From assembly GCA_028281025.1 (NCBI GenBank), contig JANQKR010000016.1, positions 186,001 through 250,000 of the forward strand: a DNA stretch of 64,000 nt. Direction: 5' to 3'. The notes below the pieces were generated by a model. The model searched no databases and was not told where the DNA came from. It saw only the letters and a program-made list of their open reading frames with translations. A program made the position numbers and the translations under genes. This DNA is from Croceivirga sp. (GTDB lineage: Bacteria > Bacteroidota > Bacteroidia > Flavobacteriales > Flavobacteriaceae). Of the stretch, positions 1 to 64,000 are shown one piece after another (the stretch's first letter is position 1; each line of letters begins with the position of its first letter).

Positions 1-2739
1 TCCTTAAAGGATATTGATGGCGAGGTGTACTTTTTGGCTTGGACGACCACTCCTTGGACACTTCCTTCAAATACAGCACTGACCGTTGGACCAAAAATTG
101 ATTATGTGCTGGTCAAAACCTTTAACCAATACACATTTGAACCAATCCATGTGGTTTTGGCAAAAGCCCTGGTTAACAAACAATTTTCTGGAAAGTATCA
201 TGAAACTGTTGAGGCAGGGGATTTCTTAAATTTCAAATCAGGGGACAAGAAGATTCCATTCCAAATCATATCCGAAACCAAAGGGTCCGATTTGCTGGGC
301 ATACACTATGAACAATTGATTGATTATGTCCAACCATATGAAAACCCGGAAAATGCATTCCGTGTGATTCCCGGGGATTTTGTAACCACGGAAGATGGTA
401 CGGGTATTGTCCATACCGCCCCAACCTTTGGCGCGGACGATGCCCTTGCGGCCAGACAAGCAAACCCACCGGTACCCCCAATGTTGGTTTTGGATGCCAA
501 TAACAATCCTGTGCCATTGGTGGACCTCCAGGGTAGATTTCGGCCGGAGCTTATGGAATTTGGGGGCAAATACGTCAAAAATGAATATTATGACGATGGC
601 GAAGCCCCTGAAAAGTCCGTGGATGTTGAAATTGCCATTAAACTAAAAATAGAGAACAAGGCCTTCAAAGTAGAAAAGTACCTGCACAGCTATCCCAACT
701 GTTGGCGTACGGACAAACCTATATTATACTATCCATTGGATTCCTGGTTCATCAAAGTGACCGACATCCGTGAACGGATGTTCCAGCTTAACCAAAGCAT
801 CAACTGGAAGCCTAAGTCCACAGGTGAAGGGCGGTTTGGAAATTGGTTGTCCAATGCCAACGACTGGAACCTTTCCCGTTCCCGCTATTGGGGTATTCCC
901 TTACCGATATGGAGAACCGAGGATGGCAAGGAAGAAAAAATCGTGGGCTCGGTTGGGGAGCTTAAAACTGAAATGGCCAAATCCGTGGAACTGGGTTTCA
1001 TGGAAAAAGACATTTTTGCCGACTTTGTGGTGGGTGACATGAGTGAGGCCAATTACGATACCATAGACCTGCACAAGAATATTGTGGACCAAATTGTTTT
1101 GGCTTCCCCTTCCGGGAAACCTATGAGAAGGGAATCCGATCTCATTGATGTTTGGTTCGATAGTGGTTCCATGCCCTATGCACAATGGCACTACCCCTTT
1201 GAAAACAATCACCTTATCGATAATGGTGACGCCTTTCCGGCCAATTTCATAGCGGAAGGGGTGGACCAGACAAGAGGGTGGTTCTATACCTTGCATGCCA
1301 TTGCCACCATGGTGTTTGATTCCGTGGCCTATAAAAATGTAGTCTCCAATGGACTGGTCTTGGACAAGGAGGGCAAAAAAATGTCCAAACGCCTGGGCAA
1401 TGCGGTCAATCCTTTTGAGGCACTCCCGGAACATGGTGCAGATGCCATACGTTGGTATATGATTTCCAACGCCAATCCCTGGGATAACCTAAAATTTGAT
1501 ATGGATGGTGTTATGGAGGTAAAACGAAAGTTCTTCGGCACCCTTTACAATACCTATTCCTTCTTTTCCCTTTATGCGAATATTGATGGCTTTACCTATT
1601 CCGAAAAGGAAATCCCGCTACGTGACAGGCCAGAGTTGGATCAATGGATTTTATCGGAACTCAATACGCTCGTCCAACTCGTGGACAGTGCCTATGCGGA
1701 CTATGAACCTACAAAGGCCGCGCGTGCCATTTCGGACTTTGTCCAGGAAAACCTATCCAATTGGTATGTGCGTTTGAGCAGAAGACGTTTTTGGAAGGGC
1801 GATTACCAGCATGATAAAGTTTCGGCCTATCAGACCTTATATACCTGTTTGGCAACAACTTCCAAATTAATGGCCCCCATTGCCCCTTTCTTTGGGGAGC
1901 GTTTATATCTTGATTTGGATAAGGTGGCACAAAAAGATGGTTTTGAAAGTGTGCATTTGTCCACCTTCCCTTCCCATAACCCCAGTATGGTGAACCAAAA
2001 GTTGGAACGAAAGATGCAGACGGCACAAAAGATATCCTCCTTGGTATTGTCCATAAGGCAAAAAGAGAAAATAAAGGTGAGGCAACCTTTAAAAAAGGTG
2101 ATGGTTCCCATATTGAACCAATCCCAAAGGGAAGAAATCGAAGCTGTAGTAGATCTAATTCGTTCCGAAGTAAACGTGAAGGAAGTGGAACTTATGGAAG
2201 ACGCTTCGGAAATCCTGGTAAAGAAAATTAAACCGAATTTCAAGGTTTTGGGTCCAAAATTCGGTAAGGAAATGAAGCAAATTGCCGCCGCTGTCAATCA
2301 ATTGGAACAGTCGGCTATCCAGAAAATTGAACAAGAAGGCAAAATAATGCTCCAACTGGAAAATAAAAGTATTAATTTACAGTTGTCCGATGTAGAGATT
2401 ACCTCCCAGGATATTGAGGGGTGGCTGGTGGCCAGCTCTGGACCTTTGACCGTAGCTCTCGATGTAACCATTGATGATGAGCTAAAAAGAGAAGGTATTG
2501 CCAGGGAATTGGTGAACCGCATCCAAAATTTAAGAAAGGAATCCGGTTTGGAGGTGACGGACAAAATTGATCTGAAAATCTTAAAGGACGGACAGGTAGA
2601 AAAAGCTATTGAAAGCAATGCGGATTATCTGAAAAGTGAAACGCTTACCGAAGTTCTAAACCTTGAAGAGCAATTGGATGAAGGCATTGAAGTTGCCTTT
2701 GATGAAGTACAAACAAAATTATTCATTCAAAAACATTGA
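1..2739 (+). CDS. ileS: Isoleucyl-tRNA synthetase, 3' part (5' end outside window)
   Basis: Charges tRNA-Ile with isoleucine in the cytoplasm. The reading frame is open from base 1, so the N-terminal Rossmann part with the HIGH motif lies upstream of the window. Visible are the CP1 editing domain (TTTPWTLPSN, about bases 43-72), the class I signature KMSKR at 1378-1392, and the anticodon-binding C-terminal region. About 912 codons are present of a family length near 1,050-1,150. It ends 3 bp before the DksA-like gene, so the two are probably co-transcribed. The valine- and leucine-specific relatives are less likely because the C-terminal arrangement (VREAL/KSE..TEVL-like end) is that of IleS. 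Confidence 0.96.
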   Translation, partial: SLKDIDGEVYFLAWTTTPWTLPSNTALTVGPKIDYVLVKTFNQYTFEPIHVVLAKALVNKQFSGKYHETVEAGDFLNFKSGDKKIPFQIISETKGSDLLGIHYEQLIDYVQPYENPENAFRVIPGDFVTTEDGTGIVHTAPTFGADDALAARQANPPVPPMLVLDANNNPVPLVDLQGRFRPELMEFGGKYVKNEYYDDGEAPEKSVDVEIAIKLKIENKAFKVEKYLHSYPNCWRTDKPILYYPLDSWFIKVTDIRERMFQLNQSINWKPKSTGEGRFGNWLSNANDWNLSRSRYWGIPLPIWRTEDGKEEKIVGSVGELKTEMAKSVELGFMEKDIFADFVVGDMSEANYDTIDLHKNIVDQIVLASPSGKPMRRESDLIDVWFDSGSMPYAQWHYPFENNHLIDNGDAFPANFIAEGVDQTRGWFYTLHAIATMVFDSVAYKNVVSNGLVLDKEGKKMSKRLGNAVNPFEALPEHGADAIRWYMISNANPWDNLKFDMDGVMEVKRKFFGTLYNTYSFFSLYANIDGFTYSEKEIPLRDRPELDQWILSELNTLVQLVDSAYADYEPTKAARAISDFVQENLSNWYVRLSRRRFWKGDYQHDKVSAYQTLYTCLATTSKLMAPIAPFFGERLYLDLDKVAQKDGFESVHLSTFPSHNPSMVNQKLERKMQTAQKISSLVLSIRQKEKIKVRQPLKKVMVPILNQSQREEIEAVVDLIRSEVNVKEVELMEDASEILVKKIKPNFKVLGPKFGKEMKQIAAAVNQLEQSAIQKIEQEGKIMLQLENKSINLQLSDVEITSQDIEGWLVASSGPLTVALDVTIDDELKREGIARELVNRIQNLRKESGLEVTDKIDLKILKDGQVEKAIESNADYLKSETLTEVLNLEEQLDEGIEVAFDEVQTKLFIQKH

Positions 2740-2742
2740 AAC

Positions 2743-3126
2743 ATGGCGCAGGATACAAAAGTGAGATATTCTGATAAGGATTTAGCAGAATTCAAGGAGC
2801 TCATAGAAGCCAAAATAGAAAAAGCACAAAAACACCTGGAACTGCTCAAAAGTTCCTATATGAACGATGGCAATAATGGTACGGATGATACTGCCCCTAC
2901 CTTTAAAGCCTTTGAGGAAGGTTCCGAAACCATGAGCAAAGAAGCCAATACACAGTTGGCCATACGGCAGGAAAAGTTTATTCGCGACTTAAAAAATGCC
3001 TTGCTTAGAATAGAAAACAAAACCTATGGCATATGCAGGGTAACCGGTAAGCTCATCAACAAAGAGCGTTTAAAACTGGTTCCGCACGCCACCTTGAGCA
3101 TAGAAGCGAAAAACATGCAAAAGTAA
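2743..3126 (+). CDS. DksA/TraR-like RNA polymerase-binding protein
   Basis: A 127-residue protein with an N-terminal charged helical hairpin (KIEKAQKHLELLKSS region) and the C-terminal signature YGICRVTGKLI...PHATLSIEAK typical of the DksA/TraR superfamily. Members bind the RNA polymerase secondary channel and modulate transcription. The usual four zinc cysteines are reduced to one (Cys in GICRV), so it cannot form the classical C4 zinc finger; Bacteroidota versions often look like this. The gene follows ileS by 3 bp and precedes lspA, an ileS-dksA-like-lspA order I recall as common in flavobacteria. Function is by family, not shown here. Confidence 0.88.
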   Translation: MAQDTKVRYSDKDLAEFKELIEAKIEKAQKHLELLKSSYMNDGNNGTDDTAPTFKAFEEGSETMSKEANTQLAIRQEKFIRDLKNALLRIENKTYGICRVTGKLINKERLKLVPHATLSIEAKNMQK

Positions 3127-3152
3127 TGGTGCCTTTCTAGGTCTGGTATGCA

Positions 3153-3779
3153 ATGGCGAGACCCTTTTTAGTCCTGTCCTTAATTTTGACCATCAATTTT
3201 GGAGTTGCACAAAAGTTGGTGGAAAAGACCGTATTGAGCCCCAAGACCACTTCAGTCCTAATACATGGGGAAAACTGCTTTAAAATAGATTTGGCCACCC
3301 ATACGGGCAACCAACTAAGGGTAGAAGCAACAATGGAAGGGGAGTATGCAAAGGATTTGGCCGTTAAATTGGAGCAGAACGGTGACAATTTCCAAATTAG
3401 TACGGATTTTCTGCCGAGCTTCAATAGACCCAATGATAAGCTAAGTGCACATAAGGTCATCTCCATTGCTTTAAAAATCAGTATTCCGGAATATGTGAAA
3501 ACGGATGTTTTTGGGACCCATACCAATGTCTTCGCCATGGGCAACTATAGTAGTTTGAACATTACTTTGGCCGATGGAAACTGTAAGTTGGGAAGTATCA
3601 CCGAAAACGTGAACGTAAAAACCCAAAAAGGGGAGATTTTAGTGGGTAACGCCAAAGGTTCCGTAACCGCGGAAAGTAAATACGGAAAAGTCTTTATGGG
3701 AAATGTCCCCCATGGTTATGAAGTCTTTACACTCCATTCCGTGGAAGGGGATATTCGGATAAATAGCCCCAGTGGATGA
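3153..3779 (+). CDS. Secreted DUF4097-like beta-repeat protein
   Basis: 208 residues with a signal peptide (MARPFLVLSLILTINFGVAQ) and then an all-beta sequence with short repeating strands ending in GDIRINSPSG. The repeated pattern (for example KLGSITENVNVKTQKGEI, GSVTAESKYGKVFM) is that of right-handed beta-helix proteins of the DUF4097/DUF2807 type, which are exported and of unknown role. It lies between the dksA-like gene and lspA in the same direction, with 26 and 33 bp spacers, so it is likely in one transcript. No catalytic residues are evident. Confidence 0.75.
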   Translation: MARPFLVLSLILTINFGVAQKLVEKTVLSPKTTSVLIHGENCFKIDLATHTGNQLRVEATMEGEYAKDLAVKLEQNGDNFQISTDFLPSFNRPNDKLSAHKVISIALKISIPEYVKTDVFGTHTNVFAMGNYSSLNITLADGNCKLGSITENVNVKTQKGEILVGNAKGSVTAESKYGKVFMGNVPHGYEVFTLHSVEGDIRINSPSG

Positions 3780-3812
3780 AATCACTATTTTTGCCCCTAT
3801 TAATTTTTGTAG

Positions 3813-4451
3813 ATGAACCTTAGAAAGTCCTTATTGATCATTGTAGTGGTTTTGCTAATAGACCAAATCAGCAAAGTTTATATTAAAACCAACTTTGTTT
3901 TGGGTGAGTCCATTGAGGTGTTTTCATGGTTTAAAATCCTTTTCATTGAAAATGAGGGTGCTGCCTGGGGGACAAAACTCAGTGATATTTTACCGGTGTC
4001 CGAGTCGACCGGCAAGCTGTTTTTGACCATCTTCAGACTTTTTGCCATTGCAGGAATTGGGTATTGGTTATACGACATCATAAAGAAGCAATCCCCCAAT
4101 GTACTTATCCTGGCAGTGTCCTTCATCTTTGCCGGCGCTATGGGCAATATCATTGATTCGGTTTTCTACGGGACCATTTTCGATCACAGCAACCATCAAG
4201 TAGCGACCCTTTTTTCGGATGAACCCTACGGAAAGCTTTTCTACGGGAAAGTGGTGGATATGTTATATTTTCCTTTAATAGATACCACTTGGCCGGAATG
4301 GGTCCCAAAAGTAGGGGGCTCAAATTTTCGTTTTTTTGAGCCCATTTTCAATATTGCGGATTCTGCCATAAGTGTTGGGGTCGGTATCCTGATCGTCTTT
4401 AACAAAAAGGCCTTTGGTAAGGAAAAAAGGGAAATTCCTCAGAATTCATAA
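3813..4451 (+). CDS. lspA: Signal peptidase II (lipoprotein signal peptidase)
   Basis: Membrane aspartyl protease that cleaves the signal peptide of diacylglyceryl prolipoproteins. Four hydrophobic segments are visible. The two catalytic aspartates fit GNIIDSVFYG (about residue 114) and FNIADSAIS (about residue 188). At 212 residues it is longer than the usual 160; the extra part lies between the two catalytic motifs, a typical Bacteroidota feature. Its 3' end overlaps the convergent 5-formyltetrahydrofolate cyclo-ligase by 13 bp. The many lipoproteins in this window are its expected substrates. Confidence 0.95.
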   Translation: MNLRKSLLIIVVVLLIDQISKVYIKTNFVLGESIEVFSWFKILFIENEGAAWGTKLSDILPVSESTGKLFLTIFRLFAIAGIGYWLYDIIKKQSPNVLILAVSFIFAGAMGNIIDSVFYGTIFDHSNHQVATLFSDEPYGKLFYGKVVDMLYFPLIDTTWPEWVPKVGGSNFRFFEPIFNIADSAISVGVGILIVFNKKAFGKEKREIPQNS

Positions 4452-4999
4452 ATCCTATTGGGGGTAACACAATACGTAAGCCTAACGTCATTGGTGTTGC
4501 TATCCGTTATTTCTTCCACGGGCTCAAAAAAGGAAAGCCCAACTTTAATAAGATCCTTACGGCAATTCTTTAGAAACCTATCATAATAACCCCCACCATA
4601 ACCCACACGGTGTCCGTTCTTATCAAAGGCGAGCAAGGGTACAAAAACAACATCCAATTGATCTGCGGAAATCTCAATTCCCTCCTTTGGTTCAGGTATT
4701 CCCAGGGCATTGCTCTCGATAACCGTATTATCCAGCAATAAATAGTTCCTAAGAATTCCATTGGGATATGTTTTGGGAACCGCAATGGTCTTGTCCTTCC
4801 CTTGGAGTATGGAAAGCAAAGGTTGGGTGTCCAACTCCTTATTTTTTGTAATGGATAAAAAAATGTGGTAAAAAGTGTATTGCCAAATGGGCAGGTGGAG
4901 TATCTGGTTGGCTATCTCCAGACTGGAACTGCTAATTATACTTGAATCAAGTAGGTTTCTCTTGTTTCGGTAATCTAACCTAAGCGCTTTTTTATGCAT
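4439..4999 (-). CDS. 5-formyltetrahydrofolate cyclo-ligase
   Basis: Converts 5-formyl-THF and ATP to 5,10-methenyl-THF in folate one-carbon metabolism (5-FCL/MTHFS family). The 186-residue length fits the family. The signature GYGGGYYDRFL, which binds substrate and phosphate, is present near residue 133, and an N-terminal basic region (KALRLDYRNKRN) supplies ATP contacts. The gene is convergent with lspA and overlaps it by 13 bp, so neither gene has room for a separate terminator there. A tiny membrane ORF lies 49 bp upstream in the same direction and may share its transcript. Confidence 0.93.
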   Translation of the reverse strand: MHKKALRLDYRNKRNLLDSSIISSSSLEIANQILHLPIWQYTFYHIFLSITKNKELDTQPLLSILQGKDKTIAVPKTYPNGILRNYLLLDNTVIESNALGIPEPKEGIEISADQLDVVFVPLLAFDKNGHRVGYGGGYYDRFLKNCRKDLIKVGLSFFEPVEEITDSNTNDVRLTYCVTPNRIYEF

Positions 5000-5048
5000 C
5001 TACATCACGTAGATTTGATATGAATTTGGGAACCTTTGAAAAAAAGGC

Positions 5049-5135
5049 TTACTCCTTAGCGGAAACAGTAACATATATCTTGAAGAAGATCATCAAAATC
5101 AGATACATGCCCAGAACTATCAAGTAATTTTCCAT
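5049..5135 (-). CDS. Candidate 28-residue single-TM microprotein
   Basis: Reading leftwards from an ATG at 5135, a 28-codon frame encodes a short N-terminus (MENY), one hydrophobic helix of about 20 residues rich in L, I, M and F, and a short polar tail (SAKE). This is the layout of bacterial membrane microproteins. It lies 49 bp upstream of the 5-FCL gene in the same direction. Homology was not tested, and a hydrophobic frame of this size can arise by chance in AT-rich spacer DNA. Confidence 0.3.
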   Translation of the reverse strand: MENYLIVLGMYLILMIFFKIYVTVSAKE

Positions 5136-5186
5136 GTCTTAACCTTAACTTTGTCTAAAAGTAACGAATTTTTCTTTCAAAATCCT

Positions 5187-5223
5187 TTGAAATGTACTTT
5201 TTCACCGTTGAAATGCACTTTTT
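5187..5223. repeat. Two 16-bp direct repeats, period 21 bp
   Basis: TTGAAATGTACTTTTT at 5187-5202 and TTGAAATGCACTTTTT at 5208-5223 differ by one base and start exactly 21 bp apart, two helical turns. A weaker third unit (CGTTGAAAAAA) lies near 5345-5355. The spacing suits a dimeric regulator binding one face of DNA. They lie in the spacer between the leftward microprotein/5-FCL genes and uvrC. Confidence 0.45.
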
Positions 5224-5301
5224 TATTAAAACTTTAACTCCCAAGCTACACAACTACAGGTAGACTTTACATTTAGGTAATATCCTAAGAACTGTTTAAA
5301 C

Positions 5302-5309
5302 TAAGTTTG
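5302..5309 (+). promoter_or_regulatory. Candidate -7 box of the uvrC promoter
   Basis: TAAGTTTG matches the Bacteroidota -7 consensus TAnnTTTG exactly and lies 93 bp before the uvrC start. No clear TTG -33 element is found at the usual 19-21 bp upstream, so the promoter is only tentatively assigned. Confidence 0.4.
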
Positions 5310-5402
5310 CACTCCCTTTAAGTCCATCAACTTTTTCACTTCCCCGTTGAAAAAAACATAGTAACTTCATATCCCAAATAAACCCAAGTTTTTTTCAACT
5401 TC

Positions 5403-7190
5403 ATGCCCAAAGTACCCATAGACGTACAATTAAGCTCATTGCCCAATAATCCAGGTGTCTACCAGTTTTACGACACCGATGGGAAGGTCCTTTATGTGGG
5501 TAAGGCCAAGAACCTTAAAAAAAGGGTTTCCTCCTATTTCACCAAGAACCATGAATATGGAAAAACACGGGTGATGGTGAAAAAAATTGCCGTTATAAAA
5601 CATATTGTGGTTGCGACGGAGTCGGATGCCCTTTTATTGGAGAACAGTCTTATAAAAAAACACCAGCCCAGATACAATGTCTTACTTCGTGATGACAAAA
5701 CATATCCTTGGATATGTATTAAAAATGAGCGGTTCCCAAGAATCTTCCCTACCAGGAAAATAATAAAGGACGGTTCGGAATACTATGGCCCGTATACCAG
5801 TATGCGCACGGTGAGGACCCTTCTGGATTTGATCAAAAGTGTCTATCCTCTACGGACCTGCAACTATGACCTTTCCCATGAAAAAATAGAATCCGGTAAA
5901 TACAAACGCTGTTTGGAATACCATTTGGGCAACTGTAAGGCCCCCTGTGAAGGTTTACAGACCGCCGAGGATTACCACAGGCAAATGGACGATATCAGGG
6001 AAATCATTAAAGGGAACTTTAAAAGTTCACTGACCTATTTTAAACACCGGATGAAAGGCCATGCCGGAGCCATGGAATTTGAAAAAGCGCAGCGTATCAA
6101 GGAAAAGATCGAGGTCCTAGAGAATTATCAGGTAAAGTCCACTATTGTGAATCCAAAAATCAATGATGTGGATGTTTTCAGTATTTTTTCGGATGAAACC
6201 CACGCCTATGTGAACTTTCTCCAGATTTCCCATGGTTCCATCATACGCTCCCACTCCATGGAAATAAAGAAAAAACTTGATGAGGAAAATGCGGAATTAC
6301 TTCGGTTGGCCATTATTGAACTACGTCAACGCTTTGCTTCGAATTCCAAAATGATCTTCGTCCCCCATCTGGTGGAACTCGATGAGAGCATTAAGGTCAC
6401 CGTACCCAAATTGGGGGACAAAAAAAAGTTGGTGGATCTTTCGTTACACAACGCAAAAATGTTTAGACAGGAGCGTTTTAAGCAAATGAAAATTGTAGAT
6501 CCCGATAGGCACACCAAGCGTTTAATGGCCCAAATGAAGGCAGACCTACGATTGTCCGAAGAACCCATTCACATTGAATGTTTTGATAATTCCAATATGC
6601 AGGGGAGCAACCCCGTGGCCGCCTGTGTCGTATTTAGAAATGGCAAACCGGCCAAAAAAGAGTACCGACACTTCAACATTAAAACAGTGGATGGTCCCAA
6701 TGACTTTGCTTCCATGGAAGAGGTGGTCTTTAGGCGTTACAAGCGGTTGTTGAACGAAGCCGAAACACTTCCACAACTTATCGTTATTGATGGTGGTAAA
6801 GGCCAATTGTCCTCGGCCTTGAAAAGCTTGGAAATTCTTGGTCTACGAGGAAAAATTGCCATTATTGGCATTGCCAAGAGGCTCGAAGAGATTTATTTCC
6901 CGGAAGACCCCATTCCATTATATCTGGACAAGAAATCCGAAACCTTGAGAATAATACAGCAATTGCGCAACGAAGCGCACCGTTTTGGCATCTCTTTTCA
7001 TAGGAACAAGAGGAGCAATGCCGCTATTAATTCGGAATTGGAAGGTATAGAGGGAATAGGGCAAAAAACCGTTGAACAATTGCTCAAAAATTTTAAGTCC
7101 GTGGCACGGATCAAAGAAGCATCAATGGAAACCTTGGCAAAATCCATTGGGAGGTCCAAAGCAAAAAAAGTGTATGAATCCTTTCATTGA
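5403..7190 (+). CDS. uvrC: Excinuclease ABC subunit C
   Basis: The 595-residue dual-incision nuclease of nucleotide excision repair. The N-terminal GIY-YIG domain is clear (NPGVYQFYD then LYVGKAKNLKKRV, about residues 16-45) and makes the 3' incision. A UVR motif that contacts UvrB lies around residues 205-240. The RNase H-like domain making the 5' incision begins at ECFDNSNMQGSNPVA. A terminal helix-hairpin-helix DNA-binding part (IEGIGQKTVEQLL) closes the protein. Full length for the family. The patatin gene follows after 6 bp and probably shares the message. Confidence 0.97.
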   Translation: MPKVPIDVQLSSLPNNPGVYQFYDTDGKVLYVGKAKNLKKRVSSYFTKNHEYGKTRVMVKKIAVIKHIVVATESDALLLENSLIKKHQPRYNVLLRDDKTYPWICIKNERFPRIFPTRKIIKDGSEYYGPYTSMRTVRTLLDLIKSVYPLRTCNYDLSHEKIESGKYKRCLEYHLGNCKAPCEGLQTAEDYHRQMDDIREIIKGNFKSSLTYFKHRMKGHAGAMEFEKAQRIKEKIEVLENYQVKSTIVNPKINDVDVFSIFSDETHAYVNFLQISHGSIIRSHSMEIKKKLDEENAELLRLAIIELRQRFASNSKMIFVPHLVELDESIKVTVPKLGDKKKLVDLSLHNAKMFRQERFKQMKIVDPDRHTKRLMAQMKADLRLSEEPIHIECFDNSNMQGSNPVAACVVFRNGKPAKKEYRHFNIKTVDGPNDFASMEEVVFRRYKRLLNEAETLPQLIVIDGGKGQLSSALKSLEILGLRGKIAIIGIAKRLEEIYFPEDPIPLYLDKKSETLRIIQQLRNEAHRFGISFHRNKRSNAAINSELEGIEGIGQKTVEQLLKNFKSVARIKEASMETLAKSIGRSKAKKVYESFH

Positions 7191-7196
7191 ACTCCG

Positions 7197-9449
7197 ATGG
7201 CAAAAACAATACTGACACTACTGAGCGCGCTATGGGCAATGGGCATTTACGCACAAGAACAACCAAAGGTCGGTCTTGTGCTGAGTGGAGGTGGCGCCAA
7301 GGGACTGGCGCATATTGGGGCACTTAAGGTCATTGATAGCCTTGGTATCCAAATTGATTATGTGGGAGGGACCAGTATGGGTGCCATTGTTGGGGGGCTG
7401 TATGCCGCAGGATATTCCGGAAAGGAACTCGATTCCATATTCAAATCAACGGACCTAACGGAACTCATCCAAGACAATGTGCCCAGAAGTGCCAAAACCT
7501 TTTATGAAAAAGACGATTCTGAACGTTATGCCTTGAGCCTTCCCTTTGATGACTTCAAAGTTTCCTTTCCCCAGGGAATTTCCGGGGGACAGAACATTTA
7601 CAACGAATTCGTTCGCTTGCTCTATCACGTTAAGGATGTTCGGGATTTTAATCAACTTCCCATCCCCTTTTTATGTATCGCCACCAATATAGAAACTGGA
7701 AAACCTGTTTTATTGGACAATGGCTACCTGCCAGAAGCCATTATGGCCAGTGGCACCCTTCCATCGTTATTTGAACCTTCCGAGGTAAACGGCCAAATAT
7801 TGATAGATGGTGGTGTGGTCAACAATTACCCATTGGATGAGGTCAAGACCAAAGGTGCGGACATCATTATTGGGGTGGATGTGCAAGATGCTTTGGCCAA
7901 AAGGGAGGATTTGTCCTCGGCTACTGAAATTCTTGTTCAGATCAACAATTATAGGACCGTAAACGATATGCGGAAAAAGGTTGAAAAAACAGACGTTTAT
8001 ATAAAACCTGACATTCAAGACTTTTCGGTCATTGACTTTCCCCGGAGGGATGAAATCATTGAAAGTGGGGAAATGGCTGCGCTGCAAATGATAACTCCCT
8101 TGAAGGAAATTGAAAGCAAACAGCCAACGGACAAATTCAGTCCCCCCATCGCAAAAAACGTTCTGGACAGTCTGGTAATCAATCGGCTTATCCTTAGTGG
8201 GAATGACAACTATACCCGGGGGTATATCAAAGGAAAGCTCAGATTGGCATTGGGGGATAAAATCCCTTTTGAAAAATTAAGGCAGGGAATGGGGAACCTT
8301 TCGGCCACAGGCAATTTTAAGGCCATTCGATATAAATTAATATCCAATGGACTGGGAACCGATTTAGTGCTCGACCTACGGGAAAACCCCAACACCATGT
8401 ACATTAAAATGGGCGCCCATTATGATGATCTCTACAAAAGTGCCGCACTGATAAACATTACCAAGAAAAATTTCTTTTTTCGGGACGATGTGGCCTCCTT
8501 TGACTTCATTTTGGGGGATCATTTACGGTATAATTTCCAATATTATTTGGACAAGGGCTTTTACTGGAGTTTTGGGGTCAATTCCACGTTCACCGATTTC
8601 GACGAGGAAATAGATTTTGACCTCATTCGAAATAATTTTGACGTCCTTGATAATCCCAATATAGGTTCCATAAGTTTGGACGTTACCGATCTTACCAACC
8701 AAGTATACCTGCAGACCGTGTTTCGTGAAGAGTTTGCCTTTAGGGTTGGATTGGAGCATAAATTGTTACGGTACAGTACCCGCACATTGAGCAATTTAAC
8801 CATGGACGGTAGCGAAGCATTCCTTCCGTCCAACGAGGGCAGGGTATTTTTTGAGGACAGCAACTATTACAACGCTTATGGCAGGTTGACTTTGGATACC
8901 TATGATGACAAGTACTTCCCTACCAAAGGACTGTTTTTTGATGGAGATTTCCATTGGTATCTTTTCTCTTCCGACTTTAATGATAATTTCCGGCCTTTTT
9001 CCATATCCAAAGCAAGACTGGGTGTAGCTTTCCAACCGCTCAGAAATGTATCCCTTAACATTGAATCAGAAGGAGGCTTTAAGCTGGGGACTTCCCCAGT
9101 AACCTCCTTTGACTTTGTCCTTGGCGGCTTCGGAAATGATCTTATCAATAATTTCATCCCCTTCTTTGGATATGAATTCCTGAGCCTGCCCGGCAATAGT
9201 TTCGTAAAGGCCTATGCCCGGTTGGATTACCAAATATCTTCCAAGAGCCACTTACTGTTTTCTGCCAATGCCGCCAACGTAGCGGACGATCTTTTCCGGA
9301 CGGGAGAATGGTTTACCGAACCAAATTATTCCGGTTTTGGGGTAGGTTATGGATTGGAATCCTTCTTGGGGCCCATTCAGATTTATTATTCCTTCTCACC
9401 CCAAATAGATGAATCCACCGTTTTTTTTAGTGTAGGGTATTGGTTTTAG
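7197..9449 (+). CDS. Patatin-like phospholipase fused to an outer-membrane beta-barrel
   Basis: 750 residues: a signal peptide ending about residue 20, then a patatin domain with the oxyanion loop GGGAKG (31-36), the nucleophile elbow GTSMG (Ser60) and the dyad Asp in IDGGVVNN (about 204). A POTRA-like segment follows near residues 320-390, and then an amphipathic beta-strand C-terminus ending in an aromatic residue (VGYWF) as expected for a BamA/TpsB-like barrel. This matches the PlpD/type Vd plan, a lipolytic acyl hydrolase exported to the surface, although Bacteroidota members may stay attached. It lies 6 bp after uvrC. Confidence 0.9.
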   Translation: MAKTILTLLSALWAMGIYAQEQPKVGLVLSGGGAKGLAHIGALKVIDSLGIQIDYVGGTSMGAIVGGLYAAGYSGKELDSIFKSTDLTELIQDNVPRSAKTFYEKDDSERYALSLPFDDFKVSFPQGISGGQNIYNEFVRLLYHVKDVRDFNQLPIPFLCIATNIETGKPVLLDNGYLPEAIMASGTLPSLFEPSEVNGQILIDGGVVNNYPLDEVKTKGADIIIGVDVQDALAKREDLSSATEILVQINNYRTVNDMRKKVEKTDVYIKPDIQDFSVIDFPRRDEIIESGEMAALQMITPLKEIESKQPTDKFSPPIAKNVLDSLVINRLILSGNDNYTRGYIKGKLRLALGDKIPFEKLRQGMGNLSATGNFKAIRYKLISNGLGTDLVLDLRENPNTMYIKMGAHYDDLYKSAALINITKKNFFFRDDVASFDFILGDHLRYNFQYYLDKGFYWSFGVNSTFTDFDEEIDFDLIRNNFDVLDNPNIGSISLDVTDLTNQVYLQTVFREEFAFRVGLEHKLLRYSTRTLSNLTMDGSEAFLPSNEGRVFFEDSNYYNAYGRLTLDTYDDKYFPTKGLFFDGDFHWYLFSSDFNDNFRPFSISKARLGVAFQPLRNVSLNIESEGGFKLGTSPVTSFDFVLGGFGNDLINNFIPFFGYEFLSLPGNSFVKAYARLDYQISSKSHLLFSANAANVADDLFRTGEWFTEPNYSGFGVGYGLESFLGPIQIYYSFSPQIDESTVFFSVGYWF

Positions 9450-9553
9450 TAAGATTTTACAACTTTTTATGATGGAATATTAAAACATTGCAAAAGAACC
9501 GTGCGTTATAGTTAAAGTTGGTTAAAATAAAAGGAGCCCCTTACTACATGGGT

Positions 9554-9561
9554 TATCTTTG
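9554..9561 (+). promoter_or_regulatory. -7 box of the candidate small RNA
   Basis: TATCTTTG matches TAnnTTTG perfectly. Transcription would start about 5 bases later, right at a hairpin. No good -33 TTG is present at the ideal distance; the nearest TTG is about 33 bp upstream. Confidence 0.45.
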
Positions 9562-9565
9562 TCCC

Positions 9566-9670
9566 TACAAGGGGTGGTTCCCTTGTAACTTTAAGTATTG
9601 GTTTTTCATAATTTAAAGTTTGGTTGGTTATTTAGAAAAAGCCCTGATGCTCAACATTGGGGCTTTTTTT
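9566..9670 (+). ncRNA. Candidate ~105-nt small RNA with 5' hairpin and intrinsic terminator
   Basis: Between the patatin gene and the DUF3108 gene, a perfect -7 box is followed at once by an 8-bp hairpin (TACAAGGG, 6-nt loop, CCCTTGTA; 9566-9587). A mainly unstructured A/T stretch comes next, then the motif TTTGGTTGGTTATTTAG (9619-9635) and a strong terminator (9636-9670). No start codon with a plausible peptide was found inside. The arrangement is that of a free-standing small RNA; alternatively it is the 3' UTR of the patatin message. The terminator-adjacent motif recurs near 56737. Confidence 0.5.
9636..9670 (+). terminator. Intrinsic terminator of the candidate small RNA
   Basis: Stem arms AAAAAGCCCTGATG (9636-9649) and CATTGGGGCTTTTT (9655-9668) pair over 14 positions with two G-T wobbles around the loop CTCAA. 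A run of seven T (9664-9670) closes it. This also argues against the longer upstream start of the next gene. Confidence 0.85.
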
Positions 9671-9762
9671 ATACAATAGTTTGGAATAACTTTTGTTTAA
9701 GTAATTGTAAAAGTGGTGGGATATATTCTGATAGTACTAATTTTATGTCCCATTTCGTCTTT

Positions 9763-10539
9763 ATGAAAAAGATAGCTACATTTCTGTTTTTATTGACCTT
9801 TATGGGTCTAACAGCGCAAAAGAAGCCCGCTTTTAAAGCGGGGGAATGGCTCAAGTACAGAATCCATTACGGTATTCTCAATGCCAGCTATGCCACTTTG
9901 CAGTTAAAAACGGACAGTCTTGATTCCCTCTCCGTTTATCACGTCATCGGAAGAGGAAGGACAACCGGATTTGCGAGCATTTTCTTTAAGGTGGACAATA
10001 CGTTTGAAAGTTATTTCGATAAAAAAAGTGGAAAGCCCTATAAATTTATAAGGGATACCTACGAGGGGGGCTATACAAAGGATATTGAGATTCGATTTGA
10101 CCATGATGAGGATGTTGCCCTGTTAAAGGACAAAAAAAACAAAAAAGAATTCAATATACCGGTCAATGATCAAGTTCAGGATCTGTTGTCCGCATCTTAC
10201 CACCTGCGCAACACCTATAGCTTTGAGGATTTCGTAGAAGGTGAAACACTCACCATGGACATGCTTTTTGATGATGACGGAATTTACCAGTTTAAACTAA
10301 AGTACTTGGGCAAGGAGATATTGCGAACCAAATTTGGTAAGGTAGAATGTCTTAAATTTAGACCTTATGTACAATCCGGAAGGGTGTTCAAGGAGGAGGA
10401 AAGTCTAACACTATGGGTCTCCAACGACCTTAACAAAATTCCGGTGCGCATAAAGGCAGATTTAGCCGTTGGATCCATCAAAGCCGATTTGGATGGGTAC
10501 AACGGATTGAGAAACCAATTCAAAATAATCATGGATTGA
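9763..10539 (+). CDS. Secreted DUF3108-family protein
   Basis: 258 residues from the ATG at 9763, chosen because it gives a clean signal peptide (MKKIATFLFLLTFMGLTAQ); a frame-open start at 9598 would lie inside the terminator region. The mature part (AGEWLKYRIHYGILNASYATLQL...) is a beta-rich domain of the DUF3108 type, exported proteins of unknown function common in Bacteroidota and Proteobacteria. Proximity to the outer-membrane patatin suggests an envelope role, but this is inference only. It is followed by a structured spacer before the tryptophan dioxygenase gene. Confidence 0.85.
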   Translation: MKKIATFLFLLTFMGLTAQKKPAFKAGEWLKYRIHYGILNASYATLQLKTDSLDSLSVYHVIGRGRTTGFASIFFKVDNTFESYFDKKSGKPYKFIRDTYEGGYTKDIEIRFDHDEDVALLKDKKNKKEFNIPVNDQVQDLLSASYHLRNTYSFEDFVEGETLTMDMLFDDDGIYQFKLKYLGKEILRTKFGKVECLKFRPYVQSGRVFKEEESLTLWVSNDLNKIPVRIKADLAVGSIKADLDGYNGLRNQFKIIMD

Positions 10540-10551
10540 ACCTAAGGCCCG

Positions 10552-10740
10552 TTCAGGAATTTGTCAAGTATTTTCTTATGTCCCTTCCTGAATGGCCAGT
10601 AGGCCGGTTTTCACGGCACATCGTTAAAATTTTAGTCAATAACCATCGCTATTCCGGCTCGTCCATAGCTTTCGCTATGTCGTACCTCGTTCCGCACTAA
10701 AAATGGCCTATAACAATTCCAATCACAAATTCCTAAAGAG
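10552..10740. repeat. Structured intergenic element with several inverted repeats
   Basis: The 211-bp spacer holds three nested palindromes: TTCAGGAA/TTCCTGAA (10552-10559 and 10585-10592), GGCC-AGTA-GGCC just after, and CATAGC-TTTC-GCTATG (10664-10679). It is also flanked by TTTTAGT and ACTAAAA blocks (about 10630 and 10696). It has no coding frame worth calling and does not look like a simple terminator. It resembles dispersed intergenic palindromic repeats; only a genome-wide copy count can confirm that. Confidence 0.35.
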
Positions 10741-10750
10741 GCACTGACCA

Positions 10751-11713
10751 ATGAAAAAAGATGACAGTATCCAATCCCAAATCAACAAGCTTGAAGAAAA
10801 ATTTAAAAACTCGGGGCAGGACTTAAGCTCTTACCTGGACGGTCTTCTTTACCAACGCTACCTTACGTACTGGGATTACATTCATTTAGACACCCTATTG
10901 AGCCTTCAGGTGCCCAGGACCTATTTCCCGGATGAGGAGATTTTTATCATGTACCATCAGATTACAGAGCTCTATTTTAAGCTCATTCTACATGAACAAA
11001 AACAGCTGGTGGATGACAAATCCCAGGACACCATTTTTTTTATTGAGCGGATAAACCGCATCAACAGCTATTACAAGGCGCTCATCTCATCATTTAGCAT
11101 TATGATCAATGGTATGGAGCGGGAACAGTTTTTGCGCTATAGAATGGCTTTGCTTCCCGCAAGCGGATTTCAATCCGTACAATACAGAATGATTGAAATC
11201 TATGCCACACCCCTGGAGAATTTGGTCCACCATTCTGAACGCGATACACTGTCCAAGAACAGCTCCATTGAGGATTTGTACGAAAAGATATATTGGAAAA
11301 AGGGGGCTACCGATATCCATACCGGGGAAAAAACATTGACGTTGAAGCAATTTGAATATAGGTATACCCCAAGGCTTATACGAATAGCAAAGCAAGTTCA
11401 AGGACAGACGCTATACCATAAATGCCTTGCCCTAATGCGTCCTTCGCACCAAAACGAAGCGCTCATTAAGGCCCTTAAGGAAATGGACATCAATGCCAAT
11501 GTAAACTGGCCGTTAATGCATATGGGCTCTGCCTACCGCTATTTGGCAAAAGATAAGACCGCAGTGGATGCCACTGGAGGCACCAATTGGAAGGACTTTT
11601 TGCCCCCAAGTTTCCAGAGAATAATATTTTTCCCAACTTTGTATTCCAAAGATGAATTGGACAATTGGGGCAAACAATGGGTGGAACACATTTTCAATCC
11701 CCAAAATAACTAG
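10751..11713 (+). CDS. kynA: Tryptophan 2,3-dioxygenase
   Basis: Heme enzyme that opens the indole ring of L-tryptophan to N-formylkynurenine, the first step of the kynurenine route. The family signature YHQITELYFKLILHE (about residue 59) with its active-site histidine is present, as is the helix-rich core with RMALLPASGFQSVQYR (substrate and heme contacts). At 320 residues it is the Bacteroidota form, a little longer than the 280-residue proteobacterial one. The later pathway enzyme 3-hydroxyanthranilate dioxygenase is encoded about 51 kb away in this window. The M23 peptidase gene follows after 8 bp. Confidence 0.95.
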   Translation: MKKDDSIQSQINKLEEKFKNSGQDLSSYLDGLLYQRYLTYWDYIHLDTLLSLQVPRTYFPDEEIFIMYHQITELYFKLILHEQKQLVDDKSQDTIFFIERINRINSYYKALISSFSIMINGMEREQFLRYRMALLPASGFQSVQYRMIEIYATPLENLVHHSERDTLSKNSSIEDLYEKIYWKKGATDIHTGEKTLTLKQFEYRYTPRLIRIAKQVQGQTLYHKCLALMRPSHQNEALIKALKEMDINANVNWPLMHMGSAYRYLAKDKTAVDATGGTNWKDFLPPSFQRIIFFPTLYSKDELDNWGKQWVEHIFNPQNN

Positions 11714-11721
11714 TACGGAAC

Positions 11722-13014
11722 ATGCAAAAATATTGGGGCGTCATTTTAGCAATGCTGGTAATGGCATCATGTGGGGAGAACAAGAAAATTGCTGAAAATG
11801 TCTTGGTTGAGGAGCCTGTGGACAAACCTATCATCACCCACTATGGATTTAATCTGGATAACTTCAATGTTGTTCGGGATACAGTAAAATGGGGAGATAG
11901 TTTTGGTGAACTTATGCTTAAAAACCATGTGGATTACCCAAAGGTGGTCACTATTTCAGAAAACTACAAAGACACCTTTGATGTCCGTAAAATACAGGTT
12001 GGGAAACCCTATCTCATCCTTAAATCCAAGGACAGTTTGGAACAAGCCCAGGTTTTTATCTATCAAAATGACAAAATAAATTACACCGTAGTGGATTTAC
12101 GTGATTCCGCCATGGCCTATAAAGGCAGAAAAAATGTGAAATACCTTGAGCGGGAAGTAGCGGGAACCATTAATAGTAGTCTGTCCTTGGAACTGGACAG
12201 TTTAGGGGTGGATTATATCGTTACCATTAACCTATCTGAAATTTATGCGTGGACAATCGATTTTTTTAGGTTGGAAAAAGGGGATAAGTTCAAGATCATA
12301 TACGACGAAAAGTTCATCAACGATTCCATCTACGCTGGAAGTGGCCCCATAAAAGCGGCCTATTTTGAACACAAGGGCAAGCCCATTTATGCATTTCCCT
12401 ATGTTTCGGACTCCATAAAAAACATTTTGGAGTATTACGATCAGGATGCCAATAACCTCAGGAGTACGTTTTTAAGGGCGCCCATAAAATTTGGGTACCG
12501 CCTCTCCTCAAGATACAATCTAAGACGTAGGATCGCGTATTACGGTTACAAGGTCCGCCCACACAAAGGAACGGACTATGCCGCTCCCATAGGAACACCC
12601 ATTGTTGCCACTGCAGATGGTACGGTTACCGAATCCAGAAGAAGGGGGGGCAACGGAAAGTATGTCAAAATCCGTCATAACAGCATGTACAGTACCCAGT
12701 ATTTGCATATGAAGGCGCAAAAAGTAAGGGAAGGGGAGTTCGTTAGACAGGGTGATGTAATCGGTTGGGTTGGAATGACGGGAAATACTGGCGGCCCACA
12801 CGTATGTTATCGTTTTTGGAAGAATGGAAGACAAGTGGACCCCCTACGTGAAAAATTGCCTTCCGCAGAACCTATTGCAGATTCATTGCGATCTTCCTAT
12901 TTTGACCATATTGAATCCTTAAAGTTTCAACTGGATTGTTTACAATTTGAATCACCAAATAAAGAAGAGAACCTATTAACCCTTGACCCAGAAGATGGCC
13001 TTACCCAAAATTGA
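11722..13014 (+). CDS. M23-family (LytM) murein peptidase lipoprotein
   Basis: 430 residues. The N-terminus carries a lipobox (MVMASC, Cys at about 16). The C-terminal half is an M23 domain: H281-x3-D285 in [10 protein letters not shown], the glycine-rich loop, YLHM, and GPHVCYRF near residue 360. The usual second zinc-site histidine of the HxH motif is replaced by Cys362 (H-V-C), while the first zinc pair is intact. It may therefore cleave murein with a Cys ligand or act as a regulatory LytM factor. The 3' end overlaps pgi by 20 bp. Confidence 0.9.
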
Positions 13015-14632
13015 CCCTACTACCACCAAAGCATGGAGCAACCTTGCAACCCATTATGAAGAGATCAAAAACCAACATTTAAAATCCTTTTTCGAGTCCG
13101 ATGCACAAAGGGCGGGACGCTTTTCCATTGCTTGGGAGGATTTTTATGTGGATTATTCAAAAAACAATGTTTCCGAAGAAACGCTCCAATTACTGCTAAA
13201 GCTGGCTGAGGAAGTTAAGTTAAAGGATGCGATCCATTCCTACTTTTCCGGGGATATCATCAACGAGACCGAGGGCAGGGCTGTTTTGCATACCGCATTG
13301 CGTTCCAAAAAAGGGGATACGATAAAAGTAGGGGGCTCCAATGTCGTCCAGGAAGTCCATCAAGTTAAAGAGCAGATCAAATCTTTCACTGAGGCCGTTG
13401 CTTCCGGACAAAAGAAGGGGTATACGGAAAAAAAATTCACGGATGTCGTCAATATTGGTATCGGAGGGTCGGATTTAGGTCCCGTAATGGTCACCGAAGC
13501 TTTGCAGTTTTACAAGAACCATTTAAACATCCATTTTGTCAGTAATGTTGATGGGGACCATGTGCACGAAGTGCTCAAAAAACTAAATCCGGAAACCACC
13601 CTGTTCATAGTGGTCTCAAAATCCTTCACTACACAGGAAACACTCAGCAATGCCATCACCATAAAAAAGTGGTTTTTGCAATATGCCAAAGAAGGTGATG
13701 TAGCCAAACATTTTGCCGCTGTATCCACCAATACCGCTAAAATTGACGAGTTTGGCATCGCAGCTGAAAATGTGTTCCCCATGTGGGACTGGGTTGGAGG
13801 TCGATTTTCACTTTGGAGCGCCGTAGGCCTATCCATTTCCTTGGCCATAGGTTATAAAAACTTTGGGCAATTGTTGGAAGGGGCCAATGACATGGATATT
13901 CATTTTAAGGAAACGGATCTTGCGAAAAACATTCCCGTAATCCTGGCACTTTTGAGTGTTTGGTACAACAATTTCCATGGTGCCGAGACAGAGGCCATTA
14001 TTCCCTATACACAATACCTACATCGATTTTCTGCGTATTTACAGCAGGGGATCATGGAAAGTAATGGAAAGAGCATGAGCAGGGCCGGACAAAGGGTAGG
14101 CTATGAAACCGGAACAATTATTTGGGGGGAACCCGGAACCAATTCACAACATGCCTTTTTTCAGCTGATCCACCAGGGAACCAAACTCATCCCTACGGAC
14201 TTTATAGGTTTTAAGGAATCCCTTCATGGCGATAAGGACCATCACAATAAACTAATGGCCAATTTTTTTGCCCAGACCGAAGCCTTAATGAATGGCAAGG
14301 GGGAAGAAGAGGTGAAAATGGAACTTGAAACGGCAGGTATTGCTTCTGGGCGTATTGAAAAATTGCTGCCCTTCAAAATTTTCGAGGGAAACAAACCCAC
14401 AAACACCATTCTTATCCAGAAATTGACCCCTAAAAGCCTTGGTGCATTGATTGCCCTTTACGAACATAAAATTTTCGTGCAGGGCGTAATTTGGAACATC
14501 TTCAGTTACGATCAATGGGGGGTGGAATTAGGGAAACAACTTGCCAAAAACATACTGGCTGACCTTGAAAATTCAGAAATTGGCAATCACGATGGTTCCA
14601 CATTAAATCTTATTCAATTTTTTAAAGAATAA
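12995..14632 (+). CDS. pgi: Glucose-6-phosphate isomerase
   Basis: Interconverts glucose 6-phosphate and fructose 6-phosphate. 545 residues from ATG 12995; a TTG at 12983 is also in frame but gives no better N-terminus. Both family signatures are clear: the sugar-phosphate loop [13 protein letters not shown] and the [15 protein letters not shown] segment. The catalytic glutamate/histidine region ([30 protein letters not shown]) is intact. Its start lies inside the end of the M23 peptidase gene, so translation may be coupled. No obvious terminator follows before the receptor gene. Confidence 0.97.
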
Positions 14633-14788
14633 TTAACAAAATCCTTAAATTATGACTTTTGTCAATCTGTTGGCAATCAATAATTTAAAATGGTTTTAAT
14701 CTATTTTTTCTCCTTTTTCTTAATAATTTATTAACGTTAAAGCTATTGCTTTGGCTGACTTTTGCAGTGCTAATTAAACACTGTTAAA

Positions 14789-17700
14789 ATGAAAAAAATC
14801 TACTTGGCTTTTGCAGCTATGCTCATGACTGCATTGGCATTTTCACAAGGGGTTACCACCTCAGCACTGGGGGGTAAAGTAACCGACGCATCAGGAGAGC
14901 CTCTTCCAGGGGCAAGTGTAGTAGCTGTTCACATGCCTACGGGTACAACTTATGGAGCAGCAGCCGATTTTGACGGATTCTACCGTATTTCAGGGATGCG
15001 TACTGGTGGTCCTTACACGATTACCATCTCCTATGTGGGATTCAATGATGATGTTAAAGATGGGGTGTTCTTAAACCTAGGTTCCACTGAAAGGATCAGC
15101 GCCCAGTTGCAAGAATCCGCTACTGCTTTGGACGAAGTAGTGGTCACTGCGGTATCCAGCGGCATATTTGGGGCAAACAAAACCGGTACGGAGACCAACA
15201 TTTCGCAACGACAGGTTGCTACTACCCCTGCTGCCTCACGTTCCCTAGCGGATTTCGTGCGTTTAACGCCGCAAGCCCAACTTACGGAAGGTGATGATGG
15301 GTTTTCCATCTCCTTGGCAGGACAGAACAACCGATACAATGCCATTTATATTGATGGTGCAGTGAACAATGATGTATTCGGTTTGGCCGGATCCGGAACC
15401 AACGGTGGACAAACCGGGGTTAACCCGTTGTCCGTAGATGCCATTGAAACCTTCCAAATCAATATTGCGCCTTTTGATGTAAAGCAATCCGGTTTCTCTG
15501 GAGGTTCCATCAACGCGGTGACCCGTTCGGGTTCCAACACTTTTGAGGGGTCTGCCTATTATTTCACCAGAAATGAATCCTTGGCTGGCAAGACACCTTC
15601 CGCTTTAATCAATGAAGGGGATGAAAGGGAAAGGTTGGCAGAGTTTTCTGCAAATACCTATGGGGTCCGTTTGGGTGGCCCATTGATCAAGGACAAACTG
15701 TTCTTTTTCGTTAATTACGAGAGGGGGGAAACCGAAATTCCACAACCATTTATTTCCTCAAATTATTCGGGGAGAATTGGTCAAATTCCCGATCCAAGCA
15801 ATCCTGGCCAAACCATTTTTGACCAAGCTACTTTTGATAATAACATCAATCAGCTCACAAATTATTTAGGCACTCAATTCGGCTACGATCCCGGGACTTT
15901 TGATAATAATACCAGAACTCTGGAAAGTAACACTTTGGTGGCCAAATTGGATTGGAACATCAATGAAAACCACAACCTTTCATTACGTCACAGTTATGTA
16001 GGTGCCGAAAATTTGGAGGCCAGAAACTCCGAGAACAGGGAAATTGGCTTTATCAATGGGTCCGAGTTTTTTGAATCCAACGTCAATTCCACAGCATTGG
16101 AATTGAACTCCCGATTCGGTAACAAATTCAGCAATAACCTTATTGTTGGTTATACTGCGGTTAGGGATGACCGTGACCCTTCCGGAGATCCATTCCCTAC
16201 TGTGGAAATCCAGGACGATGACGGAACCATTAATTTTGGTTCAGAACCCTTTTCAACAGCTAACTTGTTGAATACCGACTATGTGACCATTACCAACAAT
16301 TTCAATATCTACGCGGGTAGGCACACCATTACGTTAGGGGCCAACGCGGAGTTCGCACAGGTAAAAAACCTTTTCTTTGCCTTTAACTTTGGTAGTTATA
16401 CCTACGAAGATGTTTTTGATGATGATGGTAACCTCCTTTCCTCAGGTCTAAATGAGTTTTTGACAAACCAGGTTCCAGAAGAATACCAGCATGGTTATTC
16501 TTTGGTGGGAAGCAGGGCAGTTGGTGATGAATCTGATGGTTCCGCAGACTTTGAAACTGAACAATATGGGTTTTATGTACAAGACGAGGTAGATGTTACC
16601 GATAACTTCAGGGTTAGCATTGGTGCCCGTATCGACATTCCCGTTTGGAAAGATGGTCCCGTAAATGAGGACTTCAATACACGTACCGTTGGATTGTTGG
16701 AAGCCGCCGGCAAAGATTTACAGGGAGCACGCGTTGGGCAACAGATCAGCAATGCCGTATTCTCCCCACGACTAGGGTTTAACTGGGACGTTAACGGGAA
16801 TCGTACCACTCAAATTCGTGGTGGTCTAGGGGTATTTACCTCTCGTTTGCCTTTGGTATGGCCAGGTGGTACCTATAACAACAATGGGGTTACTGGAGGT
16901 TTTGCGGCGGACTTCAACCTTAACGTTACAGGATTCGAACCTGATGTGAACAATCAACCCAAAAATGTTGAACCCGGAACTGGTGGTCTTGGCGGTAATA
17001 TTGATTTGATTGCTGAGGACTTTCAATTGCCACAGGTAATAAAGTATAACATTGCCATAGACCAAAAATTGCCATGGTGGGGATTGATTGCCAGTGCTGA
17101 TTTCCTGTATACCGATGTTATTACGGATATTTTTTATGAAAACTTAAATGTGGGTGGTCCAATTGGCACTTATGAAGGTGCGGATAATCGTCCTTTCTAT
17201 GATAGAAGGGCGGAGATTGACGATACGTATGGCCGTATTATCCTAGCCTCCAATACCGGAGGCGGTAATGCAACCAGTGCAACCTTTACCTTGAGCAAGC
17301 CTTTCGAAAATGGTTTTGCCGGATCCATATCGTATTCGTTCAATGAATCCAACAAGATTTTTGATGGTACTTCATCACAGAATAGCTCACAATGGAGAAA
17401 TATTCAAACGGTAAATGGTAAAAACTCGGATTTGCCCGTGACCCGTTCTGACTTCGCTGGAGGTAGCCGAATTTTGGCCAATGTTTCCTATCAATACAAT
17501 TGGAACGAAAACTTTTCGAGTACCCTTGCTTTGTTGTACACTGGATTCCAAAATGAACCGTACAGTTTTACGTACAGACCTACTAGAAACAATGAACTTC
17601 TAAATGATGATTCACGGGACAATGCGTTGATCTACATTCCAAGAAATGCTTCTGAAATTCAATTCTCCGGAGATGCCGCAGAGCAAGCTGCGCAATGGGA

Positions 17701-18100
17701 GCAATTGGATAATTTCATCAATAGCGTTGACCACTTGAGGGAAAATAGAGGGGGTTATGCGGAACGCAACGGTTCAAGAGGCCCTTGGAGCCATATTGTT
17801 GACCTGAAATTTTTGCAGGACTTTAAAGTGAAGTTTGGAAACACCAAACACACCTTTCAACTTACAGCAGATATTTTCAACTTTACCAATTTCCTGAACA
17901 AGGATTGGGGAAGGTTAAAGTTTGTTCGAAGCAGTGTAAACCCATTAACAACGGTTTCTACCGGAGATACCCCGGTTTTCAGTATCAACCAAGGGGTTAT
18001 GGATGAAAATGGAAATCCTGATTTTGTCGAATTTGATGATGAAGGCATTCAATCCTCAAGATGGCAAATGCAATTTGGATTGCGCTATATTTTTAATTAA
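14789..18100 (+). CDS. Oar-type TonB-dependent outer-membrane receptor
   Basis: 1,103 residues: signal peptide (MKKIYLAFAAMLMTALAFSQ), a carboxypeptidase-regulatory-like beta domain (GGKVTDASGEPLPGASVV...GFYRISGM), a plug domain (LADFVRLTPQAQL..., YIDGAVNNDVFGL) and a long beta-barrel ending in an aromatic residue pattern (LRYIFN). This is the Oar/OmpA-related receptor plan, with no recognisable SusD partner next to it; the substrate is unknown. It stands alone: a 156-bp AT-rich leader precedes it and a strong terminator follows. The ACTTTTG upstream (about 14757) could be part of a degenerate -7 box. Confidence 0.92.
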   Translation: MKKIYLAFAAMLMTALAFSQGVTTSALGGKVTDASGEPLPGASVVAVHMPTGTTYGAAADFDGFYRISGMRTGGPYTITISYVGFNDDVKDGVFLNLGSTERISAQLQESATALDEVVVTAVSSGIFGANKTGTETNISQRQVATTPAASRSLADFVRLTPQAQLTEGDDGFSISLAGQNNRYNAIYIDGAVNNDVFGLAGSGTNGGQTGVNPLSVDAIETFQINIAPFDVKQSGFSGGSINAVTRSGSNTFEGSAYYFTRNESLAGKTPSALINEGDERERLAEFSANTYGVRLGGPLIKDKLFFFVNYERGETEIPQPFISSNYSGRIGQIPDPSNPGQTIFDQATFDNNINQLTNYLGTQFGYDPGTFDNNTRTLESNTLVAKLDWNINENHNLSLRHSYVGAENLEARNSENREIGFINGSEFFESNVNSTALELNSRFGNKFSNNLIVGYTAVRDDRDPSGDPFPTVEIQDDDGTINFGSEPFSTANLLNTDYVTITNNFNIYAGRHTITLGANAEFAQVKNLFFAFNFGSYTYEDVFDDDGNLLSSGLNEFLTNQVPEEYQHGYSLVGSRAVGDESDGSADFETEQYGFYVQDEVDVTDNFRVSIGARIDIPVWKDGPVNEDFNTRTVGLLEAAGKDLQGARVGQQISNAVFSPRLGFNWDVNGNRTTQIRGGLGVFTSRLPLVWPGGTYNNNGVTGGFAADFNLNVTGFEPDVNNQPKNVEPGTGGLGGNIDLIAEDFQLPQVIKYNIAIDQKLPWWGLIASADFLYTDVITDIFYENLNVGGPIGTYEGADNRPFYDRRAEIDDTYGRIILASNTGGGNATSATFTLSKPFENGFAGSISYSFNESNKIFDGTSSQNSSQWRNIQTVNGKNSDLPVTRSDFAGGSRILANVSYQYNWNENFSSTLALLYTGFQNEPYSFTYRPTRNNELLNDDSRDNALIYIPRNASEIQFSGDAAEQAAQWEQLDNFINSVDHLRENRGGYAERNGSRGPWSHIVDLKFLQDFKVKFGNTKHTFQLTADIFNFTNFLNKDWGRLKFVRSSVNPLTTVSTGDTPVFSINQGVMDENGNPDFVEFDDEGIQSSRWQMQFGLRYIFN

Positions 18101-18130
18101 AAACAGATGTCCCATTTAATGGACCACTTG

Positions 18131-18160
18131 AAAAACCCCGCTTAACAGCGGGGTTTTTTA
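18131..18160 (+). terminator. Intrinsic terminator after the Oar-type receptor
   Basis: A perfect 12-bp stem (AAAAACCCCGCT, loop TAAC, AGCGGGGTTTTT) with flanking A and T runs, 30 bp after the receptor stop. The symmetric A/T flanks let it work in both directions, so it may also end the convergent nucleotidyltransferase gene. Confidence 0.93.
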
Positions 18161-18262
18161 ATTATAAAATCCGTTATTCAAACTTTAAATAGTCTTAAAG
18201 AAAGCTATTTGAGATAAAAAGCACCATTCAGGGGTTCGGTGAAGTCCCTTATGATTGAATTC

Positions 18263-19873
18263 CTATGGGCTTCCCGTAAATCTGAAAGATTTGTTTTCCA
18301 CTTGTAAGGCGGCATAAATGATATAAGGAATATAAGATGATTCAATAAAAAGTATTTCCATGCACCTGATGGCCATCTCTTTAAGGAATACGATTTCTTT
18401 GGATACTGGCCTACCATTATCAAATAGGTGAAGGGCATATGCAGGAAAACTATCCAGTTCAGATGCTAAACCAGATAAGTTTTTTACCAGATCATCCAAC
18501 CCATCCCTAACGGTGGTATGATTTTTTGCATTCCATAATCCTTCGATTCCTTCTTTTTGTGACTGATATGTCCCTTCGAATTGGAGAATGGCGTTTTCAC
18601 GTCTTCTCAGTAACTCCTTGGAAGTTACACTTTCATTGCTGTCATAACTAAAAACAAAACAGCTTTTAAAGAGAAAGTGTAAAAAATCTTCAAACCTTGT
18701 ATGGCTTTTGGTGAAATAGGCAGCATTTAGTTCCTTTAGAACGCCCAAAGCACTGGCAATTTGAAAAGACGCATCAAAGGCCTTTTCGGGCTCCTCCAAA
18801 TTGTAATCATTGAGCTTTGCAAAAATGGGTAGTGCTTCTTTGTACAATTGTTCTTTCGCAAACTTGTATTTGGGATCCATGAAGCTTGGAAAGCTGATAT
18901 CAATTAAGTGCTGTCCTTCCTTAAGATGGTACAGCCAATCCATAAAGAAATTGTTCAGCCATTGGTTATCCGCGTGCACAATACAAAAGATGTCCATGGA
19001 AGGAAAACCGGACCCCGAAACATCGGTACTATAAAAATAGTGGGTGAAACGGGAGTTTGATTCACCCTTTAATTTCAAAAGGTGATGGTTAAGGGTTAAA
19101 ACCGAGTTTTTTCTTTGTTCATAGTTTCCGGAAAATCTAATTTGGACTGAAACAAAATCTTCATTGGGGGTAAGTTGTATACTTTCCTTGGCATAGAATT
19201 CAATAGCCCCCCCTTTGTTCTCAATTTCCACTTTGGCCAGTTCGGTTAATCTTTCGTAGTTTTTGTTGTGATAGGCAAACTCCAACGCAGAAACAAGTTG
19301 CTTTTTAAAGCTTGGGGCGTGCGCTTCAATGAACTTCATCCTATGTTTGCCATCGCCTTTCCAAGTTCCTTCGGAATGGAGCTTAAACCCTATCAGTTCA
19401 TCAATTAATTCGCCCGCCTCCAAAATCAGGTTTTCCCATTTCTCATTGGAATTGTTCAATTTGTTGACCAATTCCGTAATACGAATCCTTACCCTTAGAT
19501 GCTCATCATTGGACATTGGTTTTGGGCCCAATTGTTTCAATTCAACACAATGGTCGGATATTTCCTTTGTCAATTGTCTATTGCCATAGAAATGTAACCC
19601 TTTTGCCAAAAGTCCTATAAAGTGACCTCGAGCACCAATGTAATCGGCATATAACCGCTCATAGAGATGTTGCACGGGGATAATGAATGTTTGAAGTTTA
19701 AGTTTGTTCAACTGCAAAGTTTCGTTGTATAATCTGTTCCTATCGGATACAATGACGATGACGTCCAAATCCGATTTGCTATCCGCAGTCCCATCGATCA
19801 AACTCCCACTTAGTATCATGGTCAAATAATTGGGATAATGACCTGCTAGATAGTCAACAATACGTTGCTCCAT
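18263..19873 (-). CDS. Large nucleotidyltransferase-fold protein, unknown substrate
   Basis: 536 residues from the ATG at 19873 (a TTG eight codons earlier is also open). The N-terminus has the polymerase-beta-type nucleotidyltransferase motif G23-S24...D35-L-D37 (GSLIDGTADSKSDLDV) with both metal-binding aspartates. This family moves nucleotides onto small molecules, RNA or proteins. The remaining 400 residues are mixed helical, with HEPN-like helices around residues 110-210, and I recognise no other domain. It is divergent from the double-glycine peptide genes with a 161-bp spacer. A modifying role there is possible but unproven. Confidence 0.7.
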   Translation of the reverse strand: MEQRIVDYLAGHYPNYLTMILSGSLIDGTADSKSDLDVIVIVSDRNRLYNETLQLNKLKLQTFIIPVQHLYERLYADYIGARGHFIGLLAKGLHFYGNRQLTKEISDHCVELKQLGPKPMSNDEHLRVRIRITELVNKLNNSNEKWENLILEAGELIDELIGFKLHSEGTWKGDGKHRMKFIEAHAPSFKKQLVSALEFAYHNKNYERLTELAKVEIENKGGAIEFYAKESIQLTPNEDFVSVQIRFSGNYEQRKNSVLTLNHHLLKLKGESNSRFTHYFYSTDVSGSGFPSMDIFCIVHADNQWLNNFFMDWLYHLKEGQHLIDISFPSFMDPKYKFAKEQLYKEALPIFAKLNDYNLEEPEKAFDASFQIASALGVLKELNAAYFTKSHTRFEDFLHFLFKSCFVFSYDSNESVTSKELLRRRENAILQFEGTYQSQKEGIEGLWNAKNHTTVRDGLDDLVKNLSGLASELDSFPAYALHLFDNGRPVSKEIVFLKEMAIRCMEILFIESSYIPYIIYAALQVENKSFRFTGSP

Positions 19874-19996
19874 ATGTTCGTCCAAACCAAATATCAAAAC
19901 ATGTAACCGCTATATGAATTTTAAGTTAAATAATATTTAAAGCCTATCCAGTGCTCCAAAACATGCCTTTTTGTACTTACCTTTAGTGTAATACAA

Positions 19997-20024
19997 ATCT
20001 TACTTCGTAAGATAATCATTATCT
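19997..20024. promoter_or_regulatory. Overlapping inverted repeats upstream of the peptide genes
   Basis: Two perfect 7-bp inverted repeats overlap: ATCTTAC-TTC-GTAAGAT (19997-20013) and AGATAAT-C-ATTATCT (20010-20024). They end 10 bp before the first peptide start codon. They could be an operator, or a 5' UTR hairpin that can switch between two folds. Confidence 0.5.
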
Positions 20025-20034
20025 AAAAAATTAT

Positions 20035-20304
20035 ATGAAAATGAAAGAATTTAAGTTTCCTAAGCTAGAAAAAGAAAAACTGAGAAAAATCACCGGAGGT
20101 ACCACTTATGTTGATGGTATTCCTTGGGGTGGTGGTTTTTACAACCCAAATGATTCATCGGACGCAGGCCAGGAAGGTGGTCGTCAACCCAGTTGCAAAG
20201 GGAATAACCCTTCCACGGGCGGTCCAAAGGTTTTTAGGGATGATTATGATTGCAGTCGTTGTTATGCGTCTGGCTACACCAATTGTACGGTAATTACATA
20301 TTAG
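20035..20304 (+). CDS. Double-glycine leader peptide, four-cysteine core (paralog 1)
   Basis: 89 residues. The lysine-rich leader ends in the motif LRKITGG (Gly21-Gly22), the processing site used by C39 peptidase-containing exporters and by Bacteroidota natural-product precursors. The predicted core begins TTYVDGIPWGGGFYN, shared with the next gene, and then diverges into a polar tail with Cys54, Cys73, Cys76 and Cys84. Four cysteines allow two disulfides, in keeping with the disulfide-forming protein encoded downstream. A second ATG two codons in (20041) may be the start. Function (bacteriocin, signal or other) is not known. Confidence 0.82.
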   Translation: MKMKEFKFPKLEKEKLRKITGGTTYVDGIPWGGGFYNPNDSSDAGQEGGRQPSCKGNNPSTGGPKVFRDDYDCSRCYASGYTNCTVITY

Positions 20305-20444
20305 GTCCAAACAATGGCCCGTTTACTATTTTGTCGCGCAAGGCACAGGGCCAATATGGAAGGGCAATAAAACATCCGCCACCTTCCACGTAAAAAGTAC
20401 TTGGCAAAGAACAGAAATAAGAAGTATCCAAAAATTAAATAAAA

Positions 20445-20678
20445 ATGAAAAAATTCAAATTTCCAACGTTAAAAAAAGAAGAATTACAAAAAATTAGAGG
20501 GGGTACTACCTATATTGACGGTGTTCCCTGGGGAGGTGGTTTTTACAATGATAATGACGAGTCAGGTAATAGCTCACCCCGGACTTGCTATCGTTGGATT
20601 TGTGGGGCCAATGGACCTATTTTCACTACCCAAATCTCCTGTGGCGCCCATAATAATTCGCCAAGACACTGTTTATAA
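20445..20678 (+). CDS. Double-glycine leader peptide, four-cysteine core (paralog 2)
   Basis: 77 residues, a paralog of the preceding gene. The leader ends in LQKIRGG (Gly19-Gly20) and the core starts TTYIDGVPWGGGFYN. The tail differs fully from paralog 1 apart from having four cysteines (48, 53, 66, 76). It lies 140 bp after paralog 1 and is followed by a strong terminator, so both may be one transcript. The conserved leader and core start with a variable Cys tail suggests a peptide family under diversification. Confidence 0.82.
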   Translation: MKKFKFPTLKKEELQKIRGGTTYIDGVPWGGGFYNDNDESGNSSPRTCYRWICGANGPIFTTQISCGAHNNSPRHCL

Positions 20679-20743
20679 GCTACTTGAATTGAGCTATACT
20701 GAACCGTTGTAGCAATTTAATTGTGTCATATCATCGCTGATCT

Positions 20744-20778
20744 AGGATTTAAATAAGTTCCTTATTTAAATCCTTTTC
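20744..20778 (+). terminator. Intrinsic terminator after the peptide genes
   Basis: A perfect 13-bp inverted repeat (arms 20744-20756 and 20762-20774, loop GTTCC), followed by TTT, lies 66 bp after the second peptide stop. The stem is AT-rich (AGGATTTAAATAA), so it is weaker than GC-rich terminators despite its length. Confidence 0.7.
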
Positions 20779-21202
20779 ACATTACATGGATTTTAAGTTT
20801 TGATTGAAGTAACAAAAAACTCCGACAACCCCAAGTCTATTTTTGAAATTCAACAAGCTTTCAATTTCTATGCGAATCAGGCGGTCGCAATGGTCGTAGG
20901 AACCATGACACATAGGTAACAACCATGCCGGAAAAGGTCATCCAACATCTTCTAGAGACTGTAGTTTACTAATTGTATTTCATCCAATCGTATAAAGTTT
21001 TAGGACAAATCAACCATACACCCTTGCTGACTTACTATTGAATTCATTTTGAAGAGACATACGTATCAACCCATACCGGCAACACTAACCGTTGAAGTAA
21101 AGTTCAACATTTCCAGAAAATCAATTCCAGGAAACCACGGTAAACTTTACATAGCGGAACCCTGAAAAAGCACTTTTACCCTTTTTGATTTCTATTTTAT
21201 CT
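20779..21202. other. Spacer between the peptides and the C39-like/VKOR gene
   Basis: About 420 bp with no convincing gene. A frame opened by TTG near 20799 reads 38 codons (LIEVTKNSDNPKS...) before a stop and looks protein-like, with acidic and polar residues then QQAFNFYANQ. It could be the scrap of a lost gene, but no homology can be stated. The rest shows nothing recognisable. The fusion gene must have its own promoter here. Confidence 0.3.
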
Positions 21203-22732
21203 ATGATCAATCATTTTCAATTCTTACCTAGGTTTCTTCGCATACATCACCATTCCATTTCCGATAGGGAATTGAAGCTACAAATCGCCTCCCACCCAGA
21301 TTTTCCAAGCCTATACGCCATTACGGATACATTAACAATGTTTGGTGTTGAAAACCAAGCCTATCAGGTGGATAAAAACCAATTCCATCAACTCCCAGAT
21401 TGTTTTTTATGCGTAATAAACAGGTCAAACGACTTGCCCTCCATTGCAATGATTGAAAAAAAAGCAAATTCAGTTAAAGTTCAATATGAGAACGGTCAAA
21501 AAGAAAAGCTGGATATAGACTATTTCAAAGCGCAATGGAGTGGTGTGACGGTACTGGTGGAGCCCAGCGAAAGAAAAGAAACCTCCTTTAAAGCAAACAC
21601 CTTCTCAATCACGACCGCGTTTGTAGGGTTGGCGAGTTTGTACACCGTTTTATCCAATTTCAATTGGATGGTTTTACTATCCCTTCTCTTGGTTATGGTT
21701 GGCTTTGGAATTAGTTTATTAATCGTTCAAGAAAGTTTGGGGATACGTAACGCATTGACGGCAAGGGTTTGTAATTCCGGCAAGAATTCCAGTTGTAATG
21801 AGGTCCTTTCCTCCAAGGGGGCGAAAATTTTTGGTTTCATAGAATTGGCCGATGCCTCAATAATATATTTTGTCACTTTATGGTTGACTATTTTTCTATC
21901 AAGTCTTAAAGGGAGCTCTTTTGCCGAATTCTACCTTTTTGTGGTCTCCAGTATTATAATACTGCCATACACCATTTATTATCAATGGAGGGTTGTAAAA
22001 AAATGGTGCCTGCTTTGCCTTGGTATCACAATAGTTATTTTATGCCTTTCAATACTGGGAGGTGTGTATTTATCATCCAACAATTTTTCCTTTGGTCTTG
22101 GTAATGCAATGATACCGGTCGGTTCATTAGTTTTCGTCTCTTTGGTTTGGATTGAAATAAAAAAACTTTGGAAACAGCATATCCATTTTAAGAAGTTGGA
22201 ATTTGACCACTACAAGTTTAAAAGGGACAGTGGCATATTTGATGCAGCTTTGAAAAAATCCGTTCCATTGACGGAACCCAATTACATCCCAATAGTCATC
22301 GGCAATAAAACTTCTGAAGAAAAAATAACGATTGTCTTGAGCACATCATGCGGATATTGCCATGACACCTATACGAATGTGCAAGGGCTGTTGAAAAAAA
22401 ATGAATCCCTAAAAATTGAAATTTTGTTCAACATGAATATTGGGAATATAGGTAACCGCTATAATGTAGTTGCCAAAAGACTAATGGAAATTGCCTTTGA
22501 GGATTCAAAAATTGATGAAGCCTTATCAGATTGGTTTGAAAAAAATACATCCCTAAACGTTTGGCTGGAAAAATGGAAGGAATCAAAAAACAAAAAATAC
22601 GATAGCTTATTGCATGAACATGTTAATTGGTGTACGAAAAATAATATCAATTATACCCCAGCTATCGTTTACAAAAATTATTTGTTTCCAGAAGCTTATA
22701 GTCTGACCGATTTATACTATGTACTAAAATGA
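21203..22732 (+). CDS. C39-like / VKOR / thioredoxin fusion, membrane disulfide-forming protein
   Basis: 509 residues from ATG 21203. An N-terminal cytosolic domain (1-115) has the fold pattern of C39 bacteriocin peptidases (SHPDFPSLYAITDTL...PSIAMIEK) but lacks the catalytic cysteine. Five or so membrane helices of a vitamin K epoxide reductase domain follow, with loop cysteines C190 and C198 and the active-site pair C269-x2-C272 (WCLLC). A C-terminal thioredoxin/DsbA-like domain carries C383-GY-C386. Together these make a full electron relay for forming disulfides in exported peptides. The four-cysteine GG peptides just upstream are its obvious substrates. Confidence 0.88.
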   Translation: MINHFQFLPRFLRIHHHSISDRELKLQIASHPDFPSLYAITDTLTMFGVENQAYQVDKNQFHQLPDCFLCVINRSNDLPSIAMIEKKANSVKVQYENGQKEKLDIDYFKAQWSGVTVLVEPSERKETSFKANTFSITTAFVGLASLYTVLSNFNWMVLLSLLLVMVGFGISLLIVQESLGIRNALTARVCNSGKNSSCNEVLSSKGAKIFGFIELADASIIYFVTLWLTIFLSSLKGSSFAEFYLFVVSSIIILPYTIYYQWRVVKKWCLLCLGITIVILCLSILGGVYLSSNNFSFGLGNAMIPVGSLVFVSLVWIEIKKLWKQHIHFKKLEFDHYKFKRDSGIFDAALKKSVPLTEPNYIPIVIGNKTSEEKITIVLSTSCGYCHDTYTNVQGLLKKNESLKIEILFNMNIGNIGNRYNVVAKRLMEIAFEDSKIDEALSDWFEKNTSLNVWLEKWKESKNKKYDSLLHEHVNWCTKNNINYTPAIVYKNYLFPEAYSLTDLYYVLK

Positions 22733-22765
22733 AGCAATAAAACCTATCTTTAATTTTCCTGACTG

Positions 22766-22799
22766 TTGTTCGTCTTACTTCCAAAATTAGCTACATTTG
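22766..22799 (+). promoter_or_regulatory. Promoter of the 145-residue membrane protein gene
   Basis: TTGTT at 22766-22770 and the perfect -7 box TACATTTG at 22792-22799 are separated by 21 bp, the Bacteroidota spacing. The start codon at 22818 follows 18 bp later. Confidence 0.6.
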
Positions 22800-22817
22800 G
22801 AGTATTATATTTAATTT

Positions 22818-23255
22818 ATGGAAATCCTAAAAAACCTCCACTCCTATTTAGCCTATATTGTTCTATTGGTTTTGATCGTTGCCGTTGCCAATGCGCTTAT
22901 CGGTTGGTTTGCCAAAAAGGATTTCCGCTTTGAAAAGGATTTAAGGATAAGTCTTTTTGCCCTGATTTTAAGTCATATACAGTTATTGGTCGGGATAATT
23001 CTTTTCTTCGTTTCCACCAGTGGATTAAAGGCCATCCAAATTTTGGGCATGGGGGGCTTAAATGCGCCTGCCCGATTATTGGCCGTGGAACATCCGTTCG
23101 TCAATATCATTGCCCTGGTTTTGATTACCGTGGGATGGTCGCGTCATAAGAAAACCGACAATTCCACTGCCAAGTTTAAACGGATCGCCATTTTTTACGG
23201 ATTGGGATTGGTACTTATTCTTAGTCGAATCCCCTGGGGACAGTGGTTAAATTAA
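22818..23255 (+). CDS. Four-TM membrane protein (flavobacterial 'cytochrome b-like')
   Basis: 145 residues with four hydrophobic helices (about 10-30, 45-65, 88-105, 122-140) and conserved histidines in NLHSY, LSHIQ and EHPFVN. Homologous proteins in flavobacteria are often labelled cytochrome B, since paired histidines in neighbouring helices could ligate heme, but no enzymatic role is shown. It has its own promoter and overlaps the convergent nuclease gene by 4 bp. Confidence 0.65.
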   Translation: MEILKNLHSYLAYIVLLVLIVAVANALIGWFAKKDFRFEKDLRISLFALILSHIQLLVGIILFFVSTSGLKAIQILGMGGLNAPARLLAVEHPFVNIIALVLITVGWSRHKKTDNSTAKFKRIAIFYGLGLVLILSRIPWGQWLN

Positions 23256-24295
23256 TCCTTCTCCACCTCTTTTATCAAAAACAAATAGATTGGGAAATGG
23301 TCCGCATAACCTCCTTGGTAGGTTGTGCCAATGTACGTTCGAAACGGGTAGCCTCGGTACTTTCCACGTGGATTCGTTAATTCCTTGGGGGCATGGATTC
23401 CCGCTTTCCAAAAGGAATAGTCCCGCTTATCCGAAGTAAGGAAATTAGGTGTCAGTATAAACTGGTCGAACAAATTCCATTTGTCTCTATAGGCCAAGGT
23501 CCCTTGCCCCTTTTTAAACAACCTTTCCATGGGATTGAACAGGCTTAGACTGTCCAATTGTTTTTGTTTTCCCTTTGTCCGCAACACCTTTTTTAAGCTT
23601 GCATTGGTGGGATCATCATTTAAATCCCCCATGGAAATGATCTTTGCATTGGGATAGATATCCCTAAGGGAGTCCATGATACGCTTGTTCAAATGGGCTG
23701 CTTTTATCCTATTGGGCCTACTCCGCAGTTCTCCACCACTACGTGAGGGCCAGTGGTTCACAATAAAATGCATTTCCTCATTGTCCAAAAATCCCGAAAC
23801 CACCAATTGATCTCGTGTATAATCCCGATGGCCTTCCCCGTCCATCAATACCAACCGAATGCTTTTAAAGTCAGTGGGTAAAAAAGAAGCCTTTTTGTAC
23901 ACCAGGGCCACATCTATACCGCGTTCGTCCGGAGAATCAAAATGGATACTGCCATAATCCTTATCCCTGAGATTGACATGACCGATCAAGTCCTGGACGA
24001 CACCTTTATTCTCCACCTCACAAAGTCCAATGATATCCGGAGATGTTCCCGTCACCTTACGCCCAAGCTCAGACAATACCTTGGAGATATTACGAATCTT
24101 CCTGTCATATCGTTCTTTTGTCCACGCGTAACGGCCCTCAGGAGTACGTTCATCATCAAAAATCAAGGTGTCGTTGGTGATATCAAAAAGGTTCTCCACA
24201 TTATAAAAAGCCACGGTCCTGATCTTGTAGGTAACACTTTCCTGACCAAAACATGGACAACCAATCAAAGCTAATATTAATAGAAAACGAATCAT
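23252..24295 (-). CDS. Secreted endonuclease/exonuclease/phosphatase-family nuclease
   Basis: 347 residues with a signal peptide (MIRFLLILALIGCPCFGQ). The EEP-fold motifs are in order: YNVENLFD (Asn), IGLCEVEN (metal-binding Glu), the NHWPSRSGG segment (catalytic His) and MGDLNDDP (Asp/Asn), with a C-terminal YADHFPIYL (Asp-His). All catalytic residues are present, so it should be an active Mg-dependent phosphodiesterase or nuclease outside the cytoplasm. It is divergent from a TonB-dependent receptor, which suggests joint use of extracellular nucleic acid or organic phosphate; this is inference. Confidence 0.9.
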   Translation of the reverse strand: MIRFLLILALIGCPCFGQESVTYKIRTVAFYNVENLFDITNDTLIFDDERTPEGRYAWTKERYDRKIRNISKVLSELGRKVTGTSPDIIGLCEVENKGVVQDLIGHVNLRDKDYGSIHFDSPDERGIDVALVYKKASFLPTDFKSIRLVLMDGEGHRDYTRDQLVVSGFLDNEEMHFIVNHWPSRSGGELRSRPNRIKAAHLNKRIMDSLRDIYPNAKIISMGDLNDDPTNASLKKVLRTKGKQKQLDSLSLFNPMERLFKKGQGTLAYRDKWNLFDQFILTPNFLTSDKRDYSFWKAGIHAPKELTNPRGKYRGYPFRTYIGTTYQGGYADHFPIYLFLIKEVEKD

Positions 24296-24387
24296 ACGCC
24301 CTAAAATAAATCAAGTTCCCTGTTTTTTAAGATTTCTTGTATGGAATTGCTGGTTTTTTTGTTAAATTGATGCCATACTTAACCTAA

Positions 24388-27132
24388 ATGTATCGAGGTT
24401 TCCTCCTCATTACCGTTCTTTTACAAGGCTGGTGGTGCTTCTCCCAAAACACAAGTACCATAACGGGCATACTGATCAATGGACAAACCAACAAACCTAT
24501 TTCCCGGGCGTCCGTTTACCTGGACAAAGCCATGGAGGAAGCTTCCCTTGATAGCTCGGGTACTTTTGGTTTGACTACCGATCAAACTGGGGAATTTGTA
24601 TTGGTTATTGAAGTCCCGGACCTTATTTCGAAACGATTTGTCCTTCAACTTGAAGGTTTACCCCTAAATCTGGGCACCATCGTTTTGGAACCCGACATTA
24701 CCCTGGAACAAGTGGATAACCTCATCACGTTAACCGAGAATGACCTTTCCGATGATGAGGGAACCCTCTCCTCTTCCAATGGATTATTACAAGCCACAAG
24801 GGATGTTTTTTTGACAAGGGCTGCTTTTGATTTTGGGCAGGCATTCTTTCGTGTGAGGGGCTATGATTCCAGGGAAGGCCAGGTCCTGATCAACGGGATG
24901 GTCATGAACAAATTTTTTGACGGAAGGCCCCAATGGAACAACTGGGGTGGCCTTAACGACGTGGTACGCAATCAAGAATTCACCAATGGTTTGGGAGCTT
25001 CTGCCCTCACTTTTGGAGGGTTTTTGGGCAATACCAACATCAATACACGTCCTTCCGGACTTCGTCCGGGGACCCGATTGTCCACCTCGTATTCCAATAG
25101 GACCTATAGCGGAAGGGTAATGGCCACCTACAATTCCGGAAGTAACCCAAATGGCCTGGGCTATGCTTTCTCCGGATCTCGAAGGTGGGCAAAAGAAGGG
25201 CATATTGACGGTACACCTTACGATGCGTATTCCTTTTTTGGAGCTATGGAATACCAATGTAACCCAAAACATACCCTTGTGCTGACCACTATTTTGGCCA
25301 AAAACCGACGTGGGCGCTCCTCTGCCATTACGGAAGAAGTACTTGAATTGGCGGGCAACCGATATAATCCCTACTGGGGGATTCAAAATGGGAAAATTAG
25401 AAATTCCCGGGAACGGGACATCTTCGAACCCCTTGCCATGATCAACCATTTTTATGAATCCAAAAAATTGAGGATTACAACGGGTATTGCCTATCAAACG
25501 GGAACCCATGCCAGAAGTAGGCTGGGGTATTTCAATGCACCAAATCCAAACCCGACCTACTATCGTTATTTGCCCAGTTTTTATGTAAACAATCCGATTG
25601 GTGCTGATTTTACCAATGCCGCCATGGCCAGGGAGGGATTTTTAAAAAATCCCCAAATCAATTGGTCCCAACTGTATACGGCCAATACTTCTCCTTCACA
25701 ACTGGGAAAAGCGGCCTATGTCCTTTACGATGACACCGTAGCAGATTCCAAACTCCTGTTCACCACTAGTGGCAACCTTGACATCAACGATAACTTCAGC
25801 ATCGATTTTGGAGCTTCTTATCGTGATTTGAACTCGGAGAACTATGCGGAAATTTCCGATCTGTTGGGTGCTGAATTTCATGAGGATATCGACCCTTTTT
25901 CAGAAACATTGAATGATATCCAAGGTGATGTAAACAAATATGAAGGTGCTATTTTCAACTATAATTATGCCCTGAAGGTCAACGATTGGAGTGGGTTTGC
26001 ACAACTCAACTTTAACAAAAACCAGTGGAGTGGGTTTGCCTCGGGAATGCTCTCGAAAACCGAATACCAAAGAAATGGGCTCTTCCAAAACCAGCGTCAT
26101 CCGGAAAATTCACTTGGAAAAAGTGACCCCATCAAATTCTCCAACTATGGCATTAAATCAGGGATTTCCCATCAATTAACGGGAAGGCATTGGCTTCAAG
26201 CCCATCTTGGATTGTGCAAAAGACCGCCCACGCTACAAAACACGTTCATCAACCCAAGGGAAAACAATGAAATGGTATTGAACATCCAATCCGAAACCGT
26301 ATCCACGATGGATATCAATTACCTTCTCCGTCTTCCTGATTTAACGGGGAGGTTGACCTGTTTTTATACCCACTTTCAGAATGCAACGGATATCAATTTC
26401 TTTTTTGTGGATGCGGGTGTAGGCTCCGATTTTGTCCAGGAAGTCATTACGGATTTGGACAAACTGCATAAGGGCGTGGAGCTGGGACTGGAATACCAGG
26501 CTTCCCCACAAGTAAAACTTTCCTTGGCCGCCAATTTGGGGGAATACACTTTTGCGAGCAACCCCAACGTCACCATCAATTTTGATACGGCCGGTGCGGA
26601 GGAAGATGTCATCGATCCCGAAGGAAGTACCGCCCTGGGGAAGGCAGATATCAAAGGTTTAAAATTGGCCCAAGGACCACAGACGGCCGTGGCATTGGGA
26701 GTTGAGTACCGAGACCCTGACTACTGGTGGATTGGGGCCACCACAAATTATCTTGCCAATAATTACGCCAACATTTCCACTATCATCCGCACCCCGAGCT
26801 TTGTTTTGAACCCGGAAACCGGAATGCCGTTCCCGGAGGCCACACCGGAAAATATAGCCCCCCTTTTGGAACAAAAACCCCTGGACAATTTTTACCTGTT
26901 GAATCTCGTTGGCGGGAAATCATGGTTGGTCGATGGGAAATACATCAGTTTTTTTGTGAGTGTCAACAATGCCTTTGATGAACTCTTCCGCACCGGGGGC
27001 TTTGAGCAGAGCAGAAATGGGAACTTTGGGCAATTGCAACAGGACAACCTTAGAAATGACCCCTCCTTTGCACCAAGGTACTGGTACGGTTTTGGACGCA
27101 CCTATTTTGTAAACTTGGCACTTGGTTTTTAA
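24388..27132 (+). CDS. TonB-dependent receptor paired with the secreted nuclease
   Basis: 914 residues: signal peptide, a degenerate carboxypeptidase-like beta domain (ITGILINGQTNKPISRASVYL), a plug (FDFGQAFFRVRGYDSREGQVLINGM) and a beta-barrel ending in ...FVNLALGF. It lies 92 bp from the divergent nuclease gene. The barrel contains NPYWGIQNGK and NSRERD segments that I recall from flavobacterial receptors placed next to nuclease genes. Its substrate is unknown; nucleic-acid-derived material is a reasonable guess. The last 118 bp of the gene recur downstream at 28825-28942. Confidence 0.9.
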   Translation: MYRGFLLITVLLQGWWCFSQNTSTITGILINGQTNKPISRASVYLDKAMEEASLDSSGTFGLTTDQTGEFVLVIEVPDLISKRFVLQLEGLPLNLGTIVLEPDITLEQVDNLITLTENDLSDDEGTLSSSNGLLQATRDVFLTRAAFDFGQAFFRVRGYDSREGQVLINGMVMNKFFDGRPQWNNWGGLNDVVRNQEFTNGLGASALTFGGFLGNTNINTRPSGLRPGTRLSTSYSNRTYSGRVMATYNSGSNPNGLGYAFSGSRRWAKEGHIDGTPYDAYSFFGAMEYQCNPKHTLVLTTILAKNRRGRSSAITEEVLELAGNRYNPYWGIQNGKIRNSRERDIFEPLAMINHFYESKKLRITTGIAYQTGTHARSRLGYFNAPNPNPTYYRYLPSFYVNNPIGADFTNAAMAREGFLKNPQINWSQLYTANTSPSQLGKAAYVLYDDTVADSKLLFTTSGNLDINDNFSIDFGASYRDLNSENYAEISDLLGAEFHEDIDPFSETLNDIQGDVNKYEGAIFNYNYALKVNDWSGFAQLNFNKNQWSGFASGMLSKTEYQRNGLFQNQRHPENSLGKSDPIKFSNYGIKSGISHQLTGRHWLQAHLGLCKRPPTLQNTFINPRENNEMVLNIQSETVSTMDINYLLRLPDLTGRLTCFYTHFQNATDINFFFVDAGVGSDFVQEVITDLDKLHKGVELGLEYQASPQVKLSLAANLGEYTFASNPNVTINFDTAGAEEDVIDPEGSTALGKADIKGLKLAQGPQTAVALGVEYRDPDYWWIGATTNYLANNYANISTIIRTPSFVLNPETGMPFPEATPENIAPLLEQKPLDNFYLLNLVGGKSWLVDGKYISFFVSVNNAFDELFRTGGFEQSRNGNFGQLQQDNLRNDPSFAPRYWYGFGRTYFVNLALGF

Positions 27133-27133
27133 A
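27016..27133 (+). repeat. Direct repeat, copy 1: 3' end of the TonB receptor gene
   Basis: 118 bp, from AATGGGAACTTTGGGCAATT to one base after the stop. It recurs without gaps at 28825-28942 with four mismatches, all transitions. Copy 1 is the functional end of the receptor. Confidence 0.95.
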
Positions 27134-27282
27134 CCACACCCTTTGGGGCGGTGTTTCAATCCAAAAAAGTGGTCATTTCAAACGCCATACAGCGATTCTC
27201 CTTTCTTCCCTAAACCAAGACCTAAATTTTAAGAATCTTTTTTTAAAGGGTTAAAAACTTAAAGGAAATAAGGCATTGCCTT

Positions 27283-27861
27283 TTAATTTCCACCCCAACC
27301 TTCATCAGTCCTCGGGGTATGATCATACTCCAAATCCGGCAGATTGACTTTGGGGCAAGCCTCGGAAGACGTACCGGCATAGGGTTGTTGGCCCCTACCG
27401 GCCAAATAGCCCGCTATTTTCCCTTGATTCCAGGACCCTTCCCTGTTTTCAAATAAGGCCTCATAATAACTCTGGAACGTATTTTGCACTTCTTGAATAA
27501 TCATAGCGGTATAATGCGATGGTCCTCCCAGGATACGTACGCCAAGAAAGTTACCATCCCTATCTTTCACCTCCTTTATTTCATATTTGTAACAAGACGG
27601 TAGGTCATAATTGGAAGCTACCCAGTTGTAGTGGTATACCCAATCGCCATAACCCCTTTTCCATCCACAATCATATTGTTTATCCTCAAAAATACCATAG
27701 CCATCACAATCGGGTGGGGAGTCCGCTGGGGGATCCTGGGGTAGGATAATTGTTGCTTGAACAGCTTCAATAGTTTCAAAGCTTTCTTCGGGAATTTCAT
27801 TTTCCGTGGAACAGGAGAGGCACAGAAAAAGGACTGCGATAATAAAATTGATCGATTTCAT
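27283..27861 (-). CDS. Hypothetical lipoprotein with a cysteine- and tryptophan-rich domain
   Basis: 192 residues from the ATG at 27861, chosen because it starts a lipoprotein signal (MKSINFIIAVLFLCLSC); an open frame extends a further 27 codons upstream without signal. The mature protein has a proline- and acid-rich linker (ILPQDPPADSPPDCDGYG), then an aromatic domain with CDGYGIFEDKQYDCGWKRGYGDW and cysteines in LPSCYKYE and EACPKVN. I recognise no family. It is encoded antiparallel to its neighbours and lies inside the segment bracketed by the duplicated receptor end. Confidence 0.65.
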   Translation of the reverse strand: MKSINFIIAVLFLCLSCSTENEIPEESFETIEAVQATIILPQDPPADSPPDCDGYGIFEDKQYDCGWKRGYGDWVYHYNWVASNYDLPSCYKYEIKEVKDRDGNFLGVRILGGPSHYTAMIIQEVQNTFQSYYEALFENREGSWNQGKIAGYLAGRGQQPYAGTSSEACPKVNLPDLEYDHTPRTDEGWGGN

Positions 27862-28142
27862 TTTTGTGGGGTTTTGGTTACTTAAATGTAAAGAATATAT
27901 TTGCAAATAAGATAGTATAAATCTAAAAAACAATCTTTCCACAGCCCAAAAGGTAATAGGGTTTTAGGTTTATCATTTTGTGAGCTTGGCAGTTGGTCTT
28001 CAATTGGACTTTATTGAATCGATGATAAAGTCTTAAAGCATTCTTTTGTCGAATGGCAGGATACAGTCAAGATTTCCCTTTTTTAATGTTACATGGGAAC
28101 CCTTAATGGTGCAGTAACAATTATCTAATTTTTTGTTAGACG

Positions 28143-28241
28143 ATGAATTATAATTTTTTCAATACTCTCATTTTTTCCGGAATAATCTATGGATTGATAT
28201 TCTCATTTTTAACATTATCCAAAAAGAGTGACAAATGCTAA
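28143..28241 (+). pseudogene. Scrap of an AraC-type membrane regulator N-terminus
   Basis: A 32-codon frame (MNYNFFNTLIFSGIIYGLIFS..., then polar LSKKSDKC) has one hydrophobic helix and resembles the first helix of 7TM-AraC regulators of this phylum, which often open with an FNTLIxxGIIxG pattern. The rest is missing. Its stop overlaps the start of the next gene (ATGCTAA, 7 bp), so if translated it would be coupled to it. It is either a remnant reused as a leader or a small membrane peptide. Confidence 0.35.
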
Positions 28242-28771
28242 AAGTCAACAATAAAATTAACGCTTTGCTCATAGCACTAATCGGTGTCTTAGGATTTAAT
28301 TCCCTGGTGAATTGTCAGACATCCCACAATGAAAAGGGAACACTTGAGAACTTTCTTGAAGTTTTATTTGATGAAAATGTCCCCGCTTCAGAGGTTGTGG
28401 ACAACCATGTTTACACAGAAAAATATACAGCTAGTAATAACGATGTCGTGGATGGTAGAACACTTGCCATTAAACACGTATTGTGGGTAAGACAGGAAAT
28501 GAATAAAGACAGTGGATATGTTTTACCCAATTATCAAATTGCCAACAAGCAAAATCGGGTAATAGGGCGTTATTTGGATTACAAGGATGTAAGCCCGTTT
28601 AGTTTTGCGGAATTGAGCAAAAAGGACCTGGAACAGATTTATATTGTACTAAACCTGGATAAAACGGAAGTACATCACTATTTCCTGATAGAGAATACCA
28701 AAATCCTTTCTTTTTGTTCCCTTGCCAAAGGGAAGGATTATCTAAATTTTTTCATTTATAGTGACTCTTGA
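28235..28771 (+). CDS. Hypothetical secreted protein
   Basis: 178 residues with an N-terminal hydrophobic signal (INALLIALIGVLGFNSLVNCQ); the Cys at 27 could be a lipobox-like site but the -3 context is poor. The mature part is mixed alpha/beta (SEVVDNHVYTEKYT..., FAELSKKDLEQIYIVLNLD) without a recognised motif. The start overlaps the upstream 32-codon frame by 7 bp. It lies between the two copies of the receptor 3' end and is probably part of acquired cargo. Confidence 0.6.
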   Translation: MLKVNNKINALLIALIGVLGFNSLVNCQTSHNEKGTLENFLEVLFDENVPASEVVDNHVYTEKYTASNNDVVDGRTLAIKHVLWVRQEMNKDSGYVLPNYQIANKQNRVIGRYLDYKDVSPFSFAELSKKDLEQIYIVLNLDKTEVHHYFLIENTKILSFCSLAKGKDYLNFFIYSDS

Positions 28772-28804
28772 ACCTAAGATGGAAGGGCCAAAACAGGGGA
28801 ATTA

Positions 28805-28942
28805 AAAATTGGCCCAAGGACTACAATGGGAACTTTGGGCAATTGCAACAGGACAACCTTAGAAATGACCCCTCTTTTGCACCAAGGTACTGGTACGGTT
28901 TTGGACGCACTTATTTTGTGAACTTGGCGCTTGGTTTTTAAA
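28805..28942 (+). pseudogene. Remnant of a TonB receptor gene (duplicated 3' end)
   Basis: Two pieces of the 24388-27132 receptor sit fused here. 28805-28824 matches 26661-26680 (19 of 20 bases), and directly after it 28825-28942 matches 27016-27133 (114 of 118). The intervening 335 bp of the receptor is absent, and there is no start codon or signal peptide. This is a decayed second copy, not a functional gene. Confidence 0.9.
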
Positions 28943-29087
28943 TCCAAACCATCATGAACCGAACACAGTTCCTTACTTTAGATTTATTGGTCTTCCGAAA
29001 TACGAGTTGGAACCCATGCTGAAATAATGGCCATATGCATTAATTCTGTTTCTTTACTTATCTTAGGGGTCCAATCCTAAAAAATTC

Positions 29088-29567
29088 ATGAAAAGACTCA
29101 TAGTGTTAGCAGCCCTTGGCGCTTTTATGGCAAGTTGTGGCGGTAAAAAAGAAGAAAAAAAAGACGGTTTTGAGGTAAGTCGCACCAAAAAAGAGGACAA
29201 AAAGGAAGTAGCCAATGAAGGTGTTCCCATAGATTTGAACAATAAAGGGGTAGGTCCCATTACGGAAATAAGCTTTCCGGATGAAATAGATACGGAAATG
29301 GCCGCTCGTGGGGAAGCCCAGTTCAATGCCATTTGTGTAGCTTGCCACATGGTGGACCAGCGCATGATCGGTCCGGCCCTAAAGGGAGTGTACGAAAGAC
29401 GAAGTCCGGAATGGGTCATGAACATGATGTTGAACCCGGACGGGATGCTTAAGGAAGACCCCATAGCCAAGGCCTTGTTAAAGGAATACAACAATGCCAT
29501 TATGCTCAATCAGAACTTGAGCGAGGAAGAAGCACGAGATCTCGCAGAGTACTTGAGAACGCTGTAG
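29088..29567 (+). CDS. Monoheme cytochrome c lipoprotein
   Basis: 159 residues. The signal ends in a lipobox (FMASC, Cys at 17), followed by a Lys/Glu-rich linker (about 18-45). The heme-binding motif CVACH lies near residue 84, and a methionine in the C-terminal part (RMIGPALKGVY or the MML/ML region) is the likely sixth ligand. It is a periplasm- or membrane-anchored electron carrier. I recall similar short cytochromes (GFEVSRTKKE, PIDLNNKGVGPI) beside nitrous-oxide reductase genes in flavobacteria, but no nos gene is nearby here, so the electron acceptor is unknown. Confidence 0.88.
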   Translation: MKRLIVLAALGAFMASCGGKKEEKKDGFEVSRTKKEDKKEVANEGVPIDLNNKGVGPITEISFPDEIDTEMAARGEAQFNAICVACHMVDQRMIGPALKGVYERRSPEWVMNMMLNPDGMLKEDPIAKALLKEYNNAIMLNQNLSEEEARDLAEYLRTL

Positions 29568-29636
29568 ACAAGTAAACGTAATTCTTTGAAATGCTGTTAT
29601 CCCAAAGCGATGTGGTAATGGCATTTTTTGTTTCGT

Positions 29637-30014
29637 ATGGATTTGGAAGTCAATAAAAAGAACGCCATCGCCTTTTACAGAACGGCTTATTTGGGAGAAC
29701 CCCAAAAAGCAGTTGCCCTTTACGTGGGTGAGGAGTACATTCAGCACAATCCCGATGTCGCTGACGGTGCCCAGGGTTTTATCGACTATTTTGAACGTAT
29801 GCAAAGGGAATATCCAAATAAATCCATTGAATTTGTCCGTTGTATCGCGGAAGGGGACCTGGTGGCCCTACATACCCATCAGATTTGGCCGGAAGGTGAT
29901 GCATATGTCACCATGGATTTTCTTCGATTTGATGAAAACGGGAAAATTTGTGAACACTGGGATGCCATTCAACAAATCCCAAAAAAATCTGCTAACCCCA
30001 ATACCATGTATTGA
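29637..30014 (+). CDS. SnoaL-like / NTF2-fold protein
   Basis: 125 residues from the ATG at 29637 (open frame begins at 29628 with no better start). The sequence (AIAFYRTAYLGEPQKAVALYVGEEYIQHNP...FLRFDENGKICEHWDAIQ) is the classical SnoaL-like cone fold of the nuclear transport factor 2 superfamily: small cytosolic enzymes or binding proteins, often acting on polyketide- or steroid-like compounds or as predicted dehydratases. No signal peptide. It lies between the cytochrome and a run of small exported proteins. The substrate cannot be told. Confidence 0.85.
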   Translation: MDLEVNKKNAIAFYRTAYLGEPQKAVALYVGEEYIQHNPDVADGAQGFIDYFERMQREYPNKSIEFVRCIAEGDLVALHTHQIWPEGDAYVTMDFLRFDENGKICEHWDAIQQIPKKSANPNTMY

Positions 30015-30093
30015 TATGAAAACAATAAACTGCAACCCATTGGGCAGGGCCTACGATACGGAGATCCCGGCCAACCAACCACCCCTCAAAACC

Positions 30094-30804
30094 ATGAAAA
30101 AAGAAATCTTGGCAATTGTCCTCTGCACCTTTTTAGGTTCCCTAAACGCCCAGTCCTTAGTAGGTTCATGGGAAGCCATCGGCACTTTTGATGGAAAGGA
30201 ATTACGCAATGTGGTCATATTTACGGAAGGCCATCAAGTGGCCACTTTCTATGAGGCCGAAACCGGGGCCTTTGTAGGTACCAACGGGGGTAGTTGGAGT
30301 TTGGATGGAAACCAAATGACGGAAACCATTGAGTTTGACACCAAAACTCCGGAACGGGTAGGAAATACGGTTACTTTTGAAATTGAATGGGACAATGACG
30401 AATTGCGCATAAAGGATGTTGATTTGGTTTGGAAACGTTTGGACAAGGGTACTCCCGGCGATTTGGCGGGAGCCTGGTTAATTTCAGGTAGAATGCGAAA
30501 CGGGGAAGTGCAAAAACGTGACACCAACCGCCCACGGAAGACCATGAAAATCCTTTCGGGAACCCGTTTTCAATGGATTGCCTACAATACCGAAACCAAA
30601 GAATTTATGGGTACCGGAGGCGGAACCTACACTACCGTTGATGGCAAATACACGGAAAATATTGAATTCTTTTCCAGGGACAATACCCGTGTTGGTGCGA
30701 GTTTACAATTCGATTTTGAAATCAAGGATGGGGATTGGCACCACTCTGGATTGAGTAGCAAGGGGCAACCCATTTATGAAATTTGGACCCAACGAACCCC
30801 TTAA
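30094..30804 (+). CDS. Secreted protein with two tandem lipocalin-like domains
   Basis: 236 residues from ATG 30094, which gives a signal peptide (MKKEILAIVLCTFLGSLNAQ); the frame is open farther upstream but that part overlaps the preceding gene. The mature protein is an internal duplication of about 105 residues. Each half runs from G(S/A)W..., through a FVGTNGGSW or FMGTGGGTY turn and a (N/T)ENIEF-type strand, to a W-containing end. The pattern resembles lipocalin-like DUF4488-type domains that bind small hydrophobic ligands. The YCII-like gene follows after 7 bp. Confidence 0.75.
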   Translation: MKKEILAIVLCTFLGSLNAQSLVGSWEAIGTFDGKELRNVVIFTEGHQVATFYEAETGAFVGTNGGSWSLDGNQMTETIEFDTKTPERVGNTVTFEIEWDNDELRIKDVDLVWKRLDKGTPGDLAGAWLISGRMRNGEVQKRDTNRPRKTMKILSGTRFQWIAYNTETKEFMGTGGGTYTTVDGKYTENIEFFSRDNTRVGASLQFDFEIKDGDWHHSGLSSKGQPIYEIWTQRTP

Positions 30805-30811
30805 AACCATC

Positions 30812-31168
30812 ATGAAAACAACCCTCCTTTTACTGCTCCTTCCTTTTGTTTTTTGGGCCCAACAGCCAACCGTCCAAAAGGAATCCCTGTTCGTTGCCCT
30901 CTATACCGTGGGGGAGAATTGGGACACCGAAAAATCCCCAAACGAACAAGCCTTTTTTAAAGAGCATTCCGCTTTCCTGAAAAAACTTCGTGATACCAAA
31001 GTTATTGTACAAGGGGCACGCTATGGGGATACCGGCATGGTGGTGTTCAAGGCTTCCGGCCAGGAAACTGCCGAATCCCTTATACATTCTGACCTGGCCA
31101 TACAAAACCGCCTTTTTAATGTTAAAATTTATGCCTTTTCCCCTTTCTACAAAGGATGCATAGAATAG
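30812..31168 (+). CDS. Secreted YCII-like small protein
   Basis: 118 residues from ATG 30812, with a signal peptide (MKTTLLLLLLPFVFWAQ). The mature part (ESLFVALYTVGENWD...FFKEHSAFLKKLRD...GARYGDTGMVVFKA) matches the YCII/dimeric alpha-beta barrel pattern, here exported, which is unusual for the mostly cytosolic YCII fold. It starts 7 bp after the lipocalin-like gene and ends 11 bp before the DinB-like gene, so it sits in an operon. Function not known. Confidence 0.65.
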   Translation: MKTTLLLLLLPFVFWAQQPTVQKESLFVALYTVGENWDTEKSPNEQAFFKEHSAFLKKLRDTKVIVQGARYGDTGMVVFKASGQETAESLIHSDLAIQNRLFNVKIYAFSPFYKGCIE

Positions 31169-31179
31169 ATCAGAAAACC

Positions 31180-31767
31180 ATGAAAACATTCCGCAGCATT
31201 TTGTTGCTATTTTTACCCCTTAGTATATACGCCCAAGAAATGGAACTCCCTTATCATCAAATACCCGATTATCCTGCAGAGTATTCTTCAGGAAACATCG
31301 TTGGGCGGATGATAGATGGTTTGGGATACCGTTACTATTGGGCCACTGAGGGGATTTCCGAAAGTGATTTGGCCTATAGGCCTTCCGAAAAGGGCAGGAC
31401 CTTCTTGGAAACCTTGCACCATATTTATGGAATGTCCGAGACGCTATTGGAGTCTTCCAAAGGGGAGCCCAGTATCCGCCCAAAAGATTTCACCAAACTT
31501 AGTTTTGAGCAGTTGCGCGAAGGAACTCTAAAAAACCTGGAAACCGCAAGCAATCTCATGAAGGGCAAAAATGAAGATGATCTGGCCACCTTAAAGGTTA
31601 CCTTTCAAAGAAACGACAAGCAAACCAGTTTTCCGTATTGGAACATGCTCAACGGAATGCTTTCGGACTGTATCTACCATACGGGACAGTTGGTCATGAT
31701 GCGAAGGTCAAATGGTAATCCGCAACACCCAAAGGTCAATGTTTTTTTAGGAAAGAACAGAGAATAG
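31180..31767 (+). CDS. Secreted DinB-like four-helix protein
   Basis: 195 residues from ATG 31180, with a signal peptide (MKTFRSILLLFLPLSIYAQ). Three metal-binding histidines of DinB/YfiT-type four-helix bundles are plausible in TLHHIYGMSE (about 80-85) and CIYHTGQLVMMRR (about 171). DinB-fold proteins are metal-dependent hydrolases or thiol transferases; a secreted form is less common. Its start codon context (AAAACCATG) is nearly the same as that of the lipocalin-like gene, and it belongs to the same small-gene operon ending with the AraC regulator. Confidence 0.78.
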   Translation: MKTFRSILLLFLPLSIYAQEMELPYHQIPDYPAEYSSGNIVGRMIDGLGYRYYWATEGISESDLAYRPSEKGRTFLETLHHIYGMSETLLESSKGEPSIRPKDFTKLSFEQLREGTLKNLETASNLMKGKNEDDLATLKVTFQRNDKQTSFPYWNMLNGMLSDCIYHTGQLVMMRRSNGNPQHPKVNVFLGKNRE

Positions 31768-31845
31768 GTCCCATAAGCCCAGAAAACTGTAACTCTTTTT
31801 TGTTTTTTGTGTCTATTAAGAAGTTGGGACTTCTTATCCGGATTT

Positions 31846-32646
31846 ATGGAAATTTCTAAAAAGGGACAATACTACGGCAAAGAAAAAAAAGTCTTTGAGC
31901 ATAGCGGTTTTTTACTATCTGAATATGATTATTTGGATAAAGGGACGCCTTGGCATTATCATGAAAATCCGTATTTCATGTTTGTGCTAAGCGGGAATAT
32001 GTTGGATGTCAACAAAAAGAAAAGAACGATTTGTCCACAGGGAAGTTTACTATTCCACAATTGGCAAGACCCTCATTTGAATACCCGCGAGTCCCCCCAT
32101 GCCAGAGGATTTCATATTGAACTTGATAGGAATTGGTATGTCAGTAATCAGTTGGATATTTCGTTATGGGAGGGAAGTTCCCTGGTCCAAAACCCAAGGC
32201 TATATCAAACACTTGCCAAGCTCTATTACGAGTTTAAGGTTCAGGATCCCTATTCCAACCTTGCCATAGAACTGTTATTGCTACAGCTATGTGAGGGTAT
32301 TGACCATGAATATGCCGCTAAAAGCACTGTAGAACCCGTTTGGATGGACAACTTAAGGGAAATCCTGAATCAAAGTGAAGTCCCACGTACATTGACCACA
32401 CTTTCGGACGAACTCGGGGTACATCCCGTTCACCTCTCACGAAGCATTCCCAAATATCTTTCCCTGAACCTTGGCGATTTCTTGCGCCAGCAAAAACTAA
32501 AAAAGGCCCTTCCCTATCTGTTGGACAAAACGTATTCGTTGACCGAAGTGGCCTATATTTCCGGTTTTGCGGATCAGAGCCATTTTACCAAAACCTTTAA
32601 AAAGTACTTCCAGATGACCCCCAAAAAGTATCGGTCAAGCGTATGA
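31846..32646 (+). CDS. AraC-family transcriptional regulator
   Basis: 266 residues from ATG 31846. An N-terminal cupin sensor (GTPWHYHENPYFMFVLSGN, HxH-type) is followed by a C-terminal double helix-turn-helix (LSDELGVHPVHLSRSIPKYL and VAYISGFADQSHFTKTFKKYFQMTPKKYR). No membrane segment, so it is a soluble ligand-sensing regulator. It lies 78 bp after the DinB-like gene and probably controls the adjacent secreted-protein operon. The 71 bp at the end of its gene, with 73 bp of downstream DNA, recur at 36857-37000. Confidence 0.93.
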   Translation: MEISKKGQYYGKEKKVFEHSGFLLSEYDYLDKGTPWHYHENPYFMFVLSGNMLDVNKKKRTICPQGSLLFHNWQDPHLNTRESPHARGFHIELDRNWYVSNQLDISLWEGSSLVQNPRLYQTLAKLYYEFKVQDPYSNLAIELLLLQLCEGIDHEYAAKSTVEPVWMDNLREILNQSEVPRTLTTLSDELGVHPVHLSRSIPKYLSLNLGDFLRQQKLKKALPYLLDKTYSLTEVAYISGFADQSHFTKTFKKYFQMTPKKYRSSV

Positions 32647-32719
32647 TCACCATAATTCCGCTTATGACATGGACCGGTAAATGGAACGGGAATCCGCTAT
32701 TTTGGATGATTGTTTGACC
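32576..32719 (+). repeat. Direct repeat, copy 1: 3' end of the AraC gene plus downstream DNA
   Basis: 144 bp matched without gaps by 36857-37000 with four differences, all transitions. It spans the last helix of the AraC protein, its stop and 73 bp beyond it. Copy 1 is the intact gene end. Confidence 0.95.
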
Positions 32720-32893
32720 ATTCCAGAAAACTACCTGTTTAGATGACACTCCCAAATTTCTCCGTTAATCTCAAAAAATAGATACTTCTTTGGGCAGATT
32801 GAATGTATGTATAAGAGCCATGAATAATCCTATTCCGGGATATACATTAGTCAAAATGTGAATATCAAAATTAACCTAATGACAAAAATCATA

Positions 32894-32941
32894 TAATATA
32901 AATTATTTCCTACTAAAATTTGTAGGAAATAATTTATATTA
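32894..32941. repeat. Perfect 20-bp inverted repeat before the AT-rich operon
   Basis: Arms at 32894-32913 and 32922-32941 are exact complements around an 8-nt loop (TAAAATTT). The right arm ends 13 bp before the start codon at 32955, so the hairpin would lie in the 5' leader or over the promoter. It has no T-run and is not a standard terminator. A perfect 20-bp match by chance is very unlikely even in AT-rich DNA. Operator, leader hairpin or element end are the options. Confidence 0.75.
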
Positions 32942-32954
32942 AACTGTTTTAATT

Positions 32955-33656
32955 ATGAAGAAAAAAGTTCCAAAACTCATTGTATTTACAATGACACTAT
33001 TTGTATTAAGCTTACTTTGGTTCTCTCAAACCAGTAAGTCACCAGGGCCACCAACTTCCCCACCATCTGTACCTTGTAACGAGGATATTCAAAACAATTT
33101 AGAGACTGCTTTTATTCAACTGAATTTCGAAACAGGAGTTGATAATCCCTTCAGAAATTCTGGCTACGAAGGATATATACCAACACCGGATTTAAGGTTT
33201 GGAGATATAGCAAAAGGAGGTTTGGCAAGTACATCTGATTACTCGTGCGTGGTAAACATCACCACTCCTAGTTGTCCAAATTGGATGTGGTCCGAATATG
33301 TAACTAGTGATAATACAACTTCTGGGGGTAAAATGACAATTAAAATCCCGCCTCCAGGATATGATGTGAAGGTTTCTGTAACCTACACAGAAGTATCGGA
33401 AAAAACCGGAGGTTCAAACTTCAATGTAGCATTTGGAAGCTTTCAAGATACTCATGTGGTCTACAAATTTGAAATGACATATGCAGGGGGTTGGGAAACC
33501 AATATTCCACAGCCAATTTTTCTTAAACCTACCCACCAAATTGCCTCTATCTGTCAAGTTGGGTGCACAGGTGGTAGTGTTCCCAAAAAATTGGACATTT
33601 CTGACTATAAGCATATAAATGATTACTTGATTAGGCATAATTTATTTGGTCACTAA
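32955..33656 (+). CDS. Hypothetical secreted protein, first gene of the AT-rich cassette
   Basis: 233 residues with an N-terminal signal (KLIVFTMTLFVLSLLWF) and a proline/serine-rich stretch (SPGPPTSPPSVP). The mature domain is beta-rich, with a cysteine pair (CVVNITTPSCPNWMW) and a second pair (ICQVGCTGGSVP) near the end. I recognise no family. The gene opens a tight four-gene operon (spacers 11, 9 and 1 bp) that is clearly richer in A/T than the flanks and bracketed by the duplicated AraC end. Confidence 0.65.
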   Translation: MKKKVPKLIVFTMTLFVLSLLWFSQTSKSPGPPTSPPSVPCNEDIQNNLETAFIQLNFETGVDNPFRNSGYEGYIPTPDLRFGDIAKGGLASTSDYSCVVNITTPSCPNWMWSEYVTSDNTTSGGKMTIKIPPPGYDVKVSVTYTEVSEKTGGSNFNVAFGSFQDTHVVYKFEMTYAGGWETNIPQPIFLKPTHQIASICQVGCTGGSVPKKLDISDYKHINDYLIRHNLFGH

Positions 33657-33667
33657 AAACTAAGATT

Positions 33668-34489
33668 ATGAAAGCAATAAAAACCATAGCAATTGGCATA
33701 TTAATAAGCGTTTTATTTGGAATTTCATGCCAAAAAGAAGAAGAACAAGATTTAGAATTATTTGAAAGCGAAACTCAGTTGCTTACATTCACTGATTATT
33801 CTGAATTATACTCCAGACATACCCCAGAAGGTTCAGTGTTAATCGAAGTCTGGGATGCGGCGGCTACAGAAACGGAGTTTGAATATGCCTCCGTCACAGA
33901 AAAGTTCGATAGGAGTAAAATATCGAAGAAAAACAGCAAAAGTAGAATCAGTTTCTTTGATGGGAATGGACAAGAGCTATCAATATTAAAAGATATAAAC
34001 AGCAAGGGTTCTCATAGGGGTTTGCAAAACAATATTGCTGATTTATTTGGAAAGTCATTGACTTATTCATTTAAGGATGAGCAAGTAGGAGATGCTAAGG
34101 GAATGTATTCAAATTCAGGGAAGACCTTAAATGTGCCAAGTATCATTAATATGAGTATGAATACCACAAAGGCAAGACCAGGTTCGGTAATCACATGGAA
34201 TGTAGATCCAAGTAATGATCACGGTGTTGCAATTTATGCAACATATACGCCAACGGAACAAAATGATTTATTTCTTGCGGAAGAGAACCTTAATGTCATT
34301 ACTCGAGGAATTGTTCTTCCAGATGAATCTGGAAGCTATACGGTCAAAGCGTCAGATTTAGAAAGATTTCCTGATAATTCTTATATCGATATTGTGGTTT
34401 TACGAGGAACTACTACGCAGCCAGGTAATAAATCTCCGATTGTCACTGCAATCAGTAAATCGGTGACTACCGTTCAAGTTGATCGATAG
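33668..34489 (+). CDS. Hypothetical lipoprotein of the cassette
   Basis: 273 residues. A lipoprotein signal ends in FGISC (Cys at 21), followed by an acid-rich linker (QKEEEQDLELFESE). The mature part is beta-rich with a lysine/serine-rich region (KFDRSKISKKNSKS) and a C-terminal segment (GSYTVKASDLERFPDNSYIDIVVLRG) like an Ig- or Calx-type strand set. No catalytic motif. Directly followed by an Lnt-like acyltransferase gene, so it is a natural candidate for that enzyme's dedicated substrate; this is inference from order only. Confidence 0.65.
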   Translation: MKAIKTIAIGILISVLFGISCQKEEEQDLELFESETQLLTFTDYSELYSRHTPEGSVLIEVWDAAATETEFEYASVTEKFDRSKISKKNSKSRISFFDGNGQELSILKDINSKGSHRGLQNNIADLFGKSLTYSFKDEQVGDAKGMYSNSGKTLNVPSIINMSMNTTKARPGSVITWNVDPSNDHGVAIYATYTPTEQNDLFLAEENLNVITRGIVLPDESGSYTVKASDLERFPDNSYIDIVVLRGTTTQPGNKSPIVTAISKSVTTVQVDR

Positions 34490-34498
34490 AAAACTAGG

Positions 34499-35986
34499 AT
34501 GATTCCAATTCACTTTCGTTTTGAAAAAAGCAAATTTTGGTGGATCCTTACTAGAGGATCCACCAAAACAATCGCTAGCAGTATTATCCTTCATATAATT
34601 TTATTGATGGTCAGCTACTTTTCATGGAACTATTTTGGCATTATCTTCATTGTTTATTTGCTGTTCTTCTTTGAGAAGTTGGAGGCATCCATATCATCAA
34701 ATAGCTTTAGCCGATACTATTTTACTATTCTTTTCTATTTGAGTATATGGCATTTTTCTGCTCTTTCTTGGATGTTAGAAATAGATAATGGGATTTTTGG
34801 AATTATTGCAAACCTCATTTTATATACGATACCCTTTATTATTTATTATTTCTTTTATATCAAGTTAGGTGCTTCACTTTTGACCTTAATACCAATTTGG
34901 TTAGGTTTTGAATACTTGATCAACGAATTATCTTTTTCTTATCCTTGGCTAACGCTTGGTAACTTATTGGCTAATCAAGTAGTTTTAGCTCAGTGGTATG
35001 AATATACTGGAGTATTAGGGGGAAGTTTTTGGATACTAATCATTACTTATTTTGTGCACGAGAGAAGAAATTTTAAAAACTTCTTTTGGATAGTATTTCC
35101 TTTGGTGGTATTGCCAATAGCATTATCTTTTTATTTGTATAAAACAACGATTATCCCTAAAAATAGCGACTCTAAAAAAATAATTGCTTCCTATGATGCC
35201 AAGTTTAGGGAAAAGACCATGAGTGAAGAAGAACTCGCATTCTATTTCCTCAAACAGAAGGATGATTTAGTAAATACAAATATCTTTTTGATTCCAGAAT
35301 GTACTTTTAAAGGAATGCAAGCAAGTACATTGAAATCTTCCCTAGTATATAAATATCTAAACAAACTACAAGTTGAGGCTGGATTAGATAACATAGTTTT
35401 TGGGGCTAGTTTGTATTCCAAGAATAATAAAATAACCAATTCTGGAGTAATATTAAATCGAGATACTTTCAAGATTAAAGTAAAAAAAAGATTAGTTCCT
35501 TTAAACGAATATTTGCCCAGTTTTATGACAGATTTAGTAAATCGAGGCTCTTATAGGTCAGACGTGAAGGATGATTTGAAGAGTATCACATCGAAAAATC
35601 GTTTTATGCCTGTCATCTGCTATGAAGTTTTCTACGGTTCTTTTGTTTCTAAAAACATTGGTGATTCTGAAGTCATCTATGTTTTATCCAGCGAAGAGTT
35701 TTTCAAAAATTCCATCAATGGTAAAAGACAATATGACAATATCATTAGGTTAAGGGCTATAGAAAACAGAGTCCCAATTGTTAAATCCAGTAGTTTTGGA
35801 TATTCTATAAGCGTAGACATTGTGGGAAACATATCAAAAAAAGAAAGTAAAGAACTCTCCTTTCATGAAATAAGGACATCTTCATACAAACCTTGGTATA
35901 GAGAAAATGTTTCCAAACTTTTCTCTATAATCGTTCTATTTCTTGTAAGCACAATTATCCTACATAGGAATAAAAACAAAACTTAA
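34499..35986 (+). CDS. Apolipoprotein N-acyltransferase-like protein (Lnt family)
   Basis: 495 residues: about six N-terminal membrane helices with SYPWLTLGNLLANQ (the Lnt-type FPWLSLG motif), a carbon-nitrogen hydrolase domain, and a C-terminal helix (LFSIIVLFLVSTIIL). The catalytic triad fits E267 (IPECTF), K329 (KKRLVPLNEYLP) and C374 (VICYEVFYG). The late signature LRAIENRVPIVKSSSFGYSISVD is also Lnt-like. It is expected to add an acyl chain to the N-terminal cysteine of lipoproteins, using phospholipid as donor. Low G+C and location in a bracketed cassette suggest a second, acquired copy rather than the housekeeping one. Confidence 0.85.
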   Translation: MIPIHFRFEKSKFWWILTRGSTKTIASSIILHIILLMVSYFSWNYFGIIFIVYLLFFFEKLEASISSNSFSRYYFTILFYLSIWHFSALSWMLEIDNGIFGIIANLILYTIPFIIYYFFYIKLGASLLTLIPIWLGFEYLINELSFSYPWLTLGNLLANQVVLAQWYEYTGVLGGSFWILIITYFVHERRNFKNFFWIVFPLVVLPIALSFYLYKTTIIPKNSDSKKIIASYDAKFREKTMSEEELAFYFLKQKDDLVNTNIFLIPECTFKGMQASTLKSSLVYKYLNKLQVEAGLDNIVFGASLYSKNNKITNSGVILNRDTFKIKVKKRLVPLNEYLPSFMTDLVNRGSYRSDVKDDLKSITSKNRFMPVICYEVFYGSFVSKNIGDSEVIYVLSSEEFFKNSINGKRQYDNIIRLRAIENRVPIVKSSSFGYSISVDIVGNISKKESKELSFHEIRTSSYKPWYRENVSKLFSIIVLFLVSTIILHRNKNKT

Positions 35987-35987
35987 G

Positions 35988-36851
35988 ATGAGAGTTGTAT
36001 TAATTTGCTTTCTTTTAATTTGTACAAGAATTCAAGGTCAAGATACCAAAGGGGAAATGGCTGCATACAATGTCGCTTTGGGTTCCATTGTTGGGGGAAT
36101 TGGTGCTGTAATAAATAAGGAGCCCGATGAGAAATTCGGAAAGGTTTTTTTTAAAGGGATGTATCAGGGAGCCTTGGGTGGATATTTGGTATATGAGAGT
36201 AAAAACCTTGTTGGGAAAATATCCAGTAATAACAGATTGGAATATAGTTGGGCTGCAAAATTTACAAATGCTGCGGGGGTTTCAATTATTGAAAATGCCG
36301 CTTCAAATAAAAGTTTTTGGGAAAAGTGGCATTTCAACATTGGATTTAATCGTTTTGAGTTTCACACAAAGGATGAGTTCAGATTTAGGTACAAGATTTT
36401 ACCACTATCTTTTTTAGCCACCTCATATGCAGCTCTAACCAATAAATTTGAATTCAATAGAAGTCTTCAAACAGGTGAATTCATTTTTTCCAATGACACA
36501 GTAGGACTTACTACGGATGAGGCAGCAGGGATTACCTATGGTAATGTTGTAATTATTAACACGCAATTCTTAAACGATTTTAGGTTTTACTCACATGAAA
36601 TTATCCACATTTATCAATATTACGACTTTAATTTCGTCAACTCATTTTTAGATAGACCAATCAATGGACTAGAGTCAAAATCCAACTTTATAAGGAAGCT
36701 AAATTCGTTTTTTTACTGGGATTTACAAGCTCCCGTTTTACTTTCTTTGTATATAGCAGAAAATAGTAACCGCAGTAATTATTATGACAATTTTTTTGAA
36801 AATGAAGCTGGGTTTTGGTCAAATACTATTTTTGTAATACCCGGGGAATGA
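35988..36851 (+). CDS. Secreted HExxH-containing protein, last cassette gene
   Basis: 287 residues with a signal peptide (MRVVLICFLLICTRIQGQ), glycine-rich hydrophobic segments (ALGSIVGGIGAV, GMYQGALGGYLVYE) and H203-E-I-I-H207 in YSHEIIHIYQYYDF, a zinc-metalloprotease motif, with a later acidic ENEAGF that could supply the third ligand. Whether it is a peptidase is unproven, as HExxH also occurs in non-enzymes. It starts 1 bp after the Lnt-like stop, so translation is likely coupled. The gene ends 5 bp before the AraC repeat copy 2. Confidence 0.65.
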   Translation: MRVVLICFLLICTRIQGQDTKGEMAAYNVALGSIVGGIGAVINKEPDEKFGKVFFKGMYQGALGGYLVYESKNLVGKISSNNRLEYSWAAKFTNAAGVSIIENAASNKSFWEKWHFNIGFNRFEFHTKDEFRFRYKILPLSFLATSYAALTNKFEFNRSLQTGEFIFSNDTVGLTTDEAAGITYGNVVIINTQFLNDFRFYSHEIIHIYQYYDFNFVNSFLDRPINGLESKSNFIRKLNSFFYWDLQAPVLLSLYIAENSNRSNYYDNFFENEAGFWSNTIFVIPGE

Positions 36852-36856
36852 AAGAA

Positions 36857-37000
36857 AGAGCCATTTTACCAAAGCCTTTAAAAAGTACTTCCAGATGACC
36901 CCCAAAAAGTATCGGTCAAGCGTATGATTACCATAATTCCGCTTATGACATGGACCGGCAAATGGAACGGGAATCCGCTATTTTAGATGATTGTTTGACC
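36857..37000 (+). pseudogene. Direct repeat, copy 2: scrap of the AraC gene 3' end
   Basis: 140 of 144 bases match 32576-32719. The first 71 bp encode the last 22 codons of the AraC regulator and its stop (36925-36927); the rest is downstream DNA. There is no start, so it is a non-functional duplicate. It marks the right edge of the cassette; the following 66 bp lead into the convergent regulator gene. Confidence 0.93.
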
Positions 37001-37066
37001 TTTCTAAAAAAGGGGCATTTAAAAGGGACGGTAATTGTACGTTTTGTTTTATGGTAAATTACGGTT

Positions 37067-37936
37067 TTAAGAAATCTCAAGCCTATAGCCCACTCCATGT
37101 ACATTCACGAGATTGACCGAATCGTCATGCTTGAATTTTTTCCTGATCTTGGATATAAAGGTATCAAGGCTTCTGCCCACAAAAACACCGTTGTCCTCCC
37201 AAACTTCCTTTAGGAGTAATTCCCGTTTTATAATCTGGTTCGGTTTTTCGCTAAATATGGCAATCAATTGACATTCTTTTGAAGTAAGTTCAATGGTGAT
37301 ATTGCCTTTGACCAGTTTGTTCTGTTCTTTGTGGAATTCATAGCTCCCAATCTTCCGAAACCTCGGGATTTCAACTTCGGAGGTATTTGATTTCCCCTTC
37401 TTCCAATAGAGCAGTCCAAATCCCAGAAAACCTATGGCCACCAAAGACATTAGGGAGTAATTCGTATCCAACGGCAAAGCGGATGGTTTCTGTGTAAAAA
37501 GTATTTTTATTTTATAATGGTCACTAGGTAAATTCCGACCAATGCACGGGATGATATTCTTTTCAACATCCTTTTTGATTTCGTAGCTATAAGAGACCTC
37601 TCCACTATCTCGATGGATAACTTCGACAATATAACTATTGGGCAAATTTGAAGCTTCCAGACTTTGGGCCACAATTTTGACCAGACTATCCGGCACAACG
37701 GATAGCTTTTTTTGAAAGGACACTTCAAAGCTGTTCCCATCCAATTCAACTATGGGCAATACCAGTGAAATGGAGTCATAGCTGGACAAGAGCAACCTAT
37801 TACCAGAATCCCTAAGCGCAATTTTTACCCGCTCCGAAAAATTGTCGTTTTCGTCGATTCCTATATAACCCAACAAAGCAAAGGAAATTAAAATCGCAAA
37901 GGATAGTAGAATTAAACTCTTTCGCTGCTTCATCAT
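37067..37936 (-). CDS. Membrane-tethered winged-helix regulator (ToxR-like layout)
   Basis: 289 residues from ATG 37936 (a TTG five codons earlier is open). One N-terminal helix (LILLSFAILISFALLGYIGI), an extracytoplasmic domain of about 140 residues, a second helix (LMSLVAIGFLGFGLLYW) and a cytosolic OmpR/PhoB-type winged helix (ELTSKECQLIAIF..., RELLLKEVW, SLDTFISKIRKKF, LVNVHGVGYRLEI). This arrangement senses outside conditions and regulates DNA without a phosphorelay. It is divergent from the YceI gene with a 114-bp spacer, which it may control. Confidence 0.9.
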   Translation of the reverse strand: MMKQRKSLILLSFAILISFALLGYIGIDENDNFSERVKIALRDSGNRLLLSSYDSISLVLPIVELDGNSFEVSFQKKLSVVPDSLVKIVAQSLEASNLPNSYIVEVIHRDSGEVSYSYEIKKDVEKNIIPCIGRNLPSDHYKIKILFTQKPSALPLDTNYSLMSLVAIGFLGFGLLYWKKGKSNTSEVEIPRFRKIGSYEFHKEQNKLVKGNITIELTSKECQLIAIFSEKPNQIIKRELLLKEVWEDNGVFVGRSLDTFISKIRKKFKHDDSVNLVNVHGVGYRLEIS

Positions 37937-38050
37937 ATGGCTATTGTTCAAAGGTCAAGTAAACAAAAAGTTACAACTTTTTACACTTGTTTTGCATTTT
38001 TTTGACATGGCCCAATGCGTCCAGCGATAGTTTTACAAAAATTATCCTTT

Positions 38051-38626
38051 ATGAAGAAAAGTGTAGTATTGCTGGCCCTCCTTTGTGCCACGTCCATGGT
38101 GAACGGCCAGAACGAAATTAAAATCGATACCAGCAAAAGCCTGGTCAAATGGACAGGTTCCAACCTGTTTAAGTTCAACAAACACTTTGGTACGGTCAAA
38201 TTTAGAAATGGGGCATTCCTCAAAAGAGGGGGTAACATATTCGGTGGGAAATTTGAGATAGACATGACCTCCATCATAAATACCGATGGCAAGTACAATG
38301 AAATGTTGGTATGGCATCTAAAAAATGAGGATTTCTTCGACGTTGAAAAATACCCTACTTCCAAATTGGAAATCCTTAACGTACGGTACAATGATCACAC
38401 AAACGTGGAGATTGAAGCCAATCTTACTATTAAGAACACTACCCAACCCATTACATTTGGGGCTACCCTGGAAAATGTAAACGATAAAATGGTCCTAAAG
38501 TCAAAATTCATTATTGACAGGACCCGATGGGCCATTACCTATGAATCCAAAAGTTTACTGAACAGCCTTAAGGACGACATCATTTCCGACGCCATTGCCT
38601 TCGAGGTCATTGTTTATACCAAATAA
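38051..38626 (+). CDS. YceI-family periplasmic lipid-binding protein
   Basis: 191 residues from ATG 38051, with a signal peptide (MKKSVVLLALLCATSMVNGQ). The mature part shows the YceI lipocalin-like pattern: IDTSKSLVKWTGSN, FEIDMTSI, LKNEDFFDVEKYPTSKLEI and the late strand FIIDRTRWAITYES. YceI proteins bind long isoprenoid or fatty acyl ligands in the periplasm. It lies 5 bp before a WD40 lipoprotein gene and is divergent from a membrane-tethered regulator. A TAGTTTTA box (7 of 8) near 38025 may be the promoter. Confidence 0.93.
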   Translation: MKKSVVLLALLCATSMVNGQNEIKIDTSKSLVKWTGSNLFKFNKHFGTVKFRNGAFLKRGGNIFGGKFEIDMTSIINTDGKYNEMLVWHLKNEDFFDVEKYPTSKLEILNVRYNDHTNVEIEANLTIKNTTQPITFGATLENVNDKMVLKSKFIIDRTRWAITYESKSLLNSLKDDIISDAIAFEVIVYTK

Positions 38627-38631
38627 GCGCC

Positions 38632-39615
38632 ATGAAAATCAGCTATCAATTTTTAAACAAAAGGCGAACCGTAATCGCGCTTATGCTTTTAGTGGCTTTC
38701 CATTCATCCTGTCAACCTAAGCAGGACAAAAAAACGGTTTGGACGGTGGCTTGGAGTCCCAACGGAAAGTATATTGCAGCCGGTGGTGATCAGGATGCAC
38801 TACAACTATTTGATGCAAATACATTGGAATTGATCAAAACCTATCCCGTTCAAAATGTACAGTTAAGCAGGTTAAAATGGCATCCCTTTAAAAACACCTT
38901 GGCCATTATAACACAGAGCACCACTATAAAAGCAAGGATTCTTGACCTTGACAAAGAAACATGGACGGATTTACAGGGCTTGAAATCAGGTTTTCGAGCC
39001 TTGGACTGGAATCATTCGGGGGACCTCCTGGCCGTTTCCGAGCTTGAAGATGCGGTATCGGTCTATACCGTTGATGGTGTTCTGGTAAGTAGGTTTTTGG
39101 CAGACCCAAAAGGGGTTGCCGATCTGGATTGGCATCCGTCCAAAAACATCATGGTAACCGTAGGCACACAGATAGGAATCTATACCCAACAGGGCGATAC
39201 CATTAAAACCTTTGAACCCAGGACTGAAGAAACTTTTTTGCTATGCGTGGAATGGCATGAATCCGGGGATTTTTTTGTGGTAGGAGACTATGGCGACTTA
39301 AAAAATGCTGCGAACAAATTACTTCAGTTTTGGAACATGGAAGGTGTAAAGCGCAACGAAATCAAAGGAAGCATTGGGGAGTATAGAAATATAAGGTGGA
39401 GTCCGGACGGAGAAAAATTGGCCAGTGCAAGTGACGCCCTTAGAATCTGGTCCAAAGAAGGTAAACTATTGGCCGAATCAAAATCAACGAAAGATTATTT
39501 ATGGGGTGCGGATTGGAGTCCGGACGGCAAATTTGTGGTAACATCAAGCAGTGAGGGAAAAATCGTCATCTGGGATGAAAACGCACATATAAGCCAAAAG
39601 CTGGACAAGAAATAA
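38632..39615 (+). CDS. WD40-repeat lipoprotein
   Basis: 327 residues with a lipoprotein signal ending in HSSC (Cys at about 27). At least five WD40-type repeats follow, recognisable by the WSPNGKYIAAGG, WHPFKNTLAI, WNHSGDLLAVS, WHPSKNIMVTVG, WSPDGEKLASAS and WSPDGKFVVTSS segments spaced about 40 residues apart; these make a beta-propeller of six or seven blades. Such exported propellers act as scaffolds. It follows the YceI gene by 5 bp. No catalytic residues are visible. Confidence 0.9.
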   Translation: MKISYQFLNKRRTVIALMLLVAFHSSCQPKQDKKTVWTVAWSPNGKYIAAGGDQDALQLFDANTLELIKTYPVQNVQLSRLKWHPFKNTLAIITQSTTIKARILDLDKETWTDLQGLKSGFRALDWNHSGDLLAVSELEDAVSVYTVDGVLVSRFLADPKGVADLDWHPSKNIMVTVGTQIGIYTQQGDTIKTFEPRTEETFLLCVEWHESGDFFVVGDYGDLKNAANKLLQFWNMEGVKRNEIKGSIGEYRNIRWSPDGEKLASASDALRIWSKEGKLLAESKSTKDYLWGADWSPDGKFVVTSSSEGKIVIWDENAHISQKLDKK

Positions 39616-39884
39616 CCTCAAAATTCAAAATCCACCAGCACGAATCGGTTCTTTTGGTTTATAAAACGAGGGATTTATCAGAATTTGGCTCACCCTAACA
39701 AATTGGTGTTAAAAACTTGCCTTTAAATCGGACAGCAAAGACCACAATTTCCATGGCCATGGAACAAGGTGTTTTTTGATTTCTATTTTTTAAAAGTCAA
39801 CAAAGAGTTGCCCAAAAACTTATGAAATAACCCCATGCCTGTACAAACGTGAACTGCAATCTGTAGGGAAACAAGAAAACAAAG
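39616..39884. other. Spacer before the redox/START cluster
   Basis: Nothing gene-like was found in this part of the 338-bp spacer. There is one palindrome CCATGGCCATGG at about 39752-39763. No terminator with a good T-run was seen after the WD40 gene. Confidence 0.4.
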
Positions 39885-39949
39885 CTGGAAAATCTATACA
39901 AGCATCAGAAAAATGTGTACGTCGATTAAACCGATGCCACCTACTTTTG
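39885..39949 (+). promoter_or_regulatory. Operator-like motif plus -7 box, copy 1
   Basis: The segment CTATACAAGC..TC..GA.AAAT.T.TAC (about 39894-39920) recurs upstream of the gene at 41163. The perfect -7 box TACTTTTG lies at 39942-39949, 4 bp before the start codon, so the message would be leaderless or nearly so. No -33 TTG is present, consistent with an activator-dependent promoter. Confidence 0.55.
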
Positions 39950-39953
39950 TGGC

Positions 39954-40355
39954 ATGAAATTGTTGTCAAAGATTTACATGCTTTTATTGCTACTATGGTC
40001 CATCGGGATGTTGATTTGGGGAGTTGCCGGTTTCTTCGAATACTTTACGGGCATTGAACCTTTTGTAGCATTACAGAACAATGCCTACCCTAGCGGAGTT
40101 CAATTTTTACATTGGTTGCTTATCAGTATCACCGGAGGGCTATTCTTATTTGGATATTTGGCAAAATGGAAATGGACCCCTTTCGCAACGGTGCTCCTTT
40201 TTTCCAATCTAGCCGTTTTGTGCACTGTTCAAACATTCGACTTTATGTCGGAACAGTGGGGGTATTCGCAATATCTTACCGAAGTTATCCTATATATCGT
40301 CAATTCAATTTTTTTATTATTATCTCCCATCTCAAAGTCCCATTTTGGGCATTGA
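39954..40355 (+). CDS. Four-TM membrane protein
   Basis: 133 residues with four hydrophobic helices (about 5-28, 45-67, 75-95, 105-125) and few charged residues. It is hydrophobic and small like DoxX-related and other quinone-linked membrane proteins, but I see no defining motif. It opens the cluster and lies 10 bp before the NAD(P)-binding gene, so the two form one transcript under a shared operator-like promoter. Confidence 0.6.
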   Translation: MKLLSKIYMLLLLLWSIGMLIWGVAGFFEYFTGIEPFVALQNNAYPSGVQFLHWLLISITGGLFLFGYLAKWKWTPFATVLLFSNLAVLCTVQTFDFMSEQWGYSQYLTEVILYIVNSIFLLLSPISKSHFGH

Positions 40356-40365
40356 TCCATTCCAT

Positions 40366-41025
40366 ATGAAAAAAGTAATTATAGCAGGGGCATCGGGCAT
40401 GATAGGCAATTTGGTGTTGGAACACTGTCTGGATTCTTCTGAAATTGGTGAAGTCACCTCTTTGGTTCGAAGAAAAACAGAAAACAAACATCCAAAACTA
40501 AAAATGGTTGTAATTGGCAACTTTGCGGATTATTCCGAGCACACCGATTTATTCCAACAAGTGGATATCGCCTTTTTCTGTATCGGCGTCTATACTGGGC
40601 AAGTCCCCAATGAAAAATTCAAGGAAATCACCGTTGACTATGCGGTCGCATTTGCAGAAGCGGTCAAAGCTGGTAATCCCAATGCCAGACTGTGTCTACT
40701 GAGTGGCGCCGGGGCCGACCGCAGCGAAAAAAGCCGTGCTTCTTTTGCCCGATATAAGGGAATGGCCGAAAACCGTATTTCTATACTGGGCCTGTACTTC
40801 CATACATTTCGTCCGGGATACATCTATCCCGTAACCCCCCGCAAAGAACCCAATGTGATGTATCGCATCATGAGATTCCTTTATCCGCTTCTTCGGTTAG
40901 GGGGAAGCAATAGCAGTATAAAATCGACAGAACTGGCAGCGGCTATGTTCAACGTAGGTCTTAATGGAGCGCCTTTCGAAATATTGGAGAATAGTGCAAT
41001 TTTAGAATTAGCTTCTGCACAGTAA
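40366..41025 (+). CDS. NAD(P)-binding Rossmann-fold oxidoreductase
   Basis: 219 residues from ATG 40366 (a TTG at 40345 is open but lies in the previous gene). The dinucleotide-binding motif is at the very start (VIIAGASGMIGNLVLEHC, GxxGxxG). The pattern CLLSGAGADRSEKSRASFARYKGMAE fits the atypical SDR/TIP30-like group, with a tyrosine-lysine pair (YKG) in the active-site area. It probably reduces or oxidises a small substrate. Spacing to the membrane protein is 10 bp. Confidence 0.85.
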   Translation: MKKVIIAGASGMIGNLVLEHCLDSSEIGEVTSLVRRKTENKHPKLKMVVIGNFADYSEHTDLFQQVDIAFFCIGVYTGQVPNEKFKEITVDYAVAFAEAVKAGNPNARLCLLSGAGADRSEKSRASFARYKGMAENRISILGLYFHTFRPGYIYPVTPRKEPNVMYRIMRFLYPLLRLGGSNSSIKSTELAAAMFNVGLNGAPFEILENSAILELASAQ

Positions 41026-41058
41026 CCATTACGCTCTTCGTACCGCCACCCTTCAAAC

Positions 41059-41123
41059 CTGAAAAAGATATACAAGCTTCGGACAAATATATACAACGGC
41101 GAAGTTAAGGGAGCCTAATTTTG
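41059..41123 (+). promoter_or_regulatory. Operator-like motif plus -7 box, copy 2
   Basis: ATATACAAGC..TC.GA.AAAT.T.TAC (about 41068-41094) aligns without gaps to 39885-39949. The -7 box TAATTTTG (41116-41123) lies exactly 57 bp from the same reference base, as in copy 1. The gene start at 41163 follows 39 bp later. Confidence 0.55.
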
Positions 41124-41162
41124 ACTTCAGTAAACGAGTTACAAAATATATAGCATCTGAAT

Positions 41163-41675
41163 ATGAAAAAGTTAAATCATAGCAGGGTGGCCTCCCATGA
41201 AGAAAACGTAAAGATGGAAAGGTTAAGTGCCTCGCACCGTACCATTTACACCGACATCATTATTGACGCAACACCGGAACAGGTTTGGTCCGTTCTTACG
41301 GACACCGCCTCCTATAAAAACTGGGCCGCTTTTTTAGTGGATATCCAAGGAGAAATCAAGGATGGGGAAAAAATCACTGCAGACTTCAAGACCAATCCTA
41401 AAAAAGAAAAACTGACCACCATCGAGCATACCATTTCGGTAGATGAAGGGAAGGAGTTTTACTGGGCGGAAAAAGGTCCGGGGGGTATCAGGGACAATCA
41501 TCATTTTAAGGTGGAATCCATTGGTGATGGGAGGACCAGATTTATCCAGTCCGATGAAATCATGAAGGGAATTACATGGTTGATGGGCGCTAATTTGTCA
41601 AAACTATATGCTGAAGGATATCAAGCGTTCAATCGAAAATTAAAGGTAGAAGTAGAACAAAGATTTAACCCATAA
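41163..41675 (+). CDS. SRPBCC/START-fold ligand-binding protein
   Basis: 170 residues. The core matches the polyketide cyclase/START-like SRPBCC pattern: DIIIDATPEQVWSVLTDTASYKNW near the start, a central beta-sheet, and FIQSDEIMKGITWLMG with a terminal helix. It has an N-terminal extension of about 30 residues and no signal peptide. Such proteins bind hydrophobic ligands. It is followed by a short-chain dehydrogenase (21 bp) and a second SRPBCC protein, which suggests a common small-molecule substrate. Confidence 0.88.
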   Translation: MKKLNHSRVASHEENVKMERLSASHRTIYTDIIIDATPEQVWSVLTDTASYKNWAAFLVDIQGEIKDGEKITADFKTNPKKEKLTTIEHTISVDEGKEFYWAEKGPGGIRDNHHFKVESIGDGRTRFIQSDEIMKGITWLMGANLSKLYAEGYQAFNRKLKVEVEQRFNP

Positions 41676-41696
41676 CAACCAAAATGACCCAAGAAA

Positions 41697-42602
41697 ATGG
41701 ATTTTAAACTAAATACTATTCATTCACAACAAGGCCGAATTGCCATCGTTACCGGTGCCAACAACGGTATTGGCTTCCAAACGACCAAGGCAATGGCAGC
41801 ATACGGTTTCAAAGTCGTCATGGCATGCCGGAATATGGCCAAGGCCGAAAAGGCCAAAACCGAAATTTTGACCAAAGTTGCGACCGCTGACCTGGACATC
41901 CTCCAGTTGGATTTGAGCAACTTGGAGAGCGTAAGGAACTTTGCCAAAAAGTTCAAAGAACGCTACACCAAACTGGACGTACTTGTTAACAATGCCGGTA
42001 TTTTGGTATACTCCGGGAAAAAGAACGAGGTGGGGGTGGAATTACAATTTGCAACAAATCACCTAGGGCATTTTTTATTGACCAACCTATTGTTTGAATT
42101 GATGCCCGACAATCATGCCTCACGCATTGTTGCCTTGAGCAGTCTGGCGCACAAGGGGGCAAAAATCCACTTCGATGATCTCAATTGTGAAAAAACCGAT
42201 GATTCCGATGCTGCATACGGTCAATCAAAATTGGCCAATTTGATGTTTGCTGACGAGCTGGACCGCCGCCTAAAAAAGTCAGGTAAAAAGATAATTGCGC
42301 TTGCCGTGCATCCAGGAGGTTCAGATTCAGGTCTCTTTGATGAAATGTCCAGGATTAAGTATTATACCTTTAAGATTTTGTCCCCGTTCATATTGAATTC
42401 CCCTGCCAATGCGGCGAAGCCTTCCCTTTTTGCTGTTTTGAGCAAAGAGGTCCGAGGAGGTGAATATATTGGCCCACAAGGCTTTAACGAGTTCAAGGGG
42501 AAAATAGGCTTCGCCAAGCGCAGTGATTATTCAAAAAAACAAGATGTTGCAACAAAGCTTTGGAAGTTATCAGAAGGGATAACAGGACAATCGTTTTTAT
42601 AA
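41697..42602 (+). CDS. Short-chain dehydrogenase/reductase
   Basis: 301 residues with the classical SDR marks: TGxxxGIG (VTGANNGIGFQT, about 19-30), NNAG (VLVNNAGILVY), a serine of the catalytic tetrad (VALSSLAHKG) and YxxxK (YGQSKLAN). The length and the segment after the active site (AVHPGGSDSGLF) fit the retinol-dehydrogenase/light-dependent protochlorophyllide reductase-like group, using NADP probably. Its stop is directly followed by the ATG of the next gene. Confidence 0.93.
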   Translation: MDFKLNTIHSQQGRIAIVTGANNGIGFQTTKAMAAYGFKVVMACRNMAKAEKAKTEILTKVATADLDILQLDLSNLESVRNFAKKFKERYTKLDVLVNNAGILVYSGKKNEVGVELQFATNHLGHFLLTNLLFELMPDNHASRIVALSSLAHKGAKIHFDDLNCEKTDDSDAAYGQSKLANLMFADELDRRLKKSGKKIIALAVHPGGSDSGLFDEMSRIKYYTFKILSPFILNSPANAAKPSLFAVLSKEVRGGEYIGPQGFNEFKGKIGFAKRSDYSKKQDVATKLWKLSEGITGQSFL

Positions 42603-43106
42603 ATGCAAAACAATATGGCAGTTTTAACTTCGAAGAGGATAATGGCAGTAGGGGTGTCGATTGTCCTCGTGCTGCTTTTCTTTTTTTTGGGTAGAAAGTC
42701 GGTTCATACGGAGCTCGTCATTGAAGCAAGTCCTCGGCAAATATGGGAGGTTTTAATGAACAAAGAGGAATACGAAAAATGGAACCGGGTATTGATTCCC
42801 ATAAAAGGCGAAATTGAACAAGGCAATAAATTGACCTATAAGTTGGTTCAACCCGATGGTAATTCCATCGATATTGGAATGAAGGCAACCAAGTTAATTC
42901 CATTGAAATTATTGAACCAACGCGGAGGTTTCCCTGGAGTATTCACCTATGACCATCGATACATTTTAGAGCCTGTTGGGAATAACACCAAGGTGACCAT
43001 ACATGAAGATTTTAAGGGAATAGCTGTACTTTTTTGGGATATGGGTTGGGTACAACAAGCTTATACCGATTTGAATACATCCCTTCGTCAACACATCATT
43101 CAATAA
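42603..43106 (+). CDS. Membrane-anchored SRPBCC protein
   Basis: 167 residues with one N-terminal membrane helix (RIMAVGVSIVLVLLFFFLG) and an SRPBCC domain (ELVIEASPRQIWEVLMNKEEYEKWNRVLI..., VTIHEDFKGIAVLFW). It is a paralog in fold of the 41163 protein, tethered to the membrane. It begins directly after the SDR stop (TAAATG), so translation is probably coupled, and it is followed by the AraC regulator gene after 71 bp. Confidence 0.82.
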   Translation: MQNNMAVLTSKRIMAVGVSIVLVLLFFFLGRKSVHTELVIEASPRQIWEVLMNKEEYEKWNRVLIPIKGEIEQGNKLTYKLVQPDGNSIDIGMKATKLIPLKLLNQRGGFPGVFTYDHRYILEPVGNNTKVTIHEDFKGIAVLFWDMGWVQQAYTDLNTSLRQHIIQ

Positions 43107-43177
43107 TTCATGTCCAAAGTCCAAAAAAAAGATTATCCGATCTTTTTTACCGTAGGGTGGATTTTTAAAAAAACAGT

Positions 43178-44113
43178 ATGTTTATTCCTAACAAATCCAA
43201 AAGAGTGCAAGACATAGTGCACATAGAAAGCATCTCGGACATGCATGAAGTCTTTGGACAGGCCAAAGCAAAACATCCATTGGTATCGGTTATCCGATTC
43301 AAGGACGCTGACATCAGGCCGGAATACCATCATGTCCGTTGCTCTTTTGGCATGTACTGCATCACCCAAAAGAATGGGGTCGAAGGAAGCATGGGGTACG
43401 GCCGCAATTCCTATGACTTTCAAGAAGGTTCCATGGTATTTATTAAACCCGGACAAGTACTGAGCTATGATGGTCATCAATCTTCTGCTGAAGACCCTGG
43501 CTGGGCCTTGTTATTTCACCCTGACCTATTGCGAAAATCCGAATTGGGGAAAACGATAGAACAGTATTCTTTTTTCTCCTATGACATAAAGGAAGCATTA
43601 CATATCTCGGACGAAGAAAAACAATCGCTCAATGAATTGGTGGCCAAAATTGAAAAAGAGTACCACCGACACATTGATCGCCATACTCAAAAGCTGATCA
43701 TCTCGAATATCGAACTGTTATTGGATTACTGCACCCGCTACTATGACCGTCAGTTTTATACCCGTACCAATCTCAACAAAGATGTTCTGGCAAAATTTGA
43801 GAATTTATTGAAAGATTATTATGATCGGGAAGATCAGTTACGCATTGGAATTCCCTCAGTGGACCATTGCGGGAAAGAACTGGGCATCTCTCCCAAATAT
43901 TTAAGTGACTTGCTGAAAAAAGAAACAGGTAAAAGTGCCAAGACGCACATAGATGATTTTTTACTTAATAAAGCTAAAAATCAATTATTGTGTTCCACAG
44001 CATCGGTAAGTGAAATAGCGTATGGTCTGGGCTATGAGTATTCACAGCATTTTTCCAAAACCTTCAAAGCCAAAACAGGGATGAGTCCCAGCGCGTACAG
44101 AAGTATAAATTAA
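43178..44113 (+). CDS. AraC-family regulator ending the redox/START cluster
   Basis: 311 residues. An N-terminal cupin-like sensor domain (about 1-150: GSMVFIKPGQVLSYDG) is followed by a helical linker and a C-terminal AraC helix-turn-helix pair (GKELGISPKYLSDLLKKETG and VSEIAYGLGYEYSQHFSKTFKAKTGMSPSAYR). It is soluble. Position at the end of the cluster, and the repeated operator-like motif in front of the two promoters of the cluster, make it the most likely regulator of those genes. Confidence 0.93.
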   Translation: MFIPNKSKRVQDIVHIESISDMHEVFGQAKAKHPLVSVIRFKDADIRPEYHHVRCSFGMYCITQKNGVEGSMGYGRNSYDFQEGSMVFIKPGQVLSYDGHQSSAEDPGWALLFHPDLLRKSELGKTIEQYSFFSYDIKEALHISDEEKQSLNELVAKIEKEYHRHIDRHTQKLIISNIELLLDYCTRYYDRQFYTRTNLNKDVLAKFENLLKDYYDREDQLRIGIPSVDHCGKELGISPKYLSDLLKKETGKSAKTHIDDFLLNKAKNQLLCSTASVSEIAYGLGYEYSQHFSKTFKAKTGMSPSAYRSIN

Positions 44114-44328
44114 TATTAGTACAATCCCATTGTATAAAAGGTTTGCCAAAAGGAATGTTTTACGCGACTATGCAAACCAATCAAAAAAACCTAATGCCAA
44201 TAAATCCATTGATTGGAATCCCACTTTTATACGACGCCTTACCGCTATACAGACAATAAAAATGACTTGGTTTTTGTCCGTTTTGGTTCTTCCTTTACTT
44301 CTAAACCTATCTTAAACCTCCGCTGCAC

Positions 44329-45234
44329 CTATAGCTTTTCCAATCGCTCCTTTATTTCTTTTAACCGCAACCAATTTTGGTAAAACACCGGTAAGGCCAT
44401 TACACTTTCTATATACTGAAAAACGTAAATAATCAAGGAAAACAAGGCCCCATATGCGACTTTTCCCGCGCTTACCGAGAAAACTATGGAGAGTACCAAA
44501 AAGGCCATAAGGACCATCCATGACATTGAAAAATTGAACACCTCCAAATCCGATAGTTTAATATTCCATTTCATCATTTTTTTTAGATGGGAGGCCAACA
44601 GTGTGCCATTGTTTGTCGATATAACATCTACCTGCTTTTCAAACTCATTGTTATAGGCACTATTGAAATATGTAGTTCTTTTTCTGGTCAAAAAATAAAT
44701 GAGAAAAACCAAAAATGTGGCGCCAAGGCCTACAAGAAATACGTTGGCATTCAGGCTCGCAATAATGATGACCACTCCAACCATTCCCACAATGGTGGAT
44801 ATCAATAGGGGAAGGGAATTTTCCAAAAATTCGACAATCTCATTAATCATTCCCAATCGTGCCGTTTTGACGGAAGATCGGTTTTCCTCAATTCCCAAAA
44901 GCACTGCACTGCCCAGCCTGCAATATATCCTGGCATAAATTCTTGAATCGAAAAATCTGCGTCCCCCACCAATTAGAATGATCAGGGTGCCCAATGCACC
45001 AAGTTGAAGGGCATGCCCATAGCTTCCCCCTAGCGCATTGTCTATTGCAAAACCAATGAACAGCGGAATCAGCAACTCGATAACGGACTCGACCAAGATC
45101 AGGAAGAATATGAAGATAAGTTTCCACTTAAACTCCAAGAGCACGGACCGTATGGTCACACTTTCAGAATCGAGTCGTTTTCTGATCCCTTTCCAAATCC
45201 TTTCCTTATCAACCATATGCTGCCCGTTTAGCAT
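44329..45234 (-). CDS. ABC transporter six-TM protein without ATPase domain
   Basis: 301 residues (ATG at 45234; ATG 45216 is equally possible). Six membrane helices fill the sequence (for example LIFIFFLILVESVIELLIPLF, ALGTLIILIGG, LLISTIVGMVGVVIIIASL, FLVGLGATFLVFLIYFL) in the pattern of exporter transmembrane domains of the ABC_membrane_3 type. No Walker A, signature or Walker B sequence is present, and no separate ATPase gene lies beside it. It follows the small secreted-protein gene by 6 bp in the same direction. Either its ATPase is elsewhere or it acts alone. Confidence 0.75.
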   Translation of the reverse strand: MLNGQHMVDKERIWKGIRKRLDSESVTIRSVLLEFKWKLIFIFFLILVESVIELLIPLFIGFAIDNALGGSYGHALQLGALGTLIILIGGGRRFFDSRIYARIYCRLGSAVLLGIEENRSSVKTARLGMINEIVEFLENSLPLLISTIVGMVGVVIIIASLNANVFLVGLGATFLVFLIYFLTRKRTTYFNSAYNNEFEKQVDVISTNNGTLLASHLKKMMKWNIKLSDLEVFNFSMSWMVLMAFLVLSIVFSVSAGKVAYGALFSLIIYVFQYIESVMALPVFYQNWLRLKEIKERLEKL

Positions 45235-45240
45235 GGGACG

Positions 45241-45642
45241 TTATTTTAACCGTTTCCAGGTTTCGCTATCGGAATAGCCCCATGCCGAATAGCTTATGAC
45301 CAGGGTATTGCTATCCCTTAATATAAGGTGGGCCCTTACTTCATAGTTTTTCCCTTCATGGGTAAAGATGAACTTTCCCGTGCCTTTTTCCCCTTCAAAT
45401 GTGATGTCCTTTAGGGCCAATGATTCATGAGCTGCACCACGACCTTTATCGTCTTTAATGTAAATGGTATAACAAATGGGTTTCCCATTTTCATTTCTAA
45501 ATTCATACGTTACATACGATTTCTCGTTGTTCTCTTCATACTCCGCTTCCCATTGTCCGGACAATGGATTGTTTTGGGCGGTCAAATTTGTGATTGACAG
45601 GAATACCACCACCAAGGCAATAACTATTTTTAACGCTTGCAT
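45241..45642 (-). CDS. Small secreted protein
   Basis: 133 residues with a signal peptide (MQALKIVIALVVVFLSITNLTAQ). The mature domain is beta-rich and polar with a Trp near each end (GQWEAEYEEN, SDSETWKRLK), a pattern of small lipocalin-like or DUF2147-like exported domains. It does not match a family I can name with confidence. It lies 6 bp before the ABC six-TM gene, so the two are co-transcribed. Confidence 0.7.
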   Translation of the reverse strand: MQALKIVIALVVVFLSITNLTAQNNPLSGQWEAEYEENNEKSYVTYEFRNENGKPICYTIYIKDDKGRGAAHESLALKDITFEGEKGTGKFIFTHEGKNYEVRAHLILRDSNTLVISYSAWGYSDSETWKRLK

Positions 45643-45778
45643 ACAACTATCTTTTAGTGAATTGTGGTCAAAAGTAGCCCCGGTGATATACAGGAATGGC
45701 GCTCCCTATAATACTGAACATAAAAATACCCTGAACCATGGGCAAGGCACCTTTAAGTCCATGGGATTTGTATTGGAG

Positions 45779-46891
45779 CTACCTTTTGGAAGCCTTTTTA
45801 AATTCTGTAGGGGTCAGGGAGGTCACTTTTTTGAAGGCCGTATAAAATGCCGCTTTACTATTGAACCCCACATCCAGCGATATGGCAAAAATGGTGTCCG
45901 GTTTTGGCATGAGCAGTCGTTTTTTGGCTTCCTCAATTCGAAAACCATTGATGAAATCGGGAAAGCTCATACCTGAATTTTGATTGATGGCCTGTGAAAC
46001 ATGGTGAATGGAGCTTCCCAACTTTTCAGATAGGGTATTCAATTTTAAGTCGAAATCCAGATACAATTGTTCTTCCCTGACCAAGGTGCTTATTTGAGCA
46101 AAGAGTTCGGATGAATCCTTCAAGGAGGACTTTGCATATTTATTTTTGGTTTCCTCCGGTAAATCCTCAAAGTCCCCCGAAAAGGCAAATACGGGAAAAT
46201 GCATGATGGAATAGGCAAAAATGAAAAAGAAAATAGCAATCAACAACGATTCAAACTTCATGGAGATTTGATAGGTGTCCAAGGTATAACCGTTTACGGA
46301 AAGGTTAATGAACATTCCCAGTTGCAAAATGACAAGTGCAATCAATATCAATTTGGCCCATTTGTACTTTAACCTTTCATCCCGGGTAAGGACCAATGCC
46401 ATGGGGGCCTTTCTAAACCGATAGAATGCCAGGAAGAAGAAGAAAATATTGAGTAAGGTAACCAAGAGGTATTCCACGAACAACCATTCATCATACCCTG
46501 AGGTTTGAAGTGATGCAAAGAACGTATCTATATTTTCATGTTCAAAAAGTGGATAAAAGAAAAACCACCGTAACAAGGTAAGGCCGATAACGATAAGCAG
46601 CCATTTTTTAAAGGCCACCGGTAATTTTATCAATAGGGCAATGAAGTAATAGAACACAAATCCCACCAGGTGATGGAACATATAGGATATTCCAAAATAC
46701 CAATTGCTCCCGCTCTCGCTCAACGTAGTGTAGTAATCAAATGATACGAAGGCAAAATAAAACACAAGTGTCGCCAAAATATAGCGAAGCCTTTTATCCC
46801 TGCCCAGACCAGACTTTCGAAACAAGACAAAAACCAACAATAACACCCCTACGGCGAGGCTCAACAAGGGTGTTATGTTTAAGATATCCAT
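45779..46891 (-). CDS. 7TM-sensor AraC-type regulator
   Basis: 370 residues. Seven hydrophobic helices fill residues 1-235 (ITPLLSLAVGVLLLVFVLF onward), a linker of about 30 residues follows, then an AraC-type helix-turn-helix pair (LSEKLGSSIHHVSQAINQNSG and IFAISLDVGFNSKAAFYTAFKKVTSLTPTEFKK). This membrane-sensor AraC type is common in Bacteroidota. A perfect -7 box lies just 5 bp upstream of the ATG, so the message may have no leader. It sits between the secreted-protein genes and the RND efflux operon and could control either. Confidence 0.92.
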   Translation of the reverse strand: MDILNITPLLSLAVGVLLLVFVLFRKSGLGRDKRLRYILATLVFYFAFVSFDYYTTLSESGSNWYFGISYMFHHLVGFVFYYFIALLIKLPVAFKKWLLIVIGLTLLRWFFFYPLFEHENIDTFFASLQTSGYDEWLFVEYLLVTLLNIFFFFLAFYRFRKAPMALVLTRDERLKYKWAKLILIALVILQLGMFINLSVNGYTLDTYQISMKFESLLIAIFFFIFAYSIMHFPVFAFSGDFEDLPEETKNKYAKSSLKDSSELFAQISTLVREEQLYLDFDLKLNTLSEKLGSSIHHVSQAINQNSGMSFPDFINGFRIEEAKKRLLMPKPDTIFAISLDVGFNSKAAFYTAFKKVTSLTPTEFKKASKR

Positions 46892-46895
46892 AGGG

Positions 46896-46903
46896 CAAAT
46901 GTA
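46896..46903 (-). promoter_or_regulatory. -7 box of the 7TM-AraC gene (leaderless layout)
   Basis: Read leftwards, TACATTTG matches TAnnTTTG exactly and is followed by CCCT and the ATG at 46891. Transcription would start at or within a few bases of the start codon. Confidence 0.5.
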
Positions 46904-47045
46904 GCATTAAAGCCCTTAAAAAATGGAGTGTTCCCTTCAATCGTTATGGCATGTATGTCACTTTATATATTGATTTACAGGTTAAAAAAGAATGAAAAAA
47001 ACATAGGATGTCCGAATCGTTTTCCTGAATGATGTAGATCCATTG

Positions 47046-47288
47046 TTAAACAAAGTACAGAATTACCAGGGCATTTATGGTAAGAATAAGTGCCAATAGA
47101 AGCATCCAGACCCAAAGTTTGATATGAAGATTCCTCGCGATTCTCACTTCTGCCCACCACCAAACACTGATGTACCCAATCCAAATCCATGTGTTTTCTA
47201 TTTTATGTAGCAGCATGATGATCATTCCTATCAAAAAAAAGATCATTACTACCGAAAACTTTACGATGTCAATTTTTGATGGTTTCAT
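47046..47288 (-). CDS. Small three-helix membrane protein of the RND operon
   Basis: 80 residues from ATG 47288, with about three hydrophobic helices (VKFSVVMIFFLIGMIIMLL, WIWIGYISVWWW, LWVWMLLLALILTINALVILYF). Its start overlaps the end of the RND permease by 20 bp, so it is translated from the same message. It is of the size of small accessory subunits (such as AcrZ) that bind RND pumps, but is not a homolog I can name. Tryptophan-rich second helix. Confidence 0.6.
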   Translation of the reverse strand: MKPSKIDIVKFSVVMIFFLIGMIIMLLHKIENTWIWIGYISVWWWAEVRIARNLHIKLWVWMLLLALILTINALVILYFV

Positions 47289-50200
47289 GTAAGGGTCTTT
47301 TACGTCCCCTGCTTCTAATGACATAAAACAGGGAGGGAATCAAATACAGGGTCAACACGGTGGAGGTGATCATCCCGCCAATGGTGACAATGGCCATGGG
47401 TATTCTGTATTCCGCTCCCGCATCCCCCAGACCAATGGCATTGGGCAACATCCCAACTATGATGGCAACCGTGGTCATGATAACGGCCTTCATTTTGGTC
47501 TTGCCTGAAAGAAGGGTTGCATTATAAATATCCATTTTCTTTTTGTGCATCAATTGTTCGGTATAGTCGTGGATCAAAATATCGTCATTGACCACCAAAC
47601 CCAGTAGGGTAATGATGGCCATCAAGGACATAATATTCATAGTGGTGCCGGCAAAATACATGATTACGAAAACCCCTATCAACGCCATGGGAACCGTGGT
47701 AAAAATGACCAAGGGTTGCCATAGGCTTTCCATTAGCGAGGCCAACAACATGTACATCAATACCAGTGCCAATATAAAAGTGACCGTCATATCGGCAACC
47801 GTATTATCCAATTCCTCCACGTTACCGCTCCATTGGAAATCCACACCTGTGGGCAGGTTTGTTTCGTTAAACTTTGAATCGATGGCTGCCCTAACATCTC
47901 CCAATATATAACCGGGAGCCAAGGTGCCACTGAACTCGGCGGTTTTTGACTTTTCCTTATGGAGGATTTGGGCAGGGGCGGTTTCATAGAACACCTCGGC
48001 CAACTGCCCAACGGTAAACATCCCCGTCGCCGTATGGACAGGGAGCTGTTTGATATCTTCAACCGAGTTCGCTTGTGAAACGGGTACCTTGATGTTGATG
48101 TTGTACTCCACATCGTTTTCACTCATCACCGTGGCCTTGATTCCCGTAATGGCACTGCGAATGACCAATGCCAGTTCATTGACCGAGATGCCCAGTTCGG
48201 CCAACAAACGCTTCCTGGGCCTGAATTGGACCAAGGGTGGGCCATTTCGCAAACTCGATTCATACGAAATCAGGCCTTCCACATCCTTTAAAAAATCCAT
48301 CACCTGATCGTTTGCCTTGGACAATTGCGCGGCATCATTGGATTTTAAGGAAAACCCCAAATCGCCACTTTCCTCAGAATTCACCGTGGCCACCACAGGT
48401 TTTATCTCTGGAATCCCCTTGAGGTCATTTAATATTTTCTCGCCAATTTGGCCATTGGACAGCTCGCGTTCCACACTTTTGTTGAGCTTTAATGAGATGT
48501 TGGTATAATTGGAGCCGGTGGTAAAGGAGTTTTTACTGCCCAACATACTCAATACCGCCTTTACTTCGGGATAGGCAGCAATCTTTTGTTCGACCAGTTT
48601 GGTCAATTCCCTGTTCTTTTCGATGGACGTGCCCGGTTGCATTTCAAGTTCCACAAACAAATCCCCGTTGTCCGATTCCGGTTCGAATTCAAATCCGATT
48701 TCCCCCAGCAAACCCATACTCATGATAAAGAAGAAGAACATCACGGCAAACAGAATGATAGGGTTGCGTTTTCTGGACATCAACCTTCGCAATGATTTTT
48801 CGTACACCTCTTGAAGTCTTTCAAATGATTTGATGATCCAATTGGAAAACTTGGAGGGTTTTGGGTCGTTCTTCAATAAAATTGATGCGAGCATTGGAGT
48901 CAGGGTAATGGAGACCAAGAGCGAAAAAATGGTCGCAAATGAAATGGTCAAAGCGTATTCCCTAAAGAACGCACCGACTATGGAATTCATGGAAGCAATG
49001 GGTAAAAATACCACCAGGTTGGTTCCCGTGGATGCCAAGACCGCCGTAAACACTTCCTGGGTACCGGTAACGCAGGCCTCTTTTATGGGCAAGCCCTCCT
49101 TTTTAAGGCGAAGAATGTTCTCCAATACCACAATGGAGTTGGAAACCAGGGCCCCAATGGCCACCGCGAAGCTCATCAATGACAGCATATTGAGCGATCC
49201 ATCAAAGAGCCTCATGGCCAAAAAATTGATAATGAGCGATACGGGAATGGAGATACTTACGATTACCGTGGCCTTGATATTGTTTACAAATAGAAACAAG
49301 ATCAACCCTGTAACGAGGATCCCCAGAATAACGTTTATCATGGCATCGTTCACCGAGCTTTCAATATATTCCGAAGAGTCAAATGGCAAGCTCAACGTAA
49401 CCCCTTCGGGCAGGTTTTTTTGAATTTCGGGAACCAGTTCCTTTACTTCCTTGGCTATGGCCACCGCATTTGCCGTACTGCTCTTCTGCACGCCTATGCC
49501 CACAATATTGTTCAGTTCCTTTTTTTCAATGCCATCATAAAAAAAGGCGTCCTTTTTTGCGAATTGGAAGGTGTCCTTTACCGCAGCAAAATCGGTCAGT
49601 TTCCTTTCCCCATAGGGGGTGGCGATAAAGGTGCTTTTTACGGATTCAATGGAGTTGTATTTGCTCCCGGTCTTTATGATGGATTCCCGATCCTCCCGTA
49701 CGATATCGCCTCCGGACATATCCACATTGTTCTCCTTTAATTGTGTGGCGACCTCTGTGATGTCCATCCCCAAACCATAAAGATTGTTCTTATCGACCTC
49801 CACATGGATTTCACGTAATTTTCCACCATTGAACTCAATTTTGGTCACCCCATCGATACGCGAGATTTTATCCTTGATTTCCCGTCTTGATAGTTGGTAA
49901 AGTTTGTTGGCATCCACATTTCCAGTGATGATCAGATCCACCACAGAACCACTGTTCATACTAAAAGGGGCCAATAGGGGTTTAGATCGTTTGCGAACGA
50001 AAGGCAATTTGGCCTCTTTGGGCAAAAAGGAAACCACCAGATCTATCTTGTTGCGCAGCTCGGCCATGGCCTTGTCCTGGTCTTTGTCCAATTCGAATTG
50101 AACGATGATCATGGACATATTGGGCATCGAGTAGGACTGCATGAGTTTTAACCCGTTGATGGTAGCCACTTCTTTTTCAAGTAGATTGGTAATCTCGGTT

Positions 50201-50379
50201 TCCACTTCCCCGGGGGTCGCCCCAGGATAGTCCGTTATGATGACCATGGCGGGCAGATTCACCTCGGGCATTAGGTTTACCGGTAGTTTTACATAGGACA
50301 TAAGTCCGAAGAGCAATAGTGCCAAAAAGACCATTGACGTGGTAATTGGTCTGGATACTGCGAAATTGGTGACTTTCAT
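47269..50379 (-). CDS. RND-family efflux pump permease
   Basis: 1,036 residues, the standard HAE1 length. Twelve membrane helices and two large periplasmic loops are visible. The TM4-type segment SFAVAIGALVSNSIVVLENI replaces the usual Gly-Xaa-Val-Asp-Asp arrangement (here ...GALVSNSIV..., with no Asp pair), while the C-terminal half keeps GLVVNDDILIHDY. The first loop (PEVNLPAMVIITDYPGATPGEVETEITNLLE) and the funnel regions are clear. Proton-driven export with the adjacent adaptor and TolC channel. The missing first Asp pair is worth checking against close relatives. Confidence 0.93.
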   Translation of the reverse strand: MKVTNFAVSRPITTSMVFLALLLFGLMSYVKLPVNLMPEVNLPAMVIITDYPGATPGEVETEITNLLEKEVATINGLKLMQSYSMPNMSMIIVQFELDKDQDKAMAELRNKIDLVVSFLPKEAKLPFVRKRSKPLLAPFSMNSGSVVDLIITGNVDANKLYQLSRREIKDKISRIDGVTKIEFNGGKLREIHVEVDKNNLYGLGMDITEVATQLKENNVDMSGGDIVREDRESIIKTGSKYNSIESVKSTFIATPYGERKLTDFAAVKDTFQFAKKDAFFYDGIEKKELNNIVGIGVQKSSTANAVAIAKEVKELVPEIQKNLPEGVTLSLPFDSSEYIESSVNDAMINVILGILVTGLILFLFVNNIKATVIVSISIPVSLIINFLAMRLFDGSLNMLSLMSFAVAIGALVSNSIVVLENILRLKKEGLPIKEACVTGTQEVFTAVLASTGTNLVVFLPIASMNSIVGAFFREYALTISFATIFSLLVSITLTPMLASILLKNDPKPSKFSNWIIKSFERLQEVYEKSLRRLMSRKRNPIILFAVMFFFFIMSMGLLGEIGFEFEPESDNGDLFVELEMQPGTSIEKNRELTKLVEQKIAAYPEVKAVLSMLGSKNSFTTGSNYTNISLKLNKSVERELSNGQIGEKILNDLKGIPEIKPVVATVNSEESGDLGFSLKSNDAAQLSKANDQVMDFLKDVEGLISYESSLRNGPPLVQFRPRKRLLAELGISVNELALVIRSAITGIKATVMSENDVEYNINIKVPVSQANSVEDIKQLPVHTATGMFTVGQLAEVFYETAPAQILHKEKSKTAEFSGTLAPGYILGDVRAAIDSKFNETNLPTGVDFQWSGNVEELDNTVADMTVTFILALVLMYMLLASLMESLWQPLVIFTTVPMALIGVFVIMYFAGTTMNIMSLMAIITLLGLVVNDDILIHDYTEQLMHKKKMDIYNATLLSGKTKMKAVIMTTVAIIVGMLPNAIGLGDAGAEYRIPMAIVTIGGMITSTVLTLYLIPSLFYVIRSRGRKRPLHETIKN

Positions 50380-50390
50380 AGCTATTCTAT

Positions 50391-51404
50391 TTACTGAACG
50401 GTTATCACCGGACTATTTCCTTCCACTTTTTCTGAACCGGCGGTAATCAAATGCTGCCCAACTTTCAATCCCTCAATGATCTGTACCGAAGTTTCATTTC
50501 GCTGCCCTATCTTCACGTCGGTTTCAATGGCCTTGCCATCTTCAATGACGAATACATAATGCCTGTTTCCGATTTGTTTTAATGACTCCACAGGAATCCA
50601 AATACTTGAAAGTGATGCTCCGGTTTCCAACGCAATCGCAACGTGGGTGCCTGCAAACGCTACCCCTTCGTTCTTAAATGAGGCGGTAACCGGAAATGCC
50701 TTTCGTTTTGGATCCATTTGGATGGATGTCCTTGTAATCTTCCCTTCGATCTTTTTATGGGAGAGGTTCAAATAGGTCCTTGCCCCTATTGCCATATGGG
50801 CAATATCTTGCGGTGTTACATAAAAATTTACTTCTACGGCAGCTGTCTCCGCCATGCTGAATAGGGCTTGTCCCATGTGCACTTCCTCACCAATCTTAAT
50901 CGGCACTTGCGTAATGATTCCTGAAAAAGGTGCCCTAATGGTGTTCATATCCTGCAATTGCTGAGTGGTTTTCACCAGAACATCCAATTGGGTTTTATAG
51001 GTATCCACAGATACCTTTGAAACGGCACCGGCTTTAAACAGTTCTTGCTGCCGTGTATAATCCTGGGCCAACTTGTCCTGTTCAATCCTTGCCTGATCCA
51101 CCTGCAACTGGTGGTTTAATGGAGGGTATGCCGCGATAACCTCACCGCGTCGAACCTTTTGACCGGGCTTGGCATTTAACTTCGTCACTATTCCCGACTG
51201 CTGCGCGACAAAACTTGCCGATTTGGAAAATTGCAGTTCCCCATGATAGATCTTGGTTTCATTGTAAGGCTCCTTTTTTAAGGTAATTGCCTTTACCTTG
51301 ATCTGTGCTTCCTTAGTGGTTTCCTGTGGGGTTTCCGGCCAATAACAAGCCGACAAGGGTATGCCTGAAACAGCGAACATCAATAAACGTTTTATTGTCT
51401 TCAT
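50391..51404 (-). CDS. RND adaptor protein (periplasmic membrane fusion protein)
   Basis: 337 residues with a lipoprotein-like signal (LSAC, Cys at about 20). Lipoyl half-motifs (YHGELQFSKSASFVAQQSGIVTKLNAKPGQKVRRG...) flank a helical hairpin (LAQDYTRQQELFKAGAVSKVSVDTYKTQLDVLVKTTQQL), followed by beta-barrel and membrane-proximal domains. This is the HlyD/AcrA plan that links the RND permease to TolC. It starts 28 bp after the TolC gene and ends 11 bp before the permease gene, in an operon order tolC-adaptor-RND. Confidence 0.95.
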   Translation of the reverse strand: MKTIKRLLMFAVSGIPLSACYWPETPQETTKEAQIKVKAITLKKEPYNETKIYHGELQFSKSASFVAQQSGIVTKLNAKPGQKVRRGEVIAAYPPLNHQLQVDQARIEQDKLAQDYTRQQELFKAGAVSKVSVDTYKTQLDVLVKTTQQLQDMNTIRAPFSGIITQVPIKIGEEVHMGQALFSMAETAAVEVNFYVTPQDIAHMAIGARTYLNLSHKKIEGKITRTSIQMDPKRKAFPVTASFKNEGVAFAGTHVAIALETGASLSSIWIPVESLKQIGNRHYVFVIEDGKAIETDVKIGQRNETSVQIIEGLKVGQHLITAGSEKVEGNSPVITVQ

Positions 51405-51432
51405 TTTTTGATACTTATTTTTTTGGGCTCAT

Positions 51433-52746
51433 TTAGTGTATTCGTCCCGTAATCCTTACCATTTGAAGGTGTGCTATATGTAAATCCAGATAGGAGTTTA
51501 ACAGCCCTAACCTGGATTGCATGAGTTGCAATCGACTTTCCTTGAATTCGACGGTAGTGACAATACCCAGGCTCAATTGCTTTTCGAAAATTTCCACTTC
51601 ACTTTCGTTCAGCAAGATGGTCTCCCTATAGGTTTCAATATGGGCTATGGCAGTATTATAGTTGCTTTCGGCCGTTCGAAGTTCATTGCGCAAATGTTGT
51701 TTGGTCTTCACAAGGTTGAGCTCTGCCGTTTCCCTTTCAATGGAGGCCTTGGCTATTTTTGCCCTGTTGCTGCCCCCGGAAAAAATGGGCATATTGACCC
51801 CCAGTTGCACCAAGAACAATTTGTTCTCGTTGGCACTGAAATTAAAATCATTGGCCTGGGCATCGTAATTATATGCTGCGGTCAGATTTAATTTGGGGTA
51901 CCAAAATTTCTTGTGGAGACTGATTTGCCTTTTGGCAATCTCAACCTCCTTTTTTAGGGTCTTGACTTTCGGCTGTCCTTCTAGATCCGCCTCATCGGTA
52001 TAGATGACATTGTTGAGGCTTATGGTTTCAAGATCATCCGTTAGAACGATACGTTCGGTAATGGGTATGTTGGCCAATACTTTAAGGTGGTTCTTTAATT
52101 TTCCAAATTGATTGTTGGCATTTTTAAGCGGTGGGAGCGTTTTTTTATAGAAAACCTCAGCTTGTTGTAGCTGTAGGTCACTCACCGTACCCCTAGCGTG
52201 CAGCTTTTTGATCTGGGCCAATTGCGCTTTTGCCAAACTCGAGTTTTCCACAAGTACGGCGACACTCGCCCTGGTAAATATGGCTTGCCAATACAAAGCG
52301 GAAGCCTGGGCAATAAGTTCATTTTGACGGTCTTCGTCATGTAACCCACTGATTTCCTCAGCCAGCTTCGCAATTTTGGCTGCGGAAAAAATGGCGGGGT
52401 CAAATAGGGTCTGGTTCAATGCGGCATTGGCACTGACACTGTTGTTGAAATTGGTCCTTAACCGTGTTATGCTTCCATCAAAATCGTTGATAAAAAGAAA
52501 ATTTCTATTGAAGTCCCGTTGATAAAACCCATTGACACTCACCTCTGGCAAGAGTGCGGATTTGGCCATCTTGGTTTCCTCCTTTGCTATCAGGACCTGC
52601 TGTGCACTCTGCTTCAAATCGATATTTTCTTTTTTTACCAATTCGATATAGGACTGCAAATCCATTTCTTGGGAATGCAATGGGACGAACATCCATACGA
52701 TGGCACAAAAGACCCAAAAAGGCAAAGGGTGAAATTGATACGTCAT
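51433..52746 (-). CDS. TolC-family outer-membrane channel
   Basis: 437 residues with a signal peptide (PFWVFCAIVWMFVPLHSQ). Two internally repeated halves of the outer membrane efflux domain are visible: long helices with heptad patterns (YIELVKKENIDLKQSAQQVLIAKEET, VEIAKRQISLHKKFWYPKLNLTAAYNYD) and short beta strands. It forms the trimeric outer-membrane exit duct of the pump. First gene of the operon with the adaptor and the RND permease; the promoter must lie in the 217-bp spacer to its right, in which no clear box was found. Confidence 0.95.
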   Translation of the reverse strand: MTYQFHPLPFWVFCAIVWMFVPLHSQEMDLQSYIELVKKENIDLKQSAQQVLIAKEETKMAKSALLPEVSVNGFYQRDFNRNFLFINDFDGSITRLRTNFNNSVSANAALNQTLFDPAIFSAAKIAKLAEEISGLHDEDRQNELIAQASALYWQAIFTRASVAVLVENSSLAKAQLAQIKKLHARGTVSDLQLQQAEVFYKKTLPPLKNANNQFGKLKNHLKVLANIPITERIVLTDDLETISLNNVIYTDEADLEGQPKVKTLKKEVEIAKRQISLHKKFWYPKLNLTAAYNYDAQANDFNFSANENKLFLVQLGVNMPIFSGGSNRAKIAKASIERETAELNLVKTKQHLRNELRTAESNYNTAIAHIETYRETILLNESEVEIFEKQLSLGIVTTVEFKESRLQLMQSRLGLLNSYLDLHIAHLQMVRITGRIH

Positions 52747-52963
52747 TTGCTTCGTTATTTCGTGTTGAGTAGGGTTGACCCCATCTTTCGAAGCAAATGT
52801 AGAATGGCGATATGCCGTATAAGACTTGCCCTATAAATCAGGACAAAATTGTTGATGCCAAAAATGTCTGGAATTGACGGGAGTTATTTGAAATAAGGGA
52901 ACATCCCGTTTTAATTGGATTCCGTTTACTGCTACAAGACTTTTTGTTGATTGGAGCCTTGTC

Positions 52964-54541
52964 CTATATTTTATCCGCCACGACCTTGTAGGTGGGATCT
53001 TCCAATACGTTCACCTCAATAATATCGTCCGCATTTTGCAGCAACCGTCTACAATCCTTACTCAAATGCCTTAGATGTACATTTTTGCCCGCCTTACGGT
53101 AGCGCTCCGTAATTTTGTTCAAGGCCTCAATACCGGACATATCGGCAACCCGGCTTTCTTGAAAGTCGATAATGACTTCCTGGGGATCGTTTTGCACATC
53201 AAACTTCTCTGCAAACAAGGTGGTGGAACCAAAGAACAGTGGCCCATATATCTCGTAATGCTTCACCCCGTCTTCATCAATATATTTTCTCGCCCTAATG
53301 CGCTTTGCATTTTCCCAGGAATAGGCCAAGGCAGAAATGATTACCCCCAACAGCACCGCCACTGCCAAATTATGGGTAATAGCCGTTATTAAGGTCACCA
53401 AAACCATCACAATGACATCGGAATTGGGCATTTTTCGAAAGGTCTTGAAACTGGCCCACTCAAAAGTACCTATGGCCACCATGAACATCAATCCCACTAA
53501 AGCGGCCATGGGCAAACGCTCAATTAAGCTGCTCCCAAACATGATAAAAACCAGTAACATTACCGCAGCGGTAATTCCCGAAAGCCTTGCCCTTGCCCCA
53601 GAGGAAGTATTGATCAAACTCTGGCCGATCATGGCACAGCCCCCCATTCCCGAAAGAAATCCAGAAAGGATGTTCGCCGTCCCCTGGGCCACACATTCCT
53701 TGTTACCACTACCCCTTGTTTCGGTAATTTCATCAATAATGTTCAAGGTCAACAGACTTTCAATAAGTCCTACCCCTGCCACTATCCCGGCGTAGGGGAC
53801 TATAATCCCTAACGTTTCCCAGGTAAAGGGTAGCCGCGGAATGGACAATGGTGGAAAGCCGCCTTTTATGCTTTCCCCTTCGCGCATGGTATCTGCAACG
53901 GTCAAGGTGTCAATCCCAAAACCCAGGACAACTGCAGAGACCACTACAATGGCCAATAACGAGGAGGGGATGGCCTTGGTCAGCTTTGGGAATCCCCAAA
54001 TAATCAACATGGTCAATAGCGTTAGGCCCAACATCACATATAGACCGGTGCCGGTCATCAGTTCCCCAGTGGTTTTGTCATAAAAGTTGGGAAATTGGGC
54101 CATAAAGATGATAATGGCCAGACCGTTTACAAAACCGAACATGACAGGATGGGGGACCAATCGTATAAATTTCCCCAATCGCAATAACCCCGCCCCTATT
54201 TGTAATACCCCCGCCAGGATAACGGTCGCAAAAACATAATGTAGGATAGTGGTGGGGTCAATTCCTGGAAAGGTTTCCTTTAGTTCCAGGATCAAACCTA
54301 CAAAAATCACGGCCACTGCCCCGGTGGCTCCGGAAATCATACCGGGTCGGCCCCCTAAGATGGAGGTGACCAACGCCAAAACAAAAGCAGCATACAGTCC
54401 GGTCAGGGGTGAAAAACCGGGAATTAAGGCAAACGCAATAGCTTCCGGCACTAAGGCCAGGGCGACCGTTAGTCCGGAAAGCATTTCAGTTTTGTAGTCT
54501 ACCTTTTGTTTAAAATCGAATAAATTCAGGTATTTCCGCAT
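52964..54541 (-). CDS. SulP-family anion transporter with STAS domain
   Basis: 525 residues. About eleven membrane helices with the SulP signature (LTVALALVPEAIAFALIPGFSPLTGLYAAF), the segment GTANILSGFLSGMGGCAMIGQSLINTSSGARARLSG, and a cytosolic C-terminal STAS domain (about 415-520: EVIIDFQESRVADMSGIEAL). SulP proteins carry sulfate, bicarbonate or other anions; the sequence does not decide the substrate. It is on the minus strand beside the PhyH-family dioxygenase (81 bp downstream of it) and may be co-transcribed with it. Confidence 0.95.
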   Translation of the reverse strand: MRKYLNLFDFKQKVDYKTEMLSGLTVALALVPEAIAFALIPGFSPLTGLYAAFVLALVTSILGGRPGMISGATGAVAVIFVGLILELKETFPGIDPTTILHYVFATVILAGVLQIGAGLLRLGKFIRLVPHPVMFGFVNGLAIIIFMAQFPNFYDKTTGELMTGTGLYVMLGLTLLTMLIIWGFPKLTKAIPSSLLAIVVVSAVVLGFGIDTLTVADTMREGESIKGGFPPLSIPRLPFTWETLGIIVPYAGIVAGVGLIESLLTLNIIDEITETRGSGNKECVAQGTANILSGFLSGMGGCAMIGQSLINTSSGARARLSGITAAVMLLVFIMFGSSLIERLPMAALVGLMFMVAIGTFEWASFKTFRKMPNSDVIVMVLVTLITAITHNLAVAVLLGVIISALAYSWENAKRIRARKYIDEDGVKHYEIYGPLFFGSTTLFAEKFDVQNDPQEVIIDFQESRVADMSGIEALNKITERYRKAGKNVHLRHLSKDCRRLLQNADDIIEVNVLEDPTYKVVADKI

Positions 54542-54622
54542 GGTTTCATTATTGAAGCCGGCAAAAATACCATTATTCGTTTAATAGGCTAGGAACTGTC
54601 TTGTTTTTAAATATTTGATGAT

Positions 54623-55594
54623 CTACCAAGCGGTCGACCCCAGTAACCTTTCTCCAAGGGGAGTTAATTTGGCAGTATCGTATTTGATCTGTTCCCAGTT
54701 CCGTGGATCTCCGGGAAAAGCATATCCTTCCGGGGCCACCCTGTTCTTCCAGGAGTGGATGCGCCAGTCCCGCATGGCTTGATTGTCCTCTTCGGCAGGC
54801 ATCATGGAAATGTATTGCGCAATACGCACTTTGTTCCCTGATTTATTGGGACGGATACCATGCGGTTGGGTACTGTTGAAAATGAGCAGATCTCCCGCTT
54901 CCATTTTTACTTTAACGATTTTGTCCTCCAAACCTGTCGTATCCGGCTGAAAATGATCTCGGTCTTCCGGTTGCGTTAGTTTCCAGGTATCATAATTGCG
55001 GTACAACCAGGGAATACATTGAAAGCCACCCATATTTTCATCGGTCTGGTCCGCCAAGGCCAAAACCCCTTGTACATTTTGAGGTCTGGTCTCTGGATCA
55101 TAATCCCAATGAATAAAGCCTTTTTTGTTTTCCCCGGGCCGTTGTGGAAAATTAAGATTGGCCCGATCAATGGTTACCCACAATTTTTCCGTGCCCCAAA
55201 TATCCACAAAGGCATCATACACCCGTTGGGCCTGCCTGTTGTTCCAAAGGTGTTGGTTATTGTACACCTCCACCATTCCCGTACCCGTCAACTCCTTCAT
55301 CTTCATTTCCGCCCTAGGTGCAGCATACCAGGTCTCTGGGTCGTTCGGATCCTTTTCGTCAAATTCCCAAAGAAAGTCCGCAGTGGTTTGGGCCTGTTCC
55401 CTGGGTATCGCATTTTTGATAACGATATATCCATTTTCCACCCAAAACTTCCAATCTTCTTCAGAAAGGACCCGTAACGGTTTTCCATTGCTACGATCGT
55501 TCAATTTTTGTTTGCTACTTGTGGCCGTTGAAGGATTTCCGGGAATCTCTTCATGGCCCTTATTCGCCATTTCTAAGTTTACATCTTGCTTCAT
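54623..55594 (-). CDS. PhyH-family (phytanoyl-CoA hydroxylase-like) Fe(II)/2-oxoglutarate dioxygenase
   Basis: 323 residues. Two parts of the facial triad fit HWDYD (His-x-Asp, about residue 166-168) and PHGIRPNKSGNK (distal His about 250, with Arg for 2-oxoglutarate). The N-terminal 45 residues are polar and probably disordered; the double-stranded beta-helix follows. PhyH proteins hydroxylate lipids, amino acids or natural products; no substrate is visible. It is divergent from an AraC regulator (136 bp), a common sign that the regulator controls it. Confidence 0.88.
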   Translation of the reverse strand: MKQDVNLEMANKGHEEIPGNPSTATSSKQKLNDRSNGKPLRVLSEEDWKFWVENGYIVIKNAIPREQAQTTADFLWEFDEKDPNDPETWYAAPRAEMKMKELTGTGMVEVYNNQHLWNNRQAQRVYDAFVDIWGTEKLWVTIDRANLNFPQRPGENKKGFIHWDYDPETRPQNVQGVLALADQTDENMGGFQCIPWLYRNYDTWKLTQPEDRDHFQPDTTGLEDKIVKVKMEAGDLLIFNSTQPHGIRPNKSGNKVRIAQYISMMPAEEDNQAMRDWRIHSWKNRVAPEGYAFPGDPRNWEQIKYDTAKLTPLGERLLGSTAW

Positions 55595-55730
55595 ACCCTT
55601 TGTATTTAATTATTTCTTGTCCAAAACTACTTTTCCATGGGAGTGGTTTCAAGAAGTATTTTGACCAAAATTTTCATTTTATTGACTTTTTTAACCTTAG
55701 AAATAACTTTTTTTGCTATTTTAATTAAAA

Positions 55731-56594
55731 ATGAAGGTTCAATTAGAAAATATTAGACCGGATGAAGCCTGTTCCTTTAGGTTATTGCACAACCCCAAAA
55801 TGAACGATCTCTTTTTTTGGCATTTTCATCCGGAATATGAATTGGTCTACATTGAGGGTGCCAGCGGTACCCGACATGTTGGGGAGCATATTTCCAATTT
55901 TGTGGATAGTGATCTGGTGCTCATTGGATCGTACGTTCCCCATTTAAATTTTGATTATGGCATTAAAACGGAATACCAAAAGGAGGTGCTTCATTTCGAT
56001 GCCGATTTTTGTGGCAATGTGCTTCCCAAAATCATTGAGCTTCCCAAGGTTCCAAAGCTTTTGGAACTGTCCCAGCGGGGAATGGCATTCTACGGGAAGA
56101 CCAAGATCGAAATTGGGCTACGAATGAAGCAAATGTACCCCCTCGATAGTTTTGCACAGCTCCTTGAAGTATTTAAAATCCTGGCATCACTTTCGGAAAG
56201 CGATGAGTTTGAACTCTTGCACGACCATCCCGTCCTTTCCAATAAAGTCAAGAGCAAACAATTGCGTTTACAAAAGGTATATGAGTTTATTAGTGTGAAT
56301 TATCAACGAAAAATAAGTGTTGCCGAGGCGTCCGACCTATTGAATTTAGGGAACGAAGCTTTTTGTCGGTATTTTAAAAAGGTCTCCGGTACTACCTTTA
56401 CCCGTTTTTTAAACCAATACCGTGTAACCCAGGCCAAGCGGCTCTTATTGTCCGGGAAGAATATCAATGAAGCCTTTCATGAGTCGGGCTTTGAAAGCTT
56501 GTCCTACTTCAACCGTGTTTTTAAAAAGGTTACCGGGGAAAATCCTTCAGCTTTCAAAAAAAGGGTGAGGAACCAAACCACAGAGGTCCCCTAA
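55731..56594 (+). CDS. AraC-family regulator divergent from the PhyH gene
   Basis: 287 residues. An N-terminal cupin sensor with HFHPEYELVYIEGASGTRHVG (HxH type) and a C-terminal helix-turn-helix pair (VAEASDLLNLGNEAFCRYFKKVSG and INEAFHESGFESLSYFNRVFKKVTGENPSAFKK). Soluble, ligand-sensing. Divergent from the dioxygenase gene with an A/T-rich 136-bp spacer, so likely regulator of that gene (and possibly the SulP transporter behind it). Confidence 0.93.
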   Translation: MKVQLENIRPDEACSFRLLHNPKMNDLFFWHFHPEYELVYIEGASGTRHVGEHISNFVDSDLVLIGSYVPHLNFDYGIKTEYQKEVLHFDADFCGNVLPKIIELPKVPKLLELSQRGMAFYGKTKIEIGLRMKQMYPLDSFAQLLEVFKILASLSESDEFELLHDHPVLSNKVKSKQLRLQKVYEFISVNYQRKISVAEASDLLNLGNEAFCRYFKKVSGTTFTRFLNQYRVTQAKRLLLSGKNINEAFHESGFESLSYFNRVFKKVTGENPSAFKKRVRNQTTEVP

Positions 56595-56698
56595 GCTTTA
56601 AAACTTATGGAACGGGATCGGGAAAAATTCCTTTGAAAGCAAGAATCAAGACCCCTATTGATTTTTGGCCATTCCTTTTGGAGCCTGTTCAGAAAGAA

Positions 56699-56731
56699 AA
56701 ATCGCCCTGGGATACTTCCTCAGGGCGATTT
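56699..56731 (-). terminator. Intrinsic terminator of the 305-residue lipoprotein gene
   Basis: An 11-bp perfect stem AAATCGCCCTG/CAGGGCGATTT with an 11-nt loop, and on the minus strand a T-rich tail (TTCTTTC). Directly before the hairpin on the minus strand lies TTTGGTTGGTTATTTAG, identical to the pre-terminator motif at 9619-9635. Confidence 0.85.
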
Positions 56732-56788
56732 CTAACTAAATAACCAACCAAAAAACTTATTTGTATAGTCGTGGACCAATACGATTCC

Positions 56789-57706
56789 TTACATTTTTCG
56801 TTTACGTTCCACATTCATCTTCTCCCTAGTGGATTTTGTACGCATTTTTCCCAATTTTCCATTGGACTTTAAATACTGTACAAATCCCCTTCCGGTAAAC
56901 TCGTACACCGTTTCACTGGCTACATGGTAGAGCTCCACAGTACTATCATCAATAACGTAAAGCTCAAAGTAATCATTGCCCAAGTAGTCATAATCGAGTG
57001 TTAAAGTTTTGAGCGTTTCATCGTTTGTATCGTAAACGCGATACTGCCCTTCGTAATCCCATTGCAAATTTGGGATAGGGGTTCCGGGGGTGTCCACAGA
57101 AGATTGGAAATACCCTCCATTGTCAGGAAAAAATCTCAGGAAATTCTCTTCATCAAATTCATTTACAGCACCCACTTCACTTGTAAAGGTTTTTTCCCAC
57201 GCTTCAAACTCCTGCAACAAGTAATCGATATTCTCATAAAAAAGACGGTCATAATCAAAACTCCTGCGCTGATACCCATCCAGGAAATAAGAGGTGTTGG
57301 TCCTTCGGTTATAAAGTTCCAATGTACTGTTGTTTACCGCATAAACATCAAAAGTCCAGGACCCGTCCAAATCATGGGCAATGTCCACTACACCACTTAA
57401 AGTGCCATAACTCCCCACATCTATCCCCAAACCATTACCGGTTTTTCCAATCCCAGCAATATTATTGTTGGCAAAAACAACACCATTGACAAAAGAAAGG
57501 GTAAAGGCACGTTGCAAAAAGGGGATCTCCCCATTTCCTTGGGTGGCATTGATGTCCACGTACCATAGGTCATAGGACTGCAAGGCCTGATCCGTATTGA
57601 AAGGTGACCCAACGATGATATCGTCCTCTAAAATAACTTCGGTATAGCAAGAACTTGCCAACAGTCCAATCCCGAATATTCCGAATAGTAGTTTTTTTGC
57701 TTTCAT
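56789..57706 (-). CDS. Hypothetical lipoprotein
   Basis: 305 residues from the ATG at 57706, chosen because it opens a lipoprotein signal (GIGLLASSC, Cys at about 20); the frame is open 25 codons upstream. The mature protein has two copies of a domain of about 110 residues, each with a DYD(R/Y)LxYE or DYDYLGND motif, VYE/VELYxxAS strands and a terminal basic tail (KRKM). I recognise no family. It is expressed leftwards, ends in a clear terminator, and faces away from gpsA. Confidence 0.7.
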   Translation of the reverse strand: MKAKKLLFGIFGIGLLASSCYTEVILEDDIIVGSPFNTDQALQSYDLWYVDINATQGNGEIPFLQRAFTLSFVNGVVFANNNIAGIGKTGNGLGIDVGSYGTLSGVVDIAHDLDGSWTFDVYAVNNSTLELYNRRTNTSYFLDGYQRRSFDYDRLFYENIDYLLQEFEAWEKTFTSEVGAVNEFDEENFLRFFPDNGGYFQSSVDTPGTPIPNLQWDYEGQYRVYDTNDETLKTLTLDYDYLGNDYFELYVIDDSTVELYHVASETVYEFTGRGFVQYLKSNGKLGKMRTKSTREKMNVERKRKM

Positions 57707-57844
57707 GGGTCCTAGGTTTAATGGTTCATGACTTATAGAAACCAAGCATCGTGCCAAAAAATGTAATCTTTTGATAATCAACAGTTAACATCTACAATAT
57801 CTTTTCATCTATTTTTGGGGGCATAATTCTATTGTACTCTTAAA

Positions 57845-58834
57845 TTGAAAATAGCGGTATTGGGTGGCGGAAGTTGGGCCACGGCTTTGGTAAAAATGTT
57901 GACCGAAAACTTGGAAGAGGTGCATTGGTACATGCGCAGTATTTATGCTGTGGAGCATATAAAGCGGGAAGGACAAAACCCCAATTACCTAAGTTCGGTC
58001 CAATTGAATACGGATTACCTAAAACTGACCAATACCATTGACGAGGCCGTTACCGCGGCGGAGCTGCTTGTATTTGTAATCCCTTCCGCCTTTTTGGAAC
58101 AGGAACTGGAAAAATTGACCATTTCGCTGAATGGCAAAACCCTTTTCTCTGCCATAAAGGGCATTGTGCCGGAAACCGGACGTATTGTGGGTGAACATTT
58201 TCACCACAAGTATCAAATTCCATACGATAATATCGGTGTCATTACGGGGCCTTGCCATGCAGAGGAAGTGGCTTTGGAACGTCTTTCCTATTTGACCATT
58301 GCCTGCTCCGACGGGGAAAAGGCCAATCTTATGGCCCAACATCTAAAAAGCCATTATATCCGCACCAAGATTTCTGACGATATTATCGGAACGGAATATG
58401 CGGCCATGCTCAAAAACATCTATGCCATTGCTGCGGGAATTGCCCATGGACTGGGCTATGGTGACAATTTTCAAAGTGTTTTGATGAGCAATGCCATTCG
58501 TGAAATGAAACGTTTTATTGGCAAAGTCCATAAAATGAAACGAAACATCAATAACTCTGCGTACTTGGGCGATCTCCTGGTCACCGGTTATTCCACTTTT
58601 AGTCGTAATCGGATGTTCGGGAACATGATCGGGAAGGGCTATACCGTAAAAAGTGCCATGATGGAAATGAATATGGTGGCCGAAGGCTATTATGCCACCA
58701 AAAGTGCCCGCCTACTCATGCAAGAATTGGCCCATAAGACCAAAATACCCATCATCAATGCCGTTCACGAAATCCTGTACACCGGAAAAGACCCGAAAAG
58801 GACGTTTAAAAAGTTGACTGAACGGTTGGATTAA
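57845..58834 (+). CDS. gpsA: Glycerol-3-phosphate dehydrogenase [NAD(P)+]
   Basis: 329 residues. The start is a TTG at 57845, giving MKIAVLGGGSWATAL with the GxGxxA nucleotide-binding motif right at the N-terminus; no ATG in frame lies upstream or within the first residues. Later motifs are ITGPCHAEEVALERLSYLT, AAMLKNIYAIAAGIAHGLGYGDNF (catalytic Lys) and the C-terminal GKGYTVKSAMMEMNMVAEGYYA. It makes sn-glycerol 3-phosphate from dihydroxyacetone phosphate for phospholipid synthesis. Convergent with glpD, 2 bp apart. Confidence 0.95.
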   Translation: MKIAVLGGGSWATALVKMLTENLEEVHWYMRSIYAVEHIKREGQNPNYLSSVQLNTDYLKLTNTIDEAVTAAELLVFVIPSAFLEQELEKLTISLNGKTLFSAIKGIVPETGRIVGEHFHHKYQIPYDNIGVITGPCHAEEVALERLSYLTIACSDGEKANLMAQHLKSHYIRTKISDDIIGTEYAAMLKNIYAIAAGIAHGLGYGDNFQSVLMSNAIREMKRFIGKVHKMKRNINNSAYLGDLLVTGYSTFSRNRMFGNMIGKGYTVKSAMMEMNMVAEGYYATKSARLLMQELAHKTKIPIINAVHEILYTGKDPKRTFKKLTERLD

Positions 58835-58836
58835 GG

Positions 58837-60510
58837 CTATTCCCGTTCCAATGAAAAGTTGGAATGCAGTTCCAACTCTTCCTCCATTTTTTTGGTAAAG
58901 GCCAAAATCTGGTCCTCATCATAGGTGTACGCTTTCCTTAGGTCCTCCAGAACGGGTTTTAAGTATCCACGAACACTGTCAATGTCAAAATACAGTCGTC
59001 CTGTTCGGCGGATAAAGAAATCCATGGGGCTGGTCACCATTTCATGTTCCATACCAAACTTGAGTTCCGCACGTATCATCCGCAATGTGGCATCCTTGTT
59101 TTTAAAACTTGCGTAATCGCTTAAAATCCGATCGGTCTGTTTGCCGTAGTTGGTCACCAGGTACCATGCATCGTATTTTGACAAACCATCTTCCTTGATT
59201 CGACCATAGACCTCATCGATGTATTTTTTTACCTGCTTATACTTCTTAAAATCATTGCCACATAGGGGAATGGTATCGGTATGGCATTCCTTGACCTTTA
59301 TATTGTGGTCCTCCTCCAACTTTTTGGTAATACGGTTGACCACCCGTTCTGCCATCTTACGATAACCCGTTAGTTTCCCTCCTGCAATACTGATAAGGCC
59401 CGTATCCGAAGTGAAGATCTCATCTTTTCGGGAAAGCTCGGAAGCGGATTTGCCTTCTTCATGAATGAGTGGCCTTAGGCCCGCCCAGGAAGAAATGATA
59501 TCCTCCATTTCCAAGTTGATATCGGGAAACATATTGTTAACGGCGGAAATCAAATAAATGGCATCGGCCAAATCCGTGCGGATATCGTCCTTATCCAAAT
59601 TGTAATTGGTGTCCGTAGTCCCAACATAGGTAATCTTGCCCCTGGGGATGGCGAACATCATGCGCCCATCGGGAATATCAAAATAGACGGATTGTTTTAC
59701 AGGTAATTTCTCATGTGGAAATACCAAATGGACCCCCTTGGTCAAATGCAATCGTTTCCCCTTTTTGGACTGGTTTATGGTCCGGAGTTCATCTACCCAG
59801 GGTCCGGCGGCACTGATAACGTATTTGGATTTTATGGTAATCCCGTCCCCCTCCTTGGAGAGGACATCTTTTACAACAACCCCGGCCACCTGATCTTCTT
59901 CATATATAAAGTCGGTCACCTTTGCATAATTCAGGGCAACCGCTCCATAGTTCAGGCTCGCCTTTATGTTTTCAATCGTCAACCTGGCATCATCGGTCCT
60001 ATATTCCGCATAATAGCCCGCTCCATTCAGTATTTTTTTGGGAAGCAGGGGTTCCAACTTTAGGGCCTGCTTTTTGTCCAACATCTGCCTTTTGTCATCC
60101 CCGGTTACCTGGGCCAAAATATCATATACCTTAAGTCCAATACTGGTCAACCACTTTCCGTAGGAGCCTCCTTCGATAAGGGGCAACAACATTTTTTCGG
60201 GCAGTACCAAATGGGGGGCAAGCTTATGCACAATGGCCCGTTCCGAACCTACCTCCTTGACCAACCAAAAATCAAATTGTTTTAAGTACCGCAGCCCGCC
60301 ATGAATCAGTTTTGTGGACTTGCTACTTGTTCCAGAGGCAAAGTCGTCCTTTTCAAGAAGCGCTACTTTTAACCCTCTGGAAGCGGCATCCAGGGCAATG
60401 CCACCGCCGGTGATGCCACCGCCGATGATCACGAGGTCAAACGATTCATTCTCCAGCTTTTTTAAAGTAGCTTCTCTATTAAGGTTGGAAAAGTAAATGG
60501 GGTCCTTCAT
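58837..60510 (-). CDS. glpD: FAD-dependent glycerol-3-phosphate dehydrogenase/oxidase
   Basis: 557 residues. The N-terminal FAD motif DLVIIGGGITGGGIALDAASRGLKVALLEK (about 25-55) is followed by the signature KLIHGGLRYLKQFDF and a C-terminal DAO_C domain. It oxidises glycerol 3-phosphate to dihydroxyacetone phosphate, feeding electrons into quinone or to oxygen, the reverse direction of GpsA encoded next to it. Convergent with gpsA (2 bp). No glycerol kinase or facilitator gene is nearby. Confidence 0.94.
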   Translation of the reverse strand: MKDPIYFSNLNREATLKKLENESFDLVIIGGGITGGGIALDAASRGLKVALLEKDDFASGTSSKSTKLIHGGLRYLKQFDFWLVKEVGSERAIVHKLAPHLVLPEKMLLPLIEGGSYGKWLTSIGLKVYDILAQVTGDDKRQMLDKKQALKLEPLLPKKILNGAGYYAEYRTDDARLTIENIKASLNYGAVALNYAKVTDFIYEEDQVAGVVVKDVLSKEGDGITIKSKYVISAAGPWVDELRTINQSKKGKRLHLTKGVHLVFPHEKLPVKQSVYFDIPDGRMMFAIPRGKITYVGTTDTNYNLDKDDIRTDLADAIYLISAVNNMFPDINLEMEDIISSWAGLRPLIHEEGKSASELSRKDEIFTSDTGLISIAGGKLTGYRKMAERVVNRITKKLEEDHNIKVKECHTDTIPLCGNDFKKYKQVKKYIDEVYGRIKEDGLSKYDAWYLVTNYGKQTDRILSDYASFKNKDATLRMIRAELKFGMEHEMVTSPMDFFIRRTGRLYFDIDSVRGYLKPVLEDLRKAYTYDEDQILAFTKKMEEELELHSNFSLERE

Positions 60511-60575
60511 TTTGTAGCAATTGTTTGAAATTCAAAATTAAGGGCTAAGCTCAGCAAATCAAAAAATACGGTCCG

Positions 60576-60887
60576 CTAAGTGCTTTTAAATTCGTATTCA
60601 CGTTCCACCCTGCAAATTCGCACTTTATACCAGCTATACCAATCGGATTTGCCCCTTTCCTGGGCGTATTGGTGTTCCAGGTTGGCCTTCCAATTGGCAA
60701 TGGCCTCCAGGCTTTCCCAATAACTCACTGCAATTCCCAAATTGGAACGGGCGCTCTCAAAACCAAGATACCCTTTTTGCTGTTTGGCCAAACGTTCCAT
60801 TTGTTCGGCCATTTCGGCATATCCAAAATCACCTTCGGTTCGGGTGTTGGTGAAAATTACGGCATAATACGGTTGTTGCAATTCCAT
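60576..60887 (-). CDS. Antibiotic-biosynthesis monooxygenase-like (ABM) protein
   Basis: 103 residues with the ABM/dimeric alpha-beta barrel pattern: YYAVIFTNTRTEGDFGYAEMAEQMERLAKQQKGYLGFESAR... and a Trp-rich second half (YWESLEAIANWKANLEHQYAQ). Small cofactor-free or heme-degrading oxygenases of this fold are widespread, but most members have no known role. It starts on the last base of the upstream gene (TAATG overlap), so translation is coupled. Confidence 0.85.
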   Translation of the reverse strand: MELQQPYYAVIFTNTRTEGDFGYAEMAEQMERLAKQQKGYLGFESARSNLGIAVSYWESLEAIANWKANLEHQYAQERGKSDWYSWYKVRICRVEREYEFKST

Positions 60888-61243
60888 TAAAAGATATACT
60901 CCCTTTCTAAAAAATAATTGACCAAAGCTTCCTTCATAAGGACCGTTTGTTCCCCCGACTTTAAGGAAGGAAGGGTTTCCTTCACTTTATAATGGGGCCA
61001 GCCTTCCTCATCATAAAAATCGAATTCATAATACCCATAAGGTTCCAACAAACGACAAATGGCAATGTGCATGAGGTTGACCTTTTCATCTTTCTTGAAT
61101 TTTCGATGTACCTGGCCCAATTCCTGTATCCCGACCAAATAGATAATTCCATCCAGTTCCAATGGGTCCCCATCCGAAAACTTAGCGGATAATTTATTGA
61201 CCAAAAGCTCCCAACGTTCTTTTAAGCGTATGTCCCTTGCCAT
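60887..61243 (-). CDS. Conserved hypothetical protein
   Basis: 118 residues, cytosolic, rich in charged residues, no signal or TM helix. It has a helical N-terminus (IRLKERWELLVNKLSAKF) and an acidic beta section (YGYYEFDFYDEEGWPHYKVKE). Small proteins of this kind (without named family, as far as I recall) are frequent in flavobacteria. It has a leaderless-type promoter (below) and overlaps the ABM gene. Confidence 0.7.
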   Translation of the reverse strand: MARDIRLKERWELLVNKLSAKFSDGDPLELDGIIYLVGIQELGQVHRKFKKDEKVNLMHIAICRLLEPYGYYEFDFYDEEGWPHYKVKETLPSLKSGEQTVLMKEALVNYFLEREYIF

Positions 61244-61248
61244 AGGTG

Positions 61249-61256
61249 CAAAGTTA
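61249..61256 (-). promoter_or_regulatory. -7 box of the 118-residue gene (leaderless layout)
   Basis: On the minus strand TAACTTTG (TAnnTTTG) is followed by CACCT and the ATG at 61243, so the transcript would begin at about the start codon. Confidence 0.5.
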
Positions 61257-61405
61257 CTTTAGTGCGGTGTGCCATAAAAAGGTTTCAGTGAAAAATCCGG
61301 TCAAAAACCATTGTATGGTCACTTTGCAGTCCCCCTTCTCCGATTTCCAGGGCTACCATGCATCCGCATAGGTTTTTTCTTTTGATGTCCCATAACAGCC
61401 TATCA

Positions 61406-61434
61406 TTGGACTTAAAATCAATGAATTATATTTG
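61406..61434 (+). promoter_or_regulatory. Promoter of the cvpA-family gene
   Basis: TTG at 61406-61408, an 18-bp spacer and the perfect -7 box TATATTTG at 61427-61434, the best match to the Bacteroidota promoter in this window. The start codon at 61449 follows 14 bp later. Confidence 0.7.
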
Positions 61435-61448
61435 CGCAAACCTCACTC

Positions 61449-61952
61449 ATGAGCTTTTTGGACATTGTTTTGGGACTTTTATTGGTTTGGGGCCTATACA
61501 AGGGTCTTACAAACGGCCTTTTTGTGGAACTTGCTTCGCTTATTGCCTTAATTGCCGGAATTTACGGGGCCATTCATTTTTCTTACATCGCTGGAGATTA
61601 CCTCTCCCAGAACATGGCTTGGAACGATCGTTATATTAAAATCACATCGTTTATTATCACTTTTATCGTCATTGTCCTATTGGTTCACCTCGCGGGAAAA
61701 CTCTTGACCAAGATTGCGGATTTTGCCATGTTGGGATTGCTCAATAAAATTGCTGGAGGCATTTTTGGCACCCTAAAAGTTGCCGTTATAGTAGGAGCGC
61801 TTTTGATTTTCCTTGAAAAGGCAACCGCTTCTTTTTCCTTTATTAATGAAGAGACCCAAAAAGATTCCATTTTTTACCGCCCCGTCAGGGATATTGGTGC
61901 TTTTGTCTTCAGTAAGGTCTTAAAGGACGATACTACCGCCGAGCAGGAATGA
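61449..61952 (+). CDS. CvpA-family membrane protein
   Basis: 167 residues with four membrane helices (about 3-22, 27-48, 62-82, 98-125) and the CvpA pattern MSFLDIVLGLLLVWGLYKGLTNGLFVELASLIALI. CvpA (named for colicin V production) has a poorly known role in the inner membrane. It has a strong promoter directly before it. Confidence 0.92.
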   Translation: MSFLDIVLGLLLVWGLYKGLTNGLFVELASLIALIAGIYGAIHFSYIAGDYLSQNMAWNDRYIKITSFIITFIVIVLLVHLAGKLLTKIADFAMLGLLNKIAGGIFGTLKVAVIVGALLIFLEKATASFSFINEETQKDSIFYRPVRDIGAFVFSKVLKDDTTAEQE

Positions 61953-62238
61953 TGCCCCTTTGGAATTCCTTTTGACGATCGTTTTTCAACATTCATCCTA
62001 CTTCATAAAAGCTGATGTTCGACCAATGGCAGTACTGCTTCGGCGAGTGGGGGAAAATAGTATGAAATACCCATTTTCATCGATGAAATATCCAGTGCAA
62101 TTCATCGATTAGCCCTTATTCTGAACCATTTTGCACATTAACGAAAAAATAAGTTCAGACAAAGAGATTTTCTGGGTACCACCGTGCACATACCTACTTT
62201 AGTAACGAATATGAAAGAATTGATAATTAGTTGAGAGC
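61953..62238. other. Spacer between cvpA and the CAP-domain gene
   Basis: 286 bp without a gene. It contains two copies of TTCATCGAT (about 62079 and 62100), one within the palindrome TTCATCGATGAA, and a TACTTTAG box (7 of 8) at about 62195, which may drive the CAP-domain gene 40 bp further on. Confidence 0.4.
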
Positions 62239-62742
62239 ATGAATTTACGTTACGCATTTATTCTTCTTTTTTCCATTTCCTTGGCTTCTTGCAGTACCAC
62301 TTCGGTTTCAGGGGAAGAAGAATTGTTTGAAAACCAAGCCAAAACCTTAGAAGAAATTACCATAGAACTATCTGCCCAGGAACAGGAACTCTTTAATTTG
62401 GTGAACCAACACAGAACGTCAATGGGTATGGGTGCCCTTGAATTTAGCGAAGAAGCTTATAAGTATGCATTGGAACATAATGAACACATGATCGGGGAAG
62501 GGGAATTGAGCCATGACAACTTTAGTTCCAGGGCCGCCGAAATAGCCAAGGAAACCGCTGCGGAGCATATCGCCGAAAATGTGGCCAGAAATTATCCGTT
62601 GGCAGAAATGGCCTTGGAGGGATGGTTGGATAGCGCTGCCCATAAAGAGACTATTGAAGGGAATTTTACGCATACCGCTTTGAGTATTGAACTGGATACC
62701 GGGGGCAATCCCTATTATACTCAGATTTTCCTAAGAAAATAA
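62239..62742 (+). CDS. CAP/SCP-domain lipoprotein
   Basis: 167 residues. A lipoprotein signal ends in SLASC (Cys at about 18), and after a 25-residue linker a CAP (SCP/PR1-like) domain follows: FNLVNQHRTSMGMGALEFSEEAYKYALEHNEHM, AENVARN, LDSAAHKETIEGNFTHTALSIE and YYTQIFLRK. The conserved His in SAAHKETIEG and the Glu in the AENVARN motif (AEHIAENVARN) are kept. Such exported proteins bind lipids or act in stress adhesion; no role is clear. A strong terminator follows. Confidence 0.9.
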   Translation: MNLRYAFILLFSISLASCSTTSVSGEEELFENQAKTLEEITIELSAQEQELFNLVNQHRTSMGMGALEFSEEAYKYALEHNEHMIGEGELSHDNFSSRAAEIAKETAAEHIAENVARNYPLAEMALEGWLDSAAHKETIEGNFTHTALSIELDTGGNPYYTQIFLRK

Positions 62743-62780
62743 ATTTAGATTTAGGTTTATATTACGTGTTTTAATGGTTT

Positions 62781-62812
62781 GAAAAGGTCCGCTAGCTATG
62801 GCGGGCCTTTTC
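62781..62812 (+). terminator. Intrinsic terminator after the CAP-domain gene
   Basis: A 12-bp stem (GAAAAGGTCCGC / GCGGGCCTTTTC, one T-G pair, 8-nt loop) with TTTC tail, 38 bp after the stop. Confidence 0.85.
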
Positions 62813-62853
62813 ATTTCTTGGACAAGGTTTTGTAACTTTCGAAAAAATAAGTC

Positions 62854-63393
62854 ATGGCCATACGACCTCCATTTAACTTGAACCAATGGCTTGAGGATAA
62901 CAAGGATACCCTAAAACCACCGGTAGGCAATAAAAATCTTTATAAGGATGCCGGAGATTATATTGTTATGGTAGTTGCGGGACCAAATGCCCGAAAGGAT
63001 TATCATTACAATGAAACCGAAGAACTTTTTTATCAGTTGCAAGGTACCATTGAAGTTCATATTCAGGAAGAGGGAAAAAAGAAAACCATGGAACTTGGAC
63101 CTGGCGATATGTACCTACATCCTGCCAAAGTTCCCCATTCCCCGGTACGGCATGAAGGTTCCATTGGTTTGGTCATAGAACGAAAAAGGGACCATATGCA
63201 GGTAGATGATGGACTCCTATGGTTCTGTGACAACTGCAATCACAAACTCTACGAGGCCTATTTTACCTTGCATGATATTGAAAAGGACTTTTTGAAACAT
63301 TTCAAACATTTTTATGGGTCAAAGGAACTTAGGACCTGTGACAATTGTGGTACGGTAATGCCCACGGATAAACGCTTTATAGAAGAAGGATAA
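62854..63393 (+). CDS. 3-hydroxyanthranilate 3,4-dioxygenase
   Basis: 179 residues, the bacterial type. A cupin with the Fe ligands in DYHYNETEELFYQLQG (His and Glu, about 49-56) and the second His in LHPAKVPHSPVR, plus two C-terminal CxxC pairs (CDNCNHKLYEAYF and CDNCGTVMPTDKRF) that bind a structural iron, as in the two-metal bacterial enzymes. It opens the ring of 3-hydroxyanthranilate on the route from tryptophan to quinolinate or further breakdown. The tryptophan dioxygenase gene at 10751 supplies the first step. It overlaps the next gene by one base (TAATG). Confidence 0.96.
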   Translation: MAIRPPFNLNQWLEDNKDTLKPPVGNKNLYKDAGDYIVMVVAGPNARKDYHYNETEELFYQLQGTIEVHIQEEGKKKTMELGPGDMYLHPAKVPHSPVRHEGSIGLVIERKRDHMQVDDGLLWFCDNCNHKLYEAYFTLHDIEKDFLKHFKHFYGSKELRTCDNCGTVMPTDKRFIEEG

Positions 63394-63758
63394 TGGTACT
63401 TGTTGCAAAGATTATTGTAGTTGTAGTAGCCTTGCTACATTTTTATTTCCTTTGGTTGGAAATGTTCGCTTGGACCAGCAGGGGCCCAAAAGTGTTTAAA
63501 AAATTTCCGAAGGAACTCTTTGAACCTACAAAATCCATGGCCGCCAACCAAGGGCTATACAATGGTTTCCTTGTTGCCGGTCTTGTTTGGTCACTCCTTA
63601 TTGACGACCCCGATTGGTCCAGGAACATAGCGCTCTTTTTTTTGGGCTGTGTTGTCGTAGCCGGGATTTATGGCGCCTTAAGCGTGTCCAAAAAAATATT
63701 CTATATCCAAGGATTACCGGCCCTACTGGGTATAATCGCATTTTTGCTTTCCGTTTAA
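63393..63758 (+). CDS. DUF1304-family membrane protein
   Basis: 121 residues with four membrane helices; the N-terminal pattern (IIVVVVALLHFYFLWLEMFAW...) is that of the DUF1304 family. Its role is unknown. The ATG overlaps the stop of the 3-hydroxyanthranilate dioxygenase gene, so it is probably translated from the same message and may be part of the kynurenine gene group. Confidence 0.88.
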   Translation: MVLVAKIIVVVVALLHFYFLWLEMFAWTSRGPKVFKKFPKELFEPTKSMAANQGLYNGFLVAGLVWSLLIDDPDWSRNIALFFLGCVVVAGIYGALSVSKKIFYIQGLPALLGIIAFLLSV

Positions 63759-63780
63759 GGATGAACACTTTTAATCTTTG

Positions 63781-63788
63781 TAATTTTG
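63781..63788 (+). promoter_or_regulatory. Candidate -7 box before the aldehyde dehydrogenase gene
   Basis: TAATTTTG matches TAnnTTTG and lies 36 bp before the start at 63825. A TTTTTG at 63751-63756 is 24 bp upstream, slightly more than ideal. Confidence 0.4.
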
Positions 63789-63824
63789 TTGGAATTTCAA
63801 CAAAATCGCACTAAAAAGTTACAA

Positions 63825-64000
63825 ATGGCAGAAACAGCTACGGCCTTTGGTATTCATGAGGCATTGGAAATCCTAGGGGTAAAGGAAATCAATCAGGGAA
63901 CTTCCACTGGAATGGAGGCTTTTGGTTCAGGAGAAACCATCACTTCATTCTCTCCCGTTGATGGTTCCATCATCGGAAAGGTCACCACTACCACGGAAGC
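63825..64000 (+). CDS. Aldehyde dehydrogenase family protein, N-terminal part (runs off window)
   Basis: The first 58 codons are present (start ATG 63825). The segment ITSFSPVDGSIIGKVTTTT is the typical opening of NAD(P)-dependent aldehyde dehydrogenases, and the leader (FGIHEALEILGVKEINQGTSTG) is like that of aminoadipate/piperidine-carboxylate semialdehyde dehydrogenases of Bacteroidota. Position after the 3-hydroxyanthranilate dioxygenase would suit a 2-aminomuconate-semialdehyde step, but the lysine route is equally possible. The active site lies outside the window. Confidence 0.8.
   Translation, partial: MAETATAFGIHEALEILGVKEINQGTSTGMEAFGSGETITSFSPVDGSIIGKVTTTTE

Follow-up and report, generated by a model that had tools for sequence, protein, structure and literature searches.

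The window, by which we mean the whole 64-kb stretch of DNA that was analysed, contains a small cluster of two peptide genes, P1 and P2, followed by one gene for a membrane protein in which a C39-like domain, a VKOR core and a thioredoxin domain are fused. The cluster lies on an insert together with one further gene, and its features are as follows.

18172..22817, no strand: insert of 4,646 bp that replaces 28 bp of two close relatives, with a G+C content below that of its flanks
18263-19873, reverse strand: 536-aa gene whose start is Polbeta-like, sharing the insert with P1, P2 and the fusion gene
20035..20304, forward strand: P1, an 89-aa precursor with a 22-aa GG leader and a 67-aa core with 4 Cys
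20445..20678, forward strand: P2, a 77-aa precursor with a 20-aa GG leader and a 57-aa core with 4 Cys
20744..20777, forward strand: 14-bp hairpin ending in a short run of T, located between P2 and the fusion gene (fold of 20679-20830, z -2.16)
21203..22732, forward strand: C39-like/VKOR/thioredoxin fusion, 509 aa, ATG start
21203..21562, forward strand: C39-like domain, aa 1-120, with the catalytic Cys box missing and no strongly hydrophobic segment
21599..22168, forward strand: stretch of six membrane helices (about aa 133-322) that includes the VKOR pairs C190/C198 and C269/C272
22283..22729, forward strand: thioredoxin/DsbA-like domain, aa about 361-509, with CGYC at 383-386, P486 and an extra C477

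The leaders of P1 and P2 are both basic and end in LRKITGG and LQKIRGG, respectively, with all cysteines following the GG; open frames, GG leaders and the four core cysteines apiece are as the initial annotation had described them. The two peptides agree in their leaders and in about the first 15 residues of the core, which starts with TTY(V/I)DG(I/V)PWGGGFYN in both, and the Cys-bearing parts have diverged. Over 40 aligned codons we counted 15 silent and 10 residue-changing differences, distributed over codon positions 1/2/3 as 10/5/17, a pattern that we read as that of real genes. With a basic GG-ending leader and a Cys-rich core both precursors have the make-up of the class II bacteriocin type; the C39 ABC exporter that this type has at its own locus is absent from the 64-kb window. 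Among 299 sampled genomes of the family the only good matches to P1 and P2 were the two peptides themselves, so that their pairing with the fusion enzyme rests on position. The same search gave five further matches with E values of 0.01–0.07. The hairpin behind P2 is a candidate for a weak terminator or an attenuator; it was not among the matches of a pattern scan, its tail apparently being too poor in T. The promoter motif of Bacteroidota, TTTG followed by TAnnTTTG, had no match in the cluster and 7 matches in the whole window versus 7.1 expected, and sigma-70-like sites were found 11 times versus 10.2 expected.

For the fusion gene the ATG at 21203 is a better start than the TTG at 21185, where the mechanical ORF begins, and counted from this ATG the cysteines C190, C198, C269, C272, C383 and C386 keep the numbers assigned to them previously. 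Both VKOR (2.4e-12; 47.6 bits versus a cut-off of 27.5) and Peptidase_C39 (7.4e-8; 32.7 versus 22 bits) were recognised by Pfam, as was Thioredoxin_4 (4.2e-5), the last one barely above its cut-off. The Peptidase_C39 match starts at profile position 22 and leaves the profile start, which holds the Cys box in a true exporter C39 domain, unmatched. All six redox cysteines are conserved in 121/121 fusion homologues and the seventh cysteine, C477, in 115 of them. The catalytic Cys box of active C39 peptidases is absent in all 121; some cysteine upstream of H31 occurs in 13, none in the Cys-box pattern. The domain had been called inactive, and it has indeed the fold of an exporter C39 domain without the catalytic cysteine.

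A confident AlphaFold model of the fusion (mean pLDDT 87.5, pTM 0.65) shows the C39-like domain, then long helices, six in number, at 133-151, 155-178, 215-236, 241-265, 270-292 and 299-about 322, and a DsbA-like domain, and the model of a second homologue has the identical six-helix layout (pLDDT 83.1, pTM 0.54). When the model was compared to solved structures using Foldseek, PCAT1 chains ranked on top with a whole-chain rmsd near 30 Å, which confines this match to the C39 domain; clean local matches were obtained with the peptidase domains of ComA and PCAT1 and, for the thioredoxin domain, with DsbA/ScsC-type proteins. Thus the C39-like domain resembles that of PCAT-type exporters in fold (ComA peptidase domains with a TM-score of 0.64–0.68 on the target; PCAT1 first and HlyB, which itself has a dead C39-like domain, 23rd) as well as in profile (probability 96 and E 1.6e-9 against the C39 domains of 26 exporters encoded nearby), but it differs from them as it has no Cys box and is joined to a redox enzyme and not to an ABC exporter. 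A PCAT1 sequence match reaching the first helices was considered as a source of the extra helix and rejected as too weak (E 0.005).

To place the cluster among its relatives, fusion homologues were sought irrespective of peptides and were found in 5 of 11 genomes of the genus, in 40 of 299 sampled genomes of the family and in 41 of 395 sampled genomes of the phylum, showing that the fusion enzyme is widespread. The gene context was analyzed in two sets of loci. The first one comprises 41 loci including the window, namely 35 of the 57 listed family matches (mostly top-ranked) and six more matches from the genus, with a partial match in G005 excluded. The second one derives from a scan of named genomes with a 12-row fusion alignment and comprises the best 80 of 141 relatives; an earlier related-locus scan using a single protein as query had given no match. 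Judged by their length, at least six of the 80 contigs are also present in the first set. Counted as a peptide was any frame of 35-110 aa that begins with ATG, lies no more than 3 kb from the fusion and has a charged Cys-free leader ending in a GG at 14-32 and at least three core cysteines. Such peptides were found on the same strand in 33/41 loci of the first set (57 same-strand versus 2 antisense peptides) and in 64/80 loci of the second (159 versus 0, again for the best 80 of 141), and their cysteine count is even in 50/57 (binomial p 2e-9) and 145/159 cases. Pattern-negative were eight loci of the first set (L042, L044, L049, L050, L054, L056, L080 and L081) and 16 of the 80; six of the eight show a GG-like-leader Cys peptide under a looser listing, three of them on the opposite strand, and in L044 and L050 none was seen even in the looser listings. 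A relative of the C39 ABC exporter is encoded in 27/41 and 60/80 loci and a HlyD relative in 56/80. The commonest gene order is fusion, peptides, exporter and HlyD, whereas in the window the peptides precede the fusion and the exporter is missing.

GG-leader Cys-rich peptides and the fusion are therefore found together, in most loci along with a C39 ABC exporter and HlyD. Co-occurrence in relatives had been set beforehand as a test of the cluster, and the outcome named as speaking against it, the lack of such an association, did not occur. We hardly doubt that peptides, fusion and exporter belong to one system, and it is likely that the fusion makes the disulfides of the peptides.

Within the window itself a BLAST search of called ORFs of at least 110 aa revealed no relative of an exporter, HlyD, LanB or LanC, in line with the initial annotation, which had noticed neither an exporter ATPase nor a lanthionine enzyme beside the cluster; without LanB and LanC (queries: the LanB and LanC proteins from C31) the window also differs from a class I lanthipeptide locus. 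A transporter elsewhere had been suggested together with a look into the genome, and three C39 ABC exporters are indeed encoded there (C8:45110, C3:34213 and C31:103829). The one at C8:45110 has a HlyD gene on one side and a fusion paralogue on the other, and the opposite strand of this locus encodes two peptides of 113 and 122 aa, each with a GG leader and four cysteines. Another paralogue, which lies on C31 and is one of four copies in this genome, falls below the Pfam cut-off for C39 and sits between a LanB and a LanC gene as identified by Pfam, and the paralogue on C14 is followed by a GG peptide of 47 aa with four cysteines. Judged by eye, C3 probably carries a second LanB/LanC set. A 145-aa membrane gene just downstream of the cluster was considered as immunity gene and rejected as an unlikely one, since it is present in 11/11 genomes of the genus; the initial annotation had likewise seen no immunity gene next to the cluster.

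The side of the membrane on which the fusion works can be predicted from its helices and charges. An ordinary bacterial VKOR-Trx protein has five helices with its N-terminus inside. One additional helix before the VKOR core means that the C39-like and the thioredoxin domain must share one side. With the hydropathy threshold set at 1.4, helices a, b, e and f were recognised in 117-121 of 121 fusions (helix a in 120), helix c in 108 and helix d in 109, and the N-terminal domain stayed below the threshold in 121/121 (maximum 1.36 versus 1.4). According to the positive-inside rule, lysine and arginine should accumulate on the cytoplasmic side. In the 121 fusions, a count including at least six contigs twice, the nine residues preceding CxxC contained on average 1.98 K+R versus 0.29 around the c-d loop, with 117 going this way and none the reverse. 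With these duplicates removed, 58 non-redundant fusions (<50% identity) gave 2.09 versus 0.36, with 57 going this way, one tie and no reverse. The opposite is true for 30 VKORs of the phylum that have no C39-like domain, with 0.20 before CxxC versus 3.07 at the c-d loop (28 opposite and 2 fusion-like; the count leaves out five loci without the motif in the picked frame and takes L228 at a wrong CxxC). Stricter motif picking, which leaves out seven rows, resulted in 26/28 being opposite to the fusions, and 16 non-redundant VKORs without C39-like domain, most of them belonging to other families of the phylum and only L225 and L240 to the window's class, showed 0.25 versus 3.25 (14 opposite to the fusions, 2 like them). 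The last helix behaves in the same manner, with 3.43 K+R after versus 0.44 before it in the 121 fusions (120/121 one way) and 0.91 after versus 2.64 before it in 22 ordinary VKOR-Trx proteins (17 opposite to the fusions, 2 like them). The net charge is near neutral before helix a (-0.26) and in the long Cys loop (+0.61) and decides nothing there; as acidic and basic residues nearly balance in these two regions, it is the short loops and the residues following the last helix that carry the signal. The charge contrast has a Fisher p of 3e-13, which does not measure the chance that the reading is correct, as the sequences are related; the topology of the control VKORs is assumed, and the charge rule is a tendency that 2 of the 16 ordinary VKORs break.

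The fusion thus has neither the five helices nor the positive charge away from CxxC that characterise an ordinary periplasm-facing VKOR-Trx protein. Under the positive-inside rule its reversed charges would orient the redox sites and the C39-like domain towards the cytoplasm, in which case oxidation of the precursor, with its leader still attached, would come before export. Oxidation outside the cytoplasm, as the initial annotation had it, is probably wrong in view of the six modelled helices and the reversed charge bias (57/58 fusions versus 14/16 ordinary VKORs).

Alternatively, the enzyme might have the ordinary orientation, with VKOR and thioredoxin sites in the periplasm and the core oxidised after its export; the C39-like domain would then also be periplasmic, or the first helix would not span the membrane. 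The solved VKOR-Trx relatives 3kp9 and 4nv6 work outside the cytoplasm, and the nearest solved relatives of the thioredoxin domain are the DsbA/ScsC-type proteins, some of which are titled periplasmic. Furthermore, the authors of the bacteroidetocin work, in the portion of their paper available to us, only infer that a thiol oxidoreductase makes the disulfides and leave the site unstated (PMC6671954). Against this stands the charge bias, with its reversal at the c-d and d-e loops and around the last helix, and also the 120-aa N-terminal domain, which has no signal and would need to cross the membrane. In addition, exporter C39 domains cut on the cytoplasmic face. Since the leader is removed by the exporter's own C39 domain, according to the part of PMC6363468 at hand, a leader reader in the periplasm would find nothing to read. 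We regard the ordinary orientation as rather unlikely.

For the predicted cytoplasmic orientation we propose the following model. P1 and P2 would be made with their leader, which the catalytically dead C39-like domain would hold like the C39 domains of exporters do. On the same cytoplasmic side the thioredoxin-like domain would hand disulfides to the core and would be re-oxidised by the inverted VKOR core, from which the electrons would pass to the membrane quinone. The folded precursor would then be taken over by a C39 ABC exporter, for P1 and P2 one encoded elsewhere in the same genome, cut after the GG and its core exported. Binding of the leader by the C39-like domain is plausible by analogy to exporters, and from charges and models we lean towards disulfide formation at the cytoplasmic side while this domain holds the leader. 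As best explanation of the whole cluster we moderately favour a Bacteroidota module for peptide secretion that has its own enzyme for disulfide formation, with leader-held cytoplasmic oxidation before export. For the full picture of a leader-guided disulfide synthase, in which a dead protease domain reads the GG leader and an inverted VKOR oxidises the precursor at the cytoplasmic face prior to export, belief and doubt balance each other. The position of the C31 paralogue between LanB and LanC genes counts for this mechanism, as LanB/LanC modification precedes export; the DsbA/ScsC-type kinship of the thioredoxin domain and the reducing cytoplasm count against it.

Comparison of six genomes of the genus with window positions 12001-32000 showed that the insert is missing from all six. 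The flanks in G004 are 96% (12001-18171) and 93% (22818 on) identical to the window and those in G005 90% (12001-15720), 64% (15899-18171) and 95% (22818 on), with 28 bp in between in both of them, and in G007, G003, G008 and G002 the flanks are more diverged and the spacing of the flanking matches is too small for the insert. In 1-kb windows the G+C content is 0.37-0.40 inside versus 0.41-0.48 outside, and the ends of the insert are uncertain by some bases, since those just past 18171 are still like the relatives. As a single block it was either acquired in this genome or deleted from the relatives. The Polbeta-like gene was rejected as a part of the system and regarded as a passenger, as no homologue is present in the 122 context loci searched; PADLOC gave weak PDC-S09 matches for it.

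Such an insert might be what is left of a bacteriocin locus, passive or decaying and devoid of an exporter, from which the peptides are not made. The absence of an exporter in cis would fit, as would the gap of 524 bp with the hairpin between P2 and the fusion gene, but the ORFs are open, the shared part of P1 and P2 differs mostly silently and the redox residues are kept. Moreover, 12 of the 14 exporter-less loci in the first set carry a peptide on the same strand that satisfies the strict pattern, and these loci cluster on a quick tree with the window copy among them, there with weak support. We consider a remnant highly improbable. Among the exporter-less loci L056 and L058 are close to contig ends. 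In nine of ten other genomes with an exporter-less fusion a C39 match was found in an open frame of 718-743 aa, and in G209, which also has an exporter-less fusion, the genome search found no C39 exporter. That P1 and P2 are precursors of lanthipeptides or other enzyme-modified RiPPs, modified in trans with the fusion as redox helper, for which LanB and LanC at C31 (probably also at C3) and a weak likeness of both leaders to TIGR04149 of rSAM-modified RiPPs (15.4 and 14.1 bits versus a curated cut-off of 25) might speak, is very doubtful, as LanB-like genes occur in just 2/41 and 1/80 loci, one contig being common to both sets, and the mostly even cysteine counts fit disulfides.

The fusion shares the VKOR core with two cysteine pairs and the C-terminal thioredoxin domain with bacterial VKOR-Trx proteins (PDB 3kp9, 4nv2 and 4nv6) and is unlike them in its added N-terminal C39-like domain, its added helix and its reversed charge bias. 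VKOR work on the cytoplasmic side may be possible, as the VKOR of Aeropyrum pernix reportedly acts in two compartments (Hibender et al. 2017); unlike the fusion this enzyme is archaeal, and it is not known to have a leader-reading domain.

The peptide cluster also has a close likeness in the bacteroidetocins (class IIf bacteriocins), which, as far as described in the accessible portion of PMC6671954, come from Bacteroidota as well. They have a GG leader and, in A and B, four cysteines, a dedicated thiol oxidoreductase and a C39 ABC exporter, and they have no immunity gene. According to the same portion of PMC6671954, deletion of either their 5-TM gene or their thiol oxidoreductase gene attenuates toxin activity, and the four genes suffice in E. 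coli. Their leaders are 15-16 aa long versus 20-22 aa here, and the cores of A and B have 42 aa versus 57-67 aa here (PMC6671954, same portion). A bacteroidetocin locus is described as having separate 5-TM and thiol oxidoreductase genes beside the exporter (PMC6671954, same portion), whereas here one fused gene with a C39-like domain is found and no exporter. P1 and P2 most likely give a bacteriocin-like peptide pair, and bacteriocin-like activity of the peptides is our best guess from the bacteroidetocin precedent. In the open-licence PMC literature, judged mostly by title and abstract start, we recognised no description of a C39-VKOR fusion, and the terms 'vitamin K epoxide reductase' and 'peptidase C39' occur as a pair in no open-licence paper searched. 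C39 and peptidase are unmentioned, by term search, in the available part of a VKOR phylogeny (PMC4555120), as is VKOR in that of a survey of Bacteroidales RiPPs (PMC10352776).

In summary, the association of peptides and fusion, the exporters elsewhere in the genome and the dead C39-like fold of the earlier reading hold, while its oxidation outside the cytoplasm probably does not. Disulfide formation in secreted bacterial peptides is generally placed outside the cytoplasm. If our model is true, disulfide formation would here be a leader-dependent modification prior to export and in this respect similar to that of RiPPs. A leader-reading and inverted redox enzyme would also be a tool for the production of disulfide-rich peptides inside cells, and the enzyme would serve as a handle to many undescribed secreted peptides.

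The 509-aa fusion protein (C39-like, VKOR and thioredoxin domains) carries an additional cysteine, C477, which lies close to the cis-Pro loop of the thioredoxin domain and is retained in 115 of the 121 fusion homologues compared. The fusion gene shares its 4,646-bp insert with a gene for a 536-aa protein, to which PADLOC gave weak PDC-S09 matches. Beyond the peptide/fusion cluster, a large gene runs to position 27132, and a second copy of its 3' end lies 1.8 kb downstream, behind an ORF at 28235.

18263-19873 (-), gene for the 536-aa protein, which begins like a Polbeta nucleotidyltransferase (Pfam score under the cut-off)
22631-22633, C477 codon
27016-27133 and 28825-28942, 118-nt direct repeat, copies 97% identical

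Two further loci of the same genome encode fusion paralogues.

L042:3984-4325 and 5244-5612, GG-leader peptides of 113 and 122 aa, strand opposite to the HlyD/C39 exporter/fusion row
L044:6281-12335 (contig C31), LanB/fusion paralogue/LanC row

Both long peptides at L042 contain four cysteines and are antisense to the gene row. At L044 the paralogue is flanked by LanB, split in two genes, and LanC, and no precursor peptide was recognised at this locus.

Among the named-genome loci (L126-L205, the best 80 of 141 relatives), some, for example L147 and L173, hold long arrays of Cys-rich GG-leader peptides, with up to eight within 3 kb, and these arrays represent a supply of undescribed peptides.
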